Shown piece by piece: positions 1 to 64,000 of a stretch of 64,000 bases of DNA. Position 1 is the stretch's first letter. Each line of letters starts with the position of its first letter. The translations under genes and the position numbers were made by a program. The stretch is from Owenia fusiformis (Eukaryota; Annelida; Polychaeta; Sabellida; Oweniidae), in assembly GCA_903813345.2 (NCBI GenBank), contig CAIIXF020000010.1, forward strand, positions 25,816,425 to 25,880,424, read 5' to 3'. Below the pieces are notes generated by a model. That model was not told the origin of the DNA and did no database searches. It worked only from the letters and a program-made list of their open reading frames with translations.

Positions 1-610
1 ATTTTAATGTTTGATCATTTTGATTTGGGATGGAAACTCAAAATTGGTAACCAAAGGGGTTAAATAATGTATCATCTCAAAGTTCAACAATTAGGCATTG
101 AAATCGAAACATTAGCAAGTTATGACTCCAAAAGTGATTTTTGAGACAAAAGTGGTGACCATCTAGAATTTTGATACTTCATTGATACTACATATGAGAA
201 TATACATGAACCTTGCAAATCCAAGCAACAATTCCTGAGTCATAGCTGAAAAAGTGATTTGAATTGAAGTGAATTTTCTGTGACAAAAATAGTGGCCTTT
301 TAAAAATAGGCAAGATTTTGAACCAGAACCCGGAGTCATAGGTTTTTTTCTAATGATATTAGAGAGGTTAAGAAACACTACTTTTTACAACATAAACCAT
401 GAACAGGGATGTGTGTGCAGGTTTTTCTCAGGATGTAACGTCATATTGTTCCACTTGTTTCCCAGTATAGGTTCATTGCAACGTAAGAAATCAAAGTCGA
501 GGTAGGTGGTTCCACAAAGGATTTGTAGGACTTAATCAAGCTCATAGTAGAAAATAGAACATAAAGGCCGCTAGCAAAAAGAAAAAAATCATTTTGAGAT
601 TTCTCACTTT
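1..610. other. Intergenic, nothing recognised
   Basis: AT-rich sequence with scattered in-frame stops on both strands. I see no coding exon, RNA gene or clear repeat structure. Confidence 0.5.
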
Positions 611-630
611 ATATTAAGTCCTCGGCTTTA

Positions 631-1343
631 CTCATTGGCGCGCTATTTAATTATTTTTAAAAGCTACCGAGCGTTAATTAATTTATTAAAGATTTGGATT
701 TTCATGCCTGCCAATTTGAAAGTGACATAAAATCTAAACCAACAGAGATAACACCGCCAAATTTTTACTCATGATTAAAAACATATGTATAAATCATATG
801 TCAATGTATGAACTCATCAGAATGAGAGGCACTGATGATAGAAAATCCTAAACATGTATATTGCAAAAAAAAAAAAAGACCCCTACGAAATATTACCTTG
901 GTGTACCCCAGCAGCTTCCCTGGCCTGTCCCCCAGCCACAGAGTTGTCAGGCCCATCATCGTTTTGAAATTTCATTTTCTGAGGCTTCAAATATTAGGCT
1001 TCACTACCAAAATCATTGAATATAGTAGCGATTTGATCATCATTACCCAGTCTAAATGTAGACCTGGTTGCCATTTTTAAATACCACAATGTCTTATCAC
1101 TTCAAGATTCGTATTTGTTTCGAAATAAATCGATAAGTGACACAAATATATTTTTTCAATCATTTCTCTTCGCCAAATTAATTTTAAATCACTTCCTGTC
1201 AATGTGAGTACCGAACATTGGCACTGCAATACTAGGGTGACATCTTTCTAAGTCTGTTAAAACTTCCCTATAGCTTATCGACCTGGAGTCAACATACGCC
1301 ATGTAGCATATTGGCGACAAAACTCGCCTGAGCGCGCGAATGA
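631..1343. mobile_element. Candidate piggyBac-like MITE
   Basis: The left end reads CTCATTGGCGCGCT and the inverted right end reads CTCATTCGCGCGCT, so about 13 of 14 terminal bases match. The right end abuts TTAA (1344-1347) and the left end abuts TTTA (627-630), which looks like a decayed TTAA target duplication. There is no transposase ORF inside. The family assignment rests on the TTAA flank alone, so it could be another TIR element. Confidence 0.4.
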
Positions 1344-1349
1344 GTTAAA

Positions 1350-2000
1350 GCACTTTTGTTCATAGAACATAAATGGGAACGTATAGGTTTACGTTTGCAG
1401 TTCAACTCATTAAAATTGTTTTGCTTAACCTCTCTAATAAACAAAAAAAACTTAAAACAGGAATCTTATTGACAGAGATTTTAAAATGTGGCACTATTCC
1501 TTCGAGTAGAGATCTTACGACCAGAAGGCCAAAACATGTGGACCAACCAACAGATAACTGGTATTTGCGTTATCAGAAAAAAATCATATTTTCCTGAGAT
1601 ATGGTGTTTTTTTAAATTTAGTACTCTTTCCCTAATAAGGCATCACCACATAAGAATCTGACAAATGGTAAATTATGTTTTCTACAAAATGAATAGACAG
1701 GTGGATTGACACCTTCTCTATATCCATACCAAACTCTGTCAGGAATAATAACATTCTTACCTTTAAGGAATTATAGAAAGCTTCAAATAGGCCCACACTT
1801 TTAGCACTGAGCTGAAGACTGACTGATCCATCGCATAAGAGAGTTATACCCTGGTGGTGTAGTGTATCTTTGCTGTGAACAACCACCACTCCGGAAACTA
1901 CTTCCTACAAAATAGAAATATTTGATACATTAAGTTTATTCAATCTGTTCAATCAATCCACTCAACCAATTAGTTAAAACTAGAAAACGTTATCGGTGGG
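1350..2000. other. Intergenic, nothing recognised
   Basis: No exon or structural RNA recognised. Around 1935-1975 there is a short run of CAATC/CAACC motifs resembling the minisatellite at 3480-3790, so the two may be parts of one array interrupted by later insertions. Confidence 0.4.
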
Positions 2001-2008
2001 ATAACAAG

Positions 2009-2652
2009 TAGAGCTCGGAACGGCATTGAAAAATGGTGCCGGTATTACCGCATCTTGAAACCGAACCGTTACCGATTAATCGCTGGTGTAGAAAAATAAT
2101 CAAAAAAATTCTGAAAAAATGAACTTTTTAATTTTTTACAAACATTTTGCTATTTACCTCTTTAATTCCGCCTCTTACATCACCTTTGGGGAACCGAGTG
2201 TTGTATAACAGCTTCATAAGTATTTTCTTGTGTATATATAAATCGTATTCATGCTGATTACAATCAATAAACAAAATAAATGTCAACGTTTATTTTTACG
2301 TTCACATTCACAATAGATGGCGCGCTTATACCTTTGGCCTCGTTTTGAGTGGCGGCAAAATAACAAGTTCGGTTAAGTGTTTTTCAACTTTTATTGACTC
2401 TTACACTGAAATTACATGTAAATAATTAAATATTATACCGTATAAACACACACAATTAAAGAATGAATACACTGAATAGACATATACTAAAATAAATGCG
2501 ACTTTTAGACGTTATTTGTGGTACCGATTGATGAAGTGTGAATCGCGAATTTCCCCGGGGATTTACCGTTTGATGTCAGTAATAAATTTCAATACCGGCA
2601 TCCACCAATAACCTTACCTTTGCGGCATTACCGACAATACCTCCGAGCTCTA
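2009..2652. mobile_element. hAT-type MITE, 644 bp
   Basis: Perfect 11-base terminal inverted repeats begin TAGAGCTCGGA, and the subterminal sequence is rich in CCGGTA/ACCG motifs, as in many hAT elements. An exact 8-bp duplication, ATAACAAG, flanks both sides (2001-2008 and 2653-2660), the size expected for hAT. There is no transposase ORF, so the element is non-autonomous. The perfect duplication suggests a fairly recent insertion. Confidence 0.8.
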
Positions 2653-2669
2653 ATAACAAGGCCATTCAA

Positions 2670-3442
2670 ACTAGATAACGGCAACTCCGCGGAGTAGCAA
2701 ATCCCAACGAACAAAATATCAATTACCGAATTCCAATCAATTATACTCATTACTTTGATTAAAATTGGAAAATTTAGATTTTAGAATTGCGAATTCCTGC
2801 AAAACAGCCATTTTGAATTTTCTGAGGTACAAATCTGAAAAATAATACCATAATTGTGATCTACTCCAAAATTCCTTCAATTTGAGTATAATATAGCCAT
2901 ACTTTGAAGGGATCGAAAAAGTATTGCGAAATCGTACATTAGACGGCCATTTTGAATTTTACGAGGCTCGAATCAGAAAAAAGATACAATATTTGCAATC
3001 TACTCTTAATTGCCTTTCATTTGAGTATAATAAAGCTATACTTGAGAAAGATCTAAGAATTAGCGAAAATCTCTGTTTTCCTGACCCCCCATATACGGCC
3101 CCTGGGGGTCAGGATGAAAAACACGGAATATATGTGAAAAAGATAGATGTTGTGAATATACTACCAAAATTTCAAACAATAATATTAATTACTTTGGTTT
3201 AGAATGAAAAATTTATGATTTTTGCGAAAAAGTCCCGTCATTTTTAAAGTGGCGGCCATCTTGAAAAAAATTTTTTTTGCGTAAAACTATTTATCAATAT
3301 ACATCTTTCCGACAAATATGAAGAAAATCGGTCAACTAATATTTGAGTTATCTTCCGGACAGACGGACGGACTGACTGACTGACTGACGGACGGACGGAG
3401 GGCTTCACTATATCCCTACAGAACTTCGTTCGTTGGGATAAT
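2670..3442 (+). mobile_element. Tandem-module element with ACGG-type tail (copy 1)
   Basis: The left end carries ATCCCAACGAAC (2701-2712) and the right end its exact inverse complement (3428-3439). The interior has degenerate modules of roughly 150 bp, each containing a GGCCATTTTGAATTTT-like core. A (GGAC/TGAC)n microsatellite lies just before the 3' end at about 3356-3400. This architecture resembles Helentron-associated interspersed elements (HINEs) or the pearl-type elements described from bivalves. That family link is inference. No coding capacity. Confidence 0.6.
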
Positions 3443-3479
3443 AATCTTTCGTATTAATCTGCACAATCAAGAATGCACT

Positions 3480-3790
3480 CAGTTAATCCCCTCGACCAAC
3501 CTACATCACCAATGCCTCAACCAATCTCATCAACCAATCTACTCAACCAACCAACACAACCAATCCACTAAATCAATCTACTCCACAAATCTGTTCAAGT
3601 AATCCACCAAACTAATCCCCTCAACCAGTCTAATACACTCAACCAATATCTACTCTACCATTGCCCTCTACAAATTTGATCCACCAATCAACAAAACCAA
3701 TCCCTTCAACTGACCTACTAAGCCAATCCCCTCTTCTAACCTACTCAACCAATCTCCTCAACTAAACAACTCTACCAATCCCCCCCAAAA
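3480..3790. repeat. Degenerate CAACCAATC minisatellite
   Basis: Degenerate tandem copies of a unit of about 12-14 bp (CTCAACCAATCTA-like), roughly twenty units with heavy drift. Confidence 0.7.
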
Positions 3791-3880
3791 AAAACAATCT
3801 ATTCTATCAATTCAAGAAAATTTGTGCCTTTTCAATTATCCAAATTTTCAGGCCCACAGCATTATGGGAAATAACATGTG

Positions 3881-4680
3881 CAGGCATAGCAATTTTTGAA
3901 AAATGTTTTTTCCACATGTACCTGAAGGAGGAGGGAAAATATCGCAACAGATTTCGAAAGTCATATGTTGGCTATTTTCTGAGGATTTAAAGAGGTACAT
4001 ATATTAGGCCAATGCTCTACCTCCAGGAAAAGCATTCATAGAGATGATAAAATAATTTTGACTTTGAGACAGTGAAGATGCAAATAACTCACCCACATGT
4101 TTTTCTGAAATGTTGTCCTGATTTAAAACCCCTTCCACCCCTGCTTTTTCAATTTTTGTTGCATCAATATGTTGCGTTTTGACACACAGTTAACCCCTTT
4201 AAAGGAACAAATAATTCCTTTTAGATAAAGTGGAAAACAATATTTCCCATGTTATTTTCCCGTAGGGAAAAACTCATGCGATCCATTGCTTTCAGCTTAA
4301 TTTTGGTCACCCATAATAGATATCTTAAAAAACCCTGAAGAAATTACTTATTTCTTTACAGGGGTTAACTGTGTGTCAAAATGCAACATATTGATGCAAA
4401 AAATTGAAAAGCATGGGTGGAAGGGGTTGAAAATCAGGACAACATTTCACAAAAAACATGTGGGAGGGTTGTTTGCATCTTCGCCTTAAAGTTGAAATTA
4501 TTTTATCATCTCTATGAGTGCTTTTCCTTGAAGTTATGCATTGGCCTAATATGCACCTGTTTAAATCCTCAGAAAATACCCCAAATCCCACATATGCGAT
4601 ATGTTCCCTCCTCCTTTTCAAAATTTGGGCCCTTGGGTAAAAATATTTTTTTCAGACTTGAAATTTGCTACCCCGTTGTC
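3881..4680. mobile_element. Foldback element, about 800 bp
   Basis: Two long inverted arms (about 3881-4205 and 4357-4680) face each other across a spacer of about 150 bp. Matching landmarks are TTGATGCAACA-type sequence, CCCACATGTTTTT, the GAGATGATAAAATAATTT segment and GAGGATTTAAA. The arms have diverged noticeably. I could not define a target duplication. The open frame at 4417-4821 is a by-product of this element. Confidence 0.65.
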
Positions 4681-4749
4681 AGTTTTCAGATCTGCCGCTG
4701 GTTTTATTTTTCATGGAAGATAAAGCGTGATTTTGCACCCGGTTTTGAA

Positions 4750-4990
4750 CAATTTTCTAACAACCTGAGGGCATGCTCGTCCAGAGAGCTGTGTCTCAAT
4801 GACCCAGATACCTTGACATAAAAGGGAGTATGCTAAATTCAATACTCTGAATGGGAATCGAACCCAGGAGCCTCCACTCACAAGTCAGATGCTCTACCCA
4901 TGAGACATAAGGGCTAAACACTGCAGCTGAGACTATGATAGCGACTTGCTATCAAGAGTCATTACATCATCCCCTGAAAGATAACGTCCC
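4750..4990 (-). repeat. tRNA-derived SINE, copy 1
   Basis: Read on the minus strand there is an A-box-like GGGTAGAGCATCTGACT and a B-box GGTTCGATTCC with tRNA spacing. They are followed by a non-tRNA body (TTTAGCATACTCCCTTT, then CCTCAGG) shared with copy 2. The paired stems of a real tRNA are not preserved, so this is a SINE promoter region rather than a tRNA gene. Confidence 0.65.
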
Positions 4991-5494
4991 ATCGTAACTG
5001 ATCACAAGGGTAATCCCATGGCTGTCACCTCTGTAGCCACCTGAGGGGACACTCATCCGGGGCTGTACTGCAGCTCAGAGCTGTCAAGTGTCCCGCGAAT
5101 AGCGGGATTATCCCGCGAATTTGATCAAAATTAGGCTAATTCGCGTGTCCCGCAATGTCCCGCGAAGTCCCGCAAATGTGGTTTTGACCTCCGCGAATTT
5201 CCGAAATTGTTGCAATCCCCTATATTGTGATTATCTTATATTATATAAGAAGCCAAGTTTTTGCACTTTTGAGGAGTAAAGTTTACCTAATTTTAAGTAC
5301 CTAGCATGCTGTTGTTTGGTATCAAAATAAAGAGGAAGGGTTCAACTTTCATTAATTTTTAATTACGAAAATAGGGATGTAGGTCAAAAATAGTTCTAAC
5401 GTTGGCCTTTTTACTATCCGTGTGGCCTTCATCTCAGAACTGAGCAAATGTTAGCAAACGCGAGTTACAATAAATGGACGCTGATATCTAGAAA

Positions 5495-6354
5495 GGGTTT
5501 GTAGAAAAACCGGGTACCGGATAGTAAATCCTCCATGCTGGGTTCAAACTTGGTACCCGGTACCCGGTCAAAAAACGGGTACCCAAAAAACGAAAAATAC
5601 GAATATATAACATAATTAGATTATGAGAAAACGTGTAAGATTTGTTTTGAATTCACAAAAATGTATGTATCCTTCAAAATTGAGCTAGAAGCTTCAAATA
5701 AAAAGCATATTTAAGGCTCTTTTCTTCCTCTATCGTCATGGCCATATTTTCATTGGTTATGGGGGGGGGGGTGCACCATCGCACCATCTCCTGGCTACAC
5801 CTATGACATTGTAAGACATAACAATTTACAATTCAGTGGACATTTTGTCGAAAATTGGGATAACTTAAATTATGATTAATAATCAAAATCATGTAAATTA
5901 ACACACGTCACCTCCCTGCTAAAGCAACGATAGCTATTTACAGATTTAAATCATAATCAAAACAATTCACGTACCAACAAACGAACTATTGAAAATAGAG
6001 GAAGATTGATTTGTCTTGTTTTTGAAATCGTCTTACAATGTCATTGGCGTAGCCAGGAGGGGGTGCGATCGCACCCCCCCCCCCCCCTTCATTACCAATG
6101 GAAATATGACCATGATGATAGAGGACGAAAAGAGCCTTAAAATGCTTTTTCTTTGAAGCTTCTAGCTCAATTTTGAAGGAAGTTACATACATTTTTGTAA
6201 ATTCAAAACAAATCTTACACGTTTTCTAATGATCTAATTATGTTGTATATTCGTATATTTCGTTTTTTGGGTACCCGGTTTTTTCGACCGGGTACCAAGT
6301 TTGAACCCAGCATGGAGGATTTACTACCCGGTACCCGTTTTTTTCTACAAACCC
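5495..6354. mobile_element. Mutator-like foldback MITE, 860 bp
   Basis: Inverted arms of about 320 bp (5495-5815 and 6035-6354) begin GGGTTTGTAGAAAAA and contain GGGTACC-rich sequence and a poly-G tract. An exact 10-bp duplication TATCTAGAAA flanks both ends (5485-5494 and 6355-6364). Long inverted repeats with 9-10-bp duplications are typical of Mutator-like elements. No transposase. The intact duplication suggests a late insertion. Confidence 0.7.
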
Positions 6355-6749
6355 TATCTAGAAAAGTAACCCCATTCCCTATAATTTGATGTAGATTAAT
6401 CGAACCCCTATATCATGGGCTTTCAATTGAAAGAAAATGCCTACAGTATATGAATAGGTACATTTTAATATATAACATTATGGGGGTAAGCGTTTCATAG
6501 TTGTTCACGACGCCAGAAGTGCAAAGTATTGTTCCGAATTTTTGAATTTCGTGTTAGATTACGGTACTCACACCTGAAGCATGAAGCATAAAGTTTAATA
6601 ATATTCCTATACGTATTTTGTGAAATTGTGTTGACGTTTATTTAAGTTACAATACAACGGTGCATTGTATTTGATTAATCAGTATTTGGAAGTTTGATTT
6701 AAGTACTTTTACACGCTTCTACATTAGTCCCAATCACGCAAATCCTTGA

Positions 6750-7055
6750 ATGTCCCGGGACATCCTGCAAATTTAGGTGAATGTCCCGCGAAATCCCGCA
6801 AATTTAGGGCACTTTGTCTAAAAAATCTGTCCCTCTATCAAGTTTTTGGCGTTAAACCTGTTAACTATCCCGCAATTAGGGTGTTTGTCCCTCGAACAGT
6901 CCCGCGAAATCCCGCGAATTTGAGAAAAAAAGTTGGCCTATTAGCGCAATCACGCAAATCCCTTAAATGTCCCGCGAAATCCCGCGAATTTAGTAGATGT
7001 CCCGCAAAATCCCGCGAATTTTGGGCACTGGGTCTAAAAAATCTGTCCCGCGAGA
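6750..7055. repeat. CCCGCGAA minisatellite
   Basis: Irregular tandem copies of a motif close to GTCCCGCGAAATCCCGCGAA, with interruptions. The open frames seen on both strands here are products of the repeat. Confidence 0.6.
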
Positions 7056-7229
7056 AAATCTTTAGGGGTTGACAGTACTGGCAGCTGTACTGTAACGAGC
7101 CAGACACTAGACATGAAAGGGAGTGTGCTAAATTAGAATCGAACCCAGGACCCTCACAAGTCAGGCTATCTACCCCTGACTCATAAGGGCTGGCGACTGT
7201 CGTAGTGACTTGCTATCGAGGGTCAAATT

Positions 7230-8140
7230 TTTAAAAACACAAATCTAAATGTGGGCGATAATATGTGAATATTGAAAATGTTATAATTGAGTTCGATTTT
7301 TGCAGTACATCTCTTCTTAAAATTACCAATTAAGGATATGTCAGCTAGCATAACTATATCTAGAAATCTGTAGAATGTATAAAAATTCATTGCTTACGCC
7401 TTCTCTGTATGTTTTGTTCACTTTCTTAAGAATAATATCTAAAGACGCCATCCCGGAAGTAATGTCACGTGACGCTTACATCAAAAACAAATGAATACAA
7501 CAGTTTCAACGTTTACTGAATCATTTAAGTAGTATTTTGATCTGGATTTAGTTTTTTGTTTTCTGTATCACCTCTAATAATTCACAATTCCAACGTATAA
7601 ATGACTTTCAGCTGTTAGAAAATAATACATGCTATAAGCTGTATTTTTTCAATTAGCTGTTACTATTTCCTCCTTCCAAAACATATATTACAAATTTATT
7701 ACATTTATTACAAATATTCATCAATGCTTGTTATCGATTCTAGCCAGGTATTTTAAAATCAGTAACATTGAACTAGTTCTGTCACATACGTTTTGCATTT
7801 GTTTGAAAACACGCTAATAAATTTTGTAAAGTGATCAAAGATTCGCGACAGGAGTGAATGGAATAGCCTGTTGCTACAGCGTTGCTAAGTCACTTGAGCT
7901 CTAACTACAAGTGCACACACAAGTTGAAAAGTTTGTCACACTTTCAGTGTTTGAATGTTTAGTTACGGAAGAACACAGTAGTATTCAGTTACATACTACC
8001 GAGGAAGTAATATACAATTATAAACAACACAGTCAGAGTTAGGATACTGTATGGAGCTGCAATAAAACAAATATAAATAACAAAATAACAACTTTGAAAG
8101 TGTGAAATATCAAAACTTTGAAGTAAATAAAGTGCCTATA
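7230..8140 (+). promoter_or_regulatory. Upstream region and 5' UTR of the SAXO gene
   Basis: No other gene is visible between the SINE and the SAXO start codon. Two direct GTTGCTA motifs (7870-7876 and 7881-7887) resemble RFX half-sites; RFX and FOXJ1 factors drive many axonemal genes. This is a weak motif match. The transcription start is not determinable by eye. Confidence 0.25.
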
Positions 8141-8143
8141 ATA

Positions 8144-8247
8144 ATGGCTCCAGCATCAGATTTGGGTCTTGATCATGAAACTGAGTTAGAAGTTTTATTG
8201 GCAAAGTTTCCAGAATTTAGTTGCATCTGCGAAATCTGTGATTGCGG
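8144..8247 (+). CDS. SAXO exon 1
   Basis: Starts at ATG in the context ATAATGGCT and encodes MAPASDLGLDHE through CICEICDCG. The donor is GGGTAAGC, and the exon ends in phase 2. Confidence 0.9.
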
Positions 8248-11200
8248 GTAAGCAAAATGTTACTATTTTTAAAATCCATTAATTCCAAGATTATTTGAGG
8301 TTTCTGAAGAAATTAATTGAGTTAATATGATTAAATGAAATCAATAACCTTTAATACTCAAGAGTTTTTTCTGCCCTAATTCAGTATACCATGGGCTTTC
8401 TGTTGAATAGTGGTATTACTTTTATCAGAGACATATATGTATAAATGTAACATTATATGTTATTGTATGCCTCTGCCTTTATTAAATCTCTAAAATATGA
8501 TTGTTACCCATGGAGCAAAATCGTTTAGCAACTCTGTGCATCTAATCCATAACCTAAGAAGTTTGTTCATCTCTAGTCAATGACTTATCCATTATTTATT
8601 TATTTTTTATATTTTTATTTACAAATTTATTAAATTTATTAAAATCATATAAAAATATGTACATAATATCGATAAAGACACCCTAAGGGGCGTATGGCTT
8701 GTCACAATCTTAAAATATTAAAACTGCATATTGTAATGTTGTTAATCTTATATGGGAAATTGTTTAATTCCTAAGGTACATTATGACATTTGATAATAAA
8801 ACACCAACTTTGGGAGGATCAATGAATGAGATCAATTAATACCAAAGTCAACATCCCAAGAACATGCAATTAAACAATCTATAAATCTCTCTGGAAACAA
8901 TTCAAATCTGTAAAGTCAACACTCTGTGTGATAGCTGGTCATTGATTCAGTAGAGTAAAGGAGATTGATGAGTTAAATGATTTTTATGTATTTATAGACG
9001 TTGCCTTAAGAATCACAAATGTAAAAAGAAGAGGAATGTTCAGAAGCGTGAGGCTCCCTTGGGGAAAACAGACTACCAGACCAAGTTTAGCCAGCCTGGT
9101 GTGCCCCGTCCTAGATCGACTAAGAGACCCCCTCCTACTCCTCGAGAGGTTATACTGCCCCCTATGATGTTTGATACAAATCAACGTAGTGAGTTTAAAG
9201 GTCACAAAGATGTTCCTAGAGTAAAGCCATTCATCTTGGTAAGTGTTCGAATGCAACTATGTGCATGTAGTCAATTTACCCATTACCCCTAGTTGTGTAT
9301 TAAAACTCTCATCAACTCAGTCAACTTAGTATTATGGTTACAACCAATAAGTCACAATTGACACATCCTACCCCAAAGGTTTTATTCACATTCTTTATCT
9401 CATTTGACAATCATGAATTACATTTGACCTCATTTATTTCAGTCTGATAACTATGAGACTCCTTCTGACCCAATAGATGGCACTACCTACTATATGAAAG
9501 AATTTCCTGGAAAAATGCCTCAGGATAATGTCAAAGTAAAGATTAATACAGATTCGACCAGTCGCTACATGCGTGATTCTAGTGCGAAGTTTGATGGAAG
9601 AACAACCAATAAAGAAGAGTTTAAAAAGTATACCCCACAACAGAATCTAAGTTTTAAGGAGCTTCCAAGTTTTGCTGGTTCTATCTTATACCCAGAGAAG
9701 CCAACAGAAATACAGAGTAACAATCAGGCATCTTATCCAGGATTTTATTTGCCAAGGAGGAGTGAAATTAGACAAACTTCTGGAAACATTAGAATTGAAG
9801 GTACGTGGGAACTGTACAGTATACAATTTATAAATGCAGCACAACCACTTTGGTTGTGACAGTAGAATCAGTACAAAGAAGCACAATCATTTGGTTGTGA
9901 CAGTACAATCAGTGCAAAGAAGCACAATCATTTGGTTGTGACACTACAATCAATACAAAGAAGCACAATCATTTGGTTGTGACAGTACAATCAGTGCAAA
10001 GAAGCACAATCATTTGGTTGTGACAATACAATCAGTGCAAAGAAGCACAATCATTTGGTTGTGACAATACAATCAGTGCAAAGAAGCACAATCATTTGGT
10101 TGTGACAGTACAATCAGTGCAAAGGAACACAATCATTTGGTTGTGACAGTACAATCAGTACAAAGGAGCACAATCATTTGGTTGTTGCTACATCTGGCAT
10201 TAACCAAGTCAAAGAAGAAGCAACCAGTACAATAATACATGTACATCATTGGAATAAATGACATCTCAACTGAGTAACTAGTAATACACAATTTTCATAT
10301 TTTAAAACAAATGTAACAATCTTCAATCTGTTTTTCAGGTGATATGCATATGGAAACTACAAACAGAGACATCTTTAGGGGAGCCCCAGGATCCAGGGCA
10401 AAGTTGATAGTGCATAAACCAGAAATGGGTCGAAACAATGTTAAACGTGGAAAGTTTGATGCGCAGACCCAAATGAAGAGTGACTTTCAGATGAGAGGAG
10501 GTGAACCAGCTGATGCAGCTAAACCAGCACCTGAAACGATAAGACTTCGCTTCAATGATAAGTAAGTAGATGAAAAACATAATGTATATAAGTTCATGAT
10601 CAGCTGGATTTATGGGAAATAATTGAAAGAAGCCCTTAAAATATAGCAATATAATATTTGAAGAAACTACAGCTGTATTTGGTAAATAGACGGAAAAATA
10701 GATGGTAGCACTTGTGTTATGGTAAAGCCAGAATACATTGAGATATAGAATAAAAAATAAAAAAAATTGAGATATATGGCAAGAGTCGAGTTTTCACTGC
10801 AATTAATACAACTTTAAATTCGGTGTTCCTATTGGATATAATTTTCTTAAATCATTACGTCATTGTTTTGCAGTCACACATTTTCAACAGAACAGCGAAC
10901 CATGTTTAAAGGTGTAGATGTTGGGAACCATCCACCAGCTGAACAGATTAAACTGGTTGACAACTATGAGCCATCAACTGACCCAATGGAGACCAGAACT
11001 AATAACATGGTATTTGCATTTATTTTTTGCCTTTCTATGTCACCACCAGAAAGTGGTGACATATTGTTATAGTCTCCATCTTTTTTGTGATTAGTGGTTG
11101 GTGTTTGACATTTGGTGGCTGGTGTTCGGCATCTGAAACAAATTTCACGTGGTGACATTTTGCATGTTAATAACTTGTATTTGCATCCTATTTTATGTCA

Positions 11201-11913
11201 ATTTTGAGATAGCTCAGTTCATTTCAATTTTTGTCAATAAAAACAATGCAATTTGTGGCAGTATCTAAAAATGGAATGGTCAGATCCTACAGCTCATGAG
11301 CTATTATGCTCTTACTTAGTTGTACAGTTATATAGTAATAGAAACTGTTGTTCAAACTATATAGAGCTGATTGTTCTCCCACATACTTGGTTGTACTGAT
11401 TGTACTCACATATTCTGAGTTGTGCTAACTTTGCTATTCCAATATTTTCAGATGGATTACAAACCTGTTGACCTCAAGGCTGCACACAATCCGAGAGTCT
11501 CAATGCCAGCAAGTAAATCAACAGAGCACAAACCGAAATTTGATGGTCAAACTATGAATAATATCATGTTCAAAGACCCAAAGGTGAAACAACGAGTGCG
11601 TTATGTTGACTTCCATGAGGGACACACATACGTGCCACCAAGTGATAAATTCAATGGGCATTCCACCACCAAGTCTACTTTTGTTCCACTGAAGGCTGAC
11701 CCAGTGATTAATTACAAACCTGATCAGAAACCGATTGTCCGTGAGGGATCAGTAGACTATAACACAGTACACAAGAGTACATACAAGGGACAAAAAGTTC
11801 AACTTTGCAAGTCTAAGATATACTTGCTGCAGCAGGAACTTAAACGAAGGGAAGCTTTAGAAAAAGCAAATAAGTCAAATAAAGCAAATTCACGTCAGGT
11901 ATCAGTATCATAA
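8144..11913 (+). CDS. SAXO/FAM154-type stabilizer of axonemal microtubules, six exons
   Basis: Exons 8144-8247, 8998-9238, 9443-9800, 10339-10561, 10874-11009 and 11452-11913 all have GT-AG borders and compatible phases. They give 507 residues, close to vertebrate SAXO1. The N-terminus has the cysteine cluster CICEICDCGRCLKNHKC, characteristic of the family. The rest is a string of Mn-type microtubule-binding repeats such as FDTNQRSEFKGH, KFDGRTTNKEEFKKY, KFDAQTQMKSDFQM, TFSTEQRTMFKG, KFDGQTMNNIMFKD and KFNGHSTTKSTFVP, plus NYEPSTDPM-like linkers. Family members bind and stabilise microtubules of cilia, flagella and centrioles. The gene stands alone and converges on tropomyosin. I cannot say whether it is the SAXO1 or SAXO2 orthologue, so no symbol is given. 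Confidence 0.93.
8998..9238 (+). CDS. SAXO exon 2
   Basis: The acceptor is TTTATAG and the donor TTGGTAAGT. It completes the cysteine cluster (RCLKNHKCKKKR) and encodes the first Mn-type repeats (TDYQTKF, FDTNQRSEFKGH). Confidence 0.9.
9443..9800 (+). CDS. SAXO exon 3
   Basis: The acceptor is TTATTTCAG and the donor GAAGGTACGT. It encodes NYETPSDPIDGTTYYMKEF, KFDGRTTNKEEFKKY and YPGFYLPRRSE. Confidence 0.9.
9838..10187 (+). repeat. 41-bp minisatellite in SAXO intron 3
   Basis: About 8.5 tandem copies of a 41-bp unit containing GTGACAGTACAATCAGTGCA and GCACAATCATTTGGTT, with very little divergence between copies. It lies wholly within the intron. Confidence 0.95.
10339..10561 (+). CDS. SAXO exon 4
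   Basis: The acceptor is TTTTTCAG and the donor AAGTAAGT. It encodes METTNRDIFRG, RGKFDAQTQMKSDFQM and the AKPAPETIRL linker. Confidence 0.9.
10874..11009 (+). CDS. SAXO exon 5
   Basis: The acceptor is TTTTGCAG and the donor ATGGTATTTG. It encodes TFSTEQRTMFKG and NYEPSTDPMETRTNNM. It ends in phase 0. Confidence 0.88.
11452..11913 (+). CDS. SAXO exon 6 (terminal)
   Basis: The acceptor is AATATTTTCAG. It encodes 153 residues with four repeats (KFDGQTMNNIMFKD, KFNGHSTTKSTFVP, SVDYNTVHKSTYKGQ and others) and a short basic, lysine-rich tail ending at TAA. Confidence 0.92.
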   Translation: MDYKPVDLKAAHNPRVSMPASKSTEHKPKFDGQTMNNIMFKDPKVKQRVRYVDFHEGHTYVPPSDKFNGHSTTKSTFVPLKADPVINYKPDQKPIVREGSVDYNTVHKSTYKGQKVQLCKSKIYLLQQELKRREALEKANKSNKANSRQVSVS

Positions 11914-12565
11914 TTAAGTTCTGTAATACATCCATATAAACCATGACATAATGAAATAGCATTTTACAAATGTGTTTTCACATGTACTCTGTCACTTGAT
12001 AGAATAGGGACTATTTTTAAACAGATCTTATGTTGCAATATAGTATTATAGTATTATTGTACATTATTTTATCCTCTCATTCTAAATATCATCATTCAAC
12101 ATTCTGAACATTATACTATTAAAATAAAAATGCCAAATGACTGTACAAAAATGAGACATCCTGCACTGTACAATTGACATGTGCGTTTTATTGATAAGTG
12201 CTTATGTATAATAGTGCCTAAATTGCCTGTATCATACAATTTCTATATATATCTACATAAACGTTTACTTTGCATGATAACCACTGTGCCTTCAAAATGC
12301 CATAAATGAGCTTTGGTGTAAAACCATCTTTGGTTCTTTTTGTAAATAAGCCTAGCATTTAAAAGTGACTAGGACTATTTTCAACAGTATTATAATGATG
12401 TGTCCTGCATATATGATGTCTACTGCATATATGACATGTCCTGCATTAAATGGGACATTAAACATGTCTTTGTTTGCATGTGCCTTCATCCTCTGGTTGT
12501 GCAGTAATGCAATTGTAAAAGTGTACCTCGTTAAATTGTGCAACTGTATTTTAGTTAACACTTGT

Positions 12566-12571
12566 AATAAA
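12566..12571 (+). terminator. Likely poly(A) signal of SAXO
   Basis: AATAAA about 650 nt past the stop codon, in an AT-rich stretch. An earlier AATAAA near 12123 is an alternative. Confidence 0.5.
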
Positions 12572-12777
12572 ATATATTAAAAAATCATTTCTTTTGTCAG
12601 AGAGCTACATGTATTCATTAGTAAAATGTTTACTTGACAATTCAGAGAGCTGTCTTATATTTCCATTCCAGAGCCTATGATTGAATCAATCAATTATTTG
12701 TCTTAACCCGATATGACTTATATTATAGACCTCCCAACATTATCAAAATGTACAATGTGAAATGTTTTAATTACCCC

Positions 12778-13374
12778 TATCACACCGAACTAGTTCTTAT
12801 CCGACGTTCTTTCCTTTCCGTCTAACGAAAAAGTCGTAAAACGGGCTAAATCTGGCTGTGGTCGGGAAATATGTCTAAAATAATTAGTTACTTCGTTCAT
12901 AAACATTCTTGGATGTGTCCGTCTCATTCGCATGTTCGTTCAAGTCGCACCATGTCGGTAGTCCTACAAAAATGTGAAACGGGCAAAATCTGGCTGGCGT
13001 CGGAGGTCCGAAATTACACGAGATCTCAAAAATATGTCACGTTTACATTGAGTCCCATGTTAGTTTATCAATCTTCAAAATACCCCTGCAGAACAGATCC
13101 AAAGCAATAAAGTCCATATTCCTAGAGTGTAACAGCACATGACATGATGGTCTTCAAAACAAAAATGGTTACAAGCTGAATTTTGCCTAGTTTCAGAGAT
13201 ATTGGCGTTTGAAAAATCCCCATAGGCTGCCATTATATACCGCTATCAACATGGCTTTACTAAAGTGTTCTTTTCTTAAAACATCAGAACAAATTAACGA
13301 ACAGATGAATGAACGGACGGACAGACGGACGGATGCTTCTCTATATCCCTACGAACTGCGTTCGGTGGGAGAAT
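12778..13374 (+). mobile_element. Tandem-module element with ACGG-type tail (copy 2)
   Basis: The left end has CACACCGAAC (12781-12790) and the right end GTTCGGTGGGAG (13360-13371), which pair with one or two mismatches. A GGACGGACAGACGGACGG microsatellite and the conserved CTATATCCCTACGAACT tail precede the right end. Same family as 2670-3442. It lies between the convergent SAXO and tropomyosin 3' ends. Confidence 0.55.
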
Positions 13375-13399
13375 CATATTATAATGTTTAGCTACAGTA

Positions 13400-14785
13400 G
13401 AATATATTAATGAACCAGCAGCATACAATATCAACAAAATTAACAAAATACATATTTGTTGTGAACTGGTAATCAAGAATTTCATTGGAGTTGAAAGTAT
13501 AGTCTTACAATATTATGATTCAATGTTCTATTTTGTACAGTAAAACAAAGCAGATCGATTACTCTAGTACGTGAAAATGTTAAGTGTACCACTGTACCCG
13601 TACCAAAAATGTATGAAATGATAGCCTAGTATAGTAATCTGAAGAATCTACTATTTCTACAACAGATTTCTGAAATGGTTTTACTTCATGGTCTGTACAA
13701 ACAATAATGAATATATATTACAACCCTCGTCTTGGCCTATACACATACACACACTCTTATTACATGAGAGCCTTATACAGTTAGTCTTTTGGATGGTCCC
13801 TCGGAGGCAGAAACCAACCATGTGTTCGCCAAGGGTCATTTATAAGAGCCCTACTATTTTAAGCAGGAGAAGCGGCACTGATCTGGGATCTACTCTGATT
13901 GGCGGATTCTATTAGTAATGATTAGATATTACACCTTGGGTACAAGGTATGAATACTCAAATTGTGAAAATAATAAATAATTGCTCATCAACATTGTTCA
14001 AGTCCGAGCTATTCTTATTTTGAATTCTATGTTTGAAACTGGCTTGACGAATTGTTCCCCTCCCTGATTGTGGTCCGTTACAGCGACTGGATTGATGACA
14101 CTCTCCTCCCAATAGGTGGCAGTGAAGATAAAACAATAACAAGCCATATATCGAAATACTTGACACTAAAACTTTGAATGAATGGAAGATAATTGTTCGA
14201 ATATTGTTGTTTCAAATTAATTTCCGACAAATTCAGCGAATGTGGCATCAAGATCGGTACTGATTTGGTGGTATTTCTCCTTCTCAGCAAGGAGTTCATC
14301 TGAAACAAACAAAAAGGTTCACTTATAATTTTCCATAATGCAATATTTTGCCAAACAATTATTAACAATATTTAAGCTGGAATTTAGGCTGAATTAACTC
14401 ATTAGATAGAACCGTTAATTATGCTAACCATCTGGTTATGTGGGTTTCAAACTGTTTTGCTTGGTAATCCCTCCTTTGGTTACTATGGTGACTCACATGT
14501 AGCTCAGTGCAAACAATTCATTGTGCTTTATTCAACTCAATAATCTTACTCAAGAATTTTATTTTACAAAGACGTTCATATTCATTATGAATGGCAATTC
14601 ATGTACTGTGTTACAAGCAGGTCCTACTTCTATTGTACGCTGGATGCCAGAAACAGAACCGTGCATTGAGGTTATCATGTTTATTATTTACAATATTAAC
14701 AAAAAGAAAATACATTTTGCTGGCACAATAAAAAAAAATTGGATAACAGCTGAGAGCTCTATCACATGTGCTCTAAGTGTCATTC
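13400..14785 (-). repeat. Duplicated terminal-exon block, distal copy
   Basis: Co-linear with 20475-22700: intron end, exon 9-4, and 3' UTR. The segment 14045-14192 is identical to 21140-21287 over 148 bp. The position matching the AATAAA of the other copy reads AATGAA here (13486-13481, minus strand). Confidence 0.85.
14217..14299 (-). CDS. Tropomyosin exon 9-4 (alternative terminal)
   Basis: 83 nt to stop. The acceptor is GTTTGTTTCAG. It encodes [20 protein letters not shown] then FAEFVGN. It is a duplicate of exon 9-3 with five amino-acid changes in the middle and an unchanged C-terminus. Being the last exon of the gene, its use requires bypassing three earlier terminal exons. Confidence 0.92.
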
Positions 14786-17700
14786 ATTCCTCTGCACGCA
14801 CACTTCTGGATATTGCGGGGAAAGTTATTGGCCACATTCGCCTGAACCCTACAGATTTTTATCTTTGGAGGTACTTGAACCCCAATACCATTGAATACCA
14901 GAAGAGCGAGATTACCAGGAAGATCAGAGCCATGTGGAAAATTAGGGTTGTCGATGACAACTTTGTCCATAGAATCCAGATGCACCATGCATCCTTCCAC
15001 TCTCCAAAGTGTCTGCCAAGTGGGTACCACATCAACTGAATGATGTACAGGCTTGAGAAACGTGTGACATTGTTCGGGGAATCCCGTGTTATACTGCTGC
15101 CGTCACCTCTAGAGAAACTTGGATCAGACCATCCTGAACATCAACTTTCACTGGCAAATATGGAGGCAGGGTCCTGGCCCCCTTTGGAGCTCTTTGTTGG
15201 TGTGGCCGGAAAAATTGAGGTCCACAAATTTTAGGGCCCAAACTCTGTTTCGCTGCCACATAAATTGGGGAATTTTGGTAACCAATTGGCATAACTGGGC
15301 ATAATTTTTTTTTAATTTGGGGCATTTTAAAATTTTCAAAAGTAGGGCCCAAATCTTTTTCCGGAAATTTTTGCTTTTTTAATTTTAAGGACCACTATGA
15401 CTTTATTCACCTGACCAAGCACCAAATGACTTCTACTTGCTGAATTGAACGGGATTTAGTGGACATGCATTTGGGAATGATGATGCCATGCGTTCAAATG
15501 TGTTAAACAGACTTCAGGAAATGAGTTGGGATAGATGTGTAAGGGGGCACAGAGTTTGAGTCCAAACTTGAGGAAATGCACGAGGCGTTGTTTCATAAAA
15601 TTAACACTCGATGCTGCGCATCTCGTGGAAATTTTTGAAAAGAACACCTTCAAGGAATGGTCATTCCACATTGTATTGAGTCCAAAGCTTAAATCCTTAA
15701 ATAAGAATAAATAAATCGTTTCACGGCCATCTTGATTTACATTTTAAAGTCCCCATGTACAGTTTAAAAATATGTTTTTATCATTCATTAACTATTTGTA
15801 ATGACTTTAAAAGTTATTTTAGAGGTTTTTTAGCAAAAAATATTCTTGAAAAAAAAGTTGTCAGCTTTTCATTTCTCAAATATTCAAATTTCCCACAATT
15901 TTTCAAATAAAAATTGAAATTTTATCATCAAACATCCCACTATATAGTGCATATACATTATCTTTTGAACGCCAATGCAAATTGTGAACAAAGGACTCAC
16001 TATTTCAATAATAAAAGGTCATATCTAATGCGCCACTTCAATGTTTTAGCATATCAGAAACATTCCATGTTTATTGTTATAATTAAAGGGGCAATAAGGA
16101 TTGTAGAGAGAAAATTCGAATTTTTTTATTTTTCTGAGCTATCAGGTCAATATTTGGCTTAACACCTTCTTTGACATACCTATTTCCTTAAAATGTATGT
16201 GTAAACTATCAATTTCAGCATTAAGAAGTGTAAATTCAGTTCAAAGCTTCTATAAAGGGAGTTCCACTTCTAGATTTTTAAGATCCACCACATTTCAAGA
16301 AGAATATCAGCTGAAATAATGTTCATCCAGGTGGTTTCTTTGTAGATAATGAAAATATATGTTAGTCTTGATGAGATATCCAAACTTAAATATATTTTGA
16401 CACTGGTCGATGATCGTTGAATGGCCCCCCAGCACTAATTGTTGCACCTTTAAATTATGCTACCATTGGTTTCTATGAGTACTAAAATACATTTTCAATC
16501 GCTAAAAATATTATTACAGGGTGTTCCAGAACTCATGAGAATAATTCTCCTTGGAGTTTAATATCTGAAGTGGATGTCTTTTCAGCTACTCTTTATACAC
16601 ATTCCTAAATCATTCGATAGCCATTCCGGTAGGCTCCCCTGAATCAACATAATGCAATTCCTACTCTGTTTCAGACACAACCCACTAATATTTGTTTAAG
16701 TTCCCCAAAGAAATGAAAGTCAAGTAGAGGAAAATCTGGTAATTATAAGGAGCTGATACTGTCTAAATAGAATGTAAACTGGATGCAATACTGAAATGTA
16801 GTGACTTTTGCACTGGTACATTGTTAATATGCAAAATCATATTGCCAAGCAATTGGGGACATTTCTCCCAGTCCCCCAAGAACATGGCATATGATCCTTC
16901 ACCAAACCAAATATACAATCCCTTGATGTATGTGGTCTCTATCAAAAGGTCCAAGTGCAGTATGGCAAGTGATTTTAGACAGTCATATCTTTCACCATGA
17001 GTATTTTCTGGGTATAAATACAGTGTTTTTATTGAAACAATATGTTTTCTATAAAGTGACGTCCCCAAAATAAACCAATCTATATATTGTGTTTTAAACA
17101 TTACTGTTCCATTGGTTTCTATGACAGCTAAAATTTTAAAATGCATTTTTCTCTGAACCACTTTCATGCATGGATGAGTTTCTTTATCAACAAATTTTCT
17201 TATTTTTCTGCAAAAGACACGTGAGGACGGATGCTGCGAATCGATGTGAAGTATCGCTTATTAAATCATCCGAGTGAGCTCTAAATAAATATATACAGTA
17301 TATGTATCAAAAATATTCTAGTTATAGCTATTGCCCCTTTAAATTGATTTCAACATTTAGTGGAGAATTACGTATTACATGGAAAAATCATAAAAAAGGA
17401 TCAAGGATGCGGAGATTTCACAGCCCAGAAAAATTGTCGAAAGAGCACGATTTGTATTTTATATCCAGGAAAATGTCAAAACCCGGAAAATATTACGGTG
17501 AATGTTGTAATGCTTTTGCAAAAAGTAACCCGGTTATTTTCCCCCCTGTCAAGATGTGATGGTAGTATCGTATCAACGAGTAGCCTGTTTTGTCGGTGGT
17601 GCAAAAGTTATAGTTATAGACGATGCAAGTTATATGCGTAGGAATGGAAGGGTGAAGGTCAGCAATTCAATTAATATTACAGTTTGCAACTGAAGCAATA

Positions 17701-20700
17701 AAACGTTAAGTAAAAAGTTCAAACATAACTCTGCTTTGGTTACTGTTGGAATGTCTCAAAATGTAATTGGTAAACTCAATGTTCCTACCAAAATATCAAA
17801 ACACAACTGAAAACATACATGAAACCCATTTATTTACACATAATATGAATTGGAATATAAATACAATTTAAGAACGTTTTTCTCTTAAACCAGTCATCAA
17901 AAGATTCTGAAAAATTAGACATCAGCAATGTAGTGGTCATCGTTTGAATGGTAATAATTTAATTTGAAAATATTAATCTACTTTTTGATATACATATTGT
18001 TTTATAGTAGACACATTTGACACTGTGTTTTGATCTGATTGAACATCTTTGGAACAAAATAACATCTACAACGTGGCTATTTAAAATAAGCATCTTAAAA
18101 TTAATTATAGGATATACTTTAGGGGTATTTTTAGATACTTATTTGTGAACCAAACTTCCTTTGTATAATTTCTCTATTGAGAGATCTAAGTACACTGTGA
18201 ATATCTGCCTTTTTGTTCCAACAAGGTTCAGATAGATATTTTATTCCATTCTCAAGAATTGGTAGAAAAGATTGGTAAAAATTGGTAAGCAAATTGTTTA
18301 CTTAAACAAAATAGAAAATGTATCAATAATTTTCACATTTAATTGTTGTCAATCGGTGACCATTACATAAAGGATGTGTTTTTACAGATTATTTTCAATT
18401 ATTGGTTTAAATACCCTTTGCATTTGTTCGACTTTGCTTCTCAAAAGAGAGCTTCGTCTTCAGAGACTCGGGCGCAGGGTAGGTTTAAAAGAAAAACAAT
18501 GTTGAATTTAGTTCACCATATCGCCATCAATCCTTTGAAAACTCTTCAATTGCATGTACCATTCTGTTATTTTAGAGTCAGTTCGCGATTTCTACAATTT
18601 TTGCAGCTGAATCTAGTCATCCAGACTAGCAATTGTGATAATATTGTTTTCAATTGTTTTGTTGTGTCTTTTGTATGGTGGAAGATCAAACAATATGTAA
18701 TAACTCGGGAAATATATTGAGTATTCTTTTTTTAAAGAAACTCAGAAATATTCAGTAAATTGATAGTTTTCCTAAATATGGAAAGTACATATCGAGTGTC
18801 CCTCTCGATTTGTGCTACTTTGTACAACTTTTCAGTGAATTTGGTTCATCAGTTGCCAAGAAACTACTTGTCAAAAAGTGTGTAATTTTTCGGGACACCC
18901 GATACATGATTATATCCTTTCTCATGCAAAACAGGGTGTTCAATAATATATTTGCACATGGAACACCCACTGTTGGTCAAAATTGGTCCTTGTAAAAGTT
19001 CTATCAGACAGGTCTACTGTATTTGAAAAACTTGAAAGCATGGTTTTCTTCTTTGGGGACAGGGACTGTTACACCACTTTTGATCCATTTACAGTCGTAT
19101 AACATGGGTGTTGAATAATGATTTGATATTTGGATGTTCTATCACCATACATTACTCCAGAACTTCCAAGAGCAAATAATTATTTGTTGAAAAATATTTT
19201 CTGTAAAGGATGGTAATGATCATTCTGTCATTCACTTTGCATACTATACAACTGTAATATGGATGATAAAATAAGCATAGAAAAATGAGTGTCGCAAGGG
19301 TGGCATTTGTGAATTGGAGTACTCATGTGTTCCTTAGGCGTTTGGGCATCCGGGAATGACAACGTCTACCCAAATATTGACGTAAAGAAATGATATTCTT
19401 TCAAACTTGCTTATAACAACTATTTACAAAAATGCTCATGAGACACGAATCCATTTATACCTGGGTCAGATTTGCCGCGATCCATCGGCCGGCGCCGAAA
19501 AATTGCGGCCATTTTGAAATTCAGCCGCCATCTGGAAAATTCCTTCTAGGAAACAGAGCAACTTTGTCCTTAGGCATCAGCATATAAAATTTGAACCAAA
19601 TCAGTTCATTGGTATCTCCATTATAAAATATTACGTATTTTACGAAAGATGGCGTCCATTCTGAAATTCAGCGTACAACTTGAGAATCTCTTCTTAAGCA
19701 TAGCTCCTTTGTTTCTAGGGATGAGCATATAAAATTGAAACCAAATCCATCAACTAGCCTAGTATTTGGGTTATTAGAGTTAACATGTTTTTAAGTGGCG
19801 GCCATTCTGAATTGAGCGTTCATTTTGAAAAGTCCTTCTCGAGCAGGTCAGTCTATTTTTGAATCTAATCCGCCATTTGGTATTCGAGTCATCGCCCGGA
19901 AAACGGACGGCTTTCCTTTCCCCTCGAACGCCGTTCGGCGGGATAATTAAAGTACTTCGCATCACCATATAGTTCGTACTATAATATCTGAATATAGATG
20001 CTTTTCAATATGGCAATTGCTTTCGTGTTCTGTTTATGCCTTTACCTTACTAAGGCAATGGATTTCCAAAAAAACCTTGGCAAAGACGATTAGTCCCTTG
20101 AACACTTTTGTAAATAGTTTACAAGCAATTTTGTTTGTGTATATCAAATTTTGATAAATTACGTCAATATTACCATGGGCTTTCAAGAGATGATATTACA
20201 AGCAAACGTTGTGTAGAATTTTGCTTTCCGGATGCCCAAACGTCTCGAGAACACATACGGTGGGTCCTAGAATAATCTTGATTAGACATCGTGGTGCAGA
20301 GAAATCATAATTAAATTTACCAAATGGCTCCACAAAAAAATAAAGGATGTTTTCATCCCCGTTCAAATGAGTAGACGATATATCCACCTGTTCCAGATTG
20401 CCCTGTATGCTCACTTGTGCGAACATCATTGACTCTTTGTAGATAATACGTGATGATATCATATGTTCAGATGTTAGAATACAACGAGCAGCCTACATTA
20501 TTAACAAAATCAATATATTTGTTGTGAACTGGTTATCAAGAATTTTATTGGAGTTGAAAGCAGTCTTACAATTGTGATCCAATGTTCTATTGTGTACAGA
20601 AAAGCAAAGCAGATGATTACTCTAGTACGTGAACATATTTGTATGTATCAAGAAAAAGTATGAAAGGATAGTCTACTAGAGTAATCGGAAGAAACTATTT

Positions 20701-23700
20701 CTACAAGAGGTTTCTGAAATGATTTTACCACATGGTCTGTACAAACAATAATGAATATATATTACAACCCTCGTCTTGGCCTATACACATACACACACTC
20801 TAAGATCAATGGTTTTCCTCCTGAAGCACAGGGGCCTTACATGAGAGCCTTAGACAGTTAGGCTTTTGGATGGTCCCTCGGAGGCAGAAACCAACCATGT
20901 GTTCGCCAAGGGTCATTCATAAGAGCCCTACTATTTTAAGCAGGAGAAGCGGCACTGATCTGGGATCTACTCTAGTGGGCGGATTCCATTAGTAATGATT
21001 AGATATTACACCTTGGGTATGAATACTCAAATTGTGAAAATAATAAATAATTCCTCGTCAACATTGTTCAAAGTCCAAGCTAGTCTTATTTTGAATTCTA
21101 TGTTTGAAACATTGTCAACTGATATACTGGCTTGTTACATGACGAATTGTTCCCCTCCCTGATTGTGGTCCGTTACAGCGACTGGATTGATGACACTCTC
21201 CTCCCAATAGGTGGCAGTGAAGATAAAACAATAACAAGCCATATATCGAAATACTTGACACTAAAACTTTGAATGAATGGAAGATAAATGTTTGAATATG
21301 ATCCAAATTAGTTTCCGACAAATTCAGCGAATGTGGCATCAAGCTCGTCACTGATGCATTTGTATCTCTCCTTCTCAGCAAGGAGCTCGTCTGAAACAAA
21401 CAGGGAGTTCACTTATAATTTCCCATAATGCAATATTTTGGCAATAATTTAAGCTAGAAGAAATTTAGCCTACAAGCATATTTTAGGATAGTTTAAATTT
21501 AGGTTGAAATAACTTTAGAATAAGATAAGATAGAACTGTCATGCTAGCCATTTGGCTAATATGGGTTTCAAACTGATCATGCATTAAAAGTGTAATTCCA
21601 TGCCCATGTTTATATGATATAAGCAGACATTACATATTTAAGTCATATTACTATAACCCAGATGCCAGTAGGTAGTAACCAGTTTCACCACCAGGTGGCT
21701 CATTTGGGTCAGATATAATGGCAGATATAGTGGATTAATTTCCATATTACACTTATACAATTATGTTTCTGATAATTATCAGATTATACAAATGAAAATA
21801 TGAACAGTAAAATAAAACATCTGTCCGATAAAAGATACTTCACTTTTTGTCATTTTATACATGGGATCTTTGGGGAATCTACCCGACCTAGAATTCACCT
21901 TTTCAAAGAAAATTAGATCTTCAAAGTTGATAAACAATTTTTGAAACCACATTTCTAGTTGTAATTTCAAACAAGATATCACTTTGACTAAATTTTGAAT
22001 ATTGAATGACATAAAACAAGATTCTTTCTTCTAGCATCTAGTCTATTAGTCTGCAAACAACTTACCATATAGATCCATTCAGTGTATGGACTCATTTGTG
22101 TACGAATTCAGTAACATCCTTGATCTTTCTTAGCAACATAGAACAAAACTAGCTCGAGCCTGGTTTAATTGGGAGACACACAATTCCTAATGCAACTGAC
22201 AAGCAACTTGGATCTATGATACTTTTTGAAGTGCAAGATAAATGTTGAAGAGGGTAATAAACATTTGATTTATGAAATTATCATACTTTAACATTTAGAC
22301 ATAACACCTTTAATTTTATTTTCATGGTAATTTTGCACGTGGTTTGCCATGAAAATGTGGTATGTCATGAGAATGTATGATATTACATCTTTGCTTGGTA
22401 ATCCCTCCTTTGGTTACTATGGTGACTCACATGTAGCTCAGTGCAAACAACTCATTGTGCTTTATTCAACTCAATAATCTTACTCAAGAATTTCTTTTCA
22501 AAGACTTCCATATTTATTATGAATGACAATTCTGAGCAATTCATGTACTGTGCTACAAGCAGGTCCTACTCCTATTGTACGCTGGATGGCAGAAACAGAA
22601 CCATGCATTGAGGTTATCATATTTATTATTTACCATATATTAACAAAAAGAAAACACATTTTGCTGATACAATAAAAAATTGGATAAAAGCTTTAGTTGT
22701 GAACTCTGGAAAATTTCTTTCAGAGTAAAAAGTAGAAAAACGACAAAATTTACAAGTTGGTTAATTGTTATATAAAATGTTCTCGTTCTTCAAAAATTAG
22801 CATTCACAACTGGCGATCTTTGTAGTGATCCCTGACCCATTAAAGTACTTTCAAAGACCTCTACTTCTACACACTACATAGTCAAAAAGCTATACGCCTA
22901 TAATATACAGTTTAGCCATATTACACAAAATTATACATCTGGAAGTGACATGATTAACTGGGGTAACCCCTATTGCCTTTTAGCTTAAAATCACATGAAC
23001 TAAAATGTTGCATACAAAAGTCCTAGTATGGCAGCGAACACTTAATGGTCCTCTAATTGATAGATTGACATTGGATTTTTGGTTATAATTATGTCAGTAA
23101 GCTATTAACAAGGAGCTAGTAATGTACCAAAACGCAGTGTGCCCTTAGTAGAGGAGTTAATATATACAAATAAGGTGCGCCCAAGATGGCGGGGGGAACC
23201 TGCTTAGAACATTATGCTCTAGTTACAAAACAGGCACAAGGCTAAGGTTAACCCAAGGAGTGCATTTTTGCCAATATCAAAACATATGATTTCATGATCA
23301 AAGTCATTGTTAATCAAAATGAACTTTTAATCATTACAAAATCACATGCTATACTGCACTATCTATGGTCTAAGTTCTACACACAAGAGAATCACAGGAG
23401 AGTTGACCTAAGCCTGGCGAGGGAAAACTTGACCAACTTGGGCTAAACACACTACATGCAATTCTGATAAAACACCAGCTCAATGTCAAACAGCCATACA
23501 AGTCTGTACATATAGATGGCATTTAAACTTAGTCCACAAACTACTGCTATTTTATGGGAAGGAAGGCTCGACTGGTTAGTAGCCTAATATTTCCGTAAAT
23601 GTCGAGTCAAGTTCTTCGGTAATTGCCTTGTATCGCTCCTTCTCAGCCAACACTTCATCTGCAATATAGGGGAACAAACACACTTAAACACAAACCATGC

Positions 23701-26700
23701 AGTGTGGCAGTTGACCACCAGGTGGGCACACAATAGCAAAACATCTCACACATCAGTCCCTTAAACAATATTACCACTTGTGAGGTATATTTGTACAAGC
23801 ATGTTTCAATCCTTTATCAGAATATAACTGTTTATATGACTCCTTGCCTTTTCACAGAACATGAAATTGAGATGAAAATGGAAATGACAAGATTATCAAA
23901 TAAAAAGCTATATTTCTACATGCTTGAACCAGAATAATATTGTACAAGAGACAAACAAAAGATGTGTTACTGTAACTACCAACCTGGTGACAAATCCCTG
24001 TCTCACCTTGACCAATCAGTTTGGAGGAAAATGAGTAATCCAGTGGTGAAAATCATTCAAAAACACAAAATGTGGTAATAGAAATACTACACACTGTTAA
24101 TACAAAGGTGGATCAAATATTGAAGCAAAATGGGATTCTATGCTATTTTATAAAATCTGTTATTTAATCAAACACTGATGTTTTTTATCTGTACTGGTAT
24201 ATACAAACCTTGAAATGTTCCAAATAAATGCAGCTTGCACAAAGATTTAAACTATGTTATTATGGGATGTATAGATGATGTACACATGGACACATACAGA
24301 GCTAGCTCTAATACAAGACAGCCATTTGCATTCGATTCTACTATACGCAGCGAGTACAAAATAACTTATGACTTCAAAGCTTCATGCAGATATTAAGGTT
24401 CAATTGAGTCTTATCTTAAAGTGGTTCCAGATTCCAATACTTTTTGATTTTGAGTTTTAACCACAGAAAATATGATAATCAACTGGAAAGTGGCTAAGTG
24501 ATATTATACAAGCCCTCCATAAACATCCAATAAAGAATTCTTAAAATAAACGATCAGCTTAACATAATGAGCCTTCGCAAGCATGAGAGGTACTCAATCA
24601 CAATCTTTTGTACAAGTATTGTAGGACTAGGTAAAATTCAGTTGAATGTTTAAGGTTGGAATATATGCTATAATTAACATTCTTTAAATAGCATCAGATG
24701 CACTATCTTGTTTCAACCTGGTTTATTTCTAAGAAATCAAGTATAAAAGCTTTGTCTATTATCTAGAACATAAAGATCTAATGAGCAACAGCCCTGCACA
24801 ATGCGTTTTAATAGAATAGAATAGATAATTTCAAATTTTGACTTAACTTTTCTGATGTATCAATGTGTACAATATCTATTTGCAACATACCCTCACATCT
24901 CATTTTTGGCACCAGAAAACTTACAATATAAAACAAAAATTGGCACATGTATGATAGAATGTAGATGAAAAGGTTGCTACTATTTCCCAACTGGATATAC
25001 ATGTATATCTTCTATTACATGTAAGCACTTATAAGTAAGTCAATTCCAAAGCAAACGCAAAGAACTTCCAGAAACCAGGACATGATATCCTACAAGTATA
25101 AAATTGTGTGCATTGTATTGATTCAATAAATGCAATTTCTAAGTTGAAGGGCCATGTGATAAGAAGATGTACATCTGACTTGGATCTCATTTCCCCACGT
25201 ATCATCAGGTTAAAGCATTCCAATTTAATTGTAACAATGAACACCCTGCTTTATCCCAAAATTGATACCTGAGAAAAGGGGTCTGTCTGTAACACTACCT
25301 GACGAAAGTAAAATAAAGTGTATCAAACATCTCTTAATCAGGTAGTTGGAACAACACCCCCTTTATGTACATTATATATTACAGCCTTGCATTTCAGGTC
25401 ACAGTCAACATAGCTGCATAGAAAATTATCTCCAAGTGAGACAATACAGATCTGTGAATGCAAAACTGTACATTACAGTATACCCAAGTTGCCCTATGTG
25501 ATTCATTATTGGCCTATACCTGTGAGTAAAAAGTCTCTATGTTCAAGGTTTCATTTACAGTCCTTGTAGTTCTGTAAATGCGCTGTCCATCTCATCTCTT
25601 AGCTGTTTGAACTTGGTTTTCTCTTCCAGCAATTCCTCTGCAAAATGCAGTCAAACATGCAATCAACGTCACACCATGCACTACTGCCATCTTTCAATTA
25701 ACCAAGTAAGTTTTGGGATTTAAATCTGGTGATCAAATTCTGATCAACCTTGATGAAGAGACGAAAGGCACCAGAACTGAAGTGCCTCATACAATTGTAT
25801 AACTAACACAATCACTGTCCTTCAGTTATGTTGGTACATGGCTAAATAATGTAAAGATGGCACTAGTATTTCATTAATAAGCACTTACAAGTGTACTTGT
25901 AATAACAATTGTTAGTTCAAATTCTCATTTATTTATGCTATTTAAAATAGTTATTTCAAAAATGGGTGCTACTTTGGAGCATGCTTATAAATACAGATTT
26001 TCTCTATAAAACTACAAATACATGATCACTACAAACAAAAAACTTAACATAAAACCTACAAAAATAGACAACATAATCTTGTTATTGTCATGCATAAGAT
26101 TATATGGGTTAAGTAAAGGTTTTAATGCCTATGACTATATGGGTTTTGCAAGGGTTAAAAGGAGTTGAAGCAAGTGTTTCCAAAAATAACTCCATGTGAG
26201 CCATGTTTAGTGTGTCTGATATAGAAGTTGAACCTTGGCAATCTATCCACACTTTTACATTGCAAACTTCTTGAAATAATGTATAACTTAGATCTCTCGA
26301 AAAGGACAGAATATAGTCTCTTCAAATTAGGATGTTGTTTGACTACTAAAATGAGAACATGATCCTTTTGTAACCATTACAACTATTTTATTAGCATGAA
26401 TAAAGTTAAGCAATTAATTTGGTATATCTGATTATTACTTTGCCATGGGCTAAGTTGTTATTCTGCTTTTTGCATTTTATGTCCTGGGAGCTAAAGGGCA
26501 AATTACATATGCAAACATACATAATTATGTAATGAAATAGCAACATGAATTGCATGTTAAAAATACTAAACATGAAAACTACATGTATGGAATAAGTCAA
26601 TTGCCAAATCATCAATTTTTGAACATATATGAGATAAATGTACAGTCCCATATGATAAAGACTCATCAAATGCAAACAGGGAGAAATTAGAAATCAATCT

Positions 26701-29700
26701 TAAACCTGCTAGGTATATTCAGATATTCCCAAGCATGTTATGTGCACCAACAGATTCTGAACCACAAAAATAACAATAACAAATATACCATATTGCCAAC
26801 ACATCACTTTATAATAGCAATCAAATCAGATATGATGGCACAGTAGTTTAGGCTTTGGCATAGACATAAATAGGTGATATCCCCAGATTATATTCAAAAC
26901 CTATAAGTACAGACAACAAATCTACAGCACACTAAAAATTCAAATCTTTTTTTGTATCATAAAAACCTATTCAAGAGTTCGGGAAATCTGGAAAGTGTAC
27001 TTTTATTTTAAGCCATCATCACGTAATGATCACCATGGCAACCTCACTGGTGTACCTCAGTTAGCTGGTGGTAAGATAAAACTGACAAACTAACTGGAGA
27101 GAAACATATCAAATATTTCCTAGGCTTGATAGACATGATGTGGAATAATTGGGCTATTCAGAGACTTCCAATCAATGTTCTCATGTAAGATGTTAGATGA
27201 TAAAAATATTACAATGACAGTATTTCTACAAATAAGAAACTGGCACCCAATATTTTTGATCAACAGCCAAATGTAACATATACAATATTCATGACATACG
27301 TGAACTGAGCCATCAATCACTGAGAGTAAAAGCCAAAACTTGCTCGATCATCACAATACAATTAACTAACAAAAAACATCAATCAATGTTATTTGTAAAT
27401 TTGGAGTTAAACATCTCTCCTAAAAAAGTTCAAAACAGATAACAAATCTCAGATCTAGACATGAATTTTGGAGAGGGTAAATGTGAAAGATTTAAAATAA
27501 AACTCATTCATAAGTTTGTACTTTGTTTAAGAAAAGCTTAGACCATAAGTAACAAAACTGCTGGTAAAGTACCAATGGTTAAAGTAGAGATGATCTCTGA
27601 AGGTAGCTTCTACAAGGTATATGTAAGTGAAGAGGAATGTTGTTATATTTAGAAATATTCTCAACATCCTTCCCTGTAAATCCAATCAGCTTATGGATTA
27701 GAGGTTCAAACATGGTTGGCCATCAAATACAGGTGAAAACCTTTAAATGAATGCTTCATTTAGACAGATGTTAACCAGTAGGAATGCTTATCTTTTTTTA
27801 GTTATGTACTTGCAATTAAGATTAGGATAAATCATCATCCTTCTGAAAATTTCACTTATCTTGTTCATTTTTTCCTCTCAAATATCAGGATAAAAGTGCA
27901 AATGGGAACATAAAAAAGCAAAACATAAATGAATTTCTGACACACCAAAATAAATAAATAAATAAAAAAAACTTTGGAATAATGATCAAACCATTCTGAA
28001 CTATATCTTAAAGATTTAAAATGAGATAAATAGGCCTTAAAACAGTTTGACATTAAACCCTTATACACTAGATACCCTAATATTTTTATGGTAATGAGCT
28101 TTAGAAACTTCAAAATGTTTCTGCTTATTCATACATGAATTATTCAGTTCAAGATCCAGGTTATTAAGGTCACACAAAGGTTACTAAGGTCACACAAAAA
28201 CTTAGACAACTGAACCAAATCAAAATTTAGAATCATTTTCTGACAGACACTACTAACCGAAAAGTAAAGTAAGAAATTATTGCTGAATTGATGAGATGTT
28301 TGTCATATCATTTCATAATTCTATATAGGCATACTTTAAATGGGACTATTGAATATAACCTGTAGATTGTGTTCAATTGGACACCTGTGTAATATTTGCC
28401 AATCAGACACACATGTTACATGACATAATTATAACATCTCAGGATGGCTCATCACCTCACATAAATGTCAGTCTTAAAATATACCATTCTTAGCCTTTTA
28501 TCTATTTAGAAAACTTTAATGCAGCTTTGATTTATCATTCACATATGATGGGTGTTCTGAATGTATTTGTATTTGCCAAATCTTCTGATCTCTTGTTGCC
28601 AAAAATATATATGTTTTACCTTTTAGTAATATAAACTTAGTTTACTCTGAGTCATTGTGCCCTGTTTAGTCTAGACTGACATTTTAGAGATTGGTGAAGA
28701 AATCTTATACTATACACAGAAAGCTAAGGTGTTAGCAGATTAAGCATAATGCTAGATTGAGACATGTATTTATATGCCATTGTGGAACATAACAACTTTA
28801 TTGAACCAAATACCAAAATTCAATATTCCCATTATGGATGCTCTCATTATGTGACAGGTGGAAAAATCTATTCATGAATATAGGCTGTAAAACTGCCTTT
28901 CAAAAATCGTGCTTGCTAATACAGACTTTAATGAGATCGCACTGGTGCCTAAAGTTCAAGAGCTGAAGAGATTTAAAAAGATATGAACAGATTTTCCGTT
29001 TTGAACTGTCATTCTGAGAAATATCATTTTAAACCAATGGGAATTTAAAGGTACTCTACAAAGATATGAAAGGCTTTTTATTAACTCAAATAGAGAATGA
29101 ATATTACTTGGATTTAAACAAGTAAATAACTATTATGCGGCTAATATTTCTTTCGAGCCAAAGAAAACTATTTTTGAAGTATTCAATTGCCTCCCATCTT
29201 TACACAGCACCTTTAAACATTCAACATACCTTGTTAGTATATGAGAGTTAGTAAACCACAGCCAAAGCCACTCTCCTACTCAGATGAGTGATTGCACAAG
29301 ATACCCATCTAGTTAAAATTGAGCCAGTTCTCATATTCAGAAGAAATCCCATCCCTCTCAATAGCCCTTTAATAACCCTTGACTTATATTTTCTATGATC
29401 TGATCCAACTCTGAATATAAGAACCTCTGCTATTATTGGAATGTGCAAAAACAGAATTCCAACACTCAGATTGCACTCAGTAAAATTGGTTAGACCTGGC
29501 CATCAAAGAAATATACCCATAGCAGTTCTGATCCCAGAATTCATTGCTCTGTAATTATAGTACAGAATATAGCATATGAATCTTGGGACCAGTATCCTCC
29601 TTAGGTTAAACCTATATTACTCTACCTTCTGCTTGGTCAAGTTCCTTTTGTTTTACATTAACCTCCCTGGTAAGTAACTCGCACCTATGTTCAGCCTATG

Positions 29701-32700
29701 ATTGATAGATAACAATTCAAACAAAGATCATTTAAGATTTACTACCTTCATTAAGTCCAACTGAGTCTCACATCCAAGGTTAATACAGAACTAGCTTTTG
29801 TAATTAGCCATCAGGCTTAATATCAACTGTGGATGTTCTTGAACCTCAGATCTTGACAAAGTTGCCCAAGTCTCTGGTCCTGAAACTCACTCATGCATTC
29901 AACCCTGAAATATAACATGCGGGAAAGCTGCTGCCATCTATCTATCGCTACGCTGGTTAGCTCATGCTGAACACAGCACAGGGAGGGAGTATGCCACATG
30001 GAACAGTCCATGTGGGAGGAGCTAATTCTGGCACAGAACAGCCAGAATCAAATCCTTCAGTGCATTGTAGTGCAAACATGGTCAATGTATCGACCATGAG
30101 GTGTTTTATATACAGGGTAGCTAAAATAAACATGGGACAAGCCATTATGATGACATGCGGTACGCTACCTTCCAGTCGGTCAACTTCTTTCTGCAATTTG
30201 GTAACAGTTCTTTCAGCTTCTGTTGCTCGGTGTTCAGCCTAAACATATATAAACATCATGAAATCTGTAAAACTACAAAATTCTGTACCTCAAAGATTGC
30301 TCCACTGGAATACAACACAATATAAGTTAAACATTTCTTCCATAAGATGCCTATGTGATCAAACAGAATGTATAGTACTAACGTGAGAATATTCAAAATC
30401 TAAAGCAGGTATTTGTTTCATTTCTTTTGTTTTCCCAAATAATAGTAAGAAACCTATACTGACAATTTGAGTAATACTCACATCTTTAAGTCTGGCTGTA
30501 AGATCTCTGATAGTTTCTTCATAACTGTCCTCTCTCTGTGAAGCCTGTAAAGTAAAACTCATAGCTTTAGCATGGGGTGATACCACCAAGCCAGAAAAAC
30601 AAAAGCATGCATGAGTAAGATAGTACTGTTAGAGATGTATTATATTTGATAAAGGTTTGTATAAAATGCTTCATTAAGATGATTTTGTCACTAAATTACA
30701 ATAAAATGATTTCTTCATTCAGAACAGCATTCAGAAATAATCGGTGTTCTAAGGTATAAGGAAAAACACAATCCCTCTCTTTGCAGTACCATATGCCAAC
30801 TAGGTTTATGTGGATGGCTTTATTTTCTTCATCTTAATTTAAATCTTTAAACCCATGATGGTTCTCCTATATTTTGAAAAATACTTCAAAACATATTTCT
30901 ATTTAAATAGGTCATACTCTCAGATACATTGTAAGAGATCATGCTATCTTTGCTTGAATGGAGTACATCAACTGCAAAACCAGAGAACCCACTTTTTGGA
31001 CAATTACCTAACACTATTCCAATTTTAGAGAGTATAGGTTATGTACTATGAAATATATTGCATCTCAAAGACTAGACAGAGTATTTTGAATAATCAGTTC
31101 TGTTTCTATATTTATATGTAATTTCCAAGCAAACATTTGGTCTGCCCACATTAACTGTCAGTAGCAACTGCTTCAACAATTCAAATAGCAAATCTTGAGC
31201 TTGTAGGAGGTACAGTATGAAAAAGTCTCATACTTCAGATTCAGGCAATTCAGGTGAAATACATTAGCTGAGCACTACCAGTGAAACTAAATATATCCAA
31301 AGGCCTTGGATCATTTAGGGTCAGAAATCCATGATTACTCCAGAGATATAACCCTAACATTTTTGTTATTTTGTCCTCAAAAGTCTGAGCTATTTTCTAA
31401 ACAATATTCATCATCCTAGTTTTAACCCTAGGATTTGAAAAAATGCTATGCCTATTATTAGATCCAAATTCATTTAAATGTTATCTGACTACAAAGGTCT
31501 AGTACATGTGATATAATTTGACAATTGGAAATCAAATCCACACAAGGGAGGCTTCATGCAAGGGTGCTTAATTTACCTCTTGTTCAGAAATTTCCAGGGA
31601 TTTCATGTTATTACCAACAACCTTCAATTCTTCTTCTAGTTCAAGGATCTTACTGTAAAATTGTACATAAATGAATGATTAAAACATGTGACACTATGGT
31701 CACTGTTTGCTCCATTGTTAGTGGGATACTTGCTCATTCCATTCATGCAAACAAACACATTATCATGATGCGGGGAGGGGGGGGGGTTACTGCCCCTCCA
31801 TCCATCTTATTCCCAATGTATCAGTGACCAATAGGACTCCAACAACAATAGAACCCGCCTTTTAGCAGGACCCCTTGGCATACTAGTAAATGTAGGCCCC
31901 TTGTACTCACCTTCTCTTCCTGTACTTCTAATGATCGGAGATTGTTAGTTACAACATGCAACTCTTCTTCAAGCTCCCTTAATTTTCTGTAAAAACATCA
32001 CAAATTCAAACCATGCACAATTCAAAAACACAAGCTGTTATATATCTATACAAAACAGTCAATTAGAACAATGAATAAACGAGGATCTTAGTTATTATCC
32101 CGGGAACACCATGTTGGTAATCCCCTAAGATTTTTAACTTATATTCATCTTTGAGTATTTATCACTAACTGGTAAAATGTTATCTTCAAATGCAAGACAT
32201 TCTGGGTAAGGATATTACTCGAGTCTCATATAAAATGCAGGTTATATAAATGTATAAATAACTGTATTAATAATCGTTAGTTTATCCTGAATGTCAATAA
32301 AAACAGTAATAATGTTAGAAGTTAGTCAAACATGAAGCAAAACATTACACACATGCTAACTAAATAAGCAAATATTAAAGATCTTCAAAGTTGAACATTT
32401 TCCAAGGAATCATAATACTGATCACATGACTTCGTGTTATGGGGTAGAACATGAAATCAGTAATTTCTTTAGAAAAGAATCAACTTTAAAATAAGAATAA
32501 TTTCAAAGAATACATCAAAGAAGGAAAGAAAATCTTTATTGACAGTTTCAAACACTCATACCTATTTGAAATTCTAAGTTGGTAAGGCACAGTCACATGC
32601 AATGTAAAGAAGATAGAAAAGCATCATCACTAAAAAGTTCTTTCAAAGACATCTAGAGTTACTGTTCAATCAAAAGCTGTTTTAAAATCAGAAAGTTTAA

Positions 32701-35700
32701 AACGTGCATTGAATTCTAACACTATACACTCAGAAACAAACAGGGGAGATGGTAAAAGGAGCAAAAGTGACAGGTTAACATATATGTATGTATATAAGAT
32801 AAGATTGCATGAATATATAGACAAGCAGCCTGACACCTAGATTTATAATAACTCACGACTCAGCTGAATCTGCTCTTTCTTCACTTCGCTCTAAATCAGT
32901 CTCTAACATCAACAATTTACGAGCAGCCTGAATTAAATATCAAAATTATATGTAGAAACATTTAATCTATCTTTATTTTTATTTATGATACCATAATCGA
33001 AGCTCCAATGGGACGAGTACTCGGCAGACTTTCATTGTTTCAAGTTTACCCATTCAACTTTTTATAGCAAAAACATATGAAAGCTGGGTAAGGAGTACTC
33101 TCCAAAGAGGTTCAATGGCATAACAAGGCATTCTCAATAAAGGGGATAACTCACGCCTCAGCAGATTCAAGTCTGGCCTCAGCTCTCTCCAAGTCAACTT
33201 CTGTGATAGCCAGTTTACGGGCAGCCTAAAGACACAACATACAAGTTGCATACCATACCAACAAGACAGGGACACAACATCTAATCATAGCTAGTTGCTC
33301 ATTTTTAAATGTCAGTCTTTTTCTTGGTGATTTAATCTGATCATAGATTTTGTATTTTTAATTATGATTTTCTATTTATTATTGACTCATCAATTCATCA
33401 GGAAATATAAAAACAGAATCACATGATAAAAATGTAGAGAAACAACATCAGAATCTTTTAATCAGATTGATATATATATCTCCCTAAAATAGATTTAGCT
33501 TGCATGCTGATCTAATCACAAGGGTTAATGCAACATGCTTAGTGCGGAGTAGACTAGGAATGCTGGAATATTAGTGGTATATACTGAGTATATGTTGGTA
33601 TGATATCAACAATTACATGTTGTATGTACATGTTATATTTCATTGGGTCAAGAATCATGCAACAGTTGAAAGGTTATCAATTGGTAAAATATCTTCATTT
33701 GTCATAAAATTCATTAATATTTGTCTCAAAAGTCATGCTTACATTACATTCTCAATGTTATACATGTTCTTAATAAAATGAGTTAATGAGTTTGGCATGA
33801 TTTCCAAAATGCATTTACTAAAGTACCTAAAATATTTATGTTAAATGTACATGCAATACAAATGTTTAGGAAAATGGGTGTTCAAACATCAAACACAGAA
33901 TGAAAGATAAATGTTTATCTAAACTGCTCTCATTTCTAGCCTTCATGTGAAACATATGAACTGAGAACAGTTTATACTAAAGCATTTCCCACTTCAACAG
34001 AATTACATTCCTCAAGGAACAAACCTTTTCAAAATATAATCAAATAATGTCAGATTAAATCCTTATCTGAACAGTAAACATGAAAATCTTTTTTCTCCAA
34101 TTATGTCCTCTTAACAGAATTTATTATTTTAACTCTTAGTCTGATTTGTTGAAATGCGAATTGAAATACATCTATATGCATAGTTTTCAGCCAAAATATT
34201 GGATATATATTTTAACAATTGTTCCACGAGAAGTTATCTCCTTTAAGATGGTATCAATATTTGGGCTGAATATCACAATAAAAACTACAATAAAACACAA
34301 TGTTAAGCTGTAACCTGAAAAAGGCCATTAGTAAAATATTATTAATATTGACATATAACTACATGAACATGTGTATGTTTTATAGGGATTGTATTTGGTG
34401 ATGTATTGTTGTAATTTGTATTTTAACAAAATTGTTCAGCAACTAACTTTTGTAGTTGTAGGTTATTGCAGTTTTAAATGTTGAAATATTTTGCCCCATG
34501 TACATTTTTTACTGTATATGTAAGTACGGTATGTGTGAAGTGTTTCTTGAAGGTATTTTGAATATTGTGTTTTATGATTGTAAATATAAGTGTGATAGAT
34601 AAGATGGACCTAAATCCGAGGATATTCAGAGTTCTTGGTGTATTTTCTTTCAATTGATGGTTAATGCTTCAGTAATAAAATTCATTCAAATATGTGGAGC
34701 ATTTCTGCATGTATAAATAAACAGCCATGTGATACATTAAGTCTCGCCAGTTAAAATGACTATACTTGTCAGTTACTTATTCATCAGATATTTTAGATAA
34801 AACACATGTCACTAAGGACATACATATAGCAGGAGTATTTGGCTAGATGACTGTGTGCACTATGACACAGAATGAACTAATGTTAAATGTCAATGTGTTA
34901 TTATTTACTGAACAGAAGGTCAAGTAGATAGATAGACCACAAGAAATCTATACACAATTGCTTAACTTATCCCAGCAACCACAAATATGCCTTATCCACC
35001 CCCTAAATATGGCCAGGATGCTGCTAAGCATTCATTGGATATGAGCCAAATTCCACTACAATTAAAACAGAACTAACAATCTTTACACTAGAAAATATGT
35101 GTCATTAAATCAAGATTTACATCCTATTTTCGAAGTACTTCTAATCAAAATAGAATTTCACATTTGAATGGCTCATTCAGAATTTGGTGCAGGAGATGGA
35201 TAGGTCAAATTCAATATTTTTCATGATGGGTCAATCGAATATAACACTGAAGTGTCTCATCAGGTGCATAGATGGTCGGAAGGGACTTGATGACACATCA
35301 ATCAAAATGGGTCACCATATAATCCAGGTATTGTGTCACCAAACAAAAGGACATTGCCTCAAAATATCAGGAATATGAAGAAAGATAACCCATGTGGTTT
35401 TGTTCCAGTATAGTGTATAGAGAGATAAAGGGTACAAGGCTTATCAGCGAGGCTCTTGAAGCAAGAGATAAGGCCCACAAAACAGGGAGTGGAGGCTAAA
35501 GTGGACACTAGAATCAGATAGTTTTCCATTGAATGACCTTAGGTGTAAACACCCTGGACTTTGGACTACATAGAGTGAATATTGAACAGTTTTTAGCATA
35601 TGATGATGAGATGAGCAGCTCATATGCATGCCGAACACTGGATACAGCTAGTAATGATGTGACAGATTAGTTATTAGAAAAAATGAAGAATGAAGTCAAC

Positions 35701-38700
35701 TAGGCACCAGAAGCTAAATTCTATATTTTCTATCCCATCCATGCTGATAAAATTTGTATTGACCAAAGTAGTTCTCGATTAATGATAGTACTGTACATCC
35801 TTGTACATGATGCAAGCAACATATCAAATATTAATTAACGATGCTGTATGAGTTCATTCATAATTCCAAAAGAAGCTTTCCAATATCCAGACATAAGTAG
35901 TGTATATAAAGAGACATTGACCAATCAGCTTTGATGTAGATACTTCAGGCATTTCTATGCTCACTGGGAAAAGCATTCTCTGATAAGGATGTTTATGAAA
36001 TACAAATGAAAGATAAAATATAGCAATGCTCAAACTTTGCGAGGTAATGCACCAAATAATAAAAACCAGCAATCTACAGAGACATGAAATAAATGGGCCT
36101 ATTAAGGAAACCTTATTTGGTGAAGACATAACCATAAGAGCCAAATAACCTCCAGATAAATCCAACATCTGATAGATAACCCCTGTTCCCAGAATAGCCA
36201 AACATGGTGTAATTGGTGTTGAATGTTGGCAACATATGATAGACGATATGATAGCTATAGCAGATGAGGTGCAGTGAAAACTACCTGACATGAACAAACT
36301 ATTTTGAGCCACAACATCCTGTTTGCTTGCTAATTGACGACTAAGATGTTATTGTGGTTGCTTATATATCCCAACACAAGCATGACATTGTGAAGATTCA
36401 TACTTGCAAAGATGCACTTGAGTGGCTTGTTGTGTGATGTGATGTGTGACACTTGGAAGTTGCACTTAAATGCAAAATGAAATTTCTACAATTGCTACTA
36501 ACTGAATAAAAACTGCTATTCAATGAACAACATGCGAAACCATGCGACTTTAATGTGGGAATCTAACTAGACTGTGGTCTAGTATTAAGTAAAGGTCACC
36601 CAGAAGAAGTCTCTTCCCAATGTGTACTGCTTTTATAAAATGCAACATTTATGGGTAAATGAACCTCCTTTGAATGACCACTTAATTAAAGAGAGGTGAG
36701 AGTTTGAATGTTGACATCAAATTGCTTAATGTCACTGTGATAGAGAAACAGGAGTTTTTAAGAATGTTTGGTGATATCAGTTGATGTCTCAATGTGGGCC
36801 TGGGATCTAAGTTTGTTGTGAAATACGATATCCATCTTGTTTACTATGTTTAGGGTCGAATATGTTTTGCATTTCACAACAATAGAATCGAAGTTCAATG
36901 TTTATGAAGTTGAGTTTTCACACACATGTAGAAAAAGCCACAATATCTCTTCTCTCATGTCAGATCCATGCAGCCATGACGCACATATATGTTGCATGAG
37001 GACTGCATGACCAAGTGTAGACGCATAACGGTCATGCAGTCACGCACACATATCTGAGTCATGACTGCATGTGTTTACTAGGTGTGCTGAGAATTGGATC
37101 AACACACCATGCGTCGCACACTGGTCATGCAGTCACCTCATCGTATTTCCGATCAGCATCTTCAGCAATAGTTGTGAAGCTATCAAGATCTCTCTCCAAC
37201 TGGCCGATTCTGGTCTCATCTTCTAAGGCCTTGTTGGTTAACACCTTGCTCATTCTACAGTTGTCAAAATAAGAGAAATCAGTGCTACATGGCTACATGG
37301 AAAGATAGAGACAGATTAGGATGGGGGAATCCATGCAACAAGCCCTTGCATTTCATGCACCGTCACCTCATCATATTTTTTGTCAGCATCCTCTGCAATA
37401 TATTTGGCCTCTTTTAGTTGTTCTTCTAGGGCATCTATTCTTTCATCATCAGCCAAGCTCCTGCTTTCAAGCACTTTGCGTCCTCTACAGAGAATTACAG
37501 ACACAGTAGGATACAGACAATGATACGTCACAACATATATCCACAACATACCAGTCTTACATCCTAGGATTAGCATCATAACTTCAGATAATTTTACATG
37601 GTATAATATGACTAACTAAGCCTCAGATGTAGGACTTTTTAAACATTATATTTGTAATCTGCAATCTGCATCATATGCCACGTCAGAAGGAATGGTGAAT
37701 AGATATCCTGTAATGGAAAAACATTCAAATCATACACCTCATCAACCTGTTGATGGATTTTTTCCATTGAAGGTCTATGTTGTGAGAACAGCTCTTTAAT
37801 CTGATGGTTTGATGATTTAACCCAGGACTCATAATTTTTGGTTAAACTGTCAAAATCTGATTGATTTGCTGTTCAAGTTCAAGCGACCATTTCCTACCTC
37901 ATCATATTTTCTTTCAGCTTCATGAGCACTCTCTGTTGCTTCTTTAACCATTTGTTCAAGTACTTCTACCCTATCTTCATCTACAGTGTTGCGGTTTTCA
38001 AGCACTTTCCTAGCCCTGGGCACAAATATAACACATCACACCATGCATGGTTAGTTAAACTGGCATCATCACATGTATCATGTTTTCACTTGTTAAAATA
38101 GGAGACATGCGCAACAAGAATGATTTCTGTTGCAAGAACAGAGAAAAGGCATTTAAGAAAACAGCAGAATAATGTAAGGGAGAAAGAAATAAAGACTTGG
38201 TTAAAATTGAGATTGAGAAAGAAAACTATAAGGAAAGAAAACTACTGTAGTTTAAAAATGACATGCATGAAGGTATTCATATTATCAAAGCAGGTAAAAT
38301 ATCTTAAAGTAAAATTACTTTAAAACTTTGTAAGTCACACCTTATGACATTACGAGCCTCATTTGATAACACATGTATGGTTGGGAGCAAGATCCGAATT
38401 TAACTGATATTCTTGTGCTTAAAACATGTACAATGTATAAGAAGGCGTTGGTAAGCCAGACATGGTTTTTAAGTTTTTAAACCGCTGTGTATACAGCTAT
38501 ACAAAAATGTGTAGATTTTTCAAGTAGCATACGACACACAATAGAAATCTCCTAAGTACATAGGGTACCTGAATATAAATGTTTAACACAACTCAAATAC
38601 TACAAGTCAATATTGTACATTTTAATCCAAACAGGACACATATAAAAGTTCTGATAGCAAATTGGCACCAAGTAAAGGGCTTTACTAGAAACAACTTAAA

Positions 38701-41700
38701 AGAACCACAAAAAGTATTTGAAATTATATCAATAGATAGAACTCTCAATAGAAAATCTGATCTGTATCACATTTAAATTATTCATATCAAAAACATTGAT
38801 TAATAAAGTTCCAAATACTTTGAACATTTTTCATGATGAATTTCAAACATAATTTACAGAACAGGTAATACTAATATGAAGCTGTACATACATGTATAAA
38901 GATCTATGAATGACATGTTGCTCAACCCAAGGCTATACTAGTACAGTGTAAACTAATGAAGTCATATTCATAATTGAGGTTAATAACAAAATGTAATCAC
39001 ATCATTGCTGGACAAATTATCATTTTATTGTTTCCCAGTTCTAAATTAGATAGCGTGATGTTGCATTTTTTTAATTCAGGACAATGAAATGTGAATACTA
39101 TATTTTCTTTCTAGCCCCAAATGCTATTGGAATGTTGCCACAAAATGAATGATACTTAGTGTTAAGAAACCTAATGTGATACATTTTCTGGTTTGGGCTC
39201 ATTAAAATTGTCTTTGGCAGTGACATATAAGTATATGTACTGCACCTAAAACTTTTACTAATTGTCACATTCGTTGGTCCCTCTTCAAAAGAGGAGACAC
39301 AAAAGATTTTCCTTATAAGGACAAAATATTTCTCAAGATGCAGTTCGCGGAGGAACAAATTCATACTTCCTTGTTTTCCCCCATAGGTTTAACATGGGGA
39401 TTTTCACAGCTATTTTCCCATCGATATATTCATTCATATTCCCATATGGGAGTGCAGAAAAAATTATCAGAAACAATTGATCTTTAGCGTGCGGGTGTAA
39501 AAACAAAATTGTGTTATTAGTTTGATATAGAACTTTCGGTCACGCAAATAGCTACGAAAAATGTATCGTTGGAAAATATTGACCAATCAAATTTTGTCCT
39601 TTTTGAGGGCTTTTTAAGTACATATTTTGTACCTTCTCGATTAAAAACCCAACCACGAAAGGCTTAATTATGAGTGTTTAAGATCAAAGAATAGTAAGTG
39701 GGTGAGTGGGTACTGCAGGTAAAACCTAAGTGTGTCTCAAAAAACAAGCATTTTGAAATTGGAAGTGGAAATGTTACTGAGCTGATGCATCAAATTTGAC
39801 AAAATACATATCTGTTGATCCTTACTATCATTATTATCAAGATTAGTGTCAGCCTTCTTGGTAAGCTGATTAGAAAAGTATTTATACCAAGTGGATCAAA
39901 AATTACATAATTTTGCTATCTGGTCTGGTAACATTAAATGAATTAACAATTAACTTGTGCATATTATTAGGGCAGAAAATGCTCATTGTAACACATGAAT
40001 GCATAAAAGCAAAGATCATTTGGTTAAGAAAAATACTGATATATGCTTGAGAGTGCTAAAAATACTAGGGATGTTTTCTTGGAATACTGACTTGTAAAAT
40101 ATAAAACAAGAATAATATTGAAATTTGTCATTTTTTATAATACTTGCTATTATGAATCGTTGAGTTAACATTCATCAAAAAGAAGTCAAAAGTGGTGCAT
40201 TATTTTGGAAGCAAAGCCCCTTACACGTCAACTGATTTAACAGCAGGGACACAGGGATAATACCCGGTTGTATATTGGGCCAAATTGACCACAACACAAA
40301 TAAAAGATACAAGTGCTTTTATATAAATACGATATAGAAAATAGAAAAGAAGATAGTTAAACGTAAGAATAAGAGAATATGACAAAAAGAAATTTGAGGA
40401 TTTTTTGCCCAAAAAATATATTTGGCAAATTACAAATGTTTTACTTACAACATGAATCAATATCCAAAGATTATATAATATTGAATTTGTAACCAGCAAT
40501 ACATAATTACACTATTTAAACAGGATAAATGATCGTCATTTAAGTTAAAATATATGAAAATAATGTTTACCTCTCGCTCTCATCTGCAGCTTTGGATGCT
40601 TCTTCCAATTTTTCTGTGGTGGATTGGAGTCTGGTTTCAGTATCTCCTAAGTCATCTTCAAGCAGACGGATTCTCCTAGTGAGACCAGCTACCTCAGTTT
40701 CAGCCTACAAAACATAAAAATGGCCTTTAAATATGTTGTTCATGATGGAAAATCCAAATATTTCAAAAGCAAGAACTTATGATTTTAGATTGGTACACCA
40801 TGCTGGGAAATCTATTAGTGCTGCTCTTAAAACAGCAAGCTTTGTTTAATGGTTGTATAATACTTTCTTGAAGAGTGTACAATGTGCCCCATAAACCTAA
40901 AACAGGCTGGGCATAAGCTATACAATTAATAAATAATAAATAAATATACCCACAATACAATTAGTACAAAGTAAAAAGGTTGATGAATCACAAGGTGCAG
41001 AACAAAAACTTTTCAAAGAAGAAGACTGATGTACAGTATTCACTGTAGAAAAAATCAGGTTGTGCTGACTGTTTATTAAAATCTACAAGACAAAGTCCCA
41101 AGTAAAATATACTCTAGTTGTAAAATACTATTTATAAATGCTATTTATAAATAACATGTAATATGGAATTTGAACTCATAATGTTTGCTAAGACAACATA
41201 TTCTGGTCTCTTTCTACAATCAGAGTAAACATCTTCATTTACTAATGTTTAATAGGATTATATGATTATCTATGGGAAAGTTATAATTCCAACTTTGGTC
41301 TGAACTATTTCATTTCCCAAGACTTTCAAAATCCTGCATATTCTCTGTTTATTTTTTACTATATTATTATATATATTGTGATGGTGCTTTGTCTGTTTTG
41401 AGGTATGTTACAGACATTTCTAATGGTAACTGCTTGTTCTACATTTTATGGCATTTAGCAAGGGGTGCTATATGTTTGCTATAATTACCCTCGTTCAACC
41501 TGGTAAATGCCAAAAGTCAATGTTTGAAGTTCAACTTTCAACAATTTCCATGTACATTTGCTACGCCTTTATATGAATGTTTTAATACTGAAAGTTAGTA
41601 CTATGCAGCCTTATCTTATATTCATAAAAGTTTCAAATCAAAAGTTGAAATAAATTATAATATGAGCCTTTTTATTGAGAATAAAGTATAGAGTCACACT

Positions 41701-44700
41701 TGTCTAAAAAGAGAATTATTCTGATTATACTTTAGCTCAAATTAAATAAGGTATCAAATTTTCAGTTAAGTTTGACTGATACATCTTTTAATAATGCTGG
41801 GTGACAAGTGAAAGCAGTGAGGTATAAAACATTAAGGGCCCATCCTTAATATGCTCATATCTCACTATTTTTATTCTACCTATTTCTCTGATATTTCAAA
41901 GAGCCAAATGCCACTAAAATAGATAAGAAGTTAGATACAATTCAGACTTAATTTCTCACAAATTCTACATTTTTTACAAACTTCCTACTTAATACATGTG
42001 CTTGCCTTGTATCATATTTTATGAACTAGTTCCCTGTCATGGATTGATTTAAGGTGCAACCCATGTGGGTTCATTCACATGTACCAAATGTCTGTTAATT
42101 CGTAAAGTTTCAACAATCATCGTGTTTTTGTTGACCAAATCTAGAGATATTAGAGAACTGAGATAGAGATACAATCAAGAGAAGTAAAATGTCCTTCTCA
42201 ATTATTCTCAAATAGCAAAACTGTATTTTTCTTTATCTTTTTTTTCAAAAAAATAAATGAAGTTTAGCATTACCCAGTGTTTTTTATGTGTTTGTCCTCA
42301 AGCCCAGGGTAACATAACTATTATACCTGTCTTCCTGATATATCATAACTTATGATAATAACAGTTACAAACATAGTTTTGACTATGGATTCTATAAATG
42401 CAACTGAAATGATGTTATGGAGTCTAATTTGATTGGTATGAAAACTTCATACCATAGAAATCCAAGATGACTGACTTTGACTGTAGACATTTTATCTCTA
42501 ATGGGATGTTTGTACAAGTATAAGATGTCCTTATTTGAACAATTCTATTGATCAAATAAACATCAGAATTCCTTTGAACAAAATTTCAAAAATTGAGTTT
42601 ACTGAAATAAACTAGTCTAGTAATAAGGTCATGAGAACTGAATGCTTTCTTGCATATAGTTAATCAATAATACTTATCTATCTAAACTTTAGAATAAAAA
42701 CAAACATGTACCAGTATGTTTTCAGAGGTGCAATAGAAATTTTCAAAGCTATAAAATGCAAACAGTAGAACATTTTCAAGCATCTCATGAATAATTCCAA
42801 ACAAATATTTTAAGACAGCTCCAACTTTTACACTATTTCATTAAGTTTAGCAAACCTCTTGACAGATTGCTATGAGCTGTTAAATATGTGTGATTTTAGT
42901 GAATCACTATGATAAAACATTGTATGATTAATACATCACTACACCAATGTAACTATGCATCATCATAAAACCAGAGATAAGGTATAGCATCAAGCTTTTT
43001 TCTTCCTATGCAAACAAATCAATATTCAGTGTCAAAATGTTATTAAAAATTATTTTGCCTTCTCAATGGCCCCCCAAATACACAACTGAATAATGAGATA
43101 AGGCAATGCTTTCACATGAACATGAGATGTAAGTTAGTCAAGCAGACAAAGCAGATAAATGCAAGCAACCATTTCATTTGTATAATATCAAGGATAGGAT
43201 TCACTTCACTACACTAAGCAACATATCAGACCTGTATATCCAAGCTACTTATAGTATATAAAAGCACTTGAAGTCAGTTCATAAAAATCCATTTTATATT
43301 CTAAGCCATTTAAACCCCTAATATACACTTTTTACAGATAATGTGGTCAAATCTCAAGCTCCTTAATGTTGACTTTTGAAAATGTTAACTGGAGAAGATT
43401 GTAAACTGGATGGACATAAAGCTTAGCCTATAGTGAACCATTGTTGATACATGTACCGGCATTAGGTAATGTTCAAACAACCTCAAAACCAGCTTAGTGA
43501 TTACAATAGACTTGCATTCCATTATAAATCAGATTGGCACACAATCCATTTCAAGCTAAATGCCTCTTTCATTTCATGAAAACAGTTCTAAAGTCATACT
43601 GTGGCTTCTTCCTATACCTGCTAGGTCGCATGCCTGGGACTGTCTAGCACAGGAACTTGGCAGCCATAAAATGTATAGAACTAAATACAAATATGGCAAT
43701 ACTCTACATTTTAATAATTTTATTGGATAAAATGACACATTTCGATTCAGAACTTTTGATATATGATGTTTGCTTATTATTGCAACTATTTTGAAGGTTG
43801 CAAAACTCATACTCATTTGAGAATTCTGAGCCAGTCAATTTCAAACTCCTAGTATGCATCCAACAGACTGACTAGAAATCAGTCTGTTATGACATACTAC
43901 AGTCCTGTGGAAATTGCAGTGAAATTATTTGCACAAAATTATCAATTTGATGAAGCATTAATTCACAAAAATAAACATTATAACACTTCAATTAAATAGT
44001 AAGGTACAATTAAATGCAATAAAAAGTAACACAGCATATTGTCAAGTGGAAATAAAGCTAGATGAAGTAACAAATATGCAAATTAGTTTATTCCATTGGC
44101 CATTTTGAATAGCACTTCCTATGTAAACAAATATTTTGAATTAACAAATCTTAGCATAGGTTGCTTATAGTCTGAATATTATTCAGACTAAATAGGATAT
44201 AGTCTATTCAAACTCCCATGATTTGACTTCCATAATCTTTAGCGTGTCTTTCATGAAGTGGACATTTATGGGGTATAGGTCGTTCACCTGTTATTTCCTC
44301 CTCTTTTAGCAGACTGTGAGCTTACATGTAGTCAAGTGAACTCGACTTAATGTTGTTGTTTCACGTTTCTTTTTGACGATTTGGATATTTGTTTTTTATT
44401 TTTGTTTTCAACATTTGCGTCGAGGATATTAAGCCCTGTATATTGCGGTAAATGCTTTTCTGCCCTCTATGCTCAACAAAAGTTACACAGATACGATAAT
44501 GGATCCAATGCTTCAACTAGAATGTATTATCTCTTACCTTAAACACAGGAAATACTTGATAATTGAAGAAATGTAATCATTTTCGTATATGTTTGAACCA
44601 ATTTCCAATATGGTTCTCAAGGTCACTCAAGGTCACTGAATACTGTCTAAATGTGAAACCATGCAACCAAAACGAAATCGTAATTATTTATTACCAACAT

Positions 44701-47700
44701 ATCTGTTTTCGGTTTCTTCACCCTCCTTGGTGTCTGAGAAGGCGATTCAATTGTCATAAGACGATGATAAACTTTCGAGTTGAAATCTCGATCTCAATAT
44801 GGCTGCTGTTATTTATTGTAATTTCGTTTTTCGCTTCACCTAGAGTTTTACTTTTACACAATCATTACCCAGAATGCATCTACACATGGGGAAAAAAATT
44901 GTTTCCAGAAAAATTCTTATACTTCTTCAATTATCAAGCGTTTGACGTGTGTAAGGTAGGATTAAATACATTATCGATGAAGAGCATATTCTAATACATA
45001 ATTTGTGTGATTTTGGTTGCCTAAACAGGCCAGGAAAGCATTTCCCTCAATTTACAACCGGGAAGTGTGTACGACCCTAGTATGCAAGAAAATAACAAAA
45101 AATAAATATCCAAATTATCAAAAAATAATGACAAATAAATCATACGATGGTCGGATTTATATGACTACTTACATGTGGCTTACCCCTCCCACAAATCCAA
45201 CATTGCCCTACTGAAGGCAATCAACAATTTGACATGTATAGTAATTATAATCAAAATTGATAAAGAAAATGCAAGTGAAGATATCCACTGGAGGCAAACT
45301 GTCAAAATCAATAGATTCAAAAATATGAGAATATGACAGAATTAGATGAGTCTATGAGAAACCTTGAGTGCCAAACTGACAAAATTGGAAATAGGAAGTG
45401 AATCACCATGAGCAAATGTTGGTGATTGTGCAGTAAGTACACCACCATTATCAATCTAACTTGGCAAAAAGATGCATCAAATATCACCGAATACATATGG
45501 CCTTTCGAAAGTAGTAAAACGTTATAAAGACCGGCAAAATATTAGAGGTTTATTACGATACAAAAAATTAAAAAGTTCCAGAAAACATACATCTGCTCGC
45601 TTCCTCTTTTCTTCTACAAGGTCCTGTTCCCTCTCTTCTACTAAGTCTTTTGCAGTATCCAACTCATCCCGAAGAGTTTTCATTTTAGTTTTCAATGCCG
45701 ATAAGACATTTGCGCCTGATGATCCCTTAGACATGATGAAAGTTTATTTTGAGGGTAATATCAATCCAAGATGTATTCAGATCAAAGATGGCTGCACCGC
45801 AAGCCAAACAACATTCAATTGCTATTGCGCGAGTGACAATAGTGCGATCGATATGATTGATCCAAATATTAATTATTCTGTTTTATTCACTTTCCACTTG
45901 TTCATGAGATATCTAAGTTACTTTCTAATTTGTTCTTTATATCTAAAAATGTCAACTGCAAACTTGAAAATCTGTTCAGTAAATGTGTCACCGTGGCGAA
46001 GTGATATAGCTAAACTGAATTGACCTAAGGTCAAATTGAGAAAAGCACACCTGATTGCTATTATGTTATTTGATCTCCCTCCCTAAATACACAGGTGCGA
46101 TTACGACAGACGACGCATTTTTAAGGCAGACGACACATGTTAAAGCCACAGAAAAAATTTAAATTGTCGATCGAAATCATTATTATACATTATGTCACAT
46201 GAAATATTGTAATGTTTTCTATTTAGGCATTGTTATTGTTTGGTGAATAAACATAGTCAATTAGGTTTTCCGGAGGTTTTCATTAGGATTAATCATTGCA
46301 ACTTACAGTTGAATTTATGTTTTTATGATTTGATTCCCCTTGTTCTGAGTTCTGTTTACTGGGGGTTTATTGAAACATGTTATGTAGTATCAGGGGTAGG
46401 ATCAGGCATAGGCCTCTATTTTTATCGCCTAATCTCAGTTTTCAAGAAAATTATCTCTCAAAAACAAATACCTGGGATGTCTAATACAGACACCGAATGG
46501 AGTCTCAAAACGAAATCTTCCTCCCAATCTCTGCACCAAAGAAAAAAGAGCATGTTGTATACACCACTCGTTGGTCCAGGCCAATGCAGTTATATGTGTA
46601 TGGGGAGGGGGTGAGTAAAATGCAAGAAAAAAAACAAAAATGATATTTATTTTTTAACTACTGACTGTAAATATTACTGAAAACCTGGAAATATTGAATA
46701 TATAAAATAGGTTTTGGATAGTGGGTCTAATTATTAAATGCTGGATGTTCAGTGCCTAGATTTCTGACAGTAATCAAAGTTCCAAAATATTTCTGTACCT
46801 GGCTGCAGATTAGTAAAGTAAGCAGCTGTAAACCATAGACGCTAAACTATTGCAACTAAAAATAAATATATGCCTACGCCTATGAAGTCAGACAGGGATG
46901 GTATCAAAATATAAGAATAGCTTATTAGCAATGCCTGGCCCTAATGAATCCTATCAACCCCCCCGTCAACCCCATACCCATTGTCTTATATAACATCATG
47001 TTGTTCTTACCCTTCTCAAATTTGCGTAGACATTTTGGATTTCTGTGCCAATTATTGTAAATTTAATTATAGTATTTGAGTTGACCCCTAATTGAAGACA
47101 AGGAACGAACCCCCTCCTTCTTGACCGCTGTGGTCTCTCTGGTTCATCGGGGAGATCTTCAATGTCCGAGAAAAGTGGATCATTATTATGAATTATTTTG
47201 TCTAACTCAGTAGTCGGACAAAACACACTACCCTCAGGCTCCGGTCTAATGTCAAGCTGATTTTTGGAATCATTGTTGGAAGATTTAGCAAGTTTTTTAA
47301 TTTCTTTATCTTGTCGTCTCTTTCTTCTACGCTCTTTATATTCTGTCTTTTCTTCTTTTGTCATGCCTTCATATTTGTCGGTCTTTTTCCTTTTCTTCTT
47401 CTTTTTGACTTTAATGTCTTGTTCACTGTTAAGTGATTCTGTGGATTGCGTTTTATTAATTGCACTGGTTTCTGTATGTTTTGACAGGTCCCCACATGCG
47501 CATCTTGCAGCGGAAGTACCATCATTATTTATGTCCCGACATTCATGGGTTGTATTCAGGTGAGGTTTGATGGGTATAGTGCCCCCTTCGGCGTCCATGT
47601 TGCCCTCACTCTCAGAATCCTGAAGGCAAAGGAACCCAGAGTTAACCTCGTCAAATTGCCTCACCCTAAACTACGCAAAGTTTTTATTCTACGTACCGAT

Positions 47701-50207
47701 AATAAAATATTAAAATGAGGGGAGTAAGTATTCAATATGGAACAGCGTTGATTTTCCTATTCAACTCTTTCCGCCGAGACTGGTGTACATTCCATACGTT
47801 ACATTCCATATAAGGTGTACTGACGTCATGAGTAATCAAAGTTTTTAACAAATCCTAAAAGTTTTTTATCCTTAGTCCTAAAACTGTCAACATCCGCAGG
47901 ATAAATGCTCCTTTATTCCATGTTAAATGTCGATATGTCTTCGGAAGTCGATTCTATTTATCATTAAACTCCTATGGTTGGCATTGGCAAGTCATGATAC
48001 AGCGGTGTGGAATTTGCTATCTCGCCAGTTGTTTTTACCTCATGATCTTTACCAGAAGTGTTATATTAAGCCAGGGTGTACAGTACAAGGCTCCAATTTG
48101 CAGCTTGCTCCTGGGTTATTTCGGTATCCCATTTCTCAGCATAAACAAAATTTCACTAAACATAAACTTTGATCCTAGTTGCTAAATCCAATAAACTTTT
48201 TCAATGAATGAATGATAGACACTAATAGTTGGCAAGTGGTATTTTTGGCTTGTATAAAAATATTAAAGTACTTTAAAGTATGGTTTTAACATCTCACACT
48301 GAAGTCTAACTCTTATCAGCCCCAATCGGGCGTACATCATTTAAGATATGGTTTATAATAAAATCGATCAATTTTTATGTTGAAATAATAACCAATGCTG
48401 ATAATTAAGACCATTTAGTCATAGAGGTATGATGTGATTATTAAATCTGTTAATAATTAATTGTATAGTTTTGCATTGATGGTCATTTTAAAAGTAATAG
48501 TCTTAATAATGATTTTTTAATTCATTTAAAGATGTTCTTCTCCCCCTACTTCAACAACAGTTGAAGTAGATAGGGGGAGGGGTCTAGGGTACATTATAAT
48601 TAATCCAAAATCCGTTTGATTCCTTGAATTCAGGTTCATGCGACCAAAAACAAAATAAGATACGAACAGATCAGTATGATTAAAACGTTTCGTTGAGAGG
48701 GGGAAGTCTCTGGGTAGCTGGGAACATACAGTAGATACTAGATAGGGTTGGGATTCGCGGGAAACTTTAAGAAATTGATTTCACTTACATCTGTGAGTCT
48801 TTTTTCTTTGGTTTCTAGTTGGTTGTTGGCTTCAGCTAACTGTTCTTGAGCTTGGTCCAGTTCATTTTCTAATAATGTTACTCTCTTCTGTAAGTTAGCG
48901 AGCTCCTCTTCTTGCTGGAAGACAGAAAATAAAAAAAACTAATTATGAATCTTGTAACAACAAAACTGATCTAATATGATATAAGTGAGCAATATAGGGG
49001 CATAGATAAAGTAAACTGAATTGTCCATCTTAATCAAGATCTTTAAAGAACAAAGGGAGCATAAAGTTATGTTTGAGTGACTCTTTTTAGGCTGGGGGGG
49101 GGGGGTTGATATACCAAGTATGATATACCAAAAAATGAAAATAAAAATGAAAACAATCACATTTGGATTCAATATTTTATCTGTCACAAATATATCCTAT
49201 ATTTTAATATAGGATATATGAACAGTAAATATCTAAGTGTCTAAGATAATTGTAAAAATATTCTGCAAATGTAATTCAAAATGGCGGCTATGCGATAATT
49301 GGCATTAATTATGTATGTGCTAAGAGGGGGTGAGGTAAGTTTATGGAAAAGCAATATGATTTGCGAAACACTGCCAAATGTTAGGGGTCATATATCAAAC
49401 ATGGCGGATATTGGTTTAAATATAGCATCAGTGGCAGATATGCTTATCTTCCGAACAGTTATAATCTCTTAATCTCATAATTTGATGAGTAAAATGATAT
49501 GCTTTCAATTAACCACTGCATTAAATATAGCATATTTTAGATGGCTTTAGATAAGACCGTATCTAGATAAAATTAATTAAAGGCCCAACTTTTGTTTTTC
49601 TAATTTTCGAGTAGTGTGTAATGGCAAAGAAGAACCCCATAAGTTTCTAAATTTTTACTGTTTGCTTCACTTTATGCTTCTTTCGGCAGAATCCAAGCAC
49701 CCCTCCCCAAAAGGTTCAAAATTCAAATCAAATACACCAAGTGTTTTGAAGATTCTGAATTTCCCGTTTTATAACAGTTATTCAAATGAATTTGTTTTTA
49801 TTGCATAAGCTTAGACGTTAACCATTAGTACATGTAATATATCAAAATTAATAATACCCTAAAATGCTCTCAAGTGACCTATGAAACGAAGGTCGTGACC
49901 TAATTAATTTGATTCATCTGGGTGATCAAATCAAAGTAAGTTTTTCGGCAAATAAAAATAACTTTTGAAGGAATATTTTGCTGAGTTAGTATACTTTTAA
50001 ACGTTCTGAATTATATGTTAAGCCGATTTTAAACTAAACAAAGTGTGTGTGTAGGGGGGGGGGGGGGGGTTAATAAAAATGTACATTTCTTACCTTGCTT
50101 GATTTCTGTTCGAAATCTTTCAACTGTTGGTCTAGCTGATCTGCTTTGTCCAAAGCATTCTCCTTCTCAGACTTCATAGCCTGCATTTTCTTTTTAATGG
50201 CATCCAT
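14217..50207 (-). CDS. Tropomyosin gene with multiple alternative exon sets
   Basis: The canonical path uses exons 1a, 2, 3, one each of exons 4, 5, 6 and 8, exon 7, and one exon 9. Exon lengths are 114, 126, 134, 118, 71, 76, 63, 70 and 83 nt, matching the classical tropomyosin exon plan, and total 284 residues. The protein begins [12 protein letters not shown], is an uninterrupted heptad coiled coil, and contains family hallmarks [29 protein letters not shown] and [18 protein letters not shown]. Tropomyosin dimers polymerise along actin filaments, controlling myosin access in muscle and filament identity in other cells. A short form from exon 1b would be 252 residues. Alternatives: two N-termini x 3 x 2 x 2 x 2 x 4 gives 192 possible products if independent. 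Double inclusion of any alternative pair shifts the frame, enforcing exclusivity. Confidence 0.97.
14790..15035 (+). pseudogene. Mariner/IS630-type transposase relic, 3' part
   Basis: The + frame contains [20 protein letters not shown] followed by [13 protein letters not shown]. This resembles the NPxDFFLWGYLK region near the last catalytic residue of Tc1/mariner/IS630 transposases. Only a short segment survives, and it begins exactly where the duplicated exon block ends. Assignment is by motif memory only. Confidence 0.4.
15410..15690 (+). pseudogene. Mariner-type transposase relic
   Basis: The + frame gives [13 protein letters not shown], an in-frame stop, then [10 protein letters not shown]. 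This resembles the SPDLAPSDYHLF..FxSDEEV region of mariner transposases. Further on, [11 protein letters not shown] resembles the CIxxxGDYFEK end. Stops and frame changes interrupt it, so it is dead. Confidence 0.5.
15700..19320. other. Tropomyosin intron/3' region, mostly repeats
   Basis: Apart from repeat A (16121-16452) and a segment near 17885-18270 that resembles 53385-53745 in the same orientation, no gene is seen. The open frames at 16763-17167 (minus) and 18343-18720 (plus) show no recognisable similarity. Confidence 0.5.
16121..16452 (-). repeat. Interspersed repeat A, copy 1
   Basis: Inverted relative to 53036-53342. Shared landmarks include GGTGCAACAATTAGTG, TTTCAGCTGATATT, a GGTGGATCTTAAAA-like segment and AATTTACACTTCTTAATGCT. 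Moderately diverged, non-coding. Confidence 0.75.
19325..20256. mobile_element. Foldback element carrying a nested insertion
   Basis: Outer inverted ends match over about 30 bp (ATGTGTTC, then CGTTTGGGCATCCGG). Weaker inverted similarity extends to about 130 bp (ATATTGACGTA and AACTATTTACAAAA on both arms). The tandem-module element at 19465-19948 lies inside. No target duplication was resolved. Confidence 0.5.
19465..19948 (+). mobile_element. Tandem-module element (copy 3), degraded
   Basis: Contains repeated GGCGGCCATTNTGAAATT-like modules, a short GGACGG remnant, and the family 3' end GTTCGGCGGGAT (19933-19944). The left partner is poorly preserved. Same family as 2670-3442 and 59433-60421. 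Confidence 0.5.
20475..22700 (-). repeat. Duplicated terminal-exon block, proximal copy
   Basis: Matches 13400-14785 but is longer, with about 0.8 kb of extra sequence between roughly 21560 and 22390 and a small extra segment near 20796-20845. It carries exon 9-3 and its 3' UTR. Confidence 0.85.
21308..21390 (-). CDS. Tropomyosin exon 9-3 (alternative terminal)
   Basis: 83 nt to stop. The acceptor is GTTTGTTTCAG. It encodes [20 protein letters not shown] then FAEFVGN. It sits in a block duplicated at 13.4-14.8 kb. A minus-strand AATAAA is at 20549-20544. Confidence 0.94.
21391..25554 (-). other. Introns and 3' UTRs between terminal exons 9-1, 9-2 and 9-3
   Basis: Outside exon 9-2 and the duplicated block I see no further exon or element in these stretches. 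Confidence 0.5.
23576..23658 (-). CDS. Tropomyosin exon 9-2 (alternative terminal)
   Basis: 83 nt to stop. The acceptor is TATATTGCAG. It encodes [20 protein letters not shown] then FTEILGY, the version nearest the common muscle C-terminus. A possible AATAAA lies at 22622-22627 on the minus strand. Confidence 0.94.
25555..25637 (-). CDS. Tropomyosin exon 9-1 (alternative terminal)
   Basis: 83 nt to stop, entered in phase 1 after the acceptor CATTTTGCAG. It encodes [20 protein letters not shown] then FTELQGL and a TAA stop. It is the most divergent C-terminus, lacking the usual final GY. A TTTATT at 24722-24727 (AATAAA on the minus strand) is a possible poly(A) signal. Confidence 0.92.
25638..29625 (-). 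other. Intron between exon 8-2 and exon 9-1
   Basis: About 4 kb of AT-rich intron without recognised exons. The open frames here show no similarity and no splice-compatible heptad sequence. Confidence 0.55.
29626..29695 (-). CDS. Tropomyosin exon 8-2 (alternative)
   Basis: 70 nt, same phases as exon 8-1. The acceptor is TCAATCATAG and the donor GAAGGTAGA. It encodes [20 protein letters not shown] then QAE, strongly diverged from exon 8-1 after AEHR and containing a cysteine. Confidence 0.9.
30169..30238 (-). CDS. Tropomyosin exon 8-1 (alternative)
   Basis: 70 nt, phase 0 to 1. The acceptor is TATGTTTAG and the donor GAAGGTAGC. It encodes [20 protein letters not shown] then RLE. Confidence 0.94.
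30482..30544 (-). CDS. Tropomyosin exon 7
   Basis: 63 nt, phase 0/0. The acceptor is CTTTACAG and the donor GATGTGAGT. It encodes [20 protein letters not shown] then D. Only one version was found. Confidence 0.96.
30545..31576 (-). other. Intron between exon 6-2 and exon 7
   Basis: About 1.0 kb of AT-rich intron; nothing recognised. Confidence 0.6.
31577..31652 (-). CDS. Tropomyosin exon 6-2 (alternative)
   Basis: 76 nt. The acceptor is AATTTTACAG and the donor GAGGTAAAT. It encodes [20 protein letters not shown] then ISEQE, nearly invariant across muscle tropomyosins. Confidence 0.95.
31911..31986 (-). CDS. Tropomyosin exon 6-1 (alternative)
   Basis: 76 nt. The acceptor is TTTTTACAG and the donor AAGGTGAGT. 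It encodes [20 protein letters not shown] then VQEEK, the less conserved version. Confidence 0.93.
32857..32927 (-). CDS. Tropomyosin exon 5-2 (alternative)
   Basis: 71 nt. The acceptor is TTTAATTCAG and the donor GTCGTGAGT. It encodes [20 protein letters not shown] then SAES. Same phase as exon 5-1; including both would shift the frame. Confidence 0.94.
33155..33225 (-). CDS. Tropomyosin exon 5-1 (alternative)
   Basis: 71 nt. The acceptor is GTCTTTAG and the donor GGCGTGAGT, phase 0 to 2. It encodes [20 protein letters not shown], the classic invertebrate sequence. Confidence 0.95.
33226..37136 (-). other. Intron between exon 4-3 and exon 5-1
   Basis: AT-rich intron of about 3.9 kb. The open frames here (for example 35854-36312) lack recognisable similarity. 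Nothing else seen. Confidence 0.55.
37137..37254 (-). CDS. Tropomyosin exon 4-3 (alternative)
   Basis: 118 nt. The acceptor is ACAACTGTAG and the donor GAGGTGACT. It encodes [20 protein letters not shown] through [11 protein letters not shown]. It follows exon 4-2 after an intron of only 112 nt. The motif GGTCATGCAGTCAC spanning its donor recurs about 90 bp downstream in the intron. Confidence 0.92.
37367..37484 (-). CDS. Tropomyosin exon 4-2 (alternative)
   Basis: 118 nt. The acceptor is TTCTCTGTAG and the donor GAGGTGACG. It encodes [20 protein letters not shown] through [11 protein letters not shown], the version closest to published invertebrate muscle tropomyosins as I recall them. Confidence 0.95.
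37898..38015 (-). CDS. Tropomyosin exon 4-1 (alternative)
   Basis: 118 nt. The acceptor is TTTGTGCCCAG and the donor GAGGTAGGA. It encodes [20 protein letters not shown] through HEAERKYDE. It is the most divergent of the three exons 4 in its middle part. Confidence 0.93.
38016..40570 (-). other. Intron between exon 3 and exon 4-1
   Basis: AT-rich intron. No exon, RNA gene or clear mobile element seen. Confidence 0.6.
40571..40704 (-). CDS. Tropomyosin exon 3
   Basis: 134 nt. The acceptor is TTTTGTAG and the donor GAGGTAAAC, phase 0 to 2. It encodes [20 protein letters not shown] through [13 protein letters not shown]. All isoforms pass through it. Confidence 0.96.
40705..45590 (-). other. 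Intron between exon 1b and exon 3
   Basis: About 4.9 kb of AT-rich intron. I see no further exon or RNA gene. The open frame on the + strand at 44563-44994 has no recognisable similarity and is probably chance. Confidence 0.6.
45591..45734 (-). CDS. Tropomyosin exon 1b (short isoform N-terminus)
   Basis: 48 codons beginning [17 protein letters not shown] and ending EEKRKRAD. The donor is GATGTATGT, phase 0. It matches the position, size and character (short serine-rich start, then heptads) of the alternative first exon used for low-molecular-weight tropomyosins from an internal promoter. Confidence 0.9.
45735..47010 (-). promoter_or_regulatory. Presumed promoter region of short tropomyosin isoforms
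   Basis: The sequence just upstream of exon 1b must hold the internal promoter if exon 1b is a first exon. I see no diagnostic TATA or CArG box. The + strand open frames here (45472-46023, 46240-46614) look like chance. Confidence 0.25.
47011..47619 (-). CDS. Candidate tropomyosin head exon, 203 codons, phase 0/0
   Basis: An uninterrupted 609-nt frame is bounded by a strong acceptor (TTCCTTTGCCTTCAG) and a strong donor (GAGAAGGGTAAGAA). Entry and exit are both phase 0, so it can join exon 2 to exon 3 or serve as an alternative start into exon 3. An internal ATG (47598, context AACATGG) would give 196 residues. The product is not coiled coil: a polar N-terminal part with CACGD, a very basic block ([26 protein letters not shown]), an acidic stretch ([15 protein letters not shown]), then SRRRG and a hydrophobic C-terminal part. 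I recognise no domain. It lies in the same slot as exon 1b. It could instead belong to a nested gene, but no other compatible exon is visible nearby. Confidence 0.6.
47620..48788 (-). other. Intron between exon 2 and the candidate head exon
   Basis: AT-rich, with no recognised exon. A minus-strand GGTACGTAG near 47697 is a possible donor of a small upstream untranslated exon, but this is weak. Confidence 0.4.
48789..48914 (-). CDS. Tropomyosin exon 2
   Basis: 42 codons from [19 protein letters not shown] to KEKRLTD. The acceptor is CTGTCTTCCAG and the donor GATGTAAGT, phase 0 at both ends. The size is exactly that of canonical exon 2. Confidence 0.95.
48915..50093 (-). other. Intron 1 of tropomyosin
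   Basis: Contains poly-G tracts near 49096 and 50054. No exon seen. Confidence 0.6.
50094..50207 (-). CDS. Tropomyosin exon 1a (long isoform N-terminus)
   Basis: Encodes 38 residues beginning [20 protein letters not shown], the near-universal start of long tropomyosins that forms the head-to-tail overlap. The donor is AAGGTAAGA, and it ends in phase 0. Confidence 0.96.
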
Positions 50208-50480
50208 TTTGTTAGTTTTCTGCTACTTCCACCGGAGAACTTAGAAACAATTTGGGAGGAGATCCGTACTACCACTGCCTATCGCTGTATCCACAATGGC
50301 CGAGAACAGTTAGTGCTAGAGACTGCTGAAGTGATATCTGATCTCTTCACGTAAATAGCAGGAATGTTGGTTGGTTGCTGATGCTGCTGGCCTATTAGCA
50401 GACGGCCCACATCTTGTGATGACCTCTGAACCGGCTACGTCATCGTGAGGAATATACTATTACGCCCATGTTTGGAAGCA
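50208..50480 (-). promoter_or_regulatory. Tropomyosin 5' UTR and candidate promoter
   Basis: On the minus strand a TATATT motif lies about 240 nt upstream of the ATG. A near-CArG box (CCAAACATGG, one mismatch to CC(A/T)6GG) is at 50474-50465. CArG boxes bind SRF in muscle promoters. The match is imperfect and position-based only. Confidence 0.3.
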
Positions 50481-52900
50481 AGGAGGCCGGACTGACAAAA
50501 CTAGCTTCAATACTGGCTGATAATCCCCATTAATCTAAGACCACAAAATATACATGAGAGCAGTGGGAGCACATGGTTCTGCATACATTACATTAACATC
50601 TCATGCATACAGAGTGGTTATATGGGGTAACCATATGATCAAGTGCAAGATGAATTCGTTAATAAGGTATAAACAATTGAATAGTTCATATTGGCCTACC
50701 TCTGAAATCAGTAGTATGAAATGTGGCACCCGATACCTTCAAAAACAATAAATTGATTAAGTTTAGTTTTTTGAGTGTCATTCATTTCCTTATTGAAATA
50801 TTTGGAACCATAGTATTTCCGTCAGACTTTTGAAAAATGTACCATTCATTCTATGAATATTTGTCTAAAGGAAACAAAGGGGAAGTTATTACTATTAGTG
50901 GCAAATTGTAGATGTGATCGTTCATTATATACTTTCAAGGACAGAATCATTTATAAACACCCTTTTGAGTGACAAATATTTCCAATTTTTCTTTATTAAT
51001 GAAAAGTATATCAAATAGTTCAATATAATTCACTTTGCTAATTCCATATGCTAACAAGTTAAAAATTATCCTCGTTTGCATGTGAAGATCAACCCCTGGT
51101 TCACATGCGTCTGTGATGTAACCCAAACTTTGAAATATATAATGTTCATTATTCTCTTCTTTCATATCATAATAATGTGGAACTCGAGTTGTTACTAACG
51201 TTACCCATTGATGTACTAATCCCAAGATAAGTTAACCCCATGTAAACCTGTTGAAACTTTGCATTAACCCTTTGTATGCTTAATTAATGTGGCTTCGATC
51301 ATCCTCGTCTATTGTAAAGTGTTAAATGGTGTAGCATATGATTGTACTTTATGTTTTTTTTCTTTGAAATTTGTTTCTTTTTCAGTGAGAAATGCTTTCA
51401 AAACTGACCTGTCTATTTTTAAGGGTTCAACTCAGCAGATGCCAGCTAAGAAGATATAGATACAGATAGGGCAGATGCGCAATGAAGCTAAGGTGTTCGC
51501 CGGCACTGTTATCGCTCAACTCAAAATAGCACGAAACATCTCATAAACATGAATTTCTGGCAAAGTCTGATATAATACACGAACTGGGAGGATTCTACTC
51601 TGAGCTCATCAGCTACATGTAGCATCATGGGACGAAGTCAATCATTCAGATTGTACTCTTTCAAATAGATTCTGCAATGTACAACGTACAACGCTACCCT
51701 CGTGGTATCATTCTTGCAAATGATGCAGGGTTCCCAAATTTGCTCGTACTGAAAGTCAATCCACATTTAATGCATTTATCTTCTGGTAGAATTGGTCCAG
51801 TGGCTACAATTTGTGAAATCCTGAGGTTTAAGGTTTTGCAAGAATAAACGTTTCGAAGAACTAACTATGCTGCGTTATTTTTATATCGATTTTGTTTTTG
51901 TTATAGTATATAAAAGGAAAAGTTATAGCCCTATAAGTAGCCATCATTTCGCTACTCGGCCCGAGAGAGGGTTTGTTAGTATTTCTATGTTCCAGGTACC
52001 GTTGGTCGCAGTGAAGACAATGCGTGCGAATAATGGTACTTCCCAGAGTCCTGGGTTTTTGGGACTTGAGTGAATAAAAGTGGTGAATAATTGGTTTTGA
52101 GTCAAGAACTCGAACCCAGAGAAGGACGAGTACATAGTCTTTCATCCGAAATCCATATCTATTAGTGAAATATCATTGACCATTTTGCTCATTTTCCATT
52201 CAAACAACTTTAAATGTGGTATGGTAAAATATGTACCATAAAATGTATACAATATGTGTTTCTAACTAAAATTTGACTTTCTATGACATAAAAATACATT
52301 CTTTCGGGTATTTTTATAAAATATGAAATAAAATCATTGTAATTATTTGAACACATAAAAGGATGTGATGAGTATAAGAATGCATTCCTCGGTTCCCTTA
52401 CACTAATTCCGAACATGTATTGATGATGTAAGTTCACATGGTGTATGGAAAATAATGCTGTAATTACAGGCAGATTCTTTTGACAGGTGAACGCCGGTAA
52501 AACAGACTGTTCATTGCTACTTTCATCCTTTCTTAAATACTTTAGTTCACTCTCTTCATTACATCTCTGCTCTATGCATTTACATTTAGCAACTCAGTTC
52601 ATTTATCATGTATAAGATATATACCGCAAACTTTTCGAGAGCATAACTTTCACAGTGAAATAACTAAAAAGCATTACGGTGACTAAAGTTCCCACATTTA
52701 AAAATGGTAGGAAATGTACGTTTTGTCTAGGCCTCACTATATCAACGGTTTCTTCATTTGGTTAGCGGAGAAATTGGGTATAGTTTCGTATTGGCTAACA
52801 ATTCCTTGATTTATTATGACCAGTTTATTTCCGGATGCTTGGAACATAGGGAAAACTTTTTTTTAGTTATATTCATTCTGTAAATCGTACGTTATATGAT
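50481..52900. other. Intergenic, nothing recognised
   Basis: AT-rich; no exon, RNA gene or clear element. Small opposing frames near 51861-52145 show no similarity. Confidence 0.5.
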
Positions 52901-53035
52901 TTTCCAAAATCATAGATGTAAAATAAACCTGCTTGGTGGAGCAAAACAGCACAATCGAAGGCCAACGGACAGGTTTACTCGCTGTTCATCCAAACGATAT
53001 GTCACAGCCAAACGCAGACAGGGGATATCGAGATT

Positions 53036-53342
53036 AAAGGTGCAACAATTAGTGGACCGGTGTCAAAATATATCTAAGTTTGGATATTTCAACAAGACTA
53101 ACATATATTTTGTTATCTCCAAAGAAACCCCCTGGGTGAACATCATTTCAGCTGATATTTCTCTTCGGAAATATGGTGGATCTTAAAAGTCTATAAGTGG
53201 GACTCCTTTAAGCTTTGAACTGAATTTACACTTCTTAATGCTGAAATTGATACATGTAGTTTATCCATACATTTTAAGAAAAAGTACAAAGAAGATGTTA
53301 AGCCGGCCAAATGTTGCCCTGATTGCTCAGGAAAATAAAATG
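53036..53342 (+). repeat. Interspersed repeat A, copy 2
   Basis: The inverse counterpart of 16121-16452. Sequence downstream to about 53745 also resembles 17885-18270, so a larger dispersed element may exist. No coding capacity recognised. Confidence 0.7.
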
Positions 53343-54499
53343 TATTGGTATCGATATGGTGAACTGAATTCAACAATGTTTTTCTCTTAAATTAATTATT
53401 GAAAACATTCTGTAAAGAAACACGGTCCTTTATGCAATGTTGACTGATTGACAACTATTTAATGCAAAAATAATTTATATAAATTTTATATAACTGTTTT
53501 TGCTAACATTTTTTGTTTTATAAGTGCAATTGTTTTTGTTCCTTTTTACCTATTCTTGAGAATGAAATAAAATATTTTTCCGAAGCTTCTTGGAACAAAA
53601 TAGCATATACAAGATTTTCTTAGATCTCTCAATATTATAGTTCTTTGTACAATTACAAAATTGAGAGACCTAAACACATTGTGTTTATGTCATTTTATTC
53701 AAATGAGGTCCGGATAGATGTTTCATTTCATTCCGAACATATGATACCAAGAGCAAAAGAAGTGTCTGATGTGTTTTCTAAAGCCAAGTTCACACAAACG
53801 GCGCTTTGATGGCGCTTTAATGCGGCGTGCAAAGCGGCTTTGTATAAAAATTTCAGAATTTTTTGATGACTGTTCTTAAGAGAAACGTGTGTTCAAAAAG
53901 TTCACCATAGTACCCATCCTTTAGAATTTTCTCTCTACAGGCCTTCTTTCCTCTTTAAACGAAAGTAACGTTTTCATCTCCAGCTCAAAGGTGGTCCTAA
54001 ATTTTAAATTGTGAGCCCATATTTTCAAACTGAGTCAAGATTTTCAGATAACATTAAGGTCCGACAATTTTTCACCGCAAAAGATTTTTCTTAAAAAATG
54101 TTCTAATAAGACAAGCGAACTGTGAACACTTGCCGGGTTGCCATAATAGTTGGGGAAGAGCCAAAACACTTGGGTAGCCCAGAACAACAGTTGGGCTTCC
54201 ACAATAAATCGTATCTCTTCAAGACTTTAAACAGTCAAAATAACAAACGTAAACTGTTTCTAATACTAGATGAATAAAATGATTTATGAGTAAAATACAC
54301 GTATGTGGGTTCAATAAACTTTTACACAAAGGAACATTGTATTGTTACCGCCGTCTTTTGCGGACAAACAATGTTTTTGATGTGTTAGCTTGAGGTCAAA
54401 TTTATTATTGATTAAACGATTTTATTATATCAGGCTGTATTATCAGAATTATTATACTTTTCTTCCCAGGTAATAATACATGTATTCTCCCATCTGTAA

Positions 54500-57400
54500 T
54501 TCATGTATATCAAAGTCAATGTTGTACCACAAGTTTCACATTGATAGTCCATGTCACAAAGTCCTTATACACCATAGTCCATATCACAAAGTCCGTGTAC
54601 TCAATAGTTCATGCATCACACAGTCCTTATACACCATAGTCCATATCACAATGTACGTGTACTCGATAGTTCATGCATCACACAGTCCTTATACACCATA
54701 GTCCATATCACAAAGTCTGTGTACTCGATAGTTCATGCATCACACAGTCCTTATACACCATAGTCCATATCACAAAGTCTGTGTACTCGATAATTCATGC
54801 ATCACACAGTCCTTATACACCATAGTCCATATCACAAAGTCTGTGTACTCGATAGTTCATGCATCACACAGTCCTTATACACCATAGTCCATATCACAAA
54901 GTCTGTGTACTCGATAGTTCATGCATCACACAGTCCTTATACACCATAGTCCATATCACAAAGTCTGTGTACTCGATAGTTCATGCATCATACAGTCGTT
55001 ATACGCCATAGTCCATATCACAAAGTCTGTGTACTCGATAGTTCATGCACCACACAGTCCTTATACACCATAGTCCATATCACAAAGTCTGTGTACTCGA
55101 TAGTTCATGCATCACACAGTCCTTATACACCATAGTCCATGTACTCGATAGTTCATGCACCACACAGTCCTTATACACCATAGTCCATATCACAAAGTCC
55201 ATGTACTCGATAGTTCATGCACCACACAGTCCTTATACACCATAGTCCATATCACAAAGTCCTTGTACTCGATAGTTCATGCACCACACAGTCCTTATAC
55301 ACCATAGTCCATATCACAATGTACGTGTACTCGATAGTTCATGCATCACACAGTCCTTATACACCATAGTCCATATCACAAAGTCTGTGTACTCGATAGT
55401 TCATGCATCACACAGTCCTTATACACCATAGTCCATATCACAAAGTCTGTGTACTCGATAGTTCATGCATCACACAGTCCTTATACACCATAGTCCATAT
55501 CACAAAGTCCGTGTACTCAATAGTTCATGCATCACACAGTCCTTATACACCATAGTCCATATCACAAAGTCCGTGTACTCAATAGTTCATGCATCACACA
55601 GTCCTTATACACCATAGTCCATATCACAATGTACGTGTATTCGATAGTTCATGCATCACACAGTCCTTATACACCATAGTCCATATCACAAAGTCTGTGT
55701 ACTCGATAGTTCATGCACCACACAGTCCTTATACACCATAGTCCATATCACAAAATCTGTGTACTCGATAGTTGATGCATCATACAGTTCTTATACACCA
55801 TAGTCCATATCACAAAGTCTGTGTACTCGATAGTTCATGCATCACACAGTCCTTATACGCCATAGTCCATATCACAAAGTCTGTGTACTCAATAGTTCAT
55901 GCACCACACAGTCCTTATACACCATAGTCCATATCACAAAATCTGTGTATTCGATAGTTCATGCATCACACAGTCCTTATACACCATAGTCCATATCACA
56001 AAGTCCGTGTACTCAATAGTTCATGCACCACACAGTCCTTATACACCATAGTCCATATCACAAAATCTGTGTACTCGATAGTTCATGCATCACACAGTCC
56101 TTATACACCATAGTCCATATCACAAAGTCTGTGTACTCGATAGTTCATGCATCACACAGTCCTTATACACCATAGTCCATATCACAAAATCTGTGTACTC
56201 GATAGTTCATGCACCACACAGTCCTTATGCACCATAGTCCATATCACAAAGTCTGTGTACTCGATAGTTCATGCATCACACAGTCCTTATACACCATAGT
56301 CCATATCACAAAGTCTGCGTACTCGATAGTTCATGCATCATACAGTCCCTATACACCATAGTCCATATCACAAAATCTGTGTACTCGATAGTTCATGCAC
56401 CACACAGTCCTTATACACCATAGTCCATATCACAAAATCTGTGTACTCGATAGTTGATGCATCATACAGTTCTTATACACCATAGTCCATATCACAAAGT
56501 CTGTGTACTCAATAGTTCATGCACCACACAGTCCTTATACACCATAGTCCATATCACAAAGTCCGTGTACTCGATAGTTCATGCACCACACAGTCCTTAT
56601 ACACCATAGTCCATATCACAAAGTCCGTGTACTCGATAGTTCATGCACCACACAGTCCTTATACACCATAGTCCATATCACAAAGTCTGTGTACTCGATA
56701 GTTCATGCATCACACAGTCCTTATACACCATAGTCCATATCACAAAGTCCGTGTACTCGATAGTTCATGCACCACACAGTCCTTATACACCATAGTCCAT
56801 ATCACAAAGTCTGTGTACTCGATAATTCATGCATCACATAGTCCTTATACACCATAGTCCATATCACAAAGTCCGTGTACTCGATAGTTCATGCATCACA
56901 CAGTCCTTATACACCATAGTCCATATCACAAAGTCTGTGTACTCGATAGTCCATGCACCACACCGTCCTTATACACCATAGTCCATATCACAAAATATGT
57001 GTACTCGATAGTTCATGCATCACACAGTCCTTATACACCATAGTCCATATCACAAAGTCTGTGTACTCGATAGTCAATGCACCACACAGTCCTTATACAC
57101 CATAGTCCATATCACAAAATATGTGTACTCGATAGTTCACGCATCACAGTCCTTATACACCATAGTCCATATCACAAAGTCAGTGTACTCGATAGTTCAT
57201 GCATCACACAGTCCTTATACACCATAGTCCATATCACAAAGTCCGTGTATTCGATAGTTCATGCACCACACAGTACTTATAGTCAATATCACAAAGTCTG
57301 TGTACTCGATAGTTCATGCACCACACAGTCCTTATAGTCCATATCACAAAGTCTGTGTACTCGATAGTTCATGCATCACACAGTCCTTATACACCATAGT

Positions 57401-57690
57401 CCATATCACAAAGTCTGTGTACTCGATAGTTCATGCATCACACAGTCCTTATACACCATAGTCCATATCAAAAAGTCCATGTACTCGATAGTTCATGCAT
57501 CACACAGTCCTTATACACCATAGTCCATATCACAAAGTCTGTGTACTCGATAGTTCATGCATCACACAGACCTTATACACCATAGTCCATATCACAAAGT
57601 CTGCGTACTCGATAGTTCATGCACCACACAGTCCTTATACACCATAGTCCATATCACAACATCCGTGTACTCGATAGTTTATGGATCACA
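54500..57690 (+). repeat. 62-bp satellite array (dimer of a 31-bp unit)
   Basis: About fifty head-to-tail copies of a 62-bp unit. Each contains CATAGTCCATATCACAAAGT, GTGTACTCGATAGTTCATGC and ATCACACAGTCCTTATACAC. The two halves (TCACAAAGTC..ATAGTTCATGCA and TCACACAGTC..ATAGTCCATA) are related, so the unit is a diverged dimer of a 31-bp monomer. Copies differ by a few substitutions at recurrent positions. The open frames inside are repeat artefacts. Confidence 0.97.
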
Positions 57691-58095
57691 AAGTCTTTGT
57701 ACTTCATGCTCCATGATGTATGGCATAGTCCTTGTACTTCATACTCCATTTATCACACAGTCCTTTATAGTCCATATATTACATAGTTCTTGTACATCAT
57801 GGTCCATTTATCACATAGTCCTCATACTTAATAGTCAATATATCACAAGGTCCTTGGATCTCACAATCCATATATCCTATAGTTATTGGTCCACATATCA
57901 AATAGTCTGCATAGTTAATAGTCCATTTATCACATAGTCCTTGTACTAATAGTCCATATATGACACTATAGCCTATATAGTCAATATCACAGTCATTGAG
58001 CTTCATAGTCCATGTATCACAAAGTCTTTGTACTTCATAGTCCATGTATCATAAAGGTGCTTGTACTTCATAGCCCATGTATCACATAGTCCTTG
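57690..58095 (+). repeat. Degenerate monomeric part of the satellite
   Basis: Irregular 28-33-bp units (ATCACATAGTCCTTGTACTT, CATAGTCCAT) in the same orientation as the main array, but much more diverged and without the dimer period. Confidence 0.85.
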
Positions 58096-58880
58096 GACTA
58101 TGGAGTTCAAGACCTTTGTGATTTAAGGACTATGAAGTACAAGGTCTATGTAAAACATGGAGTATGGAATACAAGGACTATGTGATACATGGACTATGTA
58201 GTATAAGGAGTTTGTGGTATGGGCTGTGAAGTACAAGGACTATGCAATGCATGGACTATGAGGTACAAGGACTTTGGGATATGGACTATGAAGTACATGG
58301 ACTTTGTGATGTGGACTATGAAGTACAAGGACTTTGTGATATGGACTATGAAGTACAAGGACTTTGTGATATGGACTATGAAGTACAAGGACTATGCAAT
58401 GCATGGACTATGAGGTACAAGGACTTTGGGATATGGACTATGAAGTACATGGACTTTGTGATGTGGACTATGAAGTACAAGGACTTTGTGATATGGACTA
58501 TGAAGTACAAGGACTTTGTGATATGGACTATGAAGTACAAGGACTTTGTGATATGGACTATGAAGTACAAGGACTTTGTGATATGGACTATGAAGTACAA
58601 GGACTTTGTGATATGGACTATGAAGTACAAGGACTTTGTGATGTGGACTATGATGTTCAAGGACTTTGTGATATGGACTATGAAGTACAAAAACTATGAT
58701 ATATAGACTATGAAGTACAAGGACTTTGTGATGTAGACTATGAAGTACAAGGACTATGTGACACACAGACCATGAAGTACAAAAACTGTGATATAACACC
58801 CTTTTTTTAAAATGAGAATTGATCATATAATGAGGACTTTGTGATATGGACTACAAAGTACAAGAACTGTGTGATTCATG
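58095..58880 (-). repeat. Inverted 30-bp segment of the satellite
   Basis: About 25 units of 30 bp containing TATGGACTATGAAGTACAAG, the inverse complement of the neighbouring monomers. A sub-block of about 150 bp is itself repeated (58219-58390 and 58373-58540). Because 30 is a multiple of three, frames stay open on both strands. Confidence 0.93.
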
Positions 58881-59100
58881 TTCTGTGGTGTACAAGGGCT
58901 ACTCCTTGTTCTCCATATTTGACATAGTCCCTGTACTTCATAATCCATGTATCACATAGTTCTTGTGGTCTATGTATCATAAAGTTCTTGTACAGTGTGG
59001 TCCGTGTATCACAAAGTCGGTGTACTCCATAGTTCATGTATAAGGGACAAGGATTGAAAAGGACTATGAGGTGCATGGACAATAAGGGCAAGGACTATAA
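58880..59100. repeat. Further orientation switches at the satellite edge
   Basis: Forward monomers resume at about 58900-59037 and inverted ones at about 59040-59100, all degenerate. Confidence 0.7.
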
Positions 59101-59432
59101 TACAAGGGTAATAATCAGTGCAAGCAGCACACAAATACTAACAATTGTATTCACTTTTTACAAAATATATTTGAACTATTTGGCATATACATGTACACAA
59201 TATTACCATATAGTGGATAGACAGAGCACTTCCCACCAGTGCTGCACCAATATAATTCAGAATCAATATACATATATCTCTCTATTACCCTTGATTAATC
59301 CCATTTGAAATGCTTTTAAAATATTACGAAAGTACAAGATTGTCCAGGAAACAGCATCAGTATAATATTATGCTATAATATACATGATATATCCCTTTAT
59401 TTAATGATACACAAATCTGTTCATGATTTGGA

Positions 59433-60421
59433 AAATAACCAGAACAACGGCAACGCCAAAGCGTAGCGAATCCCATCGAACAGAAATGGCTGGCATTTTT
59501 ACAAACGAAGCGCAAATATCATAAAACAACAAACCAGAAAGGCCACCATTTTCAAAATGGTTGCTCACTAGCCAAGTCATCAGAAGAAATAATATGCTCC
59601 TCTAAAATTTTGGAAAAATCGCACACGTACTTATAAAATAACACACATAAAAATGGTGGCCATTTTTCAAAATGGCCGACTACACCCCAAAGTTTTATTA
59701 GACAATGTGCCATGCTTAAAGTATTCACATATAAAATTAAATATGAACAAAATCGCTCCACTACTTTTCGAGTTATAGTAAAATACGTTAAAATGGCGGC
59801 CATTTTTCAAAATGGCCACCTTCTACCAAAAGCGTCATTAAAAATAGACAGTGGGCCATGCTTATAGTATTCACATACCAAATATGAACAAAATCGCTCC
59901 ACTACTTTTCAAGTTATGGTAAAATACGTTAAAATGGTGGCCATTTTTCAAAATTGTTTTCAAAATGGCTGCCTTCTACCAAAAGTGTCTTTAGACAGTG
60001 TGCAATGCTTATAGTATTCACATACCAAATAGAACAAAATCGCTCCACTATTTTTTGAGTTACAGCAAAAATCATAAAATGACAAGTAAAGGCCGCCATT
60101 TTTCAAGATGGCTGCCATGTGCTTCTTTAATATCTACATTTGTAGCATTATTAATGTCCATTATAATTTTTTTACATTTAAAACATATTGCTATTACAGT
60201 TTTACATATTGCACCTAAATTACTGTAAAATCGTCACTAAAATGGCCGCCATTTTGAAATGAGCGGCCATTTTGAAAATCGGCTTTCGAGCAGAACTTCT
60301 ACCCCCATAGGGCCAACGGTATTTGAGTTATTGCCCGGACGGACGGACGGACGGACGTACGGACGTACGGACGGACGGAGGCGTTCCCTATATCCCTCCG
60401 AACTTCGTTCGATGGGATAAT
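59433..60421 (+). mobile_element. Tandem-module element with ACGG tail (copy 4), about 1 kb
   Basis: ATCCCATCGAAC (59470-59481) at the left pairs exactly with GTTCGATGGGAT (60407-60418) at the right. The interior holds several modules of about 150 bp, each with an AAAATGGCGGCCATTTTTCA-like core and AACAAAATCGCTCCACTA. A (GGAC)n tract lies at about 60338-60378. The best-preserved member of the family here. Confidence 0.7.
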
Positions 60422-62300
60422 CATTGAACTTTTACAAGAATCCAGGATAAATGGACACTCCAATCCAAAATATTAATGTCAAAGTTGTGGATACCTTTAA
60501 AACCAGCAACAAATAAGTACTGTACTTATTGTTCCAAATATGGACCACACCATACCACACCTAAACTATATTCAGAGATTCAACTACTGACACAAATCAG
60601 GGAACTTACCCAATTCAAATCTTGCTGGTGGTACTTCAAGTGGCACAAAGTCAGAGGCAGAAACATTGAACACAAATTGAACATTCTTCACCTTACACAA
60701 ATTGTATGTTTGTCATCTTACAATTTGACACATAGAGTTGTACCCTTTCCCTATGTGAATCAAATACATCAATTATTTACTGTCTGCATGATATCAGACT
60801 TGGCTACCTTATATTTACAATCTACCAGATGGAAATATCAATATTTCTCTATGAAGGTGAAAATATGAAATGTTCTATTTTTTGAGTGAGACTTCAAGAT
60901 ATTCAGAAGTTCACTATATAATGTCTTGTTACAAGTTTCTGCATGTTCCTGCATGGAGAATTATGATACTCTAAGCCTCTCATAGAAATCCACTGACATC
61001 TCACAGGTTAATCCAATATAGAAATCCACTGACATCTCACAGGTTAATCCAATATAGAAATCCACTGACATCTCACAGGTTAATCCAATATAGAAATCCA
61101 CTGACATCTCACAGGTTAATCCAATATAGAAATCCAGCTGATTTAATATACAGTGTTACTGAGGTTTCAAATTATGTCAGTCTGTATATGTATTTTTGTA
61201 CATGAAGTACCAGCCTCAGCCCGACCTTATATCTAAAACCATGGATCTTTTCTGATCTGTCCATTGAATTCTAGAACTTGAATTACCTTATTGGTAACTC
61301 CCAGATGTAAATCAAGTAAAAGTTGAAGAAATTTGAAACAGATTCTGCCATCATAGATCAGGACTAAAGGTAAGAAAGGTATCCATTTCGGGAATGATTT
61401 TAAGAAAGATCAATATTCTATGATATTTCTGAATATGTTACAAAATTACAAATGCTTTTAACTGTCCAATAATATTGGATTGCACAATAAATGTAATTAG
61501 TAGATAACAAGCACTCCCCCATCCACTTTATATGATTAACTTCTCACAAAATGATTTGCCCAAAATTCAATATAGTGCTACCATCTTTTTTCTACAAGGG
61601 TCGTTCAAATAGTTTTGCATGAGAGAAGAGATTTTATTATTTGTATTTGAAATCTAACAAGGATATCTTATATTTATATCAAAAATTTCAGGACCATCTG
61701 CAATGTAAATCCTGAGATCCAGTGACTAAAAACTGAACCAATGGCTCTAAATATGATGTCACTGAGTTATGTAAATTTTGTGAATGTCTTGATAGGCTGA
61801 AATAGTCTGTTTAATCTTTGTTCTTTCAACTGTCAGTCAGGTTATGTTATAAATGATTTATTTTAACCAAAATACATAGTAAATATGTAGTCTTCCTTTG
61901 TAGTAATGCATTACTTGTGGCATTCCATTCAGTTCCTAAAGACATAGCAACCCTTAACTATTAAGAAATAAACATATATACTTGAAACCTTGACAGCGTA
62001 ATGGAGTAAGGCATGTATGTACCAACTAACAAGATTGGTCCATTATTTTTATAATTAGAGATCTTTGTACAAAATTTTTTGAACAACCCTATTGTATTCA
62101 GTCAAGTTCTGCACATTTCCTAATTTGCATCTGATACAGGAAAAGTGGCCAGATTTAAAAATGAGAAGAATAGAATGTGACTGGGTTTGGTACCAGAGAT
62201 AGAATCGGGCCGAGACTGGTCAGTTGCTATTGTGACGTTGCCTCGATGGGCTTGGTCGGCCCGTCTCTAGATCCAAATCAGTACGGGCCTCGGCCGCATT
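60422..62300 (-). other. Region downstream of RAE1 (3' UTR and intergenic)
   Basis: A TTTATT at 61857-61862 (AATAAA on the minus strand, about 440 nt past the stop) is a plausible RAE1 poly(A) signal. Otherwise only the 36-bp repeat is seen. The 60476-60868 frame has no recognisable similarity. Confidence 0.4.
60982..61136. repeat. 36-bp minisatellite, about 4 copies
   Basis: Four nearly identical 36-bp units containing ATAGAAATCCACTGACATCT and CACAGGTTAATCCAAT. Confidence 0.95.
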
Positions 62301-62390
62301 TCATTTCTTCTTGCTAGGCTTAAGTTCATCGTAACATGAGCGTAGGAATATTCTTGGCTTCATTTTCTGTGGATCAAATCCTTCATGTCC
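62301..62390 (-). CDS. RAE1: RAE1, terminal coding exon
   Basis: After the acceptor AACTTTCAG it encodes GHEGFDPQKMKPRIFLRSCY then DELKPSKKK and a TGA stop. This aligns with the human RAE1 end (GHEFYNPQKKNYIFLR then EELKPRNKK, from memory). RAE1 is a WD40 propeller that binds NUP98 and acts in mRNA export and mitotic spindle assembly. Confidence 0.93.
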   Translation of the reverse strand, partial: GHEGFDPQKMKPRIFLRSCYDELKPSKKK

Positions 62391-63174
62391 CTGAAAGTTA
62401 AAACAACAATGGTTTACAAAGGCGTCATGGGAGTGGACGTATATACTTAAAGGCAGAATCAGATCTATGAGGGTGACAAAATTACAAGCAACATGTACAA
62501 TTGACCTACCAATCTATTCCTTACAATATCAAATACAATATCTCCCAAAAGATTCACGATATGTTATTAATTTTTGAAGTTATAATGGATTCAAAGTGCA
62601 GAAATGGGTGAAAAATGTTTGAATTGTCCCAAATAATAAGAATGGTAACCATTCTTCACTTTGGGGATTTTAAGAAAATAGACATGAAAAGGAATGACAT
62701 AAGCCAGAAATATTCTAAATTGAAACAATTTTTGTTAGGCTGCTCGCTAGATCTTATTCTCTCTTAAAAAACACCCATAAGAATTTTACCATTGTACAGC
62801 TACCATTAAACATGTTGAATTCAATTCAAGCATATCAATTTCATGACTTCTAATTTTTTCAGTATTTTATGTGTAATGAATTCAACACTCCAGTGAGTCT
62901 ATTGGTAAAATTAGTCTGAAAAATGTAAATTCAATGAATATAATCAAAATCAAATATTAGCAAACTTAACGTGTAAAAGAAAGTAACATGTATTCCAGTA
63001 TACATATCTGTAGGTATACATACACACTGATCTTCGCCTATTTAGATATTTGTTCCAACAAGAATAAAGTGTTTGTTTGTTTTTATTGCCTTTATTGCAA
63101 TAACTTCATATCCACTGACTTTACAAATTGCTTATCCTCTTCACTTTTTCTTGCACCCGTTCACATAATCATAC
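62391..63174 (-). other. Last intron of RAE1
   Basis: About 780 bp, AT-rich, GT-AG bordered. Nothing else recognised. Confidence 0.75.
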
Positions 63175-63369
63175 CTTAGACCAATCATAACTTGACGTGT
63201 ATGCAAATATCTGGCCTTGAGCATTGAAAGCACAAGCACTGATTGGCTGATCTACTTGTTCCGACGTCTTAAGTTTTGTCCTTGCATCTTTGTCCCAGAA
63301 GCTGAATCTGCCATCAGATCCAACAGTTGATAAAGTGCCATGTACTGGATGAAAGGCTATATCATTGAC
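63175..63369 (-). CDS. RAE1: RAE1, penultimate coding exon
   Basis: 195 nt, phase 0/0. The acceptor is ATATTCCCCAG and the donor AAGGTATGA. It encodes [38 protein letters not shown] and [11 protein letters not shown], nearly identical to vertebrate RAE1 and containing the last WD repeats. The upstream coding exons would lie beyond the right edge of the window. The 5' end of this exon is multiplied in the adjacent 81-bp array. Confidence 0.95.
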
Positions 63370-63985
63370 CTGGGGAATATAGAATCAGTCAGAAATAGAT
63401 CCAACAGTTGATAAAGTGCCATGTACTGGATGAAAGGCTATATCATTGACCTGGGGAATATAGAATCAGTCAGAAATAGATCCAACAGTTGATAAAGTGC
63501 CATGTACTGGATGAAAGGCTATATCATTGACCTGGGGAATATAGAATCAGTCAGAAATAGATCCAACAGTTGATAAAGAACCATGTACTGGATGAAAGGC
63601 TATATCATTGACCTGGGGAGTATAGAATCAGTCAGAAATAGATCCAACAGTTGATAAAGTGCCATGTACTGGGTGAAAGGCTATATCATTGACCTGGGGA
63701 ATATAGAATCATTCAGAAGTTGGTCCAACAGTTGATAAAGTGCCATGTACTGGATGAAAGGCTATATCATTGACCTGGGGAGTATAGAATCAGTCAGAAA
63801 TAGATCCAACAGTTGATAAAGTGCCATGTACTGGATGAAAGGCTATATCATTGACCTGGGGAATATAGAATCAGTCAGAAGTTGGTCCAACAGTTGATAA
63901 AGTGCCATGTACTGGATAAAAGGCTATATCATTGACCCAGGGAATATAAAATCAGTCAGAAGTAAATAAGGGTTATGTACTGGGA
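63317..63985 (-). repeat. 81-bp minisatellite made of RAE1 exon start plus splice acceptor
   Basis: Eight full units begin at 63317, 63398, 63479, 63560, 63641, 63722, 63803 and 63884, and a decayed partial unit follows. Each has about 53 nt of RAE1 coding sequence ([17 protein letters not shown]), the CCCCAG acceptor, and about 28 nt of intron. The first unit is the real exon start. The others have a TGA shortly after the coding part and no visible donor. Confidence 0.95.
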
Positions 63986-64000
63986 GGTTTTGGATATGGG

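Follow-up and report, generated by a model that had tools for sequence, protein, structure and literature searches.

The question raised by this locus is why a tropomyosin gene of the annelid Owenia fusiformis should hold, between two of its coiled-coil exons, a long in-frame segment which is mostly not coiled coil. The window, i.e., the whole stretch of 64,000 nucleotides analyzed here and to which positions refer, carries the gene on its reverse strand (-). Exons 1a, 2, 1b and 3 were located by tblastn with tropomyosin queries and by inspection of the junctions, and the segment in question has been named exon X:

50094..50207, (-): exon 1a
48789..48914, (-): exon 2
47011..47619, (-): exon X, 203 codons, phase 0 at both ends
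45591..45734, (-): exon 1b, the alternative first exon of the short isoforms
40571..40704, (-): exon 3, the proposed splice partner of exon X, which starts with AETEVAG
37131-38017, 32850-33225, 31571-31985 and 14223-25647, (-): alternative later tropomyosin exons

The mapping bears out the first-pass annotation, which had placed the segment on the same strand in the slot between exons 2 and 3 where exon 1b also lies, and all junctions flanking this slot are of phase 0. The later exons occur in alternative copies, with three of exon 4, two each of exons 5 and 6, and four terminal exons. Away from this gene, two single-exon tropomyosin-like stretches lie about 4 kb apart, L003 (G000:C4:17984318-17984908) and L002 (G000:C4:17979702-17980244); one has an open frame of 201 codons with MQAIRNKMITLKDQL near its start and the other has stops within the match, and the two are probably old and strongly diverged tropomyosin retrocopies. 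The window also contains, at 54543-57702, a big 62-bp tandem array of about 51 copies in two rows, which opens with a strong GC skew and gives way to arrays of 30-32 bp reaching to about 58.8 kb.

Exon X is a real open-frame segment with splice signals. Its 609 nt correspond to 203 codons without a stop, within an open stretch of 224 codons (47670-46996, (-)), and an ATG at 47598, the eighth codon, would give a head of 196 residues. On generic metazoan matrices, the acceptor (...GTTCCTTTGCCTTCAG/GATT) scores 8.26, placing it in the top 0.15% of the AGs of the strand (n = 3358), and the donor (AGG/GTAAGA) scores 5.08, in the top 0.4% of its GTs (n = 3713); for comparison, the values are 8.44 for the exon 2 acceptor, 3.39 for the exon 2 donor and 6.33 for the exon 1a donor. 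When both strands of the window were scanned for phase-0 open stretches of at least 600 nt with a comparable acceptor and donor, the splice thresholds being set just under the scores of exon X itself, exon X was the sole match, and relaxing the thresholds gave the same outcome. No such structure occurred in 12.0 Mb of sequence simulated with an order-4 Markov model from the statistics of the window. The splice ranks and the simulation thus uphold the earlier description of an open 609-nt frame with a strong acceptor and donor and phase 0 at both ends. A transposon or repeat was ruled out, since in the 498-Mb assembly both exon X and the 1.2 kb around it matched only themselves (E up to 0.001, in a DNA search that passes over very common words). 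Synonymous codon usage was tried and dropped as evidence, since by this measure neither exon X nor the other exons of the gene stand apart from intron: scores were -0.037 for exon X, -0.037 for exons 1a, 2, 1b and 3, and on average -0.050 for introns (sd 0.036, n = 1036 stretches), the coding set being 25 of 30 kinase loci after five with stops in the match had been left out.

We consider it likely that exon X serves the tropomyosin gene as an alternative first coding exon, that it has a promoter of its own, and that it encodes an atypical-tropomyosin head homologous to that of Drosophila Tm1-I/C (aTm1). Transcription would start from this promoter near 47.8 kb and translation at 47598, and the donor at 47011 would be joined to exon 3 at 40704, with exons 1a, 2 and 1b skipped. 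The product, of about 400 residues, would begin with a long charged head, followed by a short coiled-coil lead-in and by the tropomyosin rod from residue 81 onward. A cluster of promoter-like motifs is found near 47.8 kb:

47787..47828, (-): promoter-like cluster, its motifs chosen after inspection of the sequence
47828-47821, (-): CRE, TGACGTCA, the only TGACGTCA of the window
47815-47806, (-): CArG, CCTTATATGG, a motif match
from 47807 and from 47793, (-): two GGAATGT motifs of TEAD type, motif matches

About 200 nt separate the cluster from the first ATG, at 47598, and no other ATG intervenes; the context of this ATG, AACATGG, is good by the usual rules. The full cluster was absent from all 100 windows simulated with an order-3 Markov model, a rate which is optimistic because the motifs were picked after the sequence had been viewed. 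Exon 1a, within 250 nt before its ATG, has an inverted GGAATG of TEAD type and a TGACGT CRE half site (window 50361 and 50442), much like the cluster. A true first exon has no need of an acceptor as strong as that of exon X, which might be there for an untranslated exon lying further upstream.

The proposed link to the fly isoform comes from the end of the head:

47011..47082, (-): last 24 codons of exon X, putatively homologous to the end of the Drosophila Tm1-I/C head on the strength of alignment, shuffles and added bits

This tail aligns with the fly sequence SSDTMMKFNIIRNELHNIMNTQLKR/AESEVAA with 10 of 24 residues identical (by eye) and a single one-residue gap; the aligned query then leaves exon X at the donor and runs into exon 3 without a further gap, and the fly junction falls at the same residue. 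The identities include the polar residues S, T, K, E and N. Joined to exons 3 to 9, the tail scores as a tropomyosin (PF00261, E 3.5e-73). A junction query of 47 residues gave five PDB matches at E up to 10, of which the best three were fly aTm1 chains (E-values of 7.9e-5, 0.01 and 1; the PDB chains are named SD21996p). The top rank of a fly chain was itself dropped as evidence: exons 3 and 4 alone already rank 7bjg_A first (97.8 bits as against at most 81.8 for vertebrate chains), so the proper measure is the number of bits gained. Against 7bjg_A the score rises from 97.8 to 116.3 or 115.9 on addition of 20 or 39 residues of the exon X tail (gains of 18.5 and 18.1), as compared with 102.5 for 28 residues of exon 2 (4.7) and 102.0 for 27 residues of exon 1b (4.2). 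Against 7bjs_C, which spans more of the fly head, exons 3 and 4 alone score 53.4, and the same additions give 71.6 and 76.6 for exon X (gains of 18.2 and 23.2), 58.6 for exon 2 (5.2) and 57.5 for exon 1b (4.1).

The local score of 46 between the exon X tail and the fly segment was reached in none of 100,000 shuffles of the tail, in one of 100,000 shuffles of the fly segment, and in none of 20,000 shuffles of the fly segment when this was compared with the whole of exon X. When the window was taken in all six frames as 42,616 overlapping stretches, with stops read as X, the tail scored best, and the next unrelated place reached 36 and contains stops; among the 47 stop-free stretches of 25 residues ending at a good donor the runner-up scored 26. 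The whole of exon X had no significant match in Pfam or PDB, and neither the 24-residue tail nor the last 57 residues alone matched anything in PDB at E up to 10, as is expected of such short queries. By alignment, gains and shuffles, then, exon X has the conserved end of the head, continuous with the rod, that marks the Tm1-I/C type, and it can be argued from this comparison, which is with one fly protein from about residue 252 of its head onward and covers 24 residues plus the shared junction, that the two head ends are homologous. The first-pass annotation had left the choice between an independent and an ancient equivalent of Tm1-I/C and had claimed no homology; the similarity up to the shared start of exon 3 favours the ancient one.

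The same residues qualify the earlier description of the exon as non-coiled-coil, which holds for most of its length and fails for the last 20 or so codons. When the heptad register of exon 3 is carried back into the tail, its core positions are occupied by T, F, I, I, V and L, so that five of six are hydrophobic. This register is the best of the seven (the next has four hydrophobic positions), and 905 of 35,240 stop-free 21-mers of the window do as well. The tail may thus be a coiled-coil lead-in which continues the heptads of exon 3. A single-sequence AlphaFold model of exon X has a mean pLDDT of 51.9, with 133 of 203 residues below 50, which in a model of this kind is weak evidence for disorder; residues 159-203 are among these, and the model therefore does not by itself favour a helix in the lead-in. 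The head is long and charged, and the sole confident helix (88-115) is basic, with block pLDDT values of 84-96 over residues 81-110. It lies within one further feature:

47272..47409, (-): basic stretch, residues 71-116 of exon X, with 22 K/R over residues 71-118

This stretch could possibly be an RNA contact or a nuclear signal.

Three other explanations of exon X have to be weighed against an alternative first coding exon of common descent with the fly head. We think it unlikely that exon X is a cassette or second exon, whether included in frame as 1a-2-X-3 or joined to an upstream untranslated exon by way of its strong acceptor. That the acceptor about equals that of exon 2 (8.26 vs. 8.44) and that phase 0 at both ends permits inclusion without a frameshift would suit such an exon, but an insert of 203 residues, mostly not coiled coil, would be expected to interrupt the rod where exon 2 meets exon 3, and the promoter-like cluster and the well-placed ATG point to a start at exon X; the version with an untranslated exon, moreover, leaves exon X as the first coding exon. 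Still less do we favour an unrelated nested gene with a single exon of 200 codons (ATG 47598 to the stop at 46996) or a non-coding chance frame, both taken together being very improbable. A stop does stand at the fifth codon beyond the donor, and an AATAAA follows at 46651, some 345 nt further on (by eye, this hexamer being common in AT-rich sequence), but the donor is strong and the similarity to the fly head stops precisely there, while a chance frame is hard to reconcile with its absence from the simulated sequence.

The remaining explanation accepts exon X as real and its head as specific to the lineage, and attributes the resemblance of the last 24 residues to coiled-coil constraint and not to common descent. 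The match is indeed short, its similarity lies partly in heptad hydrophobics which the 905 window 21-mers equal, and the last 57 residues of exon X alone match nothing in PDB. Genuine coiled-coil ends are nevertheless what exons 2 and 1b supply, and these add 4-5 bits where exon X adds 18-23; the junction falls on the same residue and the identities extend to polar positions. Convergence of this kind accordingly receives a low probability from us.

If exon X is such an alternative first coding exon, its product can be set beside several known tropomyosins. Among the products of Drosophila Tm1, Tm1-I/C is described as a unique isoform, which oskar RNA transport requires (PMC10948360, PMC5603733). 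It is reported to bind RNA and to be mainly of low-complexity sequence (PMC5286366), to attach to a conserved part of the kinesin heavy-chain tail, and to need its disordered N-terminal region for its effect on the motor (PMC10948360). In follicle cells basal RNA localization is described as requiring Khc and aTm1 (PMC9606379). In structure 7BJS one Tm1-I/C chain is crystallized together with a pair of kinesin heavy-chain tails (PMC8247605), and the stretch aligned here falls inside the fly chain crystallized with kinesin. In both proteins the junction of a long head with the rod coincides with the first residue of the present exon 3, the last 24-25 head residues are similar and the tropomyosin N-terminus is lacking. 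They differ in size, the fly head being about 281 residues (from the construct numbers 252-334 and the chain length) as against 196 from the ATG here, and the fly protein, which is described as having a short tropomyosin domain (PMC5286366), being given as 441 residues (PMC10948360) as against about 400. In the fly the type is further marked by binding to the kinesin heavy-chain tail, by RNA binding with a role in RNA localization, and by polymers resembling intermediate filaments. Canonical isoforms starting from 1a or 1b belong to the same gene, have the exons from 3 onward in common and use a phase-0 junction, but form a coiled coil from near their first residues and have no long head. The C. 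elegans isoform LEV-11U, which contains exon 7c, is described as another tropomyosin with an alternative exon unfavourable to coiled coil and to the binding of actin; it differs in that the choice is of an internal exon 7 and not of a head exon, and the excerpted account mentions no kinesin link (PMC10512467). Among the literature matches listed, titles and beginnings of abstracts mention no such isoform outside Drosophila, though the discovery and structure papers on Tm1-I/C (Cho 2016 and Dimitrova-Paternoga 2021) may mention conservation in other animals.

Since it would lack the tropomyosin N-terminus, the exon X product should bind actin poorly. If it behaves like the fly protein, it would pair in a coiled coil with the tail of the kinesin-1 heavy chain and help to load RNA onto the motor, and the likeliest function of the isoform, if the homology holds, would be that of a kinesin-1 and RNA adaptor. 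The genome has two matches to the fly kinesin tail, 89% and 71% identical, the better of which contains one stop by program count.

The atypical head is thus probably shared by flies and this non-arthropod protostome, which would make the transport form much older than flies. Whether a kinesin-linked atypical tropomyosin was the ancestral isoform of protostomes, possibly an older one still, and neither a fly invention nor a stand-in for intermediate filaments, we regard as evenly balanced. Arthropods were long thought to be without cytoplasmic intermediate filaments. In this annelid a search with the intermediate-filament family, which lamins match as well, found eight matches, seven of them above the cut-off, on contigs C1, C6 and C10, and four are rod starts at different places. 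Searches run without a positive control gave no match to the R&R cuticle family, which is typical of arthropods, and none to molluscan haemocyanin; a match to the bantam microRNA, a protostome marker, reached 53.2 bits, below its gathering score of 61, and COX1 gave no match. Taken together, the filament, cuticle, haemocyanin and bantam results point to a protostome outside the arthropods. A homologous head end outside the arthropods would place the origin of the isoform before the two lineages diverged, would mark the KF-II--E--N lead-in as a conserved part, and would argue against the isoform as a mere replacement for missing intermediate filaments. It would also make the generality of RNA transport by kinesin and tropomyosin simply testable in other phyla; were the isoform ancestral in this way, transport of RNA by a complex of tropomyosin and kinesin-1 would be a general animal mechanism which has so far been studied in one lineage.
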